Shown one piece after another: positions 1-64,000 of a DNA stretch of 64,000 bases. The notes beneath the pieces are model-generated. The model was not told the origin of the DNA. It saw nothing but the letters and a program-made list of their open reading frames with translations, and searched no databases. The stretch covers positions 62,001 through 126,000 of the forward strand of contig JAJGQC010000642.1 of the NCBI GenBank assembly GCA_021014325.1. Reading direction: 5' to 3'. This stretch comes from Plazaster borealis. Lineage: Eukaryota > Echinodermata > Asteroidea > Forcipulatida > Labidiasteridae. The position numbers were made by a program, and so were the translations under genes. The stretch's first letter is position 1. The number at the start of each line of letters is the position of its first letter.

Positions 1-297
1 GATGTAAGTTTTGTTGAAGAGTTGAATAATAAGAATTAATCAGTGGTCCATCACTCAAACCTTTGTTTCTGTTCTCCAATTACTTTGTCCGTGTCTAAAT
101 TATTTGTTCTTTCTCTGTCAGAGATTGCTCACGTTAGTTTTACAAATACAAGTCCTTGACCGCAACAGCGCGTTACAATACTCTTAAATTATGGGAGACG
201 GATAGTGCCATTCAATAAGTCTGAATGCATAGATTTTTGGTCCGCCTCAAAATAAGTTTTTATTGGCATATAGTGGCACTATCCGTCATGTGTTTAA
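1..297. other. Left edge: probable exon end and start of a long intron
   Basis: The window opens with GAT followed by GTAAGT, a consensus 5' splice donor at 4-9. No other coding sequence is seen before the MITE that starts at 298. The next exon in the same orientation with a matching family is the HARBI1-type exon at 6904. I therefore infer that bases 1-3 end an upstream exon of that Harbinger transposase gene and that the intron runs 4-6903. The missing N-terminal part would lie left of the window. Inference only; three bases cannot be identified. Confidence 0.35.
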
Positions 298-492
298 GGC
301 ACTGGATGGACACTATTGGTAATTAATCAAAATAATTGTTAGCATAAAAACTTACTTGGTAACAAGCAATGGAGAGCTGTTGATAGTATAAAACATTGTG
401 AGAAACGACTCCCTCTAAGGTAACGTAGTTTTTGAGAAAGAGGTAATTTCTCACTCAAATAATAAAAGACTTCAGCTGAAGCCTTTTATTAT

Positions 493-550
493 TAGCCTCT
501 GTCATGAATTTATAAATAACTACCGATGAGGGCGCTTTGCGGAAATTTGT
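493..550 (+). repeat. ISL2EU left terminal inverted repeat
   Basis: It reads TAGCCTCTGTCATGAATTT, then an 11-bp insertion, then a stretch centred on CCGATGAGGGCGCT and continuing to CATGGCG. It pairs with 6472-6526 on the opposite strand. Confidence 0.85.
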
Positions 551-602
551 CATCATGGCGGCGGCCTGCTGCTGCTCCTGTGTGCATGGTGTGTGACAGA
601 TT

Positions 603-3339
603 ATGGACATGATGGATGCAATGTCAGTCACGAAACAAGCCCTAGCGGCTTTTGGGGCTCCTTCAACTGGAACTAAAGAAGATTTGGAGGTAAGGCTGAA
701 TGTCATCAAAAGCAATAACATATTGGCAAATAAATTAACGAAAAGTCAACAAAAGAGAAAGAAACTTGAAAATGAAATTGGGTCAAAACCAATTTTCCCC
801 TCGCTGAATTGGCCTGTACCTAATGCAAATGATAACTGGCAGACACTTGATCTAGAAAACACTCCAGATGTAAGGGTTTCAGATGATATTATTAAGAGTC
901 ACCTGAAGAACTTCCGTGGAATAAAGGCACAGCAACTTAAAGGTTCTCGCATGTACTACTCCAAGAAAGTGTTGTGTCCCCCAAAAACACTGGAAGAAAA
1001 AAGTGGTCCCCATGTGGGTACTTACGTACGTAGCCAGGTGAGGAGAAGCTACAGAGGGGAAGCTCAGGTCTACATATTTTTTCCTTCAAGCATATCATGC
1101 GTAAAGGCAAAATGCACTTGCCCTGTAGGGGTGTCAGGTCTTTGTTGTCATGTAATATGCACACTATATTTGTTACGAGATGCCACGCTTGGGAGACCCA
1201 TCCTGCAAGAGGTAGTATGCACCAGCAAGCTTCAAAAGTGGCACAAGAAAGGCAGAAATGAAAATAGAAAGTTTCCTTCTCATCAGATGAAACCCATTGA
1301 GGAGCTGCCCTTGAAGGCGCCAAAGCAAAACAGAAAACGAGAAGGGAAACGAAGTGTCGTTAATGATTATAAGCAGATTGTAAGAAATGTGACAAAACTT
1401 GCTAATGGTGCCAACATCAGCGTTGAACAGCATGCACTGAATGTGCTTTCACAATCAACTTGTAGAGACAGCCAGGTCTGCCGACTGTTGATGCATAGGC
1501 ACTGGAGCAAGCTTCCTCAAGATCATGATTATGCCTCTCCTGGCAGTGGTAGCTACCTAAATTCAGACAATTTTTTGTTGATGATATTTCCGTTGACCAC
1601 ATAATTTATTTGAGGACAGATTCCCGTTTTTGATTTTCAGCATTATGAAACTTGATATTTTAAATTGTTATCAATTTTTGTATTTTGAGTGTTATTGTGT
1701 TAAAAATGCATATTGTTATAAATTATTGACTTTAATGACTGCAGTTGTGTTGTATTTCAGTTTATTTGTTTTGTTAAATGTTTGTATTAAGTTGTGTTTT
1801 TAAAAGATGATTAATGGATTTTGTTTAAAAAAATAATTTAAAAAAAATCATTTTTGCCTTATGATTGGTTTTTATTTGATTGTGTTACTTTCTGTGTTTT
1901 TGCTGGGATTTAGCAACACATGTCAAAATTGTTTTGAGTTTATGATGAGCTTCAAATTTACATGTATACATATTCGTGTATCACAAGTGGTATTTTCATC
2001 CCAATTTTTATTTGGTTTTATTACTCAAGCGTTTTTGATTTTCTGGTTTGTTTTTATATAGGTGCATCTGATGTCAACAAGCATAGTTACCAGGTACAAC
2101 CAGATGACAGCAAACAGGCGTTTCCTGACGAGCCCAAACACCTTGCGACACACCCACCAGCTACAACAACATCAAGTTCGCAACCCAAACATTTTTGCAC
2201 TGTTACACTAACAGCTTCAGAAGTTGAGGTAGAAAGAATCCCTAAAGATGGTTGTATCATCTATGCCAAAGACAGGCACCATCAAGTGACACAAAACAGT
2301 GAACAGTGGCATCGGTTAAGAAATAAATGTGTAACTGCCAGTAAAGTGCCTTCGCTCCTTGGCCTTCATGGGTCCAAGCTTCAAGAGCAGATGCTGAGGG
2401 AAGTAACAGATCAAGAAACTGAAGATGATAAGAAGATTCGATCAAGGATGTCACATCTGCCAAGTTTCAGACGAGGACAGCAATACGAGGAAAAAGCTGC
2501 TGAACATTTTTCTAAGGAGACAGGTAGGAACATTTTTAATAAGCGTACTGTGCAGAAAAATATCCAGGGGTAGGGAGGACTTCCTAGAATAGAATTAATT
2601 TTTTAAAGGAAAAATTACCTAGAGCGGGATTTAATTCTGTAACCTCCGGATCACTGTACTGCTGCTCTACCAACTGAGCTATGGTAGTGTGCCGTTACAT
2701 TGGTCCAGAGTTCGCAGTTTCAGATCCTGCTGTAGTAAATTTTATCTTGCTTACACAAAAATTTATGTAAATTATACCGAGTCATTTTCCATATTATTGC
2801 ATGTTAATAGTTAAGAAAACAGAGTAAGAATTTGTTGTGTCTTTATTTACATTTACTTTGTAGGTGTTCCTGCACATAGAGTTGGCATTTTTATATGCCC
2901 AAATACAGTTTTTGGTGCAAGTCCAGACAGAGTTCTTCCGGGAAGCTGGTTGCTTGAAATAAAGACAAGAACAGCAGGGAGTCATGGCCCACTGGAGAGG
3001 CTGGAGGGTAGTCATTTCGCTCAAGTACAAACACAGCTGCACTGCACAGACACCAAAAGGGCCCTTGTTATGTCCTACCTACCGGAAATGCAAGTCGCAA
3101 ATTACTTCTATATTGAGCGAGATTATACTTGGTGGAAGGCAGCTCAAAGTATTCTTCTCAGCATGGTTCACAACACAATAGTAGACAATTGGGACATAAG
3201 GGAGAGTGAACAACTAAGAAAAATAGGGTCAGCTGTGGTTGGTCAGAAGTCCAACTTTGGCAACATCAAACTGTTCAGGACATGGACGAATGACCTAGGA
3301 CATAAGTGTAAACAAGTAAAGCTTGTGTCACACCTGTAG
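603..3339 (+). CDS. SAP-SWIM-YqaJ exonuclease protein of the ISL2EU element
   Basis: Three exons: 603-1548, 2062-2523 and 2864-3339. Both introns (1549-2061, 2524-2863) have GT..AG ends and are phase 1. The joined frame is open for 627 codons plus the TAG at 3337-3339, so it looks intact. Residues about 8-35 resemble a SAP DNA-binding motif (LAAFGAPSTGTKEDLEVRL). Residues about 165-185 hold a SWIM zinc finger (CTCPVGVSGLCCH). The second and third exons encode a YqaJ lambda-exonuclease-like nuclease: a WHRLRNKCVTASKVPSLLG start, then GASPDRVLPGSWLLEIKTRT with the conserved Asp and the E-x-K pair. By family knowledge YqaJ proteins are 5'-3' exonucleases; in ISL2EU elements the exact role in transposition is unknown. 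It converges on the transposase gene that starts at 5383 on -. Confidence 0.85.
2625..2712 (-). repeat. tRNA-derived SINE head in the YqaJ intron
   Basis: On the minus strand the intron contains ATAGCTCAGTTGGTAGAGC, a clear A box and D-arm, followed 35-40 bases later by a degenerate B box (AATTAAATCCCGC). The anticodon stem does not fold properly and the T arm is altered, so it is not a functional tRNA. It is best read as the tRNA-derived 5' part of a SINE or a tRNA pseudogene. It lies wholly inside the 2524-2863 intron. Confidence 0.6.
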
Positions 3340-3361
3340 TATGTATGATGAGCATGTCTAT

Positions 3362-3446
3362 CCATTCAAACCGAGGACTTTAACAAAAGGGATCCAAACA
3401 ATGGGAGAACAGAGAGAAGTCCTCGGTAAGCGGGATTTACAAACAT
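3362..3446. repeat. Short MITE with CCGAGGACTT terminal repeats, copy 1
   Basis: ACCGAGGACTTTAACAAAAG near 3371 and AGAAGTCCTCGGTAAGCGGG near 3415 are inverted with respect to each other. The same two ends, with a longer centre, occur at 17948-18112 and 18132-18312. This copy lacks most of the GC-richer centre. It sits just 3' of the YqaJ stop codon and is followed by GT-rich simple sequence, as in the other copies. Confidence 0.65.
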
Positions 3447-3834
3447 GTATGGATGGGTGTGTATATGCGAAGACATGTACATGTACATATAGGTCAGTAT
3501 TTTCCACCTATCCTGTACATGTGTAAAACAAATTAAAAATGATGCCTTTACAATCACCTGTACTTGGTCCCAGCTCTGTACTTATGTTACTTTCATATAC
3601 TGCTGGAATGTACGTACACTGTAGTGACTAGTAGAAAATGTGAACACAAAACACAGGTTTTCAGTTTTTAGCACAACAAATGATATTTTACTAGTTACCT
3701 TTATGTGTACATATCTGCCATTTACAACTGCATATTTATTTGATTGGAAATATATAACACTTTAGTAAAAACCATTTTCAAGTACATGTAATACACAAAA
3801 GTGAAGTATGTAAGATCATTTGGAATCTAGATGT

Positions 3835-5383
3835 TTAGGCTTTTGGCCCAACAGGTTTTCTAAGAAGCATAAATATTAGGCATATACCTCTCCAAGTGTA
3901 TGAAAGTAAGTCTAACTTTATGATTGGCCATTTTTGATTTAGTATTTCCCAGCACCTTACTTGACCAATGAATCGCTCAACATGGATTCTCAATGAAGCA
4001 ATGTCAAAATTTTGCTGGCAATCAGATGGGTCAAATTGTTCTTTAGAGTTCACTGGTGGTTTATTTACTGTAGCACCTCTTTTAACACAAATATCAAAAA
4101 TGTTAAAGCCTTTATCAGTTAATACAGTGCTGCCTTCGTAAACAGGTTTCATAAGTTCATGTTCAACTTCCTGTGTTAAGTCAGAATCTGTAATTGAACC
4201 TGGATAACAATTGCTAATAAAAACACCTGACCCATAGGCTGTAATACCAACAAGAGATTTGCATGTGGCTGCATTTTTGTAGTCGGAGAAATTCATTCCA
4301 TTCAACTGATAATCACTGAAGTTCTCATGTTTAAACTCTGTACAGTCTAGAATGAGTGATGTATCTCCAAATCCTGCACCTTTGAATACCATGGGCATTT
4401 GTGATATAATGAAATCCTTTGAGGGACATAAGTCAATTTGGTCTAACACTGCTGGAATAAATAGTGTCCAAGCTTCAATGACACGACTGACTGTCTTTTC
4501 AGAGACACCGAACAAGTATGATACAACATTTTGCTTTATCGCTTGTCTCCAAGCAATTAGCACACACATCAGTTCATTTTTCTTACTAAGCTTATGACTT
4601 GATAAACTTTTCGCACATCCTGGGTACTTAATAGCACCAAAAAAGGGTTCGAGAACTTTGTATAGAGAACAAAATTCGTTGACAAACAGTCCAGTCATTG
4701 CCGAAAATTTGTCACCGTTTCTAGACAAACCTTCGTATGATAGTTTGGGGGGTTCCAAATCTGGCTTATCTACAACCTCACAAACATCATCTTGAGTACA
4801 TGTACTTGTGTCTACTGCAATAGATGATACATATTTCTGTAAAATCTCATGATGTTCCATGACTTTTTCCTGTAGCTGCTGCTGCACCTCAATTAACTTC
4901 TGCTTCATATCCTCATGATCCTTGTTGAGCTTTTTTCCAGTCTTGTTTTACACTTTACTGGTGTAACTGTGGGTCTCCCAGATCGATCAGTTGGGGTGTT
5001 CTTGCTGATACAGGGGGTGTTCTTGCTGATACAGAACCAGTTCTAAGTTTGTTGGCGTGGCAAATCTTCTCCTCAATATTTCTCTTTCTGTCTGTCCTAG
5101 ATGTCTTAGCCAGTCTCAGTTCTAGATTATTTATAACACTATCTGGAATAGCAGTGTCTGGAATATGATCATGAGACAACCTTTTCCCTCCACTCCAATG
5201 TGATGAACATACATAAGCTTTACACCAGTTCACTCCATCCGTTTTTAGGGCAGATGCATATTTTCTCTGGATTTGGATGTCAGGGGGAACTCGATAGGCC
5301 TTGACCTGTGGCCGACTGCTGTAGTTATTTGTACAAAGGGCCTGACAGCAGTTCCAATGACATTGAAAATCTGGATTCAGCAT
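3835..5383 (-). pseudogene. ISL2EU transposase: THAP domain and DDE domain, frame broken between them
   Basis: The N-terminal part (start ATG 5383, stop 4955) follows a good acceptor (TGCTTAACAG). It holds a THAP zinc finger: NCCQALCTNN, a conserved W, and VCSSHW as C-x2-H. The C-terminal part (4908-3835, 357 aa) begins with a heptad-like coiled coil (VQQQLQEKVMEHHEILQ), then a helix-turn-helix (LFGVSEKTVSRVIEAW), then a DDE_Tnp_4-type catalytic core with ILDCTEF (first Asp), VLTDKGFN (second Asp) and HVERFIGQVRC (Glu). The two parts are in different frames, with a stop at 4955-4957 and a second shift in an A-run near 4930, and I see no convincing intron. It is therefore probably inactive unless an unseen splice or an assembly indel explains the break. 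Confidence 0.75.
4994..5036. repeat. 20-bp tandem duplication inside the transposase linker
   Basis: GGTGTTCTTGCTGATACAG occurs twice in direct tandem, encoding a repeated SVSARTP segment between the THAP domain and the coiled coil on the minus strand. Its 20-bp unit is not a multiple of three, which may have contributed to the frame break downstream. Confidence 0.7.
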
Positions 5384-5627
5384 TCTGTTAAGCAAAGACA
5401 TATTACATTTATTTCTCAGACCAAAAAAGCAACTGTTGATGGGTAAGATTCCATACACTTCTCCACCTTTCCACCCTTGTTCACAACAAATACTATAATC
5501 TTATTTAAGTTCACTTTTTTAAGATTACATTTTAAATGACAATTGTCTCAAGAGTAAAATGGTGGAGAACCAATGGAATTTTATCCACCAAGCACAATGT
5601 TCTTCTAAGTTCTACGTCTTGAGTCTC

Positions 5628-5990
5628 TTAAAGGTATTATACAGGATTGGTAGAGCTGACAAAACAGTCGCAAACAAAGTTCATGTTTTGTGTGATTAAC
5701 CATATACATAAAATAACAAACCTGTGAAAATTTTTAGCTCAATTGGTCTTCGAGGTCACGAGAAAATAGTGAAAAGAGACCTTACATGTATGTGTTTTCT
5801 GTTTTTCAAACATCGAGTTTATTATCACGCGTGATAAAAACTATTGTTTTACTCATTTCTGAGAAACGATAGCATTTTAGGCAGAAATATTTTAAGGAAC
5901 CCTTTTTACCATTACTTACTTATACTTTAAATCATGTAAGTTATGTGTGAATCTGTGAACATTTGTGTTTTTCGATCTTACCAATACTCC
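5628..5990. repeat. Probable MITE with CAGGATTGGTA ends inside the ISL2EU element
   Basis: It begins TTAAAGGTATTATACAGG and shows a TACCAATACT-like block near 5979-5988, which is inverted relative to ACAGGATTGGTA. Its middle (ATTGTTTTACTCATTTCTGA) resembles the middle of the palindromic TTAA MITEs elsewhere in the window. No coding potential. The exact ends are uncertain. Confidence 0.4.
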
Positions 5991-6471
5991 AATACTACTA
6001 CTAGTGTACAGAGTACGTAGCAACTAGTAAAGTACTACTAGCACTCTGGTATATAATATAGATGCCGGGAATGTCTTAACTACCTCAGAAAACTTTCGTC
6101 GGCCTCACTGAAGTGCAACTACGATCTAAAATTCTAAGTACTTAAACCCTCTACTCTAGACATGCTAGACGTAGGCCGTAGCATTGCTATTTGCCATGTT
6201 TGCTAAAAAGTAATAATACCGTCTTTTACTACTTACTAGTTTTAGATATTAAACTACCCACCTTTTCTGTTCAGCGGCGCCGTGGTTTTTACTTTTAAAT
6301 CGGGTGGTGTGAGTAGATTGCAGGGCTACAACCGGTACTCGGTAGTTGCTTCGCCGTCGAATTCCGAATTAACCGTCCGTCAAATCATACTATGCAGCAT
6401 GGATAAATTCACAACACAACACGAAGAAAATCAAGTGTACTACTGCACTGAATCACCATACCGACATGACG

Positions 6472-6526
6472 CCATGTTGACAAATTTCCGCACAGCGCCC
6501 TCATCGGAAATTCATGACAGAGGCTA
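6472..6526 (-). repeat. ISL2EU right terminal inverted repeat
   Basis: Complement of the left TIR without its 11-bp insertion; ends at 6526 and is followed by the AT duplication. Confidence 0.85.
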
Positions 6527-6903
6527 ATGAATCTGAAAGCACACAAAGTAATGCAATAAGGGTGTTTTTTCTTTCATTATTATCTTGCAAATTCGATGAC
6601 CAATTGAGTCCAAATTTTCACAGATTTTATACATATGTTGGGATACACCAAATGAAAATACTGGTATTTGACAATTGCCAAACGTGGCCAATGCCTTAAA
6701 AAAGGAATAGGTTCATCATGCAAATATATTTAAATGATACACATTTAATGTTTTGTCAAATTCTGGCAGTGTAGTTCTGAACTATTTTGTTATTATTCCA
6801 ATTTTAATCGAAACATGTAGATACTTCTTCGTTTTATTGTTGTCTTTTCATTTAGTAGGCCTGGGTTGACTATTAATAATAAGAATCACTTCTTCAATTA
6901 CAG

Positions 6904-8552
6904 GATTCCCTAATGTTATAGGTGCTGTGGACTACACACACGTGCGTGTTGAGCCCCCATCGGAGCATAGAAACGAGTATGTTAACAGGAAAGGATATAC
7001 ATCACTGAATTGTCAGGTAATAAGGGCGTCCCGTTTTAATTCTATAGTTCCTATTTCCGATTGACACCATTTTTGGTTCGGTTCTGATACAACACAAAAG
7101 AAATAAGGATTATTTTTTTAATTTCAGATGATATGTGATCACCGCAAGCGGTTCCTCAATGTAGTTGTGAAATTTCCTGGGGCTGCACACGATAGCCGAG
7201 TTTGGAGAGAAAGCAATATTGGTGTTGCTTTTGAAGCTAGTAAGTATTTCATTACATACATGTAGTCTCTTTCAGTTTGATTTAGGGATTCTCCATAAAA
7301 CATGGAAACGATATTTAAATTTGCTCCTTTTACTCTTTATTTAACCGTCATATGTGAATAGACTTCAAATGTGCAAAAACATAAATTTCTTCTTTACACT
7401 TTAGACAGATGGCCAAGTTGTATTTTATTGGGAGACTCAGGATACTACCAGCGAGTTTTCTTGATGACGCCTTATCCAAACCCACAGACAGAGGAACAAG
7501 CTGCTTACAATACTGTACATGCGGTAACAAGGTAAATACATGTTAGTTTCCTTTGCTGATTTTTCCCTTCTCTGTGTTCTTTTTTTCTCAAAAGCCGTGG
7601 AATTTGTTTGTGAAGCAAATACTAGTCTATGTGTACAATCTAACAAAAGCTGTCACTTTTACATACTGTTTTCATGGGTAAATTCAGTAACAATTTCCCT
7701 TAAATTGCAAATTTAACCGATGTTGTACCGGTGTGTTGTACCATCTCTTTTTACAACATCCTATTTTCCCTAATATTTTTCAGGTCACTCATCGAACAAA
7801 CCTTTGGCATAGCGAAGCGAAGGTTTGCGTTAATGAAAATCGGTACAAGAGTTCGCACCATGGGAAAGGCAGCTGCCGAAATTCTTGCTTGCTGCCTGCT
7901 CCATAATTATGGCATGGACGAGGGTAATGCGGATTGGACTTTCGGTCCCTACCTGATTCTGTGAATTTTATCCATAAATTTTCTCTCCCTCCTCTGAAAC
8001 TGAACATTTCTTCATCATCTCTCAGGGGTTCTGATAGATCAAGATTGGGTCAATATTTCTGAAGTTTACGCCAAAATCGTATGACCTTAACTTCCGGTAA
8101 TACCGAAAGGTCAAGGTCTGCCTTTGTGATTTTCGTAAAAAAAAAAAAATTGGGGCATAACTCAATATTCAAATTGAATTGAACATTGAAACTTACAAGG
8201 TACAAAGATCTTAGTGAGTAGATGAAACCACATTTTTGGGGGAATGATGACTCTCAATGTCTAGTTAAACATCTCGGAATTGTAAGGTTAGAGAACCAGT
8301 CTCGCTGGTTTGCACCTATTCATCAACATGCAACCCACAATGTATTTCCATTAACCAGCAACCTTTGTTTGCACATGTGTTGAAGGTGACCTAATGCCTG
8401 AGGAGGAGCACATACTGGAAGATGACCCTGATGCCAACCTTCAACTTGTTTACAGAAGAGGGGGGAATGATACAGCACTTGGACAAGCCATGAGGGATCG
8501 CTTAGCTACATCAATTAATCGTCACAGGCATCATAGGCAGCTCAATGTGTAA
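6904..8552 (+). CDS. HARBI1-like: HARBI1-type Harbinger transposase (3' five exons)
   Basis: Exons 6904-7016, 7128-7239, 7405-7531, 7784-7923 and 8386-8552, each bounded by AG..GT. They read as a DDE_Tnp_4 transposase: [20 protein letters not shown] (first Asp), [13 protein letters not shown], a GAAHDSRVW segment, [11 protein letters not shown] (second Asp), and [14 protein letters not shown] (catalytic Glu), followed by a typical acidic tail ending HHRQLNV. The N-terminal helix-turn-helix exon is not between 6705 and 6903 and is inferred to lie upstream of the window, beyond the nested MITE and ISL2EU. No stop interrupts the visible exons. The Myb-like partner on the opposite strand (12595-10021) is the usual second Harbinger protein. 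Confidence 0.85.
8020..8290. repeat. Diverged repeat in the last HARBI1 intron
   Basis: The intron 7924-8385 contains a segment with ACTTCCGGTAATACCG and AGGTCAAGGTCTG. It recalls a second segment at about 22490-22700 (CTTCCGATTTGAGCCGGAAG followed by GTCAAGGTCAAAG). Both are probably remnants of one interspersed family. Nothing coding is seen. Confidence 0.35.
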
Positions 8553-8715
8553 TAAGTGAAACAATCAACACACTGAAAAATGTGGAATGTGTCATACTCG
8601 ATGAAAACTTAATTTAAATTGGGGGAATGTTTTTAAACTTCTATAATTCCGAACTTGTAGACTCATTATTCTTATTTTAATTTGAGGATGGTATGTCCCT
8701 TTAACAGTGGCTTAA

Positions 8716-9080
8716 AGGGTTTGGGTACTTTTTGTAACACGTCCTCAAATTTACATTAATCTTACACAATGTGAAGATAATGATAGTAGAAAGCTTCCCT
8801 TGAAATATTACTTACCGAGGTGCTGTAGTTTTTGAGAAATGAGTAAACAGGTCACGAAAACAATTTTCGTCTAGTTTTAGCATGTAAAACGTATTTACCA
8901 TAACTGGTAAACATGTTCTACATGCTAAAATAATTTTTGTGACTTGTTTTACTCATTTCTCAAAAACTACAGCACCTCAGCAGGTAATATATTTTAAGGG
9001 AAGCTTTCTACTATCATTATCTTCAAATGTGTACAATTAATGTAAATCTGAGGCCGTGTTACAAAAAGTACCCACACCCT
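8716..9080. mobile_element. Palindromic TTAA MITE (family P, copy 1)
   Basis: Almost the whole 365 bp is one inverted repeat: it begins AGGGTTTGGGTACTTTTTGT and ends ACAAAAAGTACCCACACCCT, folding around an AT-rich centre near 8900. TTAA flanks both sides (8712-8715, 9081-9084). Arms share GTGAAGATAATGATAGTAGA and GAGGTGCTGTAGTTTTTGAG. No ORF. TTAA target duplications point to piggyBac- or Kolobok-driven movement. Confidence 0.85.
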
Positions 9081-9493
9081 TTAAAGGAACATTACAGCAT
9101 TGGTAAGAAAAAAACTTGTCTAAGATCACAGATTTACATCACAGAAAACTTACAGATCACAGAAAACTTACACGGTCTAATGATGATGATAGTAGAAAAC
9201 ATCCCTTGAAATATTTTTGTCTGAAATGTCACATTTGATGAGAAGCAACTAAAACTTATTTCCCATTTGGAGTTTATCGCTCAGTGAGCGTTTTATTCCT
9301 TTTTTGTTTTTAAATCGTTGTCATGCCAAACATGTAATCGGTTTTTCACTATAATTTTATAGTGACCCAGATGGCCGATCGATCCCAAACTTCTACAGGT
9401 TTGTCAGTTTATGTATATGGAGGATTAAATAATGTGCTTACACTGCCAGCAACTGATTTGTTAGCAAAAACCAATTCTGTAATGTTCATTTAA

Positions 9494-9912
9494 AGGATTT
9501 GGGTACTTTTTGTAACACAATGTCACAGATTTACATTAAACTTACACAGTTTGAAGATAATGATAGTAGAAAGCTTCCCTTAAACTCATATTTGCTGAGG
9601 TGCTGTAGTTTTTGAGATATGAGTAAAACAATGTCACAAAAATAATTTTCGCCTCAGTTTTAGCGTGTAAAACATATCTACCAGTTATGGTATTTTTCCA
9701 TAACTGGATAATACGTTTTTACATGCTAAAATAATTGTTGTCTCACTGAGACGAAAATTATTGTTGTGACTTGTTTTACTCATTTCTACAAAACTACAGC
9801 ACCTCACCAAGTAATAATTTAAGGGAAGCTTTCTACCGTCATTATCTTCAAACCGTGTAAGTTTAATGTAAATCTGTGGACAATGTATTTTGTGTCGTAC
9901 TTTTTGTAGGAC
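9494..9912. mobile_element. Palindromic TTAA MITE (family P, copy 2), right end damaged
   Basis: Same ends and arms as 8716-9080, 410 bp downstream in the same orientation, with TTAA at 9490-9493. The right arm ends in a GTCGTACTTTTTGTAGGACA variant and runs into an ATT microsatellite, so the terminal CCC..TTAA is lost. The centre has extra TCGTCTCACTGAGACGA-type inverted sequence that is also found in copy 3. Confidence 0.8.
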
Positions 9913-10020
9913 ACAAAATTATTATTATTATTATTATTGTCTATTCTCTACACGCTTAAAATTAGTATTAATGACTATGAGTGTCTCCCCAATGACCCAA
10001 ATTTCATTGTAATATCATAC

Positions 10021-12595
10021 CAGAGTCGAGGTTGTCCAGCACGTAGCACGCAGATGCCTCAGGTTTATTTCCTGCAGCCTCAGGTTCAGCTGCTTCTGCA
10101 AGAAAAAAAAGGCAATGCCAAGTTTAGGTTAACAAAGAAAATACAATTTTAATTTGCTTTTTTTTCTTGTGTATTTGAACAAATATTTCTGTGGTATTTC
10201 CAACATTGCGGTGCAAACTCCTCCGTTCGATGTAAATTTGGCATTGTCATTTCCCCAGAGTTCTCATTACAGATGAAAACAATTACAAGTATGTGACTGT
10301 CTTGCATAGTTCAACTATCTAGATACTGAATCTTCAGTTTTAAAGCATATTACACTATAGAAAAATCAAGACATAATTAATCTTCTCAGAACTCTTCTTC
10401 ACATTGTAGTCTCAACAGGGGGGGGGGGCGACTTTTCAACGGGGTGACTTTGCGACTTTGGCGGGGGTCAACTTTGTAGGCGGCGACACTGGAAAAAACT
10501 GGAAATTGAATGAAGTGTCAAGGTTATGCATGACTTACTGAAACTGAAGGTGTCAACTGGGCAGTCAATTCCCTCCAACTTGACACTTGCCAGAGACCGT
10601 TCAATTATAACCTGTGCTCTGGTAAGTGGAGGGGGAGCAGCACCACCTCCTGTGGCCTGTACTTGCCATCTTCTTTTTGTGACTGAAAGTTTGAAATGAA
10701 AATAATAAAAAAGACACTTAGCTTTGGCATTAGTCAAAAATATTTGTGGAATAAGATTTATTTACAAGTGACTCCTACAGGATACGCTAATTAAATCATT
10801 TGAGTGACAAATTAACATGAATAACAATACATTTCTTTAAAACTGTCATACTTTAAGTAAAAACTATGGGTGTGGTGACAACAGAATTATAGTGCAATAT
10901 CATCTTAAAGATGCTAGGTTTGCCAATGCTAGGTTTTGCCAATAAACATAAAATAACATTTTTAGTGAACAATATTCAAGAGAATATCACCAACTATGAC
11001 GAAAAAAATAGTTTTACTTTGACTTGTTTATAAAAACTTTGTTATAAAACACGTCACGTGATATATTGTCAGGATCCAGAGTCCAGACAAACAATTGATA
11101 AGTGCATAGGTAAAATTACAAGAACTCACTCAAAATCTGGAGAATTTTTGTACTTACTTGCCTGCACCAAATTGCGGTATCTGTCCTTACACTGGGTTGT
11201 ACTTTTGGCATTCCCTCCAGCCACACTGAAGATAAAGAAGCGAGAAAACAACTATTACTTATTTACTATATTACATACAGTAAAGCACAGCTTTCATACA
11301 TGTAGTTATTTTGACACAGTCCACATATGACGCAGCCAAAATGTGGTGAATTTTTTTTGTCTGTAGCAACTAACTACAATAAATCCATTTCAAACAGAAA
11401 ACACAATGAATGTATAGCGATTTAAAGTATGAAGTTGCAGCGGTAACACAATTTCCAACTGCTATCATGATAGAACTGTCTGGCTCCCTACGGTTAAAAT
11501 AGTTAAATGTCAACAGAATTCAGTGTGCTGTATTATAATTATATATATATAGGACTCTTTGAGTCTTGCAGAAATTATTGTATGAATCATGATCATGATG
11601 ATCTATAAAAGAATGTCTAACGTCAGGCTGTACTGTAGCTTGGAATGCCTTTTGTCAGGAAAACCATGGAGGTAGAATTCAGAAAAAACAAGCTGTCTGG
11701 AACTAGGCCTGCATCATGATTGAACTAAACTAAAGCCAAAGCCGTATATGTGACCGATGATGATGATTTAGTCATTCTTTCTAATCTAACCTAAAGAAAA
11801 TAACCGTAACGTTACGACGGCATCCTATAGGCCCTAGTAAGTAACTACCTAATAATACTAGGCCTACTAAAAAAAGTACTAGTAAAAACGAAAGTCAACG
11901 AAATAGAAATGACAAAACAATGACACTGTCCCAACCTGTCATAAGACAGGCTGCAAATCGTATGTAGACCAAGAAATAGGTATAATCATAGAGCAAGGAA
12001 AACCTTGCTTTATCTACCAGTGGTATAATAAAGCACAATTTACCGTGTTTTTCTTCTGTGTCAACGGGAACGCATCTGAAACAAAATACTTCTCAGTTCG
12101 AAGTATCAACAGCTGGAACTCCCTAGTACCGTAGGGAGTTCCAGCTGTTGATACTTCGAACTGAGAAGCCGACCATCCATTGAAATACAGCCCATATCAC
12201 CAATGTCACAGATCCAGTCAAAAGGGGCAAATAAGCGTAAGCTTTAAGTCTCTCTGGTATTAAATGCAGGTACGTCCGTGTCGTCAGTGGTTTCTCACAA
12301 CAAAGGTCAAACGTCAAACAGATAGTCGAGGGGTCAAAAAAAAGAAAAGTATAGCGCCACCCATTGGTAATAATTAGTAAAGTACTCACGCATTGACGCA
12401 CCCCCTCACTCGTTCCCAGCTTGCCTGCTTATGTTTTGATGTCAAAAGGGTCCCCTTTAGGGCCCCTTCAATTACCGCTTTCTCCTCGATGTAGGAGGTA
12501 GCCAGTGCCAGGTCCATATCTGCCGTAAAGGGCGACGATTTGGGCTTCACCCCGCCCGGCGCAACGCTTTTTACGCTGTTGGATTCGTCCGCCAT
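10021..12595 (-). CDS. Harbinger Myb/SANT-like DNA-binding partner protein
   Basis: Four exons: 12595-12390, 11225-11158, 10682-10539 and 10095-10021, all with GT..AG borders. The first opens with ATG and, after about 20 low-complexity residues, gives a trihelix/Myb-like helix (ADMDLALATSYIEEKAVIEG, then KHKQASWERV). The second completes it with the family hallmark KSTTQCKDRYRNLVQ. The third is basic then Pro-rich (VTKRRWQVQATGGGAAPPPL). The fourth is acidic (EAAEPEAAGNKPEA) and is followed by a possible donor, so a further exon or the stop is undefined. In Harbinger elements such proteins are known to help import and target the transposase. It is head-to-head with no other gene and convergent with the HARBI1-like gene. 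Confidence 0.7.
12089..12168. repeat. Perfect 37-bp inverted repeat with 6-nt loop
   Basis: CTTCTCAGTTCGAAGTATCA... (12089-12125) is followed, after GTACCG, by its exact complement (12132-12168). There is no mismatch in 37 bp. It lies in the first intron of the Myb-like gene. Confidence 0.9.
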
Positions 12596-12659
12596 TTTTA
12601 TTTTATTTTATTTGGGGGGAATTTTTTGCTGAAGCAGACGATCTTAAATGTTGCGCGCG

Positions 12660-12785
12660 CAGTTTGTTTACGCGCTTAAGCTAGCAACCGCTCGTGAAAT
12701 ACGTTTACGCTTAAGCAAATTTTTCTGCTACAGTAAGCAAAAAAATTTGCTTTCCGTTAAGCAGCTCCATGAAATTGGGCCCTGG
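12660..12785. repeat. Single end of a GGGCCC MITE (family G)
   Basis: AAGCAGCTCCATGAAATTGG followed by GCCCTGG is the right end of the family seen whole at 21672-21872 and 26840-27087. CTTAAGC motifs are interspersed. The opposite end is not recognisable. Confidence 0.55.
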
Positions 12786-13560
12786 TAGTACGTAGTACTG
12801 TAGGCCTCTAGTACTAGTACTAGTAGCTGTACTACCTACTTCTACTTCTATTATTACTCCCTTCAACTTCAACAATTCAAAACATGTATTGCAGTTGCAC
12901 TGACATGACCGAAAGCCTAATGACAACGTACGTTAAAATTAAATTAAACAATTAATTTATATATATTGCATGCCCCACCCAACTTTCACAAAAAATGTAG
13001 TTTTACAATGTTTACAGTATACACACAGTTCAACCACTATTTGTAGGCCTAACTGTACATGTACATGTACATGTACATGTCCTAACACGTACGAATTATA
13101 CACGTATTAAATTATAGGAACTGTGACCAGACAACTACACGACGAGCATAAACCAAACGTTACCGTATCATATCAACGGTCACCGTCAACAAGCCACTTC
13201 AGTGCAGCCAATGTCTCCCGAAAAAAAGTATTTTACCTACACAGATACCAGTCAGTATAGATTTCAGATTAAGCTACATCTGTCAAGTAAGATTTGAAAC
13301 TTTGCATGGTGGGAATACGATATGGAATCATGGTACATGGTATGGTATATGGTACATGGTGTCACCGAAAACCTTTCCATACTACATCTGTCACTAAATA
13401 CTTTGGTTAAAAAAAACACGAAGAAATTTACAGTTTTACTAGTTGGCGGCAAACAAAACATGGAATGACACACTCACCTCAACTTAACACCAACCAAAAA
13501 CAAGATGGTGGCTCTGTAAAACTTTCTGAGCGGGTGTTGCTTGGCAACCGACAATTGTGG
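12786..13560. other. No gene seen
   Basis: AT-rich sequence with CTAGTACTAG and GTACATGTAC palindromic strings (12805-12830, 13058-13080) and a short GGTACATGGTATGGTATATG internal repeat (13330-13360). No exon or known repeat recognised. Confidence 0.5.
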
Positions 13561-13577
13561 GCGTGTCTACGTGACGT

Positions 13578-13770
13578 ATGTACAGTTAGTTACTGTAAAT
13601 ATAATTTACAGTAAAATCCCTTTTAAAATACAGTAATATTGCGTGCAACAAACCTGCTGTCTGGAATTTACTGTGGATTACAGTAAACAACTATAAAATG
13701 CAATTACAGTAAACTACTGGGCACAAATACAGTAACATACTGTCAAAGTTACAGCGCCATGTTACAGTGT
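13578..13770. repeat. Cluster of TTACAGTA/TACTGTAA octamers
   Basis: At least ten copies of TACAGTA or its complement TACTGTA lie within about 190 bp, in both orientations, including paired ones such as TACTGTAAATATAATTTACAG. Probably a MITE with subterminal binding-site repeats. Confidence 0.5.
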
Positions 13771-13892
13771 AACCACCCACCATCTTCATTAGTTTTATTC
13801 ATTAACCTTTTATCCTTCTCATAATATTTCTAAATTGGCTGAATTATAATCCTTTCACTATGCCCATCAATTTCAACAACAAACAAATTTGA

Positions 13893-14216
13893 CTAAACAT
13901 TTCTAAATTTAAAAATTACTCCGAATGGTTATCTGTCCAGGAATCCACCAAATGCATTTACAAACACTATACCACTACATGTAATAAACACTTCCTAATT
14001 TTAGACAACTACATCCCAAAACTACATAAACTTCAAACACAATTTAACACCACCATCAAAGTTGTTGAAAATAAAATCCAAAACAATACACTATCTGAGG
14101 AATCTACCACACTCCACAAATGCATAACCAATTTCACCAAACTCATAGAAAAAAATGAACAAAACATCAAAGAAATTACAGAACAATTAGAAACACAAAA
14201 TTCATTAGAGATCTGA
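13893..14216 (+). other. Unidentified open frame, coiled-coil-like
   Basis: A 107-codon open frame after a stop at 13890-13892. The second half (KVVENKIQNNTLSEESTTLH, then KLIEKNEQNIKEITEQLET) has heptad-like spacing and suggests a coiled coil. There is no convincing start codon near its 5' end. I do not recognise the family. The strong A/C bias of the strand could also keep the frame open by chance. Confidence 0.25.
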
Positions 14217-14453
14217 GACATTAAAAGGGCAGAGGTTGAATTCCAAATACACTAGATTGTGCATGGCACTGAATTGTAAGTTTTTCTCCAAACACTCCAA
14301 CCTCAGTAAAAGTGAATGCAAATATTGAAATAAATTTATGAAAAAAACAAAAAGAATTTTACAGCAACATTAGACAAAGGCAATGGCACATTATAGGCAC
14401 TCATTTTAAACTTGTATATAAGGTCCTTGGGTTAGTTTTAAAACTAGTGTATT

Positions 14454-15300
14454 TTGCATTTCAGCTGGCTCTGCTTGTGTATTATGACTCTATGTTGCGC
14501 ATTTCAAATTCTTCCTCTAGAAAGGGTGTATGAGCAGTTTCTCTGGTGCATAGACACAACACACAAAAGTGACCCAAACTTGTTATCATGGTTTCAAGAA
14601 AAAATTAAATCAAAAATAAAAAGACTTACAAAATAAATTTCAGTAAGTTAATTTTTTGAACTACTATTTAGAGCTTTAATTTAGGCTAAAAATCATATTT
14701 GTCTGATTTTCGATCTTTGTTTTGTTTATAATTATTTTTCAATGAATTTACAACGAAATTTCGTGACATTGTTAATGTTTTTTAAGGTTAATAACGTTAC
14801 TGTCTGGTTCATACTTCGATTGAGCTCGGTAACTGTTGACATGAAATACTGTGATGTATCACTAAAGTTGTCTACAGTACGGCCCGAAATTTAGTAGACT
14901 CGCGCGATAAATTCCACGCAATAAAAATAGCCTTTACGCGCAAGTACACTGTTATAAATATCTCTGTAAATTTACAAAAAAACTTATGTCAATTATTATT
15001 ACAAAAGCTATGTATATGTACATACATGCTCTGTGAACATTTTTGTGTGATGCCAAAGCTCTTCTTTGTGTTCTTACAGATATGCTTTGTAAAGCATTCT
15101 ATATATCAACAGTGTGGTTTGTACTCTTACAGACATTCTTTGTAAGCAATTGTGTGAATCTACGTTTTCGTTTGTATGTTAACAAACCACATTCAATCAT
15201 GTAACAAAACACATTTGTGCATTTACAAAACATTTTTAGTGCGTCAACAAAGGCAGTTTGTAAATCTACAATTACTTTGTATTAACATAGCACACCTGTA
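14454..15300. other. AT-rich stretch, no clear gene
   Basis: A short frame (14454-14636) follows a TTTGCATTTCAG acceptor-like sequence, but its product is not recognised. From 14880 there is a patch with CGCGCGATAAATTCCACGCA and TTTACGCGCAAG that is echoed at 28840-28915. From 15030 to 15300 there are repeated TTTGTAAA/TTTACAAA-type strings. Probably repeat-derived. Confidence 0.35.
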
Positions 15301-15976
15301 CTTCCATTAAAAGGCCGTTCCGACCTCACGACTTTGGCTATGGCTATGGATAGATCAGTACATGTGCGTGTATGATGCGCTGTTCTAGCCATAGCTGCAG
15401 CAAAAGCAGTTATTTCGGCTGCACCTAAATTAACCACACAAAGAGAGACATTTTCTGATTGGATATAACATTGCAGCTTTTTATTTTTTCAGTCTTATTC
15501 ATGAAATACATTAAATAAAATTCTTTCAATTTCAAAATAATCAACATATTTTAAATAACCTTTTTAAACGCATAAATATAATTGCATTTTCACTGTATTT
15601 CAACTTAAATTTTAAAACTTAGTTTGACCTTATTCAGAATGCATGATGGGTATTTTTTTTATTACAATGTGATATGTTAACATACATTGTAGATTTCCCA
15701 CCGGGTCCCCCCCCCCCCAAAAAAAGCAAGTAAGTAGTGAATGGATAATAAACGGTTCCTAGTATTTTAATGCAGTTATTTAAAATGGGGCTACAGTAAT
15801 GTGATTCTTAATTCAAATTGAAATACACACATTGGACACCCGAAAGGTTTGTTTCTTTTGACATAACTGCTTTCAAATGACAAATTCTGTGTTTGGAATA
15901 AACTTTGGACACCTTTCTTTATGTTACACTGATGCCCCCCCCCCCTTAATAATTATTTGCTATAAATAAACTTGAA
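15301..15976. other. No gene seen
   Basis: A small inverted pair occurs around GGCTATGGCTATGGAT and CTAGCCATAGCTGCAGC (15345-15405). The rest is AT-rich with a C homopolymer near 15710 and another near 15930. Confidence 0.4.
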
Positions 15977-15982
15977 TTGGAT

Positions 15983-16394
15983 GTCCATATCATGTTTCCT
16001 TTAAAATCAAACCTGAAGATAAGATACCAGATATTTTTAATTCCCATCAGAATACAAGTGAAAAGCCATATTTCTCTGTCTCAAAAACCTTTACTACATC
16101 AACATCAACATCAACATCAATTGAAATGTATGAACATCATCTATAGGGTAACTAGAAATAGCGATTTCAAACATTAAAACACTAGCAGATATCCATGGCA
16201 TAATTCCTTTAAATCCAATCCTGAAGTTAAGGTACCAGATATTTTTTCCCATCAGAAAAAAAAACAATTTGAAAAGTCACATTTCTATGTCTCAAAAAAC
16301 TTTACATCAACATCAATTTAAATGTAATTGAACATCATCTATAAGGTAACTAGAAATAATGATTTCCAACACTAAAACATGACTATGTAGATAT
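15983..16394. repeat. Two-copy tandem repeat of about 205 bp
   Basis: The unit with CCAATCCTGAAGTTAAGGTA / TCAAACCTGAAGATAAGATA, then CCAGATATTTTT, CCCATCAGAA, AACATCATCTATA(A/G)GGTAAC and TAGAAAT, is present twice (about 15983-16190 and 16191-16394). The first copy holds a CAACAT triplet-like run. Confidence 0.7.
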
Positions 16395-16615
16395 TTTAAA
16401 AATTTAACCACATTGTCTCCAAAGTAGAGAATGTGGTCATTTCACACCAGATAAACCAATGGGTAAAGACCTACATACCCCATTTAAAATGGTTCTAATT
16501 TGATGCACACATTGGATTCTCTATGCAATTATCTTGAAACAATGAAGGCCCCCAAAATTCCCAAAATAAAAATTTAAATTTGCTCACTTGTAAAACTTTT
16601 CGTTTTTATCATTAA

Positions 16616-16915
16616 AGGTACTGGACACGTTTGGTAATTACTCAAAATATATATTAGCTTAAAAACTTACTTGGAAATGAGCAACGGACAGCTGTTGATA
16701 GTATAAAACATTGTGAGAAACCACTCCCTTTGAAGTAACGTAGTTTTTGAGAAAGAGGTAATTTCTCACTAAAATATTTGAATCTGAAAAAGACTTCAGG
16801 CCTAAAGCCTTTTTCAGGCATTTTCACAGGTATTTTATTTTATGCATATGTCGGGGTACATCAAGTGAGAATATATGTACTGGTCTTTGACAATTACCAA
16901 ACGTTTCCAGTGCCT
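16616..16915. mobile_element. TTAA-flanked MITE (family M, copy 2)
   Basis: About 300 bp from AGGTACTGGACACGTTTGGT to CCAAACGTTTCCAGTGCCT, which are inverted relative to each other. TTAA at the left (16612-16615); the right duplication reads TTAG, one base off. Internal GACTTCAGGCCTAAAGCC hairpin. No coding capacity. Confidence 0.8.
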
Positions 16916-17269
16916 TTAGGACCAATTTAAAGGTTGAAGTATAGACCATGTAACATGCTTACAAAAGATGCACAGAGCCTGGACTTATTGCAGGCAGAAT
17001 TTGTACACAGCTCAACTGCCAATGGAAGAACACAATACATGTACATTTTATGGGGATTGCAAAGTCTGATTTGTATTAACTTTTAATACGAAAGGGGGGG
17101 GGGGGGTCACATCTAAAAAGTAGTTCAGCTATTATTTTAATGAATTGATTTTATGTGGAAATTTCCCATTTGACCGATGCTCCATCTTGCCTGCCAATGT
17201 ACAAGGTCACTGTTTTTGTAAAGGTTACATGGTCTATAACTGGCGAATTATTGTTTTATAATTTTCCAG

Positions 17270-20200
17270 TTACAACGCCCATTTCTCCTCGTTGTCCTTT
17301 AGCTTGGAGCACAGACTAAGGACCTTGGCATTTGGTCCTGATGAATTTGCCTGACGTTTTGTCCCTCTACCTGGACGGATGTAGAAAAGTATCCTGAGAA
17401 CAAAACAAAAATAACAAGAATGGTGTGTTAACAAACACAAATGCCCCGCTGAGATTACCTCATTCTTGAGTTATCGCTTAGACAACATTTCTTTTGTTTT
17501 AGCCATAATGACCTTGACTTTTTCTGTATGGGATTCAAAAACAATAGGCTTCTGGAGGATCCCAAGACCAATCCACACACCAAGTTTGGAGTTAATATGC
17601 CAAGTCCTTCTTGAGTTATCACTAGGTCAACATTTCTTTTGTTTTAGCCATAATGACCTTGACTTTTTCTGTATGGGATTCAAAAACAATAGGCTTCTGT
17701 GGGATCCAAAGACCAATCTACACACCAAGTTTGGAGTTGATATGCCAAGTCCTTCTTGAGTTATCACTCGGACAACATTTCTTTTGTTTTAGCCATAATG
17801 ACCTTGACATTTTTTGTATGGGATCCAAAAACAATAGGCTTCTGTGGGATCCCAAGACCAATCCACATCCCAAGTTTGGAGTTGATATGACAAGTCCTTG
17901 AGTAATCGCTCGGATAATGATTGCACACACACACACACACACACATGATTGTAAATCCCGCTTACCGAGGACTTCTCTTTGTTCTCCCATTGTTTAGACA
18001 TAGTTTTTTTTAGCGACGTCCCCATTGGGTTTGGTACACGAAAATGAAGCGAGGACGTCCTCGCTCTGTCAAACACCCGGATCCCTTTTGTTAAAGTCCT
18101 CGGTTTGAATGGATAGACACGCTCACACACACGTTTGTAAATCCCGCTTACCGAGGACTTCTCTTTGTTCTCCCATTGTTTGGACAGGTTTTTTTAGCGA
18201 CGTCCCCATTGGGTTTGTACACAAAAACAAAGCGAGGACGTAACGAAGCGAGGACGTCTTCGCTCTGTCAAACACCCGGATCCCTTTTGTTAAAGTCCTC
18301 GGTTTGAATGGATAGACACACTCACACACACACACACACTGATCTTGAAAAATGCATCCTTGTGGAGCATTCTTTTGTTCTTTCCTTTGTCCCTGCACTT
18401 AACAGTTTCCCCATAGGGTTTGTACACAAAACTTCTTGTGGAGCACCCCGGTCTTTAGAATTCCCCTATGGAGTCCTTTTATTTTCCCTTTTTTGTTTTG
18501 TCCTTGGTCTCCAGAAGGTACCTAAAGTGAGCACACCCACACACACACGAAAGGACAAGGCAAACACTATATATGCCCCTTCGGCTTCGCCGGCGGGGCA
18601 TAAAAATCCATGCTACTGAAAGTGGATCTGATGAGTTAATTATGCAGCACCCCTGCAATACAAGCACTGAATTTGCTTTTTAGGGGTAAGGGTCCCCTTC
18701 CCCACCTGATGACAGCAGGCCCAAGATATTCAAGTGGGAGTTAACAGGCCATGGGTTCGAAGTCATACACTTGGTCTGTATGAAAAACTTAGAATACAAC
18801 ACTTGTTTAAATCTGTAAAGGGCTAAGCAAATCTTTTGTTTTTACCTTTGGATGAATTCCAGTGTTGCACAAATCCCAGATGGGTACTGCAAGTTGTACA
18901 AATAAAAGGAAATGAACCATATTTTTACAGCTTGCAGTAAGTTTGAGCAAGATATCTGGGCACTCCCATCGCAACACACAGCAAAACGTTTCGCCAAGAA
19001 AGGATTTGGACCTGCAAAAGACAAGAACTGAGACATTCATATTGGGTAGAAACAAAGCAGTATGTGTAATATAGAGAAAAATAATATCTCCTTCCTAATG
19101 GGATGTACACTGCCATTTAGTCTCACTGCTCGACTTGTGCATAAACAAAGTGACAAAGCAGTACTGACACAGGGCATGATTTTCATACAAACACCAACTT
19201 GACCCACTGGTCTAGTAGTACGCAATCTATAAGATCAGAATTTGTCGGCACGTTCATACCTACATCTTTTTTCAGTGTTAGCTCTGAAAAGAGCCAAAGT
19301 GTGGTCTCAAATTTTTGAAAATAAACAATACATTCTGATCGTCTTCTCCTGAAGGGTCAAGACCACATTACCAAGTTGTCACAGACAGGCGAGTATTCAG
19401 GATCACTATGTTACATTATTTTTCATAATTATCTACTGACCTACCTGCAAAGGCTATCACTGGGCTGTGCACTGTCATGCTTTCGAAGTCGTTCAAGCCA
19501 GCAGTTTCCTGTTGAACCCAAAACAGTAAAGATCAAAGTAGACTTTGGAAGGTTAAAAGCAACCAGTGACAACTCAAAATCAGTCAGGGCAACCTAGTGA
19601 ATCAACACCGGTTGCTTAATCAGACAGATCAATTACTGTTTTGTTTTGTTGGGGTGTTTGTTTGTTTTTATGTGTTTGTGAACAAACATAAAGCTGTTCT
19701 GTGTTGTTTTACTTTGATTAAATGCTCCAGAACTTTAAAGTGGGCCCGACTTTGAGATAGAAGACCTTGACCTCTGATATGCTCTTATTTTGACTAAAAG
19801 TGTGCCTAAAAACCTAAGCCTGATTTTAAATCTGATACTGGCTATATGTAGTTGTTTATTGCTGAGGTGATGCATGATGGGCAAAACAATATGCTAAATT
19901 AGGCATGAGATCTGACAGAATTAACCTTTTGAAAATGAAGAGTTTGAGAATGATATGAACTGGTCAATTCAGTACCGTAAAAAACATCTCTGCTGGGTTC
20001 TTTAACCCATAAGGTTAAAGCACTTTGTTATAACATCTTTTTCTCAGCAAAAAATACAAAATGTTGTAACACACACCTCAAATTCCTTAAGGAAAAGATC
20101 TTCGTCTTCACCAAAATATGCTGGTAAGACACAAACTGCAGCTGCCAAAAACTGACTTTCTGGCAACATCTGGTGTTGTGCTTCTTTTAGCAGTGCTTTC

Positions 20201-22986
20201 CACTTATTGCTGATCTTTTTGTGGTCCTTCATGAAAGTCAAGATCGAGGCTTGCTTTGACATCAAGTTGTCCATAAACACTGTCTTTGTTTCATGCCCGA
20301 CAAGATTGTGGAAGTGATCAAGTGCATACTGGGGTTCAAACAAAAATGGCCATCTTTGCTTGACATCTTGAAGTGAACAAGGTTGTTTGTTTAAGTCATG
20401 CCTCTGCACAATGTATGTGAGCTTCATGAATTCTTTGACATTTGAGGTGTCCTGGTCTCTCTTGTTGTACTCCTGTTGTAGCCATTTCCTCTTATCCTCA
20501 AGCGACTGCTGGTCTTCCGACTCGGGAAATTCCATAGGCTGCCATTGTGCACACCCATAGGAATCTTTCTCGTATTTCTTTCGTGCTTTGTTGTTTGTGT
20601 TGCCGTTTTCATCACGAAGCCTCTTTCTTTCAGCCATCCCAAGACGAACTTTGGAATTGTTGTAGTATGTGGTTTCCAATGACCGAGCAAACCCTTCCAA
20701 CCCCATCCCACAGCCGTTGTCAAATGATGAAGGTGACAAACTAACAACAGTCCCAGCAATTGTTCGAAAAATGCCTCTACCAGGCTTCTCTCCACAATGA
20801 ATGAAACTGTCAATGATAACTTTTTGTGCCAAAAGTCTATCAGAGGGGGAAGGTCTTCTTTTCTCCTTCAGAGCGGTGACAAATGCACGGGGCAATCTGT
20901 CCATTTGCACAGCAAACTTAGTTCTCTTGTGCATGTGCTGCCCTGTATCTGTCCTTGTACCTGCAGTGTGAGATTTGGACACATAAAATGGCAGAGATAC
21001 ACAGTTAAAAACAAGCAAAATACATAAAACACAATTATATATTAAAATGATAATGTGTTAACACTTCTCACCAATGGAACAGTTTGAAAACATTTCCTGT
21101 TGTCAATTTGGTAATTGGTACCTCTCATCTTTATGTAAATGTGTATAGCCCATCTAAAATGTTGTTCTCAAAACAATGTATTTTGGAAATGATGAGGGTT
21201 TTAAGAATGTCCTGTCACTCTAAAATATCCTGCACTTCATCTAACTACAGACAACCTTACTGAGAAAATTGCTTTCTGTTTTGAGAAAAAAAAAGTGAAA
21301 ATTCTGCATGGACTCGTGTAAGTCCACACACATCTGTTGTTCTCAGGTCCACACTTAGTATGTCAACAAACTCACAACCCAAACTCCAACCCCACACACA
21401 TGGGGCGAGATGTCAGAAGTAGTAGGGTCTATGCCCCTTTGGCTGCTTCAACAGCGAGGCATACAAATGAAACTAAGATATCAAAGATATAAATAATTTT
21501 TAAACCTTCTTTGGAGAGATTTTGAGCCTGGACCTCTTGCAACAGGTAGGTAATGTCTGGAGCATCATCATTCAGAACATCATTGTCCGAGTCATCTGCA
21601 TGCCGAAGGAAAAAGAAACCATGAACAAATAAACACCTTTAATAACCAGACACAAGTACAAGTCATTTAAAACCAGGGCCCAATTTCATAGAGCTGCTTA
21701 AGCAGAAAATACTGCTTAAACAATTTATGCTTAGCAAAAGTAAGCAGGATACCAGCCACAGATAGTACATGTGAGATGGTATTTTGGCTGGTAACCTTAT
21801 TCTGGTAAGCATAATTTTGTTGTGCTTAGCTACTTTTTGTGCTTAAGCAGCTCTATGAAATTGGGCCCTGGTATTGAATAAGCAGTAATTTTTACTTTGT
21901 TAAAGCACAGAGGAAGAACAGGAAGGATCTTCATGTTTATTATACATAAAGAAGATTTGGCAAATTTGACATCAATAATTATTGCATTGTGAATTTCAAG
22001 ATCAACACCCTGATGGAACTGTTATTGGCTAAATCCACCACAAGAATAATTTAAACTAACAGTTTCAATGTATAAAGTAGCTTTCTAGGCAGGTGCTGCC
22101 TTTGGAGCAGGTTATAGAGATTGTCAAAAATCTGCATGAAATTTTTCGAAAAGCTAAAAGTGTAGCCAATTGCATTACAGCTGCTTACCAACTGGGAGAG
22201 TGACATAAAGTACATCTTCATGGGTAACAACACTAAGAGCTACATCATCATCGATGTCTGTCCCATCTTCAAGTTCTAATGTGAACCCTGGTTCTATGTC
22301 CATCTTGAGAGCAACTAAAACAAATAACAAAACTAGAGATTCAGTTTTTGTTAATTACAAAAACAAGGTGTTCGTGCTGAGTGATTGAATGAATTGGTGG
22401 CAACAATTTTTACCTATTCAATCCAAAGACTAGTTAAGGAGTTAAGATTAACTTTCTACACCCTGTTTCAAAAATTATGCTAAAATGATCAGTCATTTTA
22501 AAGATATGAATAAGATAAGATATTATGAAATTTTCAACTTCCGATTTGAGCCGGAAGTCAAGGTCAAAGATTAGCTGTTGTGTAGCCTTTGTCAAACTTT
22601 AAATGATCTATCCGATGATGTGTAGATTGTAAAAAACAAACAACTTGTTCATGAGTTATGATTTTTACAAATATTAAACCTTGATTTTTTATAATTCAAT
22701 GCCCGATGACTTCATCATAGGTTTGTGTTGTCTTGATACTGAAGTTCAACTATCTGATGAGTTTTAATATTTAATTCAATCTAGAATTATATTGCAAAGA
22801 TAAGTTCGAAAGTTGTTTTTTGAAGGAAAAAAACGAAGGCAAACTTTGACCAAGGGTACTTGATGAATTTTAAAACATGCATTAAATCTTACCATTTCCC
22901 AACAGATCTTGTAAATTGCTTCCATATGCAATCTTCTTCTTGCTCTGATCACGTCTCCAGATCTTGTATGTAGTGGGAGTGGCCAT
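17270..22986 (-). CDS. SAMD3-like transposon-associated protein, seven exons
   Basis: Exons 22986-22893, 22314-22189, 21595-21506, 20960-20077, 19508-19445, 19011-18846 and 17393-17270, all GT..AG. The first begins MATPTTYKIWRRD. The second has FTLELEDGTDIDDD and DVLYVTLPV, like a PB1/ubiquitin-like N-terminal domain. The long fourth exon has the family core: an FRTIAGTVVSLSPSSF segment, YGCAQWQPMEFPESEDQ, and VKQRWPFLFEPQYALDHFHN. Exons 5-7 add VHSPVIAFAG, FAVCCDGSAQISCSN, ATLEFIQR and a C-terminus ending KLKDNEEKWAL. This matches uncharacterised proteins usually labelled sterile-alpha-motif-domain-3-like in fish and invertebrates, which are multicopy. Molecular function unknown. The frame appears intact. 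Its start lies about 140 bp beyond the stop of the zinc-finger gene at 23130, same strand, suggesting one module. Confidence 0.65.
17463..17905. repeat. 145-bp tandem repeat, three copies
   Basis: TTCTTGAGTTATCGCT starts recur at 17463, 17608 and 17753, with a fourth, partial start near 17896. Each unit contains AGCCATAATGACCTTGACTT, an AACAATAGGCTTCTG block and a CCAAGTTTGGAGTTGATATG block. Copies differ by only a few per cent. The unit is not a multiple of three, so the long open frames through it are not evidence of coding. Confidence 0.9.
17926..18340. repeat. Two CCGAGGACTT MITEs alternating with CA microsatellites
   Basis: Copies at 17948-18112 and 18132-18312 each run from TAAATCCCGCTTACCGAGGA to AAAGTCCTCGGTTTGAATGG. 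Their centre carries TTAGCGACGTCCCCATTGGG and AAGCGAGGACGT. (CA)n tracts sit at 17926-17944, 18122-18132 and 18318-18340, so each MITE is bounded by CA repeats. A degraded third relative lies at about 18345-18545, again ending in a CA tract. Confidence 0.75.
19900..20040. other. SAMD3-like intron 4, no other feature
   Basis: Intron 19509-20076 is unremarkable AT-rich DNA; a GTTGGGGTGTTTGTTTGTTT low-complexity patch lies near 19650. Confidence 0.4.
21672..21872. mobile_element. MITE with ACCAGGGCCCAATTTCATAG ends (family G, copy 1)
   Basis: About 200 bp with long inverted ends: ACCAGGGCCCAATTTCATAG on the left, and CTATGAAATTGGGCCCTGGT on the right. CTGCTTAAGCA and GCTTAGC subrepeats follow inside. 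It lies in the intron between exons 3 and 2 of the SAMD3-like gene. The target duplication is unclear. Confidence 0.85.
22490..22880. repeat. Interspersed-repeat remnant
   Basis: In the first SAMD3-like intron (22315-22892). CTTCCGATTTGAGCCGGAAG with flanking AGGTCAAAG matches the style of 8020-8290. No coding signal. Confidence 0.35.
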
Positions 22987-23129
22987 TCTGTCTAACCACT
23001 GGACAACAGAGTCATACAATAGTGAATACTTTGAATATGTACATCAGCCGTTCCACGTGAATGTATCAAACTAAGAATTTCGGATTTTGCTCAATCTGTA
23101 GCTGCAGTAAAGAATGCTTCAAACTTCAA

Positions 23130-25770
23130 TTAGTCTAGAAATGAACTCTTGGGAACCACAAACTCCTTTCCAAATTTCTTGTAAATTTCAAGAGGGAAGG
23201 CATATGGTAGATCATCTGCACATACACATGCAAGTCTTTCCCGGTTACAAGAATTCAATTGAAATAGACCTAGGGAACAGTCTCTTTCAAATTCTTGTTG
23301 ACTGACAACAAAGTACACTGAATGCTCACCAAGAAGTATGCACTGAATTGTTCCCATTTCAACAAATTGGCTGCAATGAACATGCATGACAACAAGATTT
23401 CCTTTTTTATAGTCAGTAGTACCCTTAAAATTTACATCATGTGTAATAGACAACGCATCTTGACACTCTTGATTAAACTTCGGACATGCGCGTAAGCAGG
23501 TTACAAAGGGATTATTGTAGTGCTCCATTACAAATGCAGTTGCATTCCTAACCTTCACTTTTGGAGGGTACAAACAACCAGAGCTGTATGAGGCTTGTAA
23601 CAACTGGTGTCTTGTGGAAAGAGTCTTTGTGACATTTATGAAGTTTTGAGATGATGAAACCACATATTTAAAATACTTATGTTTACTTTCGAATCTCATT
23701 GTCCAAACCCAGATGAGTGGTCCAAAGCGCTGAATTTGTTCTGGGTAATGTATGAGATAGTGGTGCTTCGGACGTAAATTTGTGTCAGGGAACAGTATTG
23801 CACGATCAGAAAGATACTCCTCTATACACAACTGTAGATATTCAATTTGCCCACTGGATATTTTAGTTGCTGTTACTAATTCTGTGATTACCTTTAGTTT
23901 CAGGAACAATTGCCAAACGTTATCCTGCGTGTTTACTTTGTCCCCAATCAAAAGGGGAAGAAATCGAAGCAATGTCCAATTTTGAATGGCATGTCCTGTG
24001 ATCCTTTTGGAGGCTATATTAATGTGAACTGGCACATCATTCCTATCATTTCCTTGAAAGGAAAATTCATTGATTCTCTTGTTTAGTAAATCAACAGAAA
24101 AGCAGTCTTGTGTTTCTATCATGTATTTCAAAATTAGCATGATGTCATAGGCCACAATCCCTTCAAACAAGTCGTGACCAAGGCAGGGTGGCAACCCACT
24201 GCAAACATGGAAAAACTTCAATTTGTTTAAAGGTGAATCTGCCTTTACTCCTTTTACATGTGGGCCATTTGTACCGGATTGTAATTGTTCTAAACATTCC
24301 TGGTGGTTTTGTTTTGTGCGGCACTGTCCAACAGATGTAGGATTTTCATGAAAAATTTCTTTAGTGATGTAACACCATCGACAGAAATACCGAGCAGAAA
24401 AGCTTTCCAAAAACCCTCCTAGACCATGTGAACCAAGGTTATCTCCGCAGATCATACACAAATATATGTGTATCCTTTGACCTTCTGGCCCCATGATTCC
24501 CTCTGTTTCTAAGTTTGAGATGTCTTTTAAGAGTGGATCAAGCACTTTTTCTGGGAAGAGCTTATAATCAGATTCTTTACAAAGCAATACCAACTGCATC
24601 TGGTCTATTTTTGACCGGTTAAATGAATGGACATTTCCAATTGTCATGTATACACCAAGAATCTTGTGCTTCTTCCTGGCTGACCCCAGTGGATTAGCAA
24701 TTTCGAACGCATCTTGATACAGTATGATATACAAAGGATCCACATCAGCACCTGTACTAGCATTTTTGTAACATGAACCACTAGTCCAATCTGAATAGAC
24801 ACCATCTTCTGTGTGTTGAGGATTGTTATAGTGTTCATAGACAGACTCGTCTGCCAGAAGTGTTTTCATTGTTTTGCCGATAGGAACATAGTGCATTGAG
24901 CAGTTTTTGTTGGTTTTTTCATTACGTCCAAGCAAAAGTTCAACTGGTTCGATGTAGTTAAATAGAGACTTATACAAGCCCTGCCTGCAATGCTCGGAAC
25001 GCAATTTTTTTTTATGACATTCCTGAAAAACATCATTTTCTTGGAGTACCATAACTATTTCTTCAACAACATTATGTTCAATACCGTCATTGAGAAGACG
25101 TTCTTTAAGATGTTGAATTCTGTACTGATCAGCTTGACTGTGGAGTTCAGAAACAATGTCAATTACAAACTGTATTGTTTTGTTTGGCATATGATATTTA
25201 GCCTGCAATTGGATATAGAACAAAGCAGCCTGTTTCAAAAATGTGTCTTTCCAATTTTCCCTGTCATTTTGGAAGTCTTCTGGGTTTTCAATGACCTCAT
25301 CAATATCAATGTTATCAACGGGTTCTTCTGGCTGACCAACTGTATATGCAGTAGCAAATTCATGACCCTCTTTGTGGTATCTAGAAATGTGACTTCTAAA
25401 AGCATTAACACTTGTCAAAGAACTTGTACACGCTGCGAATGGACATTCTATTGCATATCCACTATGTATATGTTCTTCAAGGTGCTTTTTAGTTCACGAA
25501 ATTCATGAAATTTCTCCAGGCACAAAGGAAGCACACATGTGAGCAAAACCTCTTGGGAACTTGAGCAGGTGTGCCTTTGTTGAGTTCGGCATGAAAATTA
25601 AGGATATGAGTGCGCAGGGATTTAAAGTTGGCAAAAGATTGAGACCTTACAGAACAGCTGATGACTGGACAACTATATGTAAAATTTGGTTGATTTTTAT
25701 GTTCAAAATTGCAGTGGTGTATATAAGAATCAGCCGTGGCAGACAGAAAGCCACAACTGCATGGATTCAT
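23130..25770 (-). CDS. C2H2 zinc-finger, Tnp2-like/transposase-like protein
   Basis: The ATG at 25770 follows a good acceptor (CTCTTCCTCTGAACAG), so a 5' non-coding exon is likely. The N-terminus has C2H2-type fingers: CSCGFLSATADSYIHHCNFEH and CPVISCSVRSQSFANFKSLR..H. Near 25560-25490 the frame changes, either through a very short GT..AG intron or through a frameshift. The second frame (to the stop at 23130, over 760 codons) resumes with CPFAACTSSLTSVNAFRSH..H. It continues as the multicopy animal family with QDAFEIANPLGSARKKHKI, MICGDNLGSHGLGGF, CRWCYITKE, LPPCLGHDLFEGIVAYDIML, and RPKHHYLIHYPEQIQRFGPL with WTMRFESKHKYFK. The spaced Asp residues (QDAFE, GDN, HDLFEG) suggest a DDE-like transposase, distantly like CACTA Tnp2; that is inference. 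It lies directly upstream of the SAMD3-like gene on the same strand. Confidence 0.65.
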
Positions 25771-25872
25771 CTGTTCAGAGGAAGAGAACAATACAAAAGA
25801 AAAATGATGATTAAAGAAACTACCCCATCTGTAAAGCTCCTCACAACTGACAAAACAAATGGCATCTTTCAA

Positions 25873-26410
25873 TTTGTAGGTTTTTGTAGTGTCCAGCTTA
25901 GCTCTGAGTCTGATAAAAGAAAATTACTTTGTCTTTTGTCGGACATTATGTCTATCAATTGTATTCTCACTCTTAATCAATTCCAAGGAATAAGTTAATT
26001 GTTATAAATTGTACCCAAATTGAGGGCACAAAAGAATGTTTTACCATGTAAACAAAAACTAGATACAGTTAAAACATTACCTTACTGTGTTCAAACAAGA
26101 GAAGATATACATGCACGTATTTCACACCATAAGCAGCAGCCAAGTCTAAAAGTAAATGCAAAAATAAGTTGAACAAAATTACATCCAGATTCTATTTCTA
26201 GTCACTCCTTATAAATATATTTATGATTCACATCTACATATTGATAACCCCCACACTTAAAGTTTTGAACAGCACTTGGTTGGCAAAGCAGTTTATACTT
26301 TTAAATGGGGAAAAAAATATGTTGGTGTTTTTAAGGTACACTACACAATAATAATAATAAATAGATTAATAAAATAGTATTATACTATTTTACTAATAAG
26401 GTATTTAGCG
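25873..26410. other. No gene recognised
   Basis: AT-rich sequence upstream of the zinc-finger gene. It may hold its 5' non-coding exon and promoter, but no clear element stands out. Confidence 0.35.
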
Positions 26411-26423
26411 GAACTTTCTAGTG

Positions 26424-26484
26424 AAGTAGTGGTAGCCGAGGGAATTAATCCCGCTGTGTAATCAACACTCCGAGATTGAATCCT
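26424..26484 (+). repeat. Degenerate tRNA-derived SINE head and A-rich tail
   Basis: GTGGTAGCCGAGGGAATTAA resembles a tRNA A-box region and CGAGATTGAATCC a B box, 40 bases apart. A-rich runs (26513-26570), broken by CCCAAAACCCCC, follow within 30 bases, as in a retroposed SINE. Confidence 0.5.
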
Positions 26485-26839
26485 TTAAAAACAAAATCCC
26501 ATCACAACCCCCAAAAAAAAAAAAAAAAAAAAACCCAAAACCCCCAAAAAAAAAAAAAAAAAAACTCAAAACAAAAACAAGCAAAACATTCTTTATTATC
26601 ATTTAATATTATTAAAAATTTACTCCTATTTTTATTTAGCACTAATTACATGCACATGATTGATGGATTTCATAGTATTTGAGTCTTGTTAATGTTAGGC
26701 CTACCTTTTTCTTTAATTTAACAGACTTAATTGTGGCTCACCAGGCCTGGAATTTCATCTTTGAGAGGGCAAGGCCCTTTTCATTTTGCAAGACTAGAGC
26801 ACAAAAGGGGCACCAAGCTAAAGTCCAAGACCATGAAGA

Positions 26840-27087
26840 CCTGGGCCCAATTTCATAGAGCTGCTAAGCACAAAAATTTGCTTAGCATGAAATTTCTTCT
26901 TTGTTAAAAACAGGATTTACAACCAAATTTCCATGTGATTTTCAGGACAAGCAAACAACAGCTGAATACCAGTAACAAGCAATATGCAACACGTGGAAAT
27001 TTGGTTGGTAATCCTGTTTTTATCAAGGAAGAAATTTCATGCTAAGCAAATTTTTGTGCTTAGCAGCTCTATGAAATTGGGCCCAGG
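26840..27087. mobile_element. MITE with ACCTGGGCCCAATTTCATAG ends (family G, copy 2)
   Basis: About 248 bp, palindromic almost throughout: the left arm continues AGCTGCTAAGCACAAAAATT, then AACAGGATTTACAACCAAAT, and the right arm mirrors these (ATTTGGTTGGTAATCCTGTT). A longer, more complete inverted structure than copy 1. Confidence 0.85.
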
Positions 27088-27540
27088 TCCAGGGCAGGGG
27101 CGTCAACAGGCTGGGTCAGGGCCTCCCGTGGCCGTCGTATATTAATTCCAGGCCTGGCTCACAACGATTTAGTTCAGAATTGTAAACGGTCTAAACATGC
27201 CATGAGATCATGATAGGACCAACTCGACATATTATTTTATCAGTACAAATAATTACATAGTCATAGAGTAGGCATATCGGCACCAGTTTCTCTGTCTCTC
27301 CACCATGACACTCAAACATCAGTCTCTACTCTTGAAACCATGCTCAATCAAACACAGTGATACAATTAAATATAAGATTGTCAACTTACTCAACAGTCTT
27401 AGCCTGCCTCATAAACTTTATGAAATAAACGTTAGTGTCCCAAGGACTTAGTTAAAAACTTAAGACTTACCGTCAAGAAGAGTTGACTGTACTACTGACA
27501 TACAAAACAATGTGTGGTGGAGCGCGTAGAATGTGTCAAC

Positions 27541-27765
27541 ATCAAAACAACCGGGCTTTGATGATGCGGACGATAAATTTCCTGGTTAACACGAGTGATC
27601 ATATTAAAACACGCCATGCAGCGCAGTAACACCAGCGAAACTGCTCTGTTAAAATCTCAAAACAACCGGGCTTTGCGGACGATAAATTTCCCTGGTTAAT
27701 ACGAGTGATCATATTAAAACACGCCATGCAGCGCAGTAACACCAGCGAAACTGCTCTGTTGCTGT
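27541..27765. repeat. Direct tandem duplication of about 115 bp
   Basis: The block with CAAAACAACCGGGCTTTG, GCGGACGATAAATTTC, GAGTGATCATATTAAAACAC and CAGCGAAACTGCTCTGTT is repeated immediately. The copies are nearly identical apart from small indels, so the duplication is recent. Confidence 0.9.
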
Positions 27766-27799
27766 GTACTGCATGGATATACTTTCTTGATCGCAATTT

Positions 27800-28580
27800 G
27801 GGTACACTCCATTTTAAAAGAGGTGATGACCATTAAAAACAAAAAGAAATCCATGTATACTGTTAAAATTCTCTCTTTAACAGCACTGAAAACATAACAG
27901 TGTATATTGTAAGAGCATTTTCAATTGTTGACGTGCTTAGTTTGAAATAAAATAAGTACAAATAATACCCAACATTTTCCGTTGGTTTATTGCAGCAGCT
28001 AACGTGTATTAATGGGTCCGGGTGGGAATTTCATTACAAAACGTCTCCCCTACGTGTCGTCGCGAGGGTCCAATGAGATTATTTTAAACGCAGCATGCAG
28101 CAGATAGACGATCACTGGTCAACATGCGTGCTGATACTGATACGTGAATACATCGCGTTAACACCAGCGAAACAAAAAATCTGTCTGAGTGGACGACGTC
28201 GTGGCAGGCTGGTGTGTGGTACCATGGAGGAAGGAATACACACTCCTGCCCTGCTGATGGTCACCCTTGCTGCTGGCATATGTTGCGACCGAATCAACAT
28301 GTTTACGCTGTATAGGCCTATTGTTTTGTTTTCTTACAATACCCCATGTTTGGTTTGGATGATGTTTCCAATATATTCAACATTGTTTTAACAGTTAGTT
28401 GTGTAATTTCTTTTTCAAACTGCAATTTGCTATGTTTTGCAAATCAATGACGACTCCCCATACTTTTCGCAACTCGGGTTGTATGTAAATGTTGCTGCAC
28501 AGAGCAAGGGGTGACCTTTGTACGAAGACGGAACCGTCAGCATTACCAATGTAAATACACAGAGAATGGCTTGTGATCAA
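27800..28580. other. No gene recognised
   Basis: Contains CGCGTTAACACCAGCGAAAC, an echo of the duplicated block at 27.6 kb. The open frames on the two strands here look like chance. Confidence 0.35.
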
Positions 28581-28739
28581 ACAAAATAAATCATAACAGA
28601 TTTGTTATGTGCTCACAGAGTGTTCTTTGTGATTGTTAAACTATTTTCTATGCTGAAACAAAACACGTTCGTTACAGAGTTCCTCTGTGATTATTTAACA
28701 AAATTTACAGAAAAAGTGCTGTAAACCGTTGTACTACAA

Positions 28740-29200
28740 CGTAATTTTTAACAGTGTAGTTGCGCCGCCTTTCGCGTGGGTTCTATCGCGCAAGACGGGT
28801 TTATCGCGCAATACGTAAACAGCCGTCGGCACTAGGTCCGCGTAGGCGGTATACATTTCGCGATAATCTCCACGCGATCGTCTCCACGCAATAAATGGCT
28901 CTGTACGCGCAACCATTCTCCTTGCAAGGTTGCATCAGCGGTTGACGCTTGATTTAAATGCATTGTTGATACCGCCCGTCCCAATAGTGACCCAATAGGC
29001 GACCAATTACGTCTTTGAAACGCCTGGCGGCATCACAAAGGAAATGTTGCCTTGTTGATACCGCCTGTCCTGACGTATACTGACCGCAACTGCAATAGGC
29101 GGCCAATTACGTCGTTATATGAATCAGCTGATTTAATTGGAAGAGTTAGTTGCCTAAAAGAAAATTGAAACGCCTAGCGGCATCACATAGGAAATGTTGT
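28740..29200. repeat. CpG-rich patch and a two-copy GATACCGCC repeat
   Basis: 28740-28920 is rich in CGCG strings (TATCGCGCAAGACGG, ATCGCGCAATACGT, CCACGCGATCGTC). From 28964, GTTGATACCGCC(C/T)GTCC ... AGGCG(A/G)CCAATTACGTC ... GAAACGCCT(G/A)GCGGCATC occurs twice (about 28964-29050 and 29053-29195); the second unit is extended by an extra 50 bp. Confidence 0.6.
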
Positions 29201-32200
29201 CAATCACTTTCGGAAGAGATTTTTTAAACCTGTTAGCTGGGGCAATTTTATTAGACCATGATTAGACACAGGCAGCATTTAAAATATATATATATACTGG
29301 GGAAAAGTAAACTTCGGAGGAACGGGCAGCAAGTTAAAAACGTCATTTTTAAGTAATCACCACCCCCCCCCCAAAAAAAAATGTTTATACGTGTCAATTG
29401 AATCTACGGTAATAGCCTACATGTGTTTCCAGCCTTGTTTTCTCAAAGATACACCATCTTTTTTGCTGTTGAAACGAGAGTTTTGAAGCTGTGCATCACT
29501 TGTAGAAATTTTGACAATTCTCTCAGAACCACCACTTCATACAAAGACAGATTTTACCCACATACCTGTCACCTCCAAGCTAATTTCTTATATACATTGA
29601 GGAATATAAATAAAAAATGCTTATTTTAATGACATGACCAAGAAGATGAAATTTTTAAGAAAACTGAATTTGAAATATATTTTTAGAAAAGATAGGGCCT
29701 AGATATTGGAATACCCGTTAAATTTTTCAATCAGAATTAGGAGTATTGTTTTGTATCCCTCCTTCAATCTGAAAGCGGTTCTTAAGCACGTACTTGTGCA
29801 CTGACCATTCCGATACTACGCTCACATGAGGAATATCATGTTCTTAACGTTAACTGGTTTATCAATTATATCATCTTGTTTTTCATGTGGAACGTCTACA
29901 ATCTGGCAGCAGAAGAATAACAATTGTTTGCTTTTGTTCAATAGTACGATTGACCTCTCTTGGTAGAAACCCTAGACCCAACGAAACAGCATTTTGAAGT
30001 TGTCAGTTGATTTTCCTTGTCAGAGTTGATGGAGCAGCAAAAATAAATATTAAACTAGCTTTCAGACATGGACAGTATTTGAATTACGTGCGAGTATTTT
30101 TGTATATAAAAATTAAATTCTTGAACATTTTTAATTCCAAGTAACTATACCTAAGAAGAAAGAAGTAACAAATATTTGCCATCAGATTATTTTCAAGCCT
30201 GCACTATTATCGCAAAACAATAGTATTTTTCGATCAATCTTGAAGGTTTTGGCTGCAAGTCACAATCACAGGTGACATGGTTGAGGCAACGCTCCATGGC
30301 ACTGTTGCCATGAAACGCTAGAAACATTCCAATGTACCCAGTCAGCATTAATTCCAATTGAGGGAAAGTCCACTATGTAAAGGCGAGTAATTTTTATTGC
30401 AAAGCTTATTCCGAAAATATTCCGGCATCACGGAAACGTCGAACAATGGAGCTGTTAATAACTCCCAGGAAGGGTGTGAACCTTTTTTTAAATATTCGGA
30501 ATACATTTATTAAAAACACGGTCGTAAGTTTACAGTGTCATTTGGGGGTTTGTTAAATTAAACGTGAAGTAATCGACAAATCATACAGAGCTCTGCAAGT
30601 GTCACCCAAATTGTTTAGATGTTGAGATAATTGTCTATGGATGATAATGATGACACCATAAATGTAAGACGACGACATTCCCAGATAATTACCTCTGAAT
30701 GACGACATCCCGGGAGAAGGATGTTGTCTTCCAGAGATATTTCATATTGGTGTGATAATTTATCCTTACCCATGTCAACATCCTTAAAATAAGTTCTACA
30801 GTAATTAAAGTTTGAAATATATAAAGATTATTAAGGAAGCATTTCCGGGCATTTTTAAGTTTGTTCTGATATGGTTAAGAAAATCTTAGATTTGGTTTTA
30901 CAGATAATGTTCCCCAAAGCATAACCTTGAACTGTTAACTTAATTTACTTATCATTTAACTACTGTTGAAATGCTTGGTTGTATTGCCAAGTAAACTGAA
31001 AAATACGTTTGATTATGCATTAATTTTGTCTATTTATCTTTAAAAAAAATTATTATCCACAGATTCTTAAAGAAAACCTGATTGAAAGATCCTCAAGGTT
31101 TTGATTTTTGTCTATTTGTTTATGTTTCTATATTTGTTTCTGTTCAATTAAAACACAACACGTTTTTTAATGGAACTTAGATAAAATTTATGGAAATGCT
31201 CCTTTTTACCTAGTTCAGGACTAACTGTTTTGAAGAATTATTTTTGGTTATTATTAATATCATTTTGGTTATTACATTATTATTACAAAAACTTATGAAC
31301 AACATTTTTTTGTATACAAATAATAATGTATACAATTAAAAAAAACAACTACCATTCTTAAGTGATCCTGTTTGCACGAGTTAATGAGATGTTATTTATT
31401 CAAGTTTTTGCCCTGTTAACCAATGCTTATTAACTTCATACTAAATCGACTGCCACATTTCAAAGACTTATTTGGACACAAATTTATACATGTTAATTAA
31501 GTTAGTTTTTTCATGATGAAAAAGATAATGGAGTTTTTGGACTACTGGCAAGAAAGATTTTGGCTTTACACACAGCAAGTTGCAGGTACATTGTTTGGAT
31601 GTTTAACTAACGTTTCGTTGGAAAGTTTAAATTTTACTTTAAGCTACTGCCGACGTGTTTGTTTTCATTGGAATGACAATTATTTTGTTAAGTTGATAAT
31701 AATTATGCATTTTATTGTAGTGGTGCACACAATACATGAGTGTACCTTAGACTTAAAATGGAATGGTTATTTCACACACCATATCAAACAGTTGTTATTA
31801 GTAATAAATTCATTTGTTACCAGAGCAGGACCGTAACGGGTGTGGGGGGTATGAGAGGGTGCTACAGTACAGTCATTGTTTATTACATGATATATATTTG
31901 CTAATGACGAGCTATGTCCAATTTGACAATGTTTTTATATCTGTTAATTTAAGGTAAAGTTGTTCATGCCTACTTAAAATGTTTGTCCATATGTTTACTT
32001 AATCCATGTTAAATTGCAATTTTATATTTATTTAACACAAATCCACACATTAACACTGTTACATTCAATGACAAAAGGTTTTTTCAGCCATTGTTAATCG
32101 TTTCTGTAACATTTCCATATTATCCACCAGTCATTTTACTTACATTTTTTAAATATTTAAATGGTCTGTATATGTTTGGTAGTTTGAACCCATTGTTTTG

Positions 32201-32220
32201 TTTCAATATAGCTGTAGATA
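29201..32220. other. Gene-empty AT-rich DNA
   Basis: I see no exon, TIR pair or tandem array here. One 107-codon frame at 31513-31836 is hydrophobic and AT-driven and I do not consider it a gene. A short pair of CGACGACATTCCC / TGACGACATCCC strings lies at 30670-30710. Confidence 0.45.
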
Positions 32221-32691
32221 TACATGTTTACCATAAAACTAAACTGTGAAAATATCATTCCAAAAGGTGGTAGCGTTTTTGAGTTATTACCAAAAATCTT
32301 GAGAGTTATGCCCACGCAGGAAGAATAATTTGCAATTGGAGTCAGAATCTGAGAAATGTTACTGCAGTAACGCTTCTCAGATGCAATTTTTTGGGGATAA
32401 AAATAGATATCTTTTCCATAACCGCAGTACTAGGGAGTGAAAAGTTTCTCAAAATGCATTATACTATCCAAAGCTGCTGTACTTCTTACAAAGTAAGTTT
32501 TTATTGCCCTTAATTTTCAGAGTCATTACCAAACGTATACAGACCTTTAACAGTGCATACAAAGATTTAGTACCTTTTATATTTCTAAATGTTTCTATTT
32601 TATTTGTTTCTTTTTTTTTAGAACATCAGGAACTAATCAACAGCCATTTAAGGAGTATGACATGAGCTCAACATGGCAGTTACCCTCTTAA

Positions 32692-33065
32692 AGGCACTAT
32701 ATACGTTTGGTAATTACTCAACAAAAATAGCATAAAACTTACTTGGTAACAAGCAACGGAGAGATGTTGATAATAAAACATTGTGAGAATCGACTCCTTC
32801 TGAAGTTACGTATTTTTTGAGAAAAAAAGTTAATTTCTCACTGAAATATTTGAATCTGAAAAAAAGATTTCTGGCCAGAAGTCTTTTTCAGGCATCTGAA
32901 AGCACACAAATTTGTGCAACATGGGTGTTTTTCTTTCATTATTTTCTTGCAACTTCGATGACCAATTGATCCCAAATTTTCACAGGTTTGTTATTTTATG
33001 CATATGTTGGGATACACCAAGTGGGAATACTGGTCTTTGACAATTACCAAAAGTGTCCAGAACCT
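32692..33065. mobile_element. TTAA-flanked MITE (family M, copy 3, best preserved)
   Basis: AGGCACTATATACGTTTGGT at the left and CCAAAAGTGTCCAGAACCT at the right are inverted relatives, with TTAA on both sides (32688-32691, 33066-33069). The right half includes TCGATGACCAATTGATCCCA and ATGTTGGGATACACCAAGTG, the parts found on the far side of the ISL2EU insertion in copy 1. Confidence 0.88.
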
Positions 33066-33110
33066 TTAAGAGACTTGACAAAATTGACTTTATTTAATTT
33101 CCTTTAACCC

Positions 33111-33573
33111 AGGCATGAGAATGGGCGATGAACGCTAAAAATACGTGTCCGGATTTTTGGCAATGTCCGGAATTTGGGCAAGGTAACCAAGGCGTCAGCG
33201 CCGCCGCACTCGGTGACTGCTGTCAGTAGACTTTTCAAAGTCTCAACACATGTTCCTTTGTGCGCTGCAGCAGTAAACATAATCACGGTCAACAAATTAA
33301 TAAACCACACCGTGATTGAAGCGAGGAATGGGAGAAGTCTACACATATCCATTGATCTCGCTGCATAATGCACATGGACTTGGAAGCCGGGCGGCAATTG
33401 TTAACGTGCTGTTTTTTCACAAACGGTGTGTCGATCCGCGATATACGATTACAAAGGTTGAACTTACAATTTCTGATTAGCGAATCCAAATGTACACTGA
33501 ACTCGAAAACCACAAAGTTGAAAGGGGAAAAAAAGAGGAATTCCGGTTTAAACCGGAAGATTCTCATGCCTGC
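33111..33573. mobile_element. MITE with CAGGCATGAGAAT ends
   Basis: CAGGCATGAGAATG at 33111 is complemented by GATTCTCATGCCTG at the right end, 463 bp apart. The interior includes a GTGTCCGGATTTTTGG stretch on the left and an AACCGGAAG stretch on the right. Open frames inside appear spurious. Confidence 0.55.
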
Positions 33574-34785
33574 ATAACCACAAGTATATATTGATTTTAC
33601 TTGATTATTGTGATTTCCGTTTGGACCGTTGTGAGGGTAAACTATTCCATCCAATTTATGCAAATTAATGTTTATAGATTAACTTGGTACCCGACTTTAT
33701 TATCAGAAAGATAAATGAAATTAGATTGAGGAATTATTTTCTACTGCTATGTTGTTCACGACCTTGTTAATAAATGTATTTGTATTGTTACTATTTTTAT
33801 TTATCTCACTTCATCGTGTTTATTGGTGTTTACAATACTGAGCATTGATGGCTTCACAATCCCATGTTAATTATCCATTAGATGCCTTACGAAATTACAC
33901 TAAATTTCCAAGATCAGTTTATCTCAACGTATAAAATTGTTTCTGTTTGCCGATTCAGGATTTCTCAACATGTATAATATTATCATCATCCATCATCTAA
34001 CTATCTTTAGATCCTGACAAGCTGAGTGGCATTCTTGAAAAGGTGGAACCAATAAGTTAATCTCTGGGACTGCATTGCACTACCATTACAATTCATTTTA
34101 CCGGTTTATACTTAAAGAAATTTTAAACAAATGCATATTCCATTTAATAAATAACAGGCACTATAGGAGTTACTACATGGTTGTTGATTATTTAACAAGA
34201 AGTATTTAAGTGTCTGGAAGTACTATTTTTTTAACTGTTATTATTGTTGTAAACTAAGTTGTGACAAAGAAAATTAAAGGCCAAGTTCCGAACAAACATG
34301 TTTACTTCGTACGTTTTCTTGCAAGTTGCGAGATAAATTCTATCGTTATTATTAGTTGACTTTAAAATACCATTAACATGGAAGACGATCTGGAAGAGGT
34401 CACTGGGTATTGTAATTTTTCTCCGCCATATCTTATTGGAATGTGAATTGTGGTGTTGATTTCTTTCTTTTATTCAACCCACCCACAACTTCGAAGAAAA
34501 TAACTTTTTAATGGCATTTTTCTAGAATTAGTATAAAAATTTTTTTTTTAATTTTTGATGACCAGCATCACAGCTAACATTTGAAATATTGTGATGGAAT
34601 TGCATGAGTTGGTTTCGTCATGTGACGTTGCACGTGATATGTGAACGGCGTCATCAGTCATGTGTTCGGCTTGCACCAATAGGGGTTGGTGCAAGGTGCA
34701 AGTTCGCGCCACGAGAAGTCAGGTGAACTCTGATTGGTGCGGTAGTTGTAGTTCAGTTGGGCTAGTTCACGTATCCACCGTGCGT
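33574..34785. other. No gene; possible promoter-like patch at the right
   Basis: 33.6-34.6 kb is AT-rich and featureless. At 34617-34760 there are TGACGTTGCACGTG, CACCAATAGGGGTTGGTGCA (a near-palindrome with a CCAAT box) and TGATTGGTGCGG. This is promoter-like base composition, but no downstream exon was identified. Confidence 0.3.
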
Positions 34786-35355
34786 ACTAATTATGTGCGC
34801 ACGCGCAACAAAAACGTAATATGACACGTTACTTATCTGCTCATGCATATGTATTTTTAGTTCTAAGAAAACCAAGCGATGACTCATCGATAAGGAGGCG
34901 GGTTTAAGAGGATGAAGGCGGAGTCTTAGCTATTGTCATGAATATGCATCAATAAAGGCTTGTTCAATGTTTACGTTTGTCTTTTAAATTTTTTCACAAA
35001 TGATTGTGCGACGATTTTACCGTCGTTCCAAAAATGGGACAATTATGGTCATAAAAATACGTTTTTCATATTATTTTCGGGAATTTGTCGGTTTTTTTAA
35101 AAAGCGCAATTTGAGGGGGATTTGGAATCTAAAATACCATGAACGAGGATGTTTACAACGATCCTCTACGTTCTAGAACAGAGCTAAACTTTTTCGAACG
35201 TAAATTTGTTCATGAATATGTCATTTTCTGGCCTCTTTTTTTCTCAAAATAGTAACTTTGTACCTAAATAGGATCGTTTACGCTTCCAAAAAGTCAAATT
35301 TTCAACTAAAAACTGGCACATTTGTTCAAGATTCCGTTTGCTAAGCCACGGTCCA
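34786..35355. repeat. Repeat R, copy 1 (about 570 bp)
   Basis: It matches 40705-41275 in the same orientation over essentially its whole length, including TGCTCATGCATATGTATTTT, AGCGATGACTCATCGATAAG, TTTAAAAAGCGCAATTTGAG and CATGAACGAGGATGTTTA. Divergence by eye is roughly 10-15%. No ORF is conserved between the copies. Confidence 0.85.
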
Positions 35356-35369
35356 CTAGCTGACCACAC

Positions 35370-35865
35370 TAGACTATGCAGCCTTGAGTAGTGTAATCTG
35401 ACACCGCGTGTCTTCAAGATCGAAGTCAGCATCTTGGCTACGCTGAATGCACGCTGTGTGTGTGTAATGTACATGTACATGAAGGGCTTTGTGAAGACTG
35501 GGATGGGGAACGCTTCGTGAAGAAAACAGGTGGAGAGGCTCAATTCTTTCAGGTATATTAATTGTCAGATGTTTATTGAATAAACCATAGATGAACGATT
35601 TATTCTTCCATGCATAAACTGACATTACAATAAATTACAATTCACCAATGTTATCATTCATGATCATGTATAAATAAAACTTGATTGAACCATGAACCAT
35701 GTGTGAACTGTGAAGGAACATGGAGCAAGAACAACATGTTGTTGTTAAATGATTGGAAATAAAAATGACCCGATCTGATGTTGACTTTTTAAATCCGAGT
35801 TTTGTTTTTGGTGAACGAAGGAAAGAAAATACCCCATCTTAATTGTACTAATAAACCAGGTAAAA
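35370..35865. repeat. Repeat T, copy 1: sequence shared with 58040-58600
   Basis: GTGAAGAAAACAGGTGGAGA followed by GGCTC, then a TTCAGGTAT stretch and, near the end, GAAAATACCCCATC, recur in the same order at 58170-58570. Probably the 3'-side terminal part of the RING/RAG1N-like element whose gene lies to the right. Confidence 0.55.
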
Positions 35866-36110
35866 ACTCATGTAGAGAAAAAAAATACATAGAAAACCCA
35901 GCAACTTGAATCTGAAATTAATTGACATTGGCAATCATTGGTCTCTAAAGCCCGGTTAATACTTCACACGAAAGCAATTGCGAAGCAAATAATGTGACGC
36001 AAAGGCAAACAATCAGGTACGTGCTGTTTTCTAAATGGGGTTGCAAGGAAATTCGCTTCCCGTTCGCAATTTGTGTGATGTATGAACTGGGCTTTGGAGT
36101 TTGCTGCAAC

Positions 36111-36655
36111 TTTGAAATGACTGCTCTCTTTATTTAAGTTTGTTTGTCTATAATTAGAACCAGTAACTGGGGCGCTGTACTCCATTTTGACATCTGCGGT
36201 CGTCCACGCTATACGGTGGCTACTTTTGAACCGCTCGGCAGTGCCTCCCTAATTGCACTTGTCCATCAAAGTTAACTTTTTACTAGCGACTGCAGATGTC
36301 AAAAAATAGAGTACAGCGCCCCATTAACTGTGTCTAGTCTATGATTATGAATTGCACAAATTAAGAAATTGTGATTCAGTAACTAGACGACAATACTTAT
36401 TCTAGTCATTGTGAAATCAGCGGGCTTTGCTGAGTTTGCTGAACCGACCAACGTTGAAATGACTGCTTTATTTATTTATGTTTGTTTGTCTATGATTAGA
36501 CCCAGTAACTGGGGCGCTGTACTCCATTTTTTCAAAAAAAAAATCGAGTACAGCGCCCCAGTTACTGCTTCTAGTCTATGATTATGAATTGCACAAATTA
36601 AGAAATTGTGATTCAGTAACCAGACGAACATACTTATTCTAGTCATTGTGAAATC
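36111..36655. repeat. Duplicated palindromic element around CAGTAACTGGGGCGCTGTAC
   Basis: Two direct copies (36111-36440 and 36452-36655) share TGAAATGACTGC, GTTTGTTTGTCTAT and AGTCTATGATTATGAATTGC. Each contains an inverted pair built on CTGGGGCGCTGTACTCCATT and its complement. In the first copy the arms are separated by about 115 bp of unrelated sequence; in the second by about a dozen A/T bases. So one copy is either the filled or the emptied form of the other. Confidence 0.75.
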
Positions 36656-36656
36656 A

Positions 36657-36737
36657 GCGGTTAGATTGGTAGGATTCAAACCCACAACCTTGTGATTGCA
36701 AGTTCTGCAGTCTAACCACTTGACCACGGTGACATGA
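36657..36737 (-). repeat. tRNA-derived SINE head
   Basis: Minus strand: CACCGTGGTCAAGTGGTTAG as A-box/D-arm and GTGGGTTTGAATCCTACC as B box/T-arm, 35 bases apart, with a plausible tRNA-like spacing. No matching acceptor stem is evident, so tRNA-derived SINE rather than tRNA gene. Confidence 0.6.
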
Positions 36738-37355
36738 TGTTTGACAATACCTCCTCCCCCCCCCATTCAGCGGCAGCTTTTACAGATTGCATTGAAAAGA
36801 AAAAAAATATATATATATTCCTCAGAAAGGAAAGCAATGGGCCAGCCATACAGTTTTTACTCAAATACCTGGAAAGTGGGTTAACTTTCAAATTTGAAAA
36901 CTAAGAATTAAGTGATTTACACCCCTAAGACTAAGAGAAAGAGAAATATAAATGAAAAAGCAAAGCAGTGTTTCCAGTCTAAAGTTAAAGGGCAATGTCA
37001 TCATGATCACAGTCCACTTGTGGCTGGGCATGGAAACATGAACTCTCACCCAGTTACTATAGTAAAAATAAAATAAATACCGTCACATCACGAATAAAAG
37101 CTTTGACCATCAGAACACAAGTGAGAGCTTTAAAGGGTGCTGTCATTAACTCAAGGGAGTTCAGAATTCAATGTCTGGCTACAGTGCCCCGTTAAACACT
37201 TGTCTCCAATTCCTATAATATTATGTACATTTTATTAAAAGCAGAAATTTACACACGTTTCTTGTACAATAATCTTAGGTGTATTCAAGCCGTGGAATAC
37301 ATCGATTTTGACCCTCAAACATGTTGCGGCTCATACACCAAAGATCAAGGTACAA
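36738..37355. other. No gene recognised
   Basis: Ordinary AT-rich sequence with one ATAT microsatellite near 36810. Nothing else supported. Confidence 0.4.
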
Positions 37356-37357
37356 TT

Positions 37358-37562
37358 ATGCCCACCATGCAATAAATTATTGAAAGAAATATAAATATAC
37401 ATTGATACCCACCATGCAATGTAAATTTATTGAAAAAAATATACATTGATACCCACCATGCAATGTAAATTTATTGAAAAAATATACATCGATACCCACC
37501 ATGCAATGTAAATTTATTTTAAAAAAATAAGAAATTTACATTGATACCAACCATGCAATGCC
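37358..37562. repeat. 44-bp tandem repeat, about four to five copies
   Basis: The unit is built on TACATTGATACCCACCATGC followed by AATGTAAATTTATTGAAAAA. Starts are at about 37398, 37442, 37485 and 37535, preceded by one degenerate copy at 37358. Confidence 0.85.
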
Positions 37563-37666
37563 TCAAACTAACTTACCTCAAATTCTATATACAAAATTAT
37601 TATTTACACATTACCAGTTCTTTATTGATTGAAATTTGTGATTATGTGGAAATTAACAAAATAAAA

Positions 37667-40600
37667 TTATTTTGAAAAGGCAGCGGGTGGTGCATGGGTA
37701 GGGCTGGTCATGACCCAGTGAGTCCGGATGACAGACTGCAGAATATCCACCTCTTCATGCAGTCCTCGGACATCACGCCGGAGGGTGTTGAGATGGGCAT
37801 GGACAGACTCCCCTCCTTGCTCGCCAGGGAATCCTAGACCAAAGCGCCACTGCCGCAGCAAGGGGATGACATGGTCTTCTAGTAGATGCGTCTTTGGCGG
37901 CACACTCTCAGATGGAAAAGTAGTGGGGACATAAGCCAGGTAACTCTTAATATCCTGGCTTAATGCATCCACACCTAGGCCATCCAGGACCGATGAGGTA
38001 TTGTACGTCCGGTGACAAGTGCCAAACAGATGGAATATTTTGGCATACTTTGCAGCGACTGTTCTTGCTTCGCCCACCAGGGAAGGACAAAGATCTCAGG
38101 TTTAGTTGACTACAGCATCGGTGAGGAGCTTGATGTTTTCTTCCTGCATCAAAAGAAATACTTGTTATGCATACAATTATGTATACGCTATGTAAGTCAC
38201 AATGTTTAATAAAATTATTGGATAAGTGAAGCACAATTGCAAATTATTTATTTAAGAAATACAAATTGTAAGTTATATTTAAAGGTAGAAACAAATCTGA
38301 AAATTTGTACCCTTGTTTTCATAATTTGTGAGTTGGATAAGTTACAACTTTGGAAGATGATTGTTATATACCTTGCAGCATTTGTGTACATGATTGCCAA
38401 CAAAACTCTTCCCATGGTAGGCCTGTCGCTGCACCCGGAAATCCTTGAGAATGGTGTCAAGTTGCCCAGCTAGAGGACCTTGACCTGGCTTGAGCTACTG
38501 CCTTTTTACGAATGGCCTTTGCTTCCGCCAACTGAAAAATATATATAACATGGTCAAGTTAGTAAATAGAAAAGCTTGAGCTCTTATTAATAAACAGATT
38601 TACATTTTATGTTTATGAAAGCTTACCAGATGTTCTTGTTGCTTCTGCAGTGCAGTCGTTTCATCGATGTAAGATTGAATTTCTGCACTTCCCTCCACAG
38701 ATGACATGATGGTGTCCGCAAGTTCTTCTTTGAGACGGAAATCCTCATCCAAAGCCTCTGCCTGCAGATATAATTGCCGGGCCCTCTTCAACATGGAGAC
38801 GACACTCTTGAAGAAGGAGCCAAGTACTGGATTTTCTTGATGTTCATCTTGTAAGGCCAACACAGCCGCCACTTGCATGTCAAGGTCATGACATGCCCCT
38901 TCAAAGCTGTTGAAATGCTTGAGGTATAACCCAAGACTGATGTGAAGCCCGGGTGGGCAAACCTGTCATAAATAAGGTAAATGCATAATTAAGGTAAATG
39001 CAATATTACCTCATTTTCACCTTAATTTTCATTTAATTACTCATTCTTATTTTTAATTATTTTTATCAACACTAAATTTAAAAAAAATTGCAAAATCTTT
39101 ACCTGTGTCAGCGGAATCCTAAACATTGGCTCTATGATCACGTTGTTGAAGAGTTTGGCCTTGGAGAGTTTACTGCCATCATCGGTGAATCTGTGGAGGT
39201 CGTCGTCCAGGATCTGTAGAGTCCTCTGCCTGGATGGTGTCCTGTCCTCCCGAGGCTGACGCATGTCATCTTTTGTGATTTCACAAAAAAGACAGCAGTG
39301 TCGTCCTGTTCAGTATGAAAAATTAACAGTTACAATGCATGTCTATAATTTGAATTTTTTTACTTTAGAAAAACCAACTGAAATTACCTGAAGCCCCGGT
39401 GAGTCCATACACTCGACAGAGATACTCATAGTCCCCGAACATGAAGAGTCTGATGTTATGACTCTTCCAAGTGCAGGACTGCAGCTCAGCAACTTGTTGG
39501 CTGAAGAAGCGCAGGAGACCTGTTTTCAGATTGTTGCTGGTATCACCTGCCGAGAAAGCACAAGCAACTACCGTGTGACGAAGGGCATTGGGACGTCCAA
39601 CGTTGGCGATCTGAAACATCTGTTTGAACGCTCACCTCCCTTGTCGCCTCCGATCTTGACCTAAACCTCGTCCTGTGGGATGTTGCCCTCGTGCCAAGTT
39701 GCTCGTTGGTCCTGTTTCGGAGAATAAGAGCAAAGTGTAGTTTTAAACATTTTATTCAATTGTGTTCTTAAAAAGAAAAAAATTCATTAATTAAACATCC
39801 CCAATTTTCTTACTTCACGTAGGCATCTAGTTGCTGTCTAACTTTTGCGACGACGGAATTCACAGCTACGCAGGGGGCTGGCTTGATGGTAACTCCTCCA
39901 TTGACGTCATCAGGGAATGAAAAGGGGAGGTTCTCGGCAATGATGTTATCCGCCACGACGTCTTGTTGTCGACCCATGGCGTTTTCGCTTTCAGTAAGAA
40001 TGTTGTATCCCCTCAGCCATCTTTTCAGTTCCCTGGTGCGCTTCCAAGAGACTCCCAGGTGAGCCTTCGCAGCAAGGAGCTGCATTTCGGGGATCTTGAT
40101 GGTGTTCATTTTTAAGTCCCGCCACATGCCCTGCAGATTGTTTTGCAGGTGGCATAACTTGATCTCATCCTTATGCTGCTCCTGTGTAGCACCCTTGCTG
40201 AGAAGGTTACGAGTCTTGTCTAAAATCTCTGAGCGCCGTCGGATGGTTTTGGAGGAGGCAACCTCTCTGCTTTATGTGAAATTCTTTACAAGGAAGGAAA
40301 AGGAGGAGAACAAAAAAATGTAAACTTCAAAAACAATTTAATGCAAAAATTTTGCTTTATAATTTTGACAAAATTTAACTCACCAGACCACCGGTGCTGT
40401 ACTGTGTTGTTAACCCGTCTGCAAATTGGGTGAGCTTGGTTTTCAAGATGTGCGCTCCGAGAACCTCCATCTGAGGGGTTAACTTTGCAGTCAGGGGACG
40501 CAGCAACATCTGGGTGACCTCACTTTTATGGCAGAACGATTTTATCTGAAAATGACACTGTAGGTGGGTTAGTAAAGGAACAAACATGGGATGAAATTTC

Positions 40601-40680
40601 ACCCACAGTTACATTGACCTTGCATGCTGTGCACCTCATAGCTGCACTCAAAAATAAACTAGCAAAATATCCTCGGGGGG
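37667..40680 (-). pseudogene. RING/RAG1-N-like transposon protein, left copy, 5'-truncated and frame-broken
   Basis: Minus-strand exons, from 5': about 40680-40380 (CTACKVNVTVGEISSHVCSF, LTPQMEVLGAHILKT), 40262-39817 (MWRDLKMNTIKIPEMQLLAA), 39705-39387 (IGGDKGG, FQIANVGRPNALRHTVV, FMFGDYEYLCRVYGLTGASG), 39307-39102 (HCCLFCEITKDDMRQPREDR), 38964-38629 (VCPPGLHISLGLYLKHFN), about 38523-38368 (RQAYHGKSFVGNHVHKCCK) and 38146-37667 (HLLEDHVIPLL, GFPGEQGGESVHAHLNTLRR). This order matches a multicopy invertebrate family that I associate with RAG1-N-terminal-like transposons (N-RAG-TP type); that link is from memory. A TAG at 39661-39663, a shift after GGDKGG, another near 38480 and a stop near 38117 indicate decay. 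The RING-bearing start is missing because repeat R begins at about 40685. Confidence 0.6.
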
Positions 40681-40704
40681 GGGTACGTATGTACACCGCG
40701 GTAT

Positions 40705-41275
40705 ATCTCAAACGCGCACGCGCGAAAAAACGTCATATCACGTGCGTGGCAATTAACTGCTCATGCATATGTATTTTTAGTTCTAAGAAAACAAAGCGAT
40801 GACTCATCGATAAGGGGGCGGTTTTAAGAGGGCGAAGGAGGAGCCATAGTCATTTTAATGAATATGCATTAACAAAGCCTTGTTCAATGTTTACGTTCGT
40901 CGTTTAATTTTTGTAAACATATGATTGTTGGACGATATGACCTTCGCTCCAAAATAGGACAATTTTGTGCCCAAAAATACGTTTTTTGTGAATAATTCAG
41001 GCATTTGTCTGTTTTTTTAAAAAGCGCAATTTGAGAGGGATATGGAATCTGAAATATCATGAACGAGGATGTTTATAACGATCCTGTACATCGCAGAAGC
41101 GAGCTAAACTTTTTTTTTTAATCGTAAATTTGTTCATGAATATGGCATTTTCTGGCATCTTTCTTCATCAAAATAGTAAGTTTGTACGTAAACAGGATCG
41201 TTTAGAATTCTTGAAAGTCCATTTTCTGCAGAAAACTTGCACATTTGTTAAAGATTTCCGTTAGGTTAGCCACCA
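40705..41275. repeat. Repeat R, copy 2
   Basis: Direct-orientation match to 34786-35355. Its left edge coincides with the point, in a G-run at 40675-40682, where the coding similarity to the right-hand gene copy stops. So it, or an element ending in it, caused the 5' truncation. Confidence 0.85.
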
Positions 41276-41654
41276 GTCAGTATCCTCCCGTGTCCGGTTT
41301 TCGATGTACTATGCCTTTTTCTTTGAATTGAAAAAAAAAATAATGATGCCATATATCAACTGATGCCCTAATTACCTTCCTTTGTTTATAAGAAGTATGT
41401 AAAAATATATTAAAACTTGATAGACATTGAAACTTTCACACCACGCACCGATCTTCGATGACTTCAATAGCGTCCCCGTGTTTTGAGTTTGACCTGTTTT
41501 CGAGGCAAACAAGAAAGTATGGTGTCCTGGTGAAGCCATACGCAGAAGAAACATCTGCAGTGACTTCAAGTGTTCTGTGAGACGTTGTGTATGACTCTAT
41601 AGCCAGCAGTTTTCTTCATTTTATTCAAAATATTTTTTATTTAATTTTAAAAAA
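41276..41654. other. Flank between repeat R and the 15.8-kb element
   Basis: No gene or known repeat recognised in these 380 bp. They would have been contiguous with 57451 before the insertion. Confidence 0.4.
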
Positions 41655-41664
41655 TACGATGGTA

Positions 41665-42680
41665 CGGAGCCCCTAATGGGACATAAAAAAAAAAAAAAAA
41701 AAAAAATTATCTCGTGCGCACGACATATTATCTCGTGCGCACGACATATTATCTCGTGCGCACGACATATTATCTCGTGCGCACGACATATTATCTCGTG
41801 CGCACGACATATTATCTCGTGCGCACGACATATTATCTCGTGCGCACGACTTATTATCTCGTGCGCACGACATATTATCTCGTGCGCACGACATATTATC
41901 TCGTGCGCACGACATATTATCTCGTGCGCACGACATATTATCTCGTGCGCACGACATATTAACTCGTGCGCACGACATATTATCTCGTGCGCACGACATA
42001 TTATCTCGTGCGCACGACATATTATCTCGTGCGCACGACATATTATCTCGTGCGCACGACATATTATCTCGTGCGCACGACATAATTCGGGATTCTTGGA
42101 AGCAGCCCGTCGTCACGCCGCCATTGTTATCGCACACGTGAAACGCACTCACAGCACGGACAACAACAAGGTCAAGGAGATCGATCGAAAGATTGGAAAG
42201 ACAACTGAACTGTTTAAAGAAGCCTAAAGAAGCCTGGATCACCGTGTACTGCGTAAGGTTTTGCCCGGCATAGTTTTGAGTAAGTTAATGTAGTTTTTCT
42301 GTGTTTATTTTCTTTAACATTGTACTTGAAGTTGTAGTCCAGTGTAGTCAATGATTAGATGGAGTTCTCAGACTAGTGTGGTGCAGTGCAGTGCGGTGCA
42401 TGCAGCAGAGTAGAGGGGGCCTGGCGACGCTATAGCGCGGTATACGAGGCCCCTCTGCCTGCCCTGATTTTACAGGCCCCCGGGAGTTGCGACTATTTTT
42501 AATCGCTTTTGTTTGTTTTGGCCTGCTTTCACTTTAAAGTAGAGCTTCACAAAGAGACTAATCTCAGTTGTAAAGAATGTGTTTAGTGATACAGGAATTT
42601 TAGAGGCTATGAAAAGAGTGAAATTTGGCAGATATTGTCATGAAATAGAGAACTTGGCATAGCATAGCGTAAGTACACTC
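41665..42680 (+). repeat. Left long terminal inverted repeat of the 15.8-kb element
   Basis: Order from outside: CGGAGCCCC end, poly-A, 21-bp array, CGTCACGCCGCCATTGTTAT block, GTACTGCGTAAGGTTTTGCC, the GCGACGCTATAGCG block, and CTTCACAAAGAGACTAATCT. All recur inverted at 57440-56525. This arm carries about 55 extra bp (near 42187-42245) relative to the right arm. Confidence 0.9.
41707..42085. repeat. 21-bp tandem array, 18 copies (left)
   Basis: The unit is ATTATCTCGTGCGCACGACAT, i.e. 21 bp built around the 12-bp perfect palindrome TCGTGCGCACGA. Copies are nearly identical; two carry single changes. Because 21 is a multiple of three the array is open in several frames on both strands, giving artificial ISCARH and MSCARDN peptides. 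I do not call these genes. Confidence 0.95.
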
Positions 42681-43186
42681 ACGTGATTAGAATAGCACTT
42701 AGTAGACTACATGAATATAGTATTTTTAGTAGGATAGGATTACAAGTGGCATAAAATAAAATACATACAGCCATGTGCACGAAGGCCCTCCTTTGATTGA
42801 GGAAATGTCACAATCGCTCCATATTTTTTAACACATTTGTGCCTTGGGTTGCTTTGGCTGCATTAATTTGAGGCCAAAATCCACAAGACCACAGGGCATA
42901 TGCATGAGAATATACCTACAAAGTTTAACAATAACATTAATTTCAAGCACTAAAAGGAGATTTATCTCATTTGTATTATGGGTAATGATTCTTCAATACT
43001 CATCAAAAGACCATCAGACTTGTCCAATCATGTGTTTATGGGCCTGCAGTCCAGTGTAAATTATGAGCCATGCTGAATTGAACTGTAAAACTTCAGTGTA
43101 TGCTCCACAATTAGTAGAAGCATTAGGTGATGATGGCACAATTAAACCTGTTTTACAATTCCTTTCTATATTTTGTTATACTGCAG
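42681..43186. other. Between left TIR and first HECT-gene exon
   Basis: Candidate promoter/5' region of the HECT gene. AT-rich; no TATA or other element can be assigned with confidence. Confidence 0.35.
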
Positions 43187-43309
43187 GTTTCAATATGGAT
43201 CTTCTCAAAGAGTTTTTAATGTCACGAAGTATCCCGGAGGAGAACATAAACAAGATGGAAGAAGAAAAGGTAACATCACCGAGCTGTTGTTATAAAGATT
43301 GAATGGAAA

Positions 43310-43690
43310 CCATGAAAGGGGTGGTGGTACATCATCGGTAATTACTCCAAAATGAATTACCGTATAAAAACTTATTTGGTTAGGAGCACTGGACAGCTCT
43401 TGATATTTAAACATTGTGAAAAGTAATGTGAAAGAGATGTTTTTCTCCTAAAAAATTGAATTTGACGTGACGTATCATGCTTGAAACATTGCTCAGACAT
43501 CTGAAAGCGCATGATTCAATGTGCATCAGTGTTTTCCTACTTTACTTCTTTGGATTGATTATTGATTGGGCCAGAATTTTCACAGGATGGTTGGTATTCC
43601 TGTGTTTGATGCAAAATACATGACAACAATAAAAATGAGAATACTGGTGTTTGACAATTACCAAAGATGTGATTCTACTTTGATCAAAGG
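43310..43690. mobile_element. Old TTAA MITE relative (family M, copy 4) in the first HECT intron
   Basis: Diverged but collinear with 32692-33065: CATCGGTAATTACTCCAAAA at the left, AACATTGTGAAAAGTAATGT, then GACATCTGAAAGCGCATGAT, and TGGTGTTTGACAATTACCAA at the right. The flanking TTAA is not preserved. Confidence 0.65.
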
Positions 43691-44979
43691 GTTAAAAACA
43701 ATTGTGTGACTTAATTTTACAGTGATTATTTTTCTGAAGTAATTTGGAAACCAATGTGCAGTGCTTATCAGTGTAAGGGTGAGGCAAACAGTTAATTTCT
43801 GTTGTGTTTTGTATTGCAAAGTCATGAAAATTTACACATAGATTATTTTCTAAACTCAGATTGACTGTAGCGTTATCTTGGAAATGAAAGATGAGGAACT
43901 AGCCCAATTCGTGCCAAAGTATGGGGACCGCGTGTCAGTTGTGGCTTACTCCAAGCGTCAGAGTACATTGAGTGTCCAAGAAAGTGCTCATGGTAAAGAG
44001 TCAACAAGCATGTCTCTCATGGACAGACTTAAGGCCAAAATAGGCAGTGAGAAAGGATCAACAACCAAAGTGAACAACAAAAATGCCATAAAAGAGAGTA
44101 GAAAAGTCGAGCTCGGCTGGCTTGATTTTGACTTAACAAGTCACAGCTACAAGCAGGTTCGCATGCCCATGGGAGGGGGGACTGTTTCGGTAAATGTTGC
44201 AAGGAAACTTCAGTTAAAAGTCTAAGGGAGCAGGCCAAAACCCATTTCTTCCCAAACGGGAAGAACCGAAAGGAAAAATCAATGATTTTGAATTTGAGCA
44301 AGATATGCGTGACTACAATCAACACCCTGTCGACCCAATCAAAACTGTGGCACACCTGTATGAGGAAAGTAAAAGGGGATGTTGAGGTTGTATTTGTGCA
44401 GCAAACTAATTCTCCTACAGAATTCCAGTGACGAATTTCAAAAAGACCCAAAGAAGCAACAACTACAGCATAAGAAGAAGAAGAATAAGACTGTGAATAA
44501 GGTACAAATTTTCAAATCTTGTCGCAATATTTTTTAATAAAACTATTGAGAAACAGATCTTGTTCTTGAATGTTGACATTGATTTCAGTTCGGAAACAGC
44601 AGTTTACATAAAAGGTGCCAGTTTATGCAAACTTCTCAAGACCATGTTGTTTACCACTGTTTTTCATTGTTACACTTGACCACTATGTTCTTTAAAACAG
44701 ACTGTTTTAAAGATTTCATCATCAAGTGACGAAGACGACAAATGTCAACAAGACAAGAGGGGCTACCCTGATACAAAGCGGCTTAAACAAAACATGAAGA
44801 AGGACACATGTAGCTATGAATTGGAGGAGGAGGTACAACTTTTTAAACCTTATTTCTAATTATTTGCCTTCTTGACTATATTGATGTACAGGAATGATGT
44901 TATTCTGGAATGTCTTAAATTAGGCCTACAATTCTTCTAAAACACCAGTTGACAAAATCAGTGCAAGTTTGGCAGACTT

Positions 44980-45060
44980 CTCATGACCATGTCTACTTAC
45001 CTATACAAATGTTTAATACTTGCACATCTATTTACCTATACAAATGTTTAATACTTGCAA
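44980..45060. repeat. Short tandem duplication, about 35 bp
   Basis: CTTACCTATACAAATGTTTA / ATTTACCTATACAAATGTTTA with ATACTTGCA is present twice in the intron 44833-45276. Confidence 0.75.
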
Positions 45061-45471
45061 TTTTGTATCATCAATTTTTCCCCCTTTTTTCTCTTCTTTT
45101 TTGTTTTGATGTTGTTGTTTTCTGTGTTACAGAAACAAATTTTGTTGGTTGGGTTGTTTGTTTGGTTTTTTTTTAGTGGGGGTTAGAGGTACAACTTGTT
45201 TGCATACGATATACTTGCTTGCTTTGTTTGATTGTTTGTTTGTATAATATTATCTACCCCATCATTGCATTCTTAGGCAGTAAATTGCACCTCTGTGGCT
45301 GGACCTTCGCAAATTGAACAGTCCTCACATCAGACTCCAACAGAGCCCTTAGATCAGCCTGTGATGGAAACTGTAGACCTGACCGCCCCTTCCACTTCTT
45401 CATGCGGCTACTCTAAACTGAACTACATCTTGACAGATGATGGATCCTTGGTCCCTTGTCCATCAAATACG

Positions 45472-47587
45472 GTACCTTGTTTATTTACTTATTACTTACT
45501 TGAGTATGTGCTGTTCACCGACAAACACTGACAGGCCTGTATGCTTCATTTTTGAAAAAGCAAGGGCACCAAGGCATTTTCTCCTTGGTAAAAGGAACTC
45601 CTATGAGGAAAGTGTAAATTTATATTGGAACATTTCAAGAGCCCCATGGCAATGACCACAGGGCATGGAGTCAATTCTTCTGTTGCCTCCATGAAGTATC
45701 ATTCCTGCGCTGATTTCCTATGTGTAATCAAAAGTTGAAAAATTAACCTAATTTTTAACTGGAATTGTCAAGTAAAAACAGTATAATGGTTATGTTCAGT
45801 AGTCACCATGTTCATCAATCATTGAACAGCTGGTCTCACAGAAAATAAATATTGCACTCTATAGTCACAATAGAAAGGTGTGGCTTACATAATATTATGT
45901 TAAAATATGCACCAGCTCACTAAATGGTTGTTGCCATTGATAAAAAATTCTGCACAATATAGTGCATTGTTTCCCATTAAATTTAATGACCAGTGGGTTA
46001 CAGTTTTATTTAAATATAAGCATTTCAGAATGATTATGGTCAGTAATCACAAAAAATGTACATCAAGTGTTAAGGAACTTTGCTAGCCCTCTTGTCAATG
46101 TGGATAACTGGATTATACAGGAAGGATACAAACAAATACAAAGTACATTATTTTTGTTTGCTATAGATTTATTCCTCACTCACCACATAATAGTTCCATG
46201 CTTAGATCCAATATTGGGCAAAATCGGGACCTGCTGGATTAAAACGTGCACCGAATTTGGTACACTTCCTTTATAATCCCCATAGAACAATTCAAGAGGG
46301 TGCCTGGTTACCAATGTCAAACCAAAGTCCAAATTCTCGGAGTGTAATTTGCTGTTTAAATTAAGATCTTATTGCAAATCGTGTGTTAAGTGGTTACCAC
46401 CTTTGACCCAAAATGACATTTGTACATAATCATAAAGACAATTGCAAGTTAATTGACATTTTGGCATATCATATCCGACTGACCTATAACATGTAAAAGC
46501 TTGTTCTCTTGAAAAGCTGTTGACAAAAAAAACATTGAAGTCGAGGAATAAATCTGAGGATGGATGGGGGGGGGTGTTTTAATATGCGCATTTGGAAAGG
46601 TTGGGGGTGACCCATACAATCACCCCCTAGTACAGACTTTTTGCCAAGTGGTTTGAAAAAATCTGTACTAACAATTTTCAAAACTAAACAAGCATAGATG
46701 AGAGAGAATAAATGGACTAAACTTGTCTCAAATAAACACACAGGACCAGCGAACATATACCATCATTTTCAGAACATGCACTCACCTACCCCCCAATTTT
46801 GACCAGGATTTACACCACTGCATCAAAGAAAATTCTCTGCATCTAAAAAACGACCATTTACTTGATGAATACATAAACAAAAGTGTTCGGCATACTGTAA
46901 TAACTATTGGCATAGCTAAATCCAACATGCATTATGAGAAGGCATGCATTAATTTTCACAAAAGCGCAAGTGATCATCTGCATGCATTAAGCATGATTGT
47001 TGGCTCAGAATCAGTTTTGTTTTCTTTTTAGTAGTCGGGGTTGCTATATTTAAGTATTTATCTCACTGATGACTACAGCTATTCTATGATCCGAAAGGAC
47101 TAAAATGCCAAAGTTGAAAAATACTCTTTGTCTCCATAAAATCAAATAAAACAAAACAAAAACCTGGAGACCAATATCTACAGAAATAGTAGAAATACGC
47201 ATATGCTCCAGTTCAGAAAAACATTCAGTTATCTATTGGGGAAAGTGTTTAAGTTAATCATTTAGGTTTTAAAATCAAACTGGCATAATAAACTATTTGT
47301 AAAAACATGAGTTTTACTTACAACCATAGAATAAACCAACGAGTAAAACTTACTTATGAACCAAACTCCCTCTCCCACATACTTGAGAAAATAAATATGT
47401 AACTTTGAAAGTTAAACTTTCAATAAAGGAAACTTGAATAACCATAGCAGTCACTGCATGACAATACAAAAATGCAAAAACGGGTGGGGCTCAGGCATGA
47501 TTCCTTACAGTAACCCTACAGATGACAATTGTATGCAGCATGCAACAATGAAATAATGAACCTTTTTTGTATGTAACTTTCAATCAG
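45472..47587. other. Long HECT-gene intron; unassigned frame at 46723-47031
   Basis: Mostly AT-rich. A 102-codon frame at 46723-47031 ends in SESVLFSF and has mixed composition (HLPPNFDQDLHHCIKENSLH), but there is no family match I recognise and no certain splice link. It could be a missed exon or chance. A G homopolymer lies at 46567-46575. Confidence 0.3.
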
Positions 47588-49047
47588 GATGCCTTAATGA
47601 TGTCCAACAACCTATCTGGGCAACTGGATGATACTGTGCCAATGTTTGCCCAAGGGGACAGTATGATGGATGAGCTGAAAGTGATTCTGCAGTCTCTGAA
47701 CAGCACAATTGATATAACAAAGGTGTCTCGATTTAATATCAATCGTGACTGCATTTTGAGGAGCATTAAGAGGGTTTAAAGATCAACATACCACCCAAGC
47801 AATGACATGATGTGCCGTTTCACTGACGATTCTGGGATCCTTGAAGATGGGATTGACAGCGGAGGGCCAAGGAGAGAGTTTCTTCGCTTGCTAATGAAAC
47901 ATATCCAGACTAGCTGCCTATTTACTGGTCCACATGATTGCAGACTTCTAAACCTAGATAGCAGGGGTAAGACTATACAAAGTATATGCTTACAAGTCTT
48001 AGGCTGATGTTACTAAATACATATAATGCATATTTTGTACAGATGCATTCTAGGTCTCTGACTAAGGAAGTACAAAATGTTGATTTTTGCAAGATGATAA
48101 ATGTTTAATGAGGTTGTCGCATTAGGGAAAATATCAATGAATGATTTCTTTCAAAAGCATTACTTCCAATTTGCCCTTTTTCAGTTGTGCTTAAGTTTTC
48201 ATATCATGCATAATCATCATTGCCGGGGCACATGCACTGAATATTTCTTCTTTGGAAAAGTTTTAGTATATCTCACTCAACACAGTGCATACCAAGCCTC
48301 AACATGTCTTTAATAAAATAGCATAAGGGGGGAAAAAGAAAGTCACTGTAGACATTGAACAGCCACAATCCAATAATTACCCTTTTTATGTTTAAAAACA
48401 TGGTTTTGGCCACCATCAACAGGAACCTCGGTCTTCTTCATTCACATTTAAGACTAATTGAAACTGTAGACTTCTTCTTATTATTATTTTTATGTTTCCA
48501 CTCCCTGAAGCTCTAAGAGATGGGGAATACTTCATAGCTGGCCGTGCCATGGCAGTGTCGCTTGCTCATGGTGGGCCTGCACCAAACTTCTTATCACCAG
48601 TTTTGTACAGCCTCCTGGCAGAGTCACCGTTAGTCTACTGTGCCTCAACTGTCAATGACATCACTGACCAAGAACTGCGGCAGAAAGTTGAACAGGTACA
48701 CTTGAACAGACACTTCAACATCATTGTCTTATGGCTTTAATCTGATCCACAACAATTTCAGGTAATTGTAAGCCTGGGCAACTTATGAAATTTTCTACTC
48801 GACTAGTCGCGTCTCAAGATGCATTACGGCCCATACTTAATACTATGGTGATAAGGTATCAAACTGTGTTTGTACAGATTCAAGCTTGCACAAGCATTGA
48901 AGACCTGGAGAAGACTTTGGAGACACATGAACAACTGTTGGATCTAGCTGGGTGCCTCCGGCCAACAAATATGGAGAGTAAGGATACTCTGGTGGAGGAT
49001 CTTGTAAAGTGGTTGGTTGTGGGAAGAAACAACATGGCTTTACAAAG

Positions 49048-50651
49048 GTTTGTATACTGTAACACTCTTCTCATCAGTAATGTTAAAATCTATTTTGGGC
49101 AAAGACAAAAGAATGGAGCAGGATTGAGTATATTATTATTATATTAAACAACACACTCTCCACTGCAGGACTCAACCCAGTTTCTACCTCCACACACAAT
49201 GGTATCTACCCACTCATGCATGCCATTTCTGTATGCTAGGCACATGTACACACACACACACCCAAGCAAGCCCTTGTTTTAGCTTACCTAATTACTGTAT
49301 ACCCAACTACAGTGGCAATCTACCTACACACAGTATGGCTCTGGTGGTTGTGCTGAGAAATCCAAACTAAACAACTTCATAATTCTTAATCAAACTCTCA
49401 TACTTGTTTCTCACTTCTATGAAACTTTGTAAAACTTGCCATGGATTAGGAATATATTTAACTAATCAAAAACCAAATCATCTAAACTAAACATCAGAAT
49501 ATCCTTTCAGATATTATCAGTGTCAAAAGGAAATGAGTAGATCTTGTCATGTTCTAAGAATTTGAATAAGTAATAACTTCTAAGAATAAAGTACTCTTAC
49601 CAAATAGATCAATTCAAGTCATCAATACTTCAAGTAATATTCATAATTTGAACAATGGAAATACAGAACTTGTACCTTTAGTAAAAAGAAAGAAAGTTAG
49701 TACTATACCTATATTGGGCAAATACAAAAGAATGGAGCAGGATTGAGTCACTTCGCCAAAATAATGAAAGTGAATAGACACACACACACACGTCACACAC
49801 ATGTGGCCATGTCACTCTGGTGTCTTTGGCCAATACCATTTTATTACAGGGTGACACATTCTAAAAACTATATATTCTGGGAGGGGCTCTATTCTGGGAG
49901 GGGCTCTACAATGCAATTGTCAGAAAAGCTAGAGTTGGGTCCTAATGGGCTGTACTCAATTTTAAAATGTGATACTATTATTGAAATATGATTTACAGAA
50001 AAATTACTCTCTTAGTGAACAGGACATATGTTTTTCTGTTTCCGACTTATATTACATAAGAATTTAAAATTCAACTCGTGGTTGGATGATAAATGAATAC
50101 AAGTGCATCTTTCATATATCATGGTTCACCTAATGATGTCTTCAATTATAAACAAACTTGTATTGTCTGCATTCAGGTCATGCCATACAGCAATTTTGAA
50201 ACGATTATTGTAAACTCTGCCACAGAGATCATTTAGATTATGATGTTGTGAAGGTACTACTACTATTTATGCACCGTGATTAATATACCGTGACCTCAAT
50301 ACGTCAATAGGCCACTCCATGCACTCTCTCATGTAAACAATAATTATGTAAGATTCAGCTACATCTTGTCAGTAATAAAACATCACATTACACTCCAAGA
50401 ATATTTACAAGTGTACCAATATAGTATTATTACAGACATCACAACTAATATTCAGTAAACTAGACCCCTGTCGGACTATGACACTTACCCCGAAATACCA
50501 CTTTCCTTTTCAGAGCACTTCCAGTTTTGATTGAAAGTGCATGTCATGCGATTTCACCCACATAATAAAAAATGTTAAATAGTTTAAGGATGTATGTGCA
50601 CTGAAGAAAAATCTTCCTTTTACATGTATCTATTTTTGTTTCTATACACAG
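49048..50651. other. HECT-gene intron with simple repeats
   Basis: Contains CA tracts (49250-49262, 49777-49790) and a 20-bp tandem duplication of ATTCTGGGAGGGGCTCT (about 49869-49907). No other feature recognised. Confidence 0.5.
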
Positions 50652-51559
50652 CTTCAAGGATGGCATCCAACAGACATTTGGCATGTTGGAGGTCATCAAT
50701 ACCTACCCCCAGCTCTTTTCTTTTGCTTTCACTGAGGCTGGCAGACAGCAGTTAACAACATCAGCAATGGAGAACCTTTTTAAGGTGACTTTCAGCGCAG
50801 AGGGAACCAACAGGAAAAGAAAGGAGGGACAAGTACTTGCTCACTGGTTAGATTTTCTGCAAGATTTGGAAGGTGGGTTTTATTGAATGTCAATAAAAGG
50901 CTCAACATATTTACCAAGGACACTAAAGGGAAAGAAATAAAAACTAAAAAATAATAATAAAAAAAAAAAGACATATGGCACAAAGATTTTTTGCAAGACT
51001 TAATTTATCCAAAGTATTTTGAAATAACTTGTTGATCACTATTTTCCAGTATTTTCATACAGCACAGTTTGCTGGTAGTGGTCTGAAGAGTGCTTCATGC
51101 AAAAAGGATTGCACCACACCAGTAGGATACACATACAAGTGTATCATGAAAACAATGCCACCCATTCTGTAATACAGGCAGTGGTGTAAAAATGTGTAGA
51201 GAACTTGAGGGAGTGTTTCTGAAGTTTTGTTAAAGATTTCATAAATTCCGGTGTTTTTGTCAGACAAGTTATTCATTTTTCCTTGTTTTTACTGAATTGG
51301 TGAAATATTTGGCATTTCAACCTACCACTTGGCAGGGGGGGGGGGGGTTCCTATGGCCCCTTTCCAAAAAGTAAGGGTACATTTACCCCCATCCTCATCT
51401 CTGATTTACACTATGAGTACAGGTACCAGTGGTCTTGGTATTAGTGGTCTCGCTCTGCATTTTAATGTTTAAAAAGGTCAAAAGAAAATAAGCAGTCTAT
51501 CAGCGAAGACACTTGTTATTTCAATGACTTCATGTTTAACTGTATTATTTGATTGGTTG

Positions 51560-51658
51560 TTTTTCTAGACTGTTAAGCGCTGTGTAACCATCTTTTGATG
51601 AGTAAGAGCGCTCTATAAATGTATCTATTGTATTGTATTGTATTGTATTTTATTACAG
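51560..51658 (+). repeat. SINE-tail-like sequence with TATTG repeats
   Basis: GTTAAGCGCTGTGTAACCAT and AGAGCGCTCTATAAATGTAT followed by (TATTG)n resemble the 3' ends of invertebrate SINEs. It runs directly into the acceptor of the last HECT exon, so the pyrimidine-rich tail now serves as the 3' splice site. Confidence 0.5.
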
Positions 51659-52147
51659 ATGGAGATTGCCACATTGGAGAACACCATGTTACGCTCCTGA
51701 CCTACTCATCTTTGCCACAGGTGCATCACAAATCCCTTCACTTGGCTTTGATGAAGGCCCATCATTGGAGTTCATGCATGACCCACAAGAGGGAAATAAT
51801 GGCCATTTCATCTCCCCATACCCCATAGCAAGGACCTGCACGAACCTCATCAAGCTGCCAGTTATGCACAAGAAGTTTGAAGACTTCAGAAGGTACATGC
51901 TTGAGGGCATCGTCTGCGCCAAGGGGTTTGGACTGTATTAAGCAGATGTGGCTATCTTTATGTTGGACTGATCCATTAACTCCACACTTCGTTAAAGTTT
52001 TCATATATTTATAAAGTTTTTATATTGTTCTGAAATCTTTTACTTTTTAAAAAGTTTTCATATCTTTATCATTATTTGGTGCTAAAATTTATAATAAGTC
52101 TTGCTTGCCGAATCACATTGCCACCATATTCAAGATAATACCGACAA

Positions 52148-52394
52148 CCTAGTAACAACTCTGTGATACAGAGAATGTATGATGGGTGTCCACAACCTAA
52201 AGGTTCCAGTTATAAGTATGTGACCAAGATGTTAATTTGAGTCGGTTTAATTAGGTAAAGAACAGACACGGCTTTCTGTGATCTTTGATGTGTGGTAGAT
52301 TTATTCTGCAATTATGAAGATAAAGAAATATACAAAGTCATGTTGAAAAGGATGTCTTCAGGAATTTGAATATGCTCGACGGGTAAGCAAAGCC
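52148..52394. repeat. 245-bp direct repeat, copy 1
   Basis: CCTAGTAACAACTCTGTGAT to a GGGTAAGCAAAGCC end; a near-identical copy lies at 53108-53357. Located just 3' of the HECT gene. Confidence 0.9.
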
Positions 52395-53107
52395 TTAATG
52401 GGGCCCTTCTTTACCATAGTAGAGAGATCATGAATAGTTAGTATCATAACTTGTATCAGCAAAGTAGTATTCCCAGTGCAGGTATTAGACAACATATTGT
52501 TCTTATTTAGACTTCTTTGTTTTACAAAAGTGACACTTCAGATTTTCAGTAATTTATTTTTGATTGTCATTTGCAAAAGCCTTCTACATTATAATGCACA
52601 AAACAAAACAATAACTATGAGATATGCTTCATATTGTCTTGCCACAAATCTTGTCAGGTTAAAAAACATGGAAAATGGTGTAAAACAGAGTTTTTGATTG
52701 TGTATAAAGTATGAACGTGTCCATGTTTTAAAAAATCTCAACCTTGAATCAGAAGTTTGAGCCTGCATCAAAAATTGAACATCTTAAGGGGTAATATAAA
52801 ATGTTAACTCGACAACTAAAGACCACAAATGAAAACTATTCTTATTTACAATGCATTATTCCTCCAGAAAATCATATAAAGTAATAGTAATTTGAGTAAT
52901 AATAAGAAGAGTACTAATGAGAGTTGTGTCTGTCTGACAATGCTTTCAACTGTTTTAATTTCCAGTCACTGAATTTGCATGTATTAGGTTTGTCTGACTA
53001 CTATTATTTTATACTTTATGTGAAGAGTAAGAGTCCATGTGCATTCTGCAAGCACGATGACATTCAATTTATCCAAAACTTTACTAAAACAAAAAACCTA
53101 GTAAAAA
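52395..53107. other. Spacer between the 245-bp repeats
   Basis: About 710 bp of AT-rich sequence with no gene recognised. Together with one repeat copy it could be one unit of a larger duplication or a small element with direct ends. Confidence 0.35.
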
Positions 53108-53357
53108 CCTAGTAACAACTCTGTGATACTCACAGATAATGTATGATGGGTGTCCACAACCTAAAGGTTCCAGTTATAAGTATGTAAACAAGATGTTAAT
53201 TTGAGTCGGTTTAATTAGGTAAAGAACAGACACGGCTTTCTGTGATCTTTGATGTGTAGTAGATTTATTCTGCAATTATGAAGATAAAGAAATATACGAA
53301 GTCATGTTGAAAGGATACTTCAGGAATTCGAATGATGAGCGGCGGGTAAGCGAAGCC
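53108..53357. repeat. 245-bp direct repeat, copy 2
   Basis: Same start and end as copy 1 with a few indels (for example an inserted CTC in the GATACTCACAGATAATG region). Confidence 0.9.
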
Positions 53358-53447
53358 CGCCGCTTACTGTGTAAAATGTGGCAATATTTACATAATCCTG
53401 AATATTTTTAGTGACGCAGAAATAAATGAAAAATAAATGAAGTTTAA

Positions 53448-53896
53448 AGGGTTTGGGTACTTTTTGTAGCACAAAACACAATGTCCACAGATTTAAATTA
53501 AACTTACACGGTTTGAAGATAATGATGGTAGAAAGCTTCCCTTAAATTATTATTTGCCGAGGTGCTGTAGTTTTTGAGAAATGAGTAAAATAATGTCACC
53601 AAATAATTTTCGTCTCGGTGAGACGAAAATTATTTGAGCGTGTACACTCGTATTAACCAAGTATTTAATACCAGTACTTAATACCAGTACTGGTAAATAC
53701 GTTTGTACATGATAACATAATTTTCGTCTCACTGAGACGAAATTATTTTTTGACATTGTTTTACTCATTTCTTAAAAACTACAGCACCTCAGCAAGTAAT
53801 ATTTTAGGGGATGCTTTCTACCACCATTGTCTTTCAAGTTGAATGTTAATCTGTGGACATTGTGTTTTGTGTCCTACAAAAATTACCCAAACCCTT
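53448..53896. mobile_element. Palindromic TTAA MITE (family P, copy 3)
   Basis: 449 bp, AGGGTTTGGGTACTTTTTGT to ATTACCCAAACCCTT, with TTAA at 53444-53447 and 53897-53900. The centre has two TCGTCTC(G/A)(G/C)TGAGACGA hairpins. Nested in the 15.8-kb element, so it arrived later. Confidence 0.85.
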
Positions 53897-53900
53897 TTAA

Positions 53901-54644
53901 GGGGGGGGGGGTTAATTTATACCAGTCACAATTACACACTGTACACTATTTTTATCAAAAAGAAAGAACTATCAGTCAACACATTGTCGATCATCTGCAT
54001 GCTTGTACAGTGTATTTTGGCTTTGATATTGATGTTACAGCCAGCACGAGCATGCGCACATGCAGTACCAGTAACTGAGTTTTCTTCCCATATAGCCACA
54101 GGCTTGCCATAATCATGATGACACAGTCCCTTTAAGTGACACAAACAGTAGATAAGTCAATTGGGTAAATCACTCTCAAAAACAAAACCGAAACAGACCA
54201 CAAGAAAACAATCAAGAAGTATTCTTAAATATTTGTTTGTTGGGCAATAACTTGCAAAAGTTTGTTTAAGTGTTTATGTTATTAAAAGTGTGACACTTTG
54301 TTTTAAAGTATTAAACGTTATACACTTTAAAGTCTTTGTGGTCCTATAATTTATTTGTCGACAATAACAAAATTGTGTAAGCTCAAAAAAGGTAACTCTA
54401 CTGCCGTGCTGGTTATACTTCCTGCAAATCAAGTTGCGCAGAGTCCAATCAAAAGGGGTAAAACCAGCAACAATAACAACTTTTGAGAAAAACAACCTGT
54501 TTTAATAATTAATGAGTGTATAACCAATCAAACGGTTTTCCAGGAGATCAGTTGTGACAGCGTATAGTGCAGTGTCAACATTTGTAAAGCAGACAAAACC
54601 ATAGAAGTTATGTACATTCCTTTACTCGGTTCTGATTATAGCAA
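53901..54644. other. Between MITE and transposase 3' end
   Basis: No gene recognised; a G homopolymer follows the MITE immediately. The frames on both strands around 53830-54140 look like chance. Confidence 0.4.
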
Positions 54645-56060
54645 CTAAAATAATCCAGAAATAGACCTTCTGAGTTCCCTGTATAAATTTACCGCCGAAT
54701 CAGAATCTTCTGGGAACTCGAGTCCATTCTCTTTCATGACAGCACAGCACAGTTCATGCACATCTTCATCACAGGGGATCGCCTTCCTGAATCTACATTC
54801 TTCCCTGGCAATTTCAACTCTCTCTGGAAAAACATTGCAAAGTGAATCTGTGGTAGCATACAGTCCTGGCACGAAATACATTATGTTAGGGCGTCCGGAG
54901 GGTACACGAGCATTCCTTGAGGGTCGAATCAGGTGTCGGTTCCAAGTGTTGACAACATCATCAATGTCATTCTGTTGAAAATGAATATGAAAAAAAGAAG
55001 GGAAGACTTGATAAGGTACTGTTATGCTTTTACACTAAAAGTCATGTAGGCTAATCGGTGTGGACAGTCTCCCACTCACTGTTATCCAGAGTGTGCAATA
55101 AAAATCATCATACCCATCTTCAGGAAATTGCAAACACTCATTAAAATCTGAACTTAATAGGTTTATTAAGGAGTTTTTAGAAAGGTCCCAAAGCGTTAAT
55201 TCAAAACATGAATGCCTGCCTACCTGAATAATACTCATAAAACAAAACTGAATTAAGTTGACATCCAAAAAGCCGCCGTTGAAATGACCTTCGTTGAGCA
55301 TATTTAGAAAGAGACTGATCCAATAGTCTGTGCATTCTCTTCTCAAAAATGACCACATGTATTCAATCCTCTGATTGGCGGTACTGGGCCCTGCCATATA
55401 GCTACTGTCAACATCTTCACCAAGGTCATCTATATGTAGAAATCTTTGGATATCTCTCACATGCCCGTTCTCTGTGCCATGGTCACCACGAACAAACTTT
55501 GGGCACCCACCAATCGATTGTACAGCTTCCATGTAGTATCCAGCAATCACCCGTGGATCAGAAGCGGTGAGGTATGCATTCATCCAAATGATCCTTCTAG
55601 AAAAGCCGTCAACACATCCATTTATGCAAATGCCATACCTTCTCAGCTTGTCATAACTGTCAATGTGCCAGATAAAGTTTGGACCTTTGGCATAGTAAGA
55701 ACGACGTAACAACCTCCGCTTCCTCCTTTGGAGATTTCCCTCAGGATCTAGAATGCTAAGAATCAGTCTCACATCTTCTTTCCTGCACTTCAGATTATGT
55801 CCACGGCATTTCTCTGACATCCATCTATATCCATGTAATTTTCCAGAACTTCTTATCTGTTTGTGAATGAATTCAACTATGTCTGCAATACTGCTGTAAT
55901 TTTTCCTTCTGACTAGACCAGCTTCCTTTAAAATCCTTTTCAAGTGGCGTAAAGTTACAATAACACCATGATCTACTGCCAATATTCGGACAATATCTTT
56001 ATACAGCATTCCCATGTTGAAGTACACCTTGATGATCTCATTTCTGTCTTCAGCATCCAT
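54645..56060 (-). CDS. Integrase-type (rve) DDE transposase of the 15.8-kb element
   Basis: Two exons, 56060-55224 and 54971-54645; intron donor GTAGGC, acceptor TTTCAACAG. The ATG at 56060 directly follows a strong acceptor (TTTTTGTCTCTACAG), so a 5' untranslated exon is likely. N-terminal helices with an HTH-like segment (MLYKDIVRIL, VTLRHLKRILKEAGL) precede the catalytic domain: PNFIWHIDSYDKL (first Asp), GCVDGFSRRIIWMN, FVRGDHGTENG (second Asp), and TANQRIEYMWSFLRRE (Glu). The second exon gives VNTWNRHLIRPSRNARVPSG and a short tail. This is the retroviral-integrase-like core found in many uncharacterised animal proteins. No internal stop, so plausibly functional. It should act on the 1-kb TIRs. 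Confidence 0.82.
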
Positions 56061-56524
56061 CTGTAGAGACAAAAACCAGTACAGAGAGAGAGAGAGAGGG
56101 GGTAAAATTACTACAAAGTGTAGCAGTGGCACAACCCCCTTGTTTTGTTTGGTTTAATTTTTTCCTTTTTGCATTGCAAGAAGAAACCAAATGTTTTTGT
56201 TAAGGCAGCAAAAAAGAGAAAATCATTAAAAGCCAAAGTGTATTGTCAGTGAAGCAGTACAAAAACATTCTGAATCGCATCAATTTCATTCAACACAATT
56301 GCAACTAAACCAATTATTCTCACAGAAAACGAACAATTGAATATTGTTTTGATATTTGGCACAGTTTAACCACTGCATAAGGACATTCAAAGTATCTGGG
56401 TGCCTTACCCAAAATTATTAAGGACTAAAAATTCCTTGGGACTGCCACCCCCAAAACTAGGCATGATCTTTTTCTCATTATAATATTAATAATAGTACAC
56501 TATGCACAACACGTGTGTGTGCTT
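56061..56524. other. Upstream region of the transposase
   Basis: Contains the CT-rich acceptor tract at 56062-56100 and probably the 5' exon/promoter nearer the TIR. Nothing more specific seen. Confidence 0.35.
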
Positions 56525-57440
56525 ACTTACTGTACTACGCTTTGCCGCTTTGCCTATATTGCCAAGTCAATGAATATTATGACAATTTCTGCAAAAATTC
56601 ACTCTTTTCATATAGCCTCTGAAATTCATGTATCACTAAACAAATTCTTTATGACTGAGATTAGTCTCTTTGTGAAGCTCTACTTAAAGTGAAAGCAGGC
56701 CAAAACAAACAAAAGCGATTAAAAATAGTCGCAACTCCCGGGGGCCTGTAAAATCAGAGCAGGCAGAGTGGCCTCGTATACCGTGCTATAGCGTCGCCAG
56801 GCCCCCTCTGCTCTGATGCACCGCACTGCACTGCACTACACTAGTCGTAGTAATTAACTCCATCTAATCATGAGGAAGATGATCTAATTGACTACAACTT
56901 CAAGTACAATGTTAAAGAAAATAAACACAGAAAAACTACATTAACTTACTTAAAACTATGCCTGGCAAAACCTTACGCAGTACTTCGATCGATCTCCTGG
57001 ACGCACGCCTCCTGGACCTTGTTGTTGTCTGTGCTGTGTGTGTGTTTCACGTGTGCGATAACAATGGCGGCGTGACGACGGGCTGCTTCAAGACTCCCGA
57101 ATTATGTCGTGCGCACGCGATAATATGTCGTGCGCACGAGATAATTATGTCGTGCGCACGAGATAATATGTCGTGCGCACGAGATAATACGTCGTGCGCA
57201 CGAGATAATATGTCGTGCGCACGAGATAATATGTCGTGCGCACGAGATAATATGTCGTGCGCACGAGATAATATGTCGTGCGCACGAGATAATATGTCGT
57301 GCGCACGAGATAATATGTCGTGCGCACGAGATAATATGTCGTGCGCACGAGATAATATGTCGTGCGCACGAGATAATATGTCGTGCGCACGAGATAATTT
57401 TTTTTTTTTTTTTTTTTTTTATTTGCCTTTAGGGGCTCCG
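56525..57440 (-). repeat. Right long terminal inverted repeat of the 15.8-kb element
   Basis: Inverted counterpart of 41665-42680 with the same block order. Slightly shorter because the array has fewer copies and the 55-bp segment is absent. Confidence 0.9.
57104..57398. repeat. 21-bp tandem array, about 14 copies (right)
   Basis: Unit ATAATATGTCGTGCGCACGAG, the complement of the left unit, with one degenerate inner copy (the first, reading GCGATAATATG) and one spacing variant. Ends in a T-run matching the left A-run. Confidence 0.95.
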
Positions 57441-58039
57441 TACGATGGTAATTTGCAAAAACTATAAAAAAAAAATTAAAAAAAATTGTCAATAAGTCTT
57501 GGCTTTCAAATCTGATTTTTTAAAAAGTTATGAATCTGTTTATGTTTCTTAACATTTATAATAAAGCATATCAATAAACAGTGATATTTGAATCACCAAG
57601 CCAATGTTTAAATTTTAATGTTATTAATAATAAATGATATGAGGGTTTTAAAAAAATTCTCCAGACTGTTAGAAAATGATATAAGGCACATGGCTTCTTT
57701 AAGCCTCTGTATATTTTTCCCCAGAATGCTCAGCAGAATTTTAAGTCACATGATTTTATCATCGTGAATTGTGAATTGAAAAATTGTTCGATGAAACTTT
57801 TTCGGCGGGCAAATTTTTTTATGGCCCCGACAGTATGACATATTTTTGTACCTTCTAGAAATGCCTAAAATACCACAAATTTTTGCAATACAAGTGCAAC
57901 TTGCCAGTGGAGCCTCACATAATTCTAAGTTTTGGTCAAAGGAGAGAGACTCTTTGCTTGGCAAGTCAAACCACAAAAATTGTATCCAGGGACTGTTTAC
58001 ATCGCGCGCAGAGAGGTAAAAGATTTGCATCGATTTCAG
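57441..58039. other. Right flank of the 15.8-kb element
   Basis: Begins with the second TACGATGGTA. AT-rich, no gene recognised. Would have been adjacent to 41654 before insertion. Confidence 0.4.
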
Positions 58040-58600
58040 GGATGCCCTGAAAACAGGACCTCCTACGATACATCGGCGTCTTTAAGATAAGAAGCCCAGC
58101 CTAGCCACACGTTGGCAATTCGGCAATTCGTTGTGTGCATTGACATGTAATGGCGTGGGGACGCTTAGCTGGTGAAGAAAACAGGTGGAGAGGCTCGACT
58201 TTTCAGGTATTTAGTCATTCTCAGCTATTTAGCAGTCTGCTATTTATTGTAAAATATAGTGGATGAACATGAAGGATTATTCCTGCTTGCATTATTATTT
58301 ATTAATATTTTATTAGGCATCTTCCCATTATTAAACTTACACAACAAATCGATGATCATGTTAATCACGAATACTACTATTGTATTGGGGCAGTGATCAT
58401 GAAATGTGAACATGGAAAGATCTACTTCCTTGTTCAATGCTTCAACTAGGATGCTTTGCTGACTATCAGATTCAGAAATGCTTGATCATCATGTATGTTG
58501 ACTTTAATTTTTACAGGGGTTTTTTGGGGGTGAATGAAGAAAAAAATATCCCATCCTATTTTTGATTGTTCTAAATCATCTTCCCATTTTCACGAATGTC
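58040..58600. repeat. Repeat T, copy 2
   Basis: Collinear with 35370-35865: GATACATCGGCGTCTTTAAG, GTGAAGAAAACAGGTGGAGA, and GAAAAAAATATCCCATCC. Same orientation as copy 1 and on the same side of its gene copy. Confidence 0.55.
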
Positions 58601-58675
58601 GGTCACTTCGTACCCTAAGCCAAGTCATACACGTATGACGTGACTTGGGTTAGGTACAATTGTTAAAACCAACAA

Positions 58676-59787
58676 GCGCCGTCGGATGGTTTTGGAGGAG
58701 GCAACCTCGCTGCTTTTCCGAGGAGTGGGGACACAAAGTGTCATCAGAGGCTTTTAAAGAGACAAAATAAAAGATGAAACATGTTCAGCATCTCTAATCA
58801 TTATGTGAAATTCTTTACAAGGAAGGAAAAGGAGGAAAACAAAAAAATGTAAACTTCAAAAACAATTTAATGCAAAAATTTTGCTTTATAATTTTGAAAC
58901 AATTTAACTCACCAGACCACCGGTGCTGTACTGTGTTGTTAACCCGTCTGCAGATTGGGCGAGCTTGGTCTTCAAGATGTGTGCTCTGAGAGCCTCCATC
59001 TGAGGGGTTAACTTTGCAGTCAGGGGACGCAGCAACATCTGGGTGACCTCACTTGTTGATGGCGGAATAATCTTATCTGAAAATGACACTGTAGGTGGGT
59101 TAGTAAAGGAACAAACATGGGATGAAATTTCACCCACAGTTACATGGACCTTGCATGCTGTGCACTTCATAGCTGTACTCAAAAATAACCTAGCAAAATA
59201 TCCTCGGGGGGCAGTGATGCTCTTGAAGTGCACTGGTACTTGACACACTGGACATGGGGCGCCTGAAAGATTCATAGTGGGCTGTCAAACACTCGGAACC
59301 AAATAAATGCATGCAAGGTGTCTCCAGGGCATTGTCAAGTAAACAGGTGCAAATTTTACATTCTGGGGCTATACTCAACAATGGCTCAAAGTTGGGAATC
59401 TTATCCCTGGAGACTGTGGGTGAGGGAGACTGTTGAAGTGCTCTAGACATGCGGGGTAATCCTAGGCCTGCCACTCCCTGGGTTTTTCTGCTTCTTTTTT
59501 CGACCAGCTTTTAGCTGTTGGGCAGAATTTGTACACACAGTGCAGACACCTGTTCTTGGGTGGGGTGGCCAGCCGGGGGCAGCTTTCCTGGATGAAAGAA
59601 AAAGACAAGTAAAACAAGATGAAAGAAAAAGACAAGTAAAACAAGTAAAACAAGAATGACACATGTGTGGGGGGTGAGTACTTTCGTCATCAAGGGAGAC
59701 GTCAACCTGAAATGTGATAACAATTTTGTCTACGTATTTGGCACAACTCTTAGCACATTTCCCAGCCTTCGTCTCAGACGATGACAA
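58676..59787 (-). pseudogene. RING/RAG1-N-like transposon protein, right copy, 5' part only
   Basis: Minus strand from 5': a Cys/His-rich start (59787-59460: THPPHMCHSC, CTVCTNSAQQLKAG); the RING part (CKICTCLLDNALETPCMHLF, then SECL); after a one-base frame change CPVCQVPVHFKSITAPRGYF; then MKCTACKVHVTVGEISSHVC and SEVTQMLLRPLTAKLTPQME (to 58917), then a further exon (58770-58676) ending at IRRR. The RING lacks one expected zinc ligand (HLFGSEC instead of HLFCSEC). A 27-bp tandem repeat (59592-59653) interrupts the first exon. Similarity to the left copy stops at about 58676, where sequence jumps to repeat T: everything corresponding to 35.9-40.2 kb is absent. This is an internal-deletion derivative. 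Confidence 0.6.
59592..59653. repeat. 27-bp tandem duplication in a pseudogene exon
   Basis: GATGAAAGAAAAAGACAAGT + AAAACAA occurs twice, then a partial third AAGTAAAACAAG. Confidence 0.85.
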
Positions 59788-59789
59788 GC

Positions 59790-60620
59790 ACCGCCCCCCA
59801 CTACAGTCTACATAACCTTTTGAGAATTTTGTTGTGATCGTCCATGTTGAATCTGTATTTCAGAAAGAAAAAAATAATTTTTTATGATTAAACAGTTTTA
59901 ACAATATAAAGTTCACCTTTGAAAAACAATTTTTGCAACTTCTTACTTTTTAACTTTTAGTATGATCAAATCGTCGTCGTTTTTACGAATCGACGATTTA
60001 GCCCTGCAGCCAAAAATACGGGTTTTTAGAAAATCGAGTTTGAAGTTGAACTTTTTTTCAAACTATTGTTTGGGACACTACTTACTATTTATTATTTTGT
60101 TCTTTGAAAGTTTACTATCAAAATAAAGCTGAGTACTTCAGTCATTCAGAACTATCAGTATTTTTCAATTCTGCGACTTTTTGATGAGTAACTAATTCCT
60201 AAACACATTTGTCACTTCGTAAAACCCTAAAAACAGACCTTCCCGCAGAGCACTGTGTACAAACCAATGCGTATTTAGATTTGTCACTTCGTAAACGGTA
60301 CTGAAATTTCGTAAAAACCCAATCGTTAAGCCACGCCTATTTTGGCACTGTGCCCGCTCTATGTAGTTCAATGGACTTCAGTGGCCAATTTTGATTTGTC
60401 ACTTCGTAAAAACAAAACATGAAAAATATACCATTCGTCGGTTATTCTAATTAGTGTAATTACGATAGTATAACGTATTAGGTCCTGAAACTTTGTGAAA
60501 ATGTTAACAGCATTGCATACATCAATAATTTACAAAAAAAACGATGTGATAAATTTTATGATTTTTGACACTTTGTCACTTCGTAAAAAGAAGAAATGTC
60601 CTAAAATAAGGTTGTCAATT
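59790..60620. repeat. Upstream region with four spaced TTTGTCACTTCGTAA motifs
   Basis: GTCACTTCGT occurs at 60211, 60283, 60398 and 60575, same strand, each followed by A-rich sequence. A fifth, also on the + strand, lies at 58602, at the other side of the gene fragment. No gene in this stretch. Confidence 0.7.
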
Positions 60621-61845
60621 TTGTAAAATGGACAAAGTTGTTTGTTGAAATTTAAAAAGTGTCCGGTTTTTTTTAAAATTTGTACTGTAATAAATTACAC
60701 TGTTATAATACTAATCTAAACATGATCATATACTTTAAACTCTAGCTAGGAATTGATAAATGTTTTGAAAAAAATAAAATAAAGGTTGGCCAAGCCTGTT
60801 GATTTGTATTAAGCTTGGAGTGTTTATACGGGGTTGTTAAAAACATTCTCAGTCTGAACATTTTTATTTATTATTATTATTTGTTTCTCATTTATTAATA
60901 ATGCCTTTAACTTCATATTAGGCCTGATTTATGGCTTAAAAACTTTCATAAGATTTGCCAGAATAAGTTATTTGGCCATGGTTAAAGCATGAAGCAGCTA
61001 CATGACCCCCTTCTATTTAAGCCTATTGTTTGTTTATTCAGGCAGAACGCTACGAGTGAACATTTAGCGACCCCAACCAACACACACAAACACGCCCGAC
61101 AAACGCCTGGTTTTAACGGCAGTCCGTTGTGGCTTGGTCCGTCTGAGCATGTTTCTCGTGAAATGTTACGGGTGTCAAATTACAAATTAACCTTGACGAG
61201 AATTACACAATGTATACCGTTACACAATGTATACCGTTTAGCTCTCAAGTGAAAACCAACATCATTCGTCAAATAATCTGAAAACTGAAGTTAAAACAAT
61301 GGGATTTTCGTAGATTTGCGCACAATTATACAATCTATGTTTTATTTTTGTTTATATTTTAAAGAAATTTTGGGTGGGGCTTTGGGATAAAGTAAACAAA
61401 AATTGGGTTCATTTACCATGAAGTGCGTCCAGAACATCAATCGGTAGCGACAGATCTACATATAAATAGAAGGCAACGCTTAGCCTAGAATGATGATTGG
61501 CTAATGGAGGATCGGTTTGGATGTTAAATATTCATTCATAAACACCCCACAGTTTCGCTATTCCTATTGGTGGAGAACACGTATAACCGGCTGGGCTTCG
61601 CGTATTGGACGCGCAAGCTCCGCCAATTTACTTACGCGGAACGCAATATATGGCTATAGTTCCCGCGCGTAGCCTAATCTTTTTGTACACGCGGGTACAC
61701 ACAACCCAACGCGCACAAAACAGAATTTTACAAAGGTTTTTGAAAATGTACAAACTTCGATGTCAGAGATGGTCTTTTTACCACCGATTTTCCTTAATTT
61801 TTCACTTTTTAACAAAATGGCATTCATGAATGGAAATAAATGAGT
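60621..61845. other. No gene recognised
   Basis: AT-rich to 61.4 kb; from 61540 CpG and CCAAT-type strings (CTATTCCTATTGGTGG, CGTATTGGACGCGC) appear, which could be the promoter region of the Harbinger gene that starts at 62249. ACACAATGTATACCGTT is duplicated in tandem at 61205-61240. Confidence 0.35.
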
Positions 61846-61965
61846 AGTGACTCGTTCTTAATAAACGGCCGTTTAAAACCTTGCAGGCGGCTCGGGCCTT
61901 TATCGCACGGCCACGACCCTCACCCTGCCGGTTTTAAATGGCCGTTTAAGAACTCGTCTCCACTC
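61846..61965. repeat. Inverted repeat, arms of about 42 bp, around AAACGGCC
   Basis: AGTGACTCGTTCTTAATAAA then CGGCCGTTTAAAACC on the left; GGTTTTAAATGGCCGTTTAA then GAACTCGTCTCCACT on the right. A 38-bp GC-rich centre separates them. A small MITE or a Harbinger subterminal structure. Confidence 0.7.
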
Positions 61966-62074
61966 TTTTATTCCAATATTACGTTATCTTTCCCGCCAGT
62001 TCTACTTTCCCTTTTGTTGATTAGTCCGTTTAAAAACCTTTGAAATCTCAAAGCCCGCGAACGTATTTTGATAT

Positions 62075-62225
62075 TTTGAGTAACTCGTCCTAACTCGGGA
62101 CGCGTCCTAGGAATGATTTCACAAAAGATAGGAAGGGTTTAACGTGTCCTAATTACCTTGGAAACGGCCCCGAACCCGTCCTAACTTAGGATCGGTACGA
62201 GGGTCGTCCTAGCGATGATTTTGCG
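62075..62225. repeat. CTCGTCCTAACTCGGGACG-type repeat upstream of the second Harbinger gene
   Basis: ACTCGTCCTAACTCGGGACG with CGTCCTAGGAATGATTT (62082-62118) is followed by CCCGTCCTAACTTAGGATCG and CGTCCTAGCGATGATTT (62174-62223). They are two diverged direct units, plausibly the left terminal/subterminal repeats of the Harbinger element. Confidence 0.5.
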
Positions 62226-62248
62226 TTATGTTTGTACGTTAACGATGT

Positions 62249-64000
62249 ATGTTGCTTGATACAATAATGGCGCTGCTACTTTTGGCTGACCACGAAGCGA
62301 GACGGGCGCTCCGTAGAGAACGGCTCTTCCGTGACAGAAGGAATCCGCTGGAAAGCTTGAATGAGGAGGAAATTTACCGTAGATACAGATTTACGAGGCA
62401 GGGGATACTGCAACTGCTAGACAGGGTTGGTGACCAACTGCAACATGAAACACGGGTAATTAGAATACAGTAAAAGGACAATAGTAATATAATACTTGAA
62501 ATTAAATAGTTTGTTGCAACGACTTTCACCAACAAACAATACGGCTCTGAAACAATTCAGAGCTGTGCATACCACCCGCAAGAGTTTGTTTTAGTTTTGT
62601 TTAGCGCCACCATTAGTCAGTGTGTTGATGTGTAAATATTGCGTAGCCTCAGCAGTACGGATGTTTACATCCGTCGTTTCTATTGCAATTGCATACACTT
62701 GGTTAATATGCGGCAGGGTAGTTAATTGATTTACAAAGAATTATAGGCGGCTGTAATTGGGCTAGGCCCTAGTTTTAAGAAAAGCTTCGCAAAGCACAAT
62801 CCTCATTTCAATTCAGACAATTTCTATCATCGGAAGTACTTATGATTATAAACCTAGCCTAGCCTAGCGATTGTACATTGCTTTATACTTATATAAAGCT
62901 AAATTTGACATCTACTGGATGATCTTCATGTTATCAAATGTCAACACCTGACTGGCCAATGACAACAACACTAACATCACAAATATATAATTACGGAATG
63001 AAATGGTGGATTTAATAATAATTTTAACAAGGTACATCTGAAATTTATGACACAGGGACACACATGAGTATATGCAAAAAATGACATGGATGTCATGTTG
63101 TTTTATTTATTAATTTCAAATTGTTTACAAATATTTCACGAAACAAGTCTTATCATTAAAAAAACCAAAAATAAGTAGGCGTAGTAGTAGTAGTACTTTT
63201 CAAATGTAGGCCTACCCAGCAAAAACTGGGGTGTTAAAATTGACAACAGGGTCTTGTCACATAGACACAAACAAACAAGTATTTGGAATCAAAATTTACA
63301 TCATATGGTGTTAAAATAACACAAATTTCTGCCAAAACAATTACATTGGTGTTATTTTAACACCCTATGATGTTAATTTGTAATTTTTTCCATCTATATG
63401 TGACAAAACCCTGGTGTCAATTTTAACACCCCCCGTTTTTGCAGTGTATGTAACATTATTTGTATTCACAAAATAATTGAATTTGTTTTCATATTTAACT
63501 CTAATACCAAAGAGATTAAAGATGGTATATGAAAGTAAAAAATAGTTCAACAATTTCAGGACATATGGATGAATAATTATTAATAATCACACCATGCTGC
63601 CAAAATTTTAATTAAAAAAACACTTTTCAGTCCACCATGAATTTATTACCCTCACAATCTTTACACAGAATTTAACTTCATCAATTTTAAATGTGAACAG
63701 CACAATGAATTTATTAGTCAATACTTTATCACATTGCTGGTTCACAAAGAGTGAAAAACACGTGGTTTCTCCAAGGAAGGTTGCACATTCAGTATAGGGA
63801 GAATAAAATAGCATACTTAGCTCTTTAAACCACCATTTTTAGAAATCATACTAAATAAGTACAAAGGAATTCGTTGATTTTAAATTGGACCCCAGGCATG
63901 TTTAAATAAATACAAATAATTGTAATGTGTGTGTTTTTTTCTGTTTAATTTGCAGAGAAACAATGTAATATCTCCATTAATGCAGCTCCTCACCACCCTT
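62249..64000 (+). CDS. HARBI1-like: Second HARBI1-type transposase, 5' part, cut by the window end
   Basis: First exon from an ATG at 62249 (or the later ATG at 62267) to about 62456: residues ALRRERLFRDRRNPLESLNE and EEIYRRYRFTRQGILQLLDR form the usual Harbinger N-terminal helix-turn-helix region. A donor (CACGG|GTAATT) follows. The next exon opens after TTAATTTGCAG at 63955 with NNVISPLMQLLTTL, the expected continuation, and runs off the window. The catalytic exons are therefore outside. This complements the first Harbinger copy, where only the catalytic exons are inside. Confidence 0.75.
62475..63216. other. Harbinger intron, no other gene
   Basis: AT-rich intron sequence; a GTAGTAGTAGTAGTA microsatellite at 63181-63195. 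Confidence 0.4.
63217..63447. mobile_element. Palindromic MITE with GGTGTTAAAATTGAC arms
   Basis: CAGCAAAAACTGGGGTGTTA at the left is complemented by TAACACCCCCCGTTTTTGCA at the right. Inner pairs (GGTGTTAAAATAACAC / GTGTTATTTTAACACC) make nearly all 230 bp foldable. It lies within the second Harbinger intron. Confidence 0.85.

Follow-up and report, generated by a model that had tools for sequence, protein, structure and literature searches.

Within the window, a 64-kb stretch of Plazaster borealis DNA, lies a cut-and-paste DNA transposon that moved recently and is of the IS3EU/GingerRoot kind. We hold with high confidence that this transposon has a two-gene anatomy, in which a transposase faces a HECT ubiquitin ligase. 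The element comprises 15,780 bp (41663–57442, TACGGAGCCCC...GGGGCTCCGTA) and lies between perfect copies of the 6-bp target site duplication CGATGG (41657–41662 and 57443–57448). Including the window copy, five full-length copies of 15,648–15,893 bp are found on five contigs of the same genome, with identical ends and pairwise identities of 99.7–99.9% (gaps left out). Transposase, HECT gene, and two terminal inverted repeats (TIRs) are present in every one of the five, and each is flanked by a perfect direct repeat of its own.

The ends TACGG..CCGTA, located at 41663 and 57442, were determined by comparing the five copies. All duplications are perfect, 6 bp long, and different from one another, with TAATTT, CTCTTC, CCTTCC, and GTTTTG taking the place of CGATGG in the other four copies. 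In these four, 6 bp is the sole perfect repeat length among lengths 3 to 19; in the window copy by itself, a 6-bp and a 10-bp duplication are indistinguishable. The original prediction had described a transposon at 41665–57440 with matching ends, inverted ends of about 1 kb, and a 10-bp flanking repeat. The transposon is real, but its ends lie 2 bp further out on both sides. Matching ends are confirmed by CGGAGCCCC, which occurs twice in the window (41665–41673 on the + strand and 57432–57440 on the − strand), as opposed to 0.01 expected occurrences. The 10-bp repeat TACGATGGTA also exists and is perfect at both 41655–41664 and 57441–57450. It overstates the target duplication, since the five copies rule out a length of 10 bp: the duplication is the inner CGATGG, and the outer TA on either side of it belongs to the flank. 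Further out, a 411-bp direct duplication (40272–40680 and 58801–59211; 95%) surrounds the element.

The left TIR (41663–42680, + strand) is approximately 1.0 kb long and the right TIR (56561–57442, − strand) approximately 0.9 kb, both with approximate inner limits. The 1018 bp of the left and the 882 bp of the right TIR share 809 identical bases among 866 aligned (93.4%), which bears out the predicted inverted ends; the alignment also shows several indels and unequal arrays. Because the TIRs differ in bases, indels, and array lengths, they are not a single sequence that was assembled twice. That the TIR pair merely reflects an assembly inversion or a segmental duplication, with no transposon involved, is thus scarcely credible. 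The 411-bp duplication in the flanks would fit such an origin, yet it falls outside the element ends, the two TIRs have diverged at 6.6% of aligned positions in addition to the indels, and five insertions with five distinct 6-bp duplications contradict an inversion artifact.

Each TIR of the transposon contains a subterminal array with a period of 21 bp, as detected by TRF. The left array consists of 18 units (41706–42084, + strand), each with the near-palindrome TATCTCGTGCGCACGACATA, and the right array of 14 units (57103–57398, − strand). The array unit is a 20-bp near-palindrome of the form TA-N3-CG-N6-CG-N3-TA, the interior of which is specific to each family. Tandem palindromic units were found at 12 of 30 loci and in none of 150 shuffles. 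Adjacent to the left array, a probable promoter and untranslated leader exon (42085–42290, + strand) terminates in a GTAAGT splice donor, and a matching leader and donor are located in the right TIR. The putative promoter role rests on motifs and CpG content: both TIRs contain GCCGCCAT and CACGTG, and the observed/expected CpG ratio is 1.21, compared with 0.36 in the element interior. Both TIRs retain the GTAAGT donor, and the ORF of each gene starts just past a 3′ splice site. With 40 of 76 candidates scored, the leader occurs at 93–96% identity at no fewer than 30 genomic places other than the ten TIRs that bound the full-length copies; these places were considered as short copies derived from a TIR. 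One locus, L050, was rejected as a simple deletion derivative, since it has a single clear TIR of 813 bp and lacks another intact end. Scans of viral contigs for the 21-bp repeat and with the transposase alignment revealed no relative.

The transposase is encoded on the − strand by two exons. Exon 1 (55224–56060) comprises N-terminal helices followed by the DDE core with D134, D193, and E233, and exon 2 (54645–54971) ends with the stop codon. In total, the protein consists of 387 residues, with 39 residues separating D193 and E233. The DDE triad is invariant across 48 aligned sequences, none of which exhibits an HHCC pattern. In the window element, the Pfam cut-off is exceeded by the rve core (rva_4, PF24764) as well as by the HECT domain (PF00632). 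A fold search with the predicted exon-1 model matched TnsB, IstA, and retroviral intasomes, which is supportive only, given a pTM of 0.48 and low TM-scores. Among ORFs of at least 150 aa, the element interior contains just the transposase and one ORF antisense to HECT exon 2. Pfam matches of the spliced genes comprise rva_4, HECT, and Clr5, the latter below the cut-off. The interior also harbors a palindromic MITE-like insert (53443–53900) related to window positions 8712–9087 and 9489–9900.

The second gene is a predicted HECT-type ubiquitin ligase, as judged from its Pfam match and its C-lobe cysteine. It is composed of nine exons on the + strand. Exon 1 (43187–43269) carries the ATG at 43195, directly 3′ of a 3′ splice site, and exon 2 (43860–44501) encodes an N-terminal module (ELGW..GGGT..FFPNG). 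These are followed by exons 3 (44701–44832) and 4 (45277–45471), exon 5 (47588–47966) with the start of the HECT N-lobe (GGPRREFL), and exons 6 (48511–48695), 7 (48878–49047), and 8 (50652–50872). Exon 9 (51659–51941) encodes the C-lobe, in which the cysteine at codon 51837–51839 (ARTCTNLIKLP) is presumably catalytic and belongs to a TC motif that is kept in the alignment. In three families, PF00632 scores 44.6, 28.0, and 24.0 bits (cut-off 23.9), the highest value belonging to the full-length copy on C7; apart from HECT, neither the window protein nor the C7 protein has a Pfam match. The window copy is frame-broken in exons 2 and 5 and ahead of the cysteine in exon 9, and an exon-9 break is common to four of the five copies. 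Only the C7 copy has an open HECT frame, with 762 residues from the first Met next to 387 transposase residues. The breaks may mean that the ligase is dispensable, or they may be assembly errors.

Two further families, represented by C558 and C7:7.84 Mb, contain both genes, 21-bp-period arrays of near-palindromes, and TIR ends that match at 19/20 and 20/20 positions. They also show TA..TA ends and 6-bp duplications (ATATAT in C558, GAAATG in C7:7.84 Mb), both of which were requirements of the end search. The transposases of the families are 49–53% identical, and the other families have no blastn similarity to the window element. In C558, a HECT stretch of 642 codons is open and includes the cysteine motif. 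At C7:8.15 Mb, end pairs were rejected because the highest score, 13/20, did not exceed that of controls; the end-pair search yielded none at C7:10.43 Mb and C7:11.36 Mb. The latter locus has no HECT in the 20 kb examined and a weak match to the N-terminal module (28 bits) just beyond. At L024, a HECT lies approximately 16 kb from the transposase, with none in an initial stretch of 9.5 kb.

Genome-wide, 25 of 36 HECT-type loci lie convergent to an rva_4 transposase no more than 20 kb away, whereas permutation gave a mean of 0.57 such loci and a maximum of 5. The match is confined to the N-terminal module in 15 of the 36; of the remaining 21, whose match lies in the HECT part, 17 are paired in this manner. 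Within the same distance, nine HECT-type clusters have no rva_4 match, and the 48 rva_4 clusters divide into 26 that are paired and 22 with no HECT match. The original prediction, which proposed looking for other copies with both TIRs, had assigned both genes to one mobile unit with the ligase as passenger, which might modulate host control of transposition. The one mobile unit is supported by the convergent loci and by all five full-length copies, which hold both genes between different 6-bp duplications. The passenger reading changes: across several families, the HECT gene appears to be a second gene of the element that keeps recurring, and not a one-off passenger, albeit not beside every rva_4 cluster. 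Capture of a host gene by chance, which is then carried with no function for the element, appears quite unlikely. The broken HECT frames in four of five copies and the 22 solitary rva_4 clusters would agree with such a capture; against it stand the convergent pairing across families with such divergent transposases and the HECT stretch of C558, still open with its cysteine motif kept. The same gene pairing at many genomic places suggests that the ligase is part of the life of these elements in their host.

The ligase probably has some role for the element, and we infer its action as part of the following scheme. One and the same sequence would switch on both genes, since each TIR of approximately 1 kb would provide a promoter, a leader exon, and a splice donor. 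The near-palindromes of the arrays, 20 bp long and two helical turns apart, would be binding sites for transposase dimers. The array-bound transposase would assemble a synaptic complex, cut at the TA ends, and insert with a 6-bp stagger. The ligase would then ubiquitinate the transposase complex after strand transfer, for disassembly and dose control, or else a host silencing or repair factor. Via the ligase, transposition would succeed without over-damaging the host. That the target is either one of these is a tentative proposal. Between families, the array keeps its anchor bases and differs in its interior, which is the pattern to be expected if an array and the specificity of its transposase change together. 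Animal IS3EU might, at somewhat less than even chances, be two-component systems in general: the HECT ligase would be a conserved partner of the transposase, both being tied to the terminal near-palindrome arrays, and would remove or remodel the array-bound transpososome or degrade a host factor that reads the CpG-rich arrays. Rather less probable is a ligase that serves persistence in the host, as anti-defense or selfish-retention cargo, and not the transposition reaction. By analogy, fungal IS3EU bear other accessory enzymes, alpha-kinase and TET/JBP (PMC12730594), and this variation implies a slot that may hold different anti-host tools.

In the sequence records of many animals, multicopy "G2E3-like" HECT and "integrase core" proteins are listed separately and are mostly uncharacterized. 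Here, a large share of both kinds (25/36 HECT-type loci and 26/48 rva_4 clusters) constitutes two halves of transposons, which bears on annotation and on counts of the HECT gene family. An E3 ligase carried by a transposon with near-identical copies, one of them open in both genes, renders the effect of ubiquitination on transposition directly testable. The family-specific palindrome arrays provide a ready test system for transposase–DNA recognition.

G2E3 itself possesses PHD/RING zinc fingers ahead of the HECT domain. Compared with its orthologues, neither the window nor the C7 protein has a PHD/RING match in Pfam. G2E3-like HECT proteins of fish are alignable in the HECT half and share the catalytic TC motif, with best matches of 37–41% identity over about half of the protein (57 matches, 31–48% overall). 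The N-terminal module of the window protein differs from theirs and is also present in proteins of Ptychodera, Sinanodonta, Misgurnus, Danio, and a beetle.

Plant Mutator-like elements with ULP1 are DNA transposons bearing an enzyme of a ubiquitin-like pathway. Theirs is a SUMO protease alongside a transposase of another superfamily, whereas the window element carries a ligase. A HECT partner of IS3EU was not found in the open-licence literature among the matches listed. The main text of PMC10045372 names neither HECT nor ubiquitin, and its passages covered do not mention 21-bp palindromic arrays; HECT and ubiquitin are likewise absent from the main text of PMC12730594. As described in PMC10045372, IS3EU/GingerRoot (Repbase IS3EU) is marked by termini of the form TA..TA, target duplications of 6 bp, and a transposase whose rve-type DDE core has no HHCC before it and its first D 100–300 residues from the N terminus. 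The window element agrees in all of these, with TA..TA termini in all five copies of its family and D134 as first D. Hence, it fits IS3EU/GingerRoot by termini, duplication length, and transposase marks, the Repbase families being compared by their descriptions. Close counterparts include the TET-carrying IS3EU of rust fungi (PMC12730594), in which termini of the form TAYGG..CCRTA and target duplications of 6 bp go together with a gene for an accessory enzyme that faces the transposase. Termini of this form recur in C7:7.84 Mb and in the window family, but not in C558, which has TATCAGCGGG. Neither TET/JBP nor alpha-kinase genes occur among the interior ORFs of at least 150 aa or the spliced-gene Pfam matches of the window element. 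Where the fungal elements carry an alpha-kinase facing the transposase and a TET/JBP dioxygenase (PMC12730594), the window element has its HECT gene.

The window element is one copy of a genuine transposon family, which has been mobile in recent times and matches a known superfamily. In the window, CGGAGCCCC occurs at two sites only, 41665 (+) and 57440 (−), which bears out the predicted matching ends. Inside them lie inverted arms of about 0.9 to 1.0 kb with identical block order, likewise as predicted. The arms agree at 93.4% of 866 aligned bases and differ by indels and in array length (18 and 14 units); hence, they are two real sequences. The genome (560.6 Mb, 717 contigs) holds 64 matches to the transposase profile rva_4, none being found in 14 control genomes, and near-identical transposases occur at five places. 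The search for other copies with both terminal inverted repeats (TIRs), proposed in the original prediction, yielded four further complete elements of 15,648 to 15,893 bp on contigs C1, C7, C13, and C429. All five copies are 99.7 to 99.9% identical with gaps left out and have the termini TACGGAGCCCC..GGGGCTCCGTA; each is flanked by a perfect 6-bp direct repeat of its own (CGATGG, TAATTT, CTCTTC, CCTTCC, and GTTTTG). Since all five agree, the target duplication is 6 bp and the window element spans 41663 to 57442. The predicted ends, 41665 and 57440, thus needed slight correction, and the perfect 10-bp repeat TACGATGGTA is present on both flanks but is not the target duplication. The insertions of this family are recent. 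The TIR leader, a presumed untranslated exon, also occurs at 93 to 96% identity in short elements at locus L050 and at least 29 further places, where part of its beginning lies next to it in inverted orientation.

The transposase gene, on the minus strand, has two exons (56060–55224 and 54971–54645) encoding 387 residues with a Pfam rva_4 score of 106.9 bits; its residues D134, D193, and E233 are invariant across 48 aligned sequences. A protein search returned 716 relatives, those named among the 120 listed coming mainly from fish and also from echinoderms, molluscs, beetles, and a frog. The HECT gene, on the plus strand, comprises nine exons from 43187 to 51941. The nearest relatives of its HECT part are fish G2E3-like proteins (57 matches), and its first 230 residues match a different set of eight animal proteins, including those of acorn worm, freshwater mussel, loach, zebrafish, and beetle. 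The two genes converge, and both reading frames begin directly behind a 3′ splice site. Each TIR contains a GTAAGT donor, the motif GCCGCCAT, and a CACGTG motif; the CpG observed/expected ratio is 1.15 to 1.21 behind the array and 0.36 in the element interior. From these features, the TIRs are predicted to carry a shared promoter and leader exon for both genes. The interior also holds a 254-bp direct repeat (52146–52394 and 53106–53357, 93% identical). Of three palindromic MITE-like repeats (53443–53900, 8712–9087, and 9489–9900), one is nested in the element.

Comparison of the five copies shows that an intact copy exists and that the HECT gene of the window is not intact. The HECT frame is open end to end only on C7, with 762 residues from the first Met, and broken in the other four copies; the transposase is open in three (window, C7, and C13). 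Many frame differences are unique to single copies, and many of the differences between copies, being single-base indels, may stem from faulty assembly. One frame difference in the last HECT exon, before the cysteine, is common to four copies.

The prediction that both genes belong to one mobile unit is upheld by their presence within all five complete copies and by the recurrence of the pair elsewhere. Nine 20-kb regions around rva_4 loci were examined, four being further copies of the window family. In three of the other five (on C558 and on C7 at 7.84 and 8.15 Mb), a HECT homologue converges on the transposase. At 10.43 Mb of C7, only an N-terminal piece lies 14 kb from the transposase, and in the 20-kb region of the tandem locus at 11.36 Mb no HECT homologue was found. 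An exhaustive end search, which required TA..TA and a 6-bp duplication around both genes and for which the C1 copy served as positive control, gave a single match each on C558 (ends 19/20, 8,721 bp, duplication ATATAT) and at 7.84 Mb of C7 (ends 20/20, 10,437 bp, GAAATG); controls with scrambled left flank, 20 per region, gave a mean of 0.05 to 0.2 matches and at best 14/20. The transposases of these two families are 49 to 51% identical to that of the window and 53% to each other, and blastn found no similarity of either element to the window element. Against the Pfam cut-off of 23.9, their HECT proteins reach 28.0 bits and barely 24.0 bits.

Genome-wide, the HECT protein P0185 gave 56 matches, merged into 36 HECT-type clusters and compared with 48 rva_4 clusters. 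Of the 36, 27 have an rva_4 match at 20 kb or less, 25 of them in convergent orientation; over 2000 random placements, made with assumed lengths for several contigs and with C7 limited to its 4 to 15.5 Mb stretch, the count averaged 0.57 and never exceeded 5. Matches in the HECT part itself account for 21 clusters (17 convergent), and 15 match in the N-terminal module only (8 convergent, including the five window-family copies). No rva_4 match was found within 20 kb of nine HECT-type clusters, nor a HECT match within 20 kb of 22 rva_4 clusters. Some convergent pairs, such as those at 8.15 and 8.24 Mb of C7, look like mutual duplicates; hence, the independent families number fewer than 25. The anatomy of these transposons is well supported, and a ubiquitin ligase recurs in them as partner of the transposase; the ligase probably has a role for the element. 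The stretch of C7 from about 7.8 to 15 Mb holds 22 of the rva_4 and 15 of the HECT-type clusters. On contig C20 (906380–918841), ten rva_4 fragments follow in a row with a period of about 1,368 bp, as if a transposase piece had turned satellite.

In the window family, the subterminal arrays repeat every 21 bp, and a 20-bp near-palindrome forms the basis of each unit. Both further families carry arrays of the same period at both ends, with near-palindromes of different sequence. Among the 30 short loci L001–L030, 12 contain tandem palindromic units (L007, L008, L010, L011, L018–L022, L024, L026, and L027, the last with a period of 23 bp); none arose in 150 single-base shuffles. The form TA-N3-CG-N6-CG-N3-TA, a skeleton derived post hoc from these same units, is found among the units of 11 of the 12, with five clearly different interiors. 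L009 has a weak 1.9-copy array by TRF only, and the other 17 loci, some without a full transposase, show none in the 1 kb or so covered upstream of the transposase. We read the units as putative sites for dimer binding, spaced by two helical turns.

Elsewhere in the window, a YqaJ recombinase-like ORF (+) faces a DDE_Tnp_4 transposase (−) at 597 to 5500, presumably the make-up of an ISL2EU element. A 787-residue ORF (23130–25493, −) has no Pfam match at E 0.01. RAG1 N-terminal-like gene fragments adjoin the transposon on the minus strand (59859–59443, 59284–58904, and possibly 40271–37667; Pfam RAG1_imp_bd, 3.5e-12); they match PDB RAG1 at 4.7e-8, with a weak RING part (E 0.4), and recall the N-RAG-TP element of Aplysia (PMC8355894). 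A 411-bp direct duplication on either side of the transposon (40272–40680 and 58801–59211, 95% identical) overlaps this gene.

Among the matches listed in the open-licence literature, no report of a HECT gene inside an IS3EU element was found. A fish study (PMC5638112) gives G2E3 matches among unclassified candidate repeats, which is consistent with HECT genes on transposons. In termini, duplication length, and lack of an HHCC motif, the family fits the description of IS3EU/GingerRoot in PMC10045372. According to PMC12730594, fungal IS3EU bear TET/JBP and an alpha-kinase that faces the transposase; hence, IS3EU can carry accessory enzymes.
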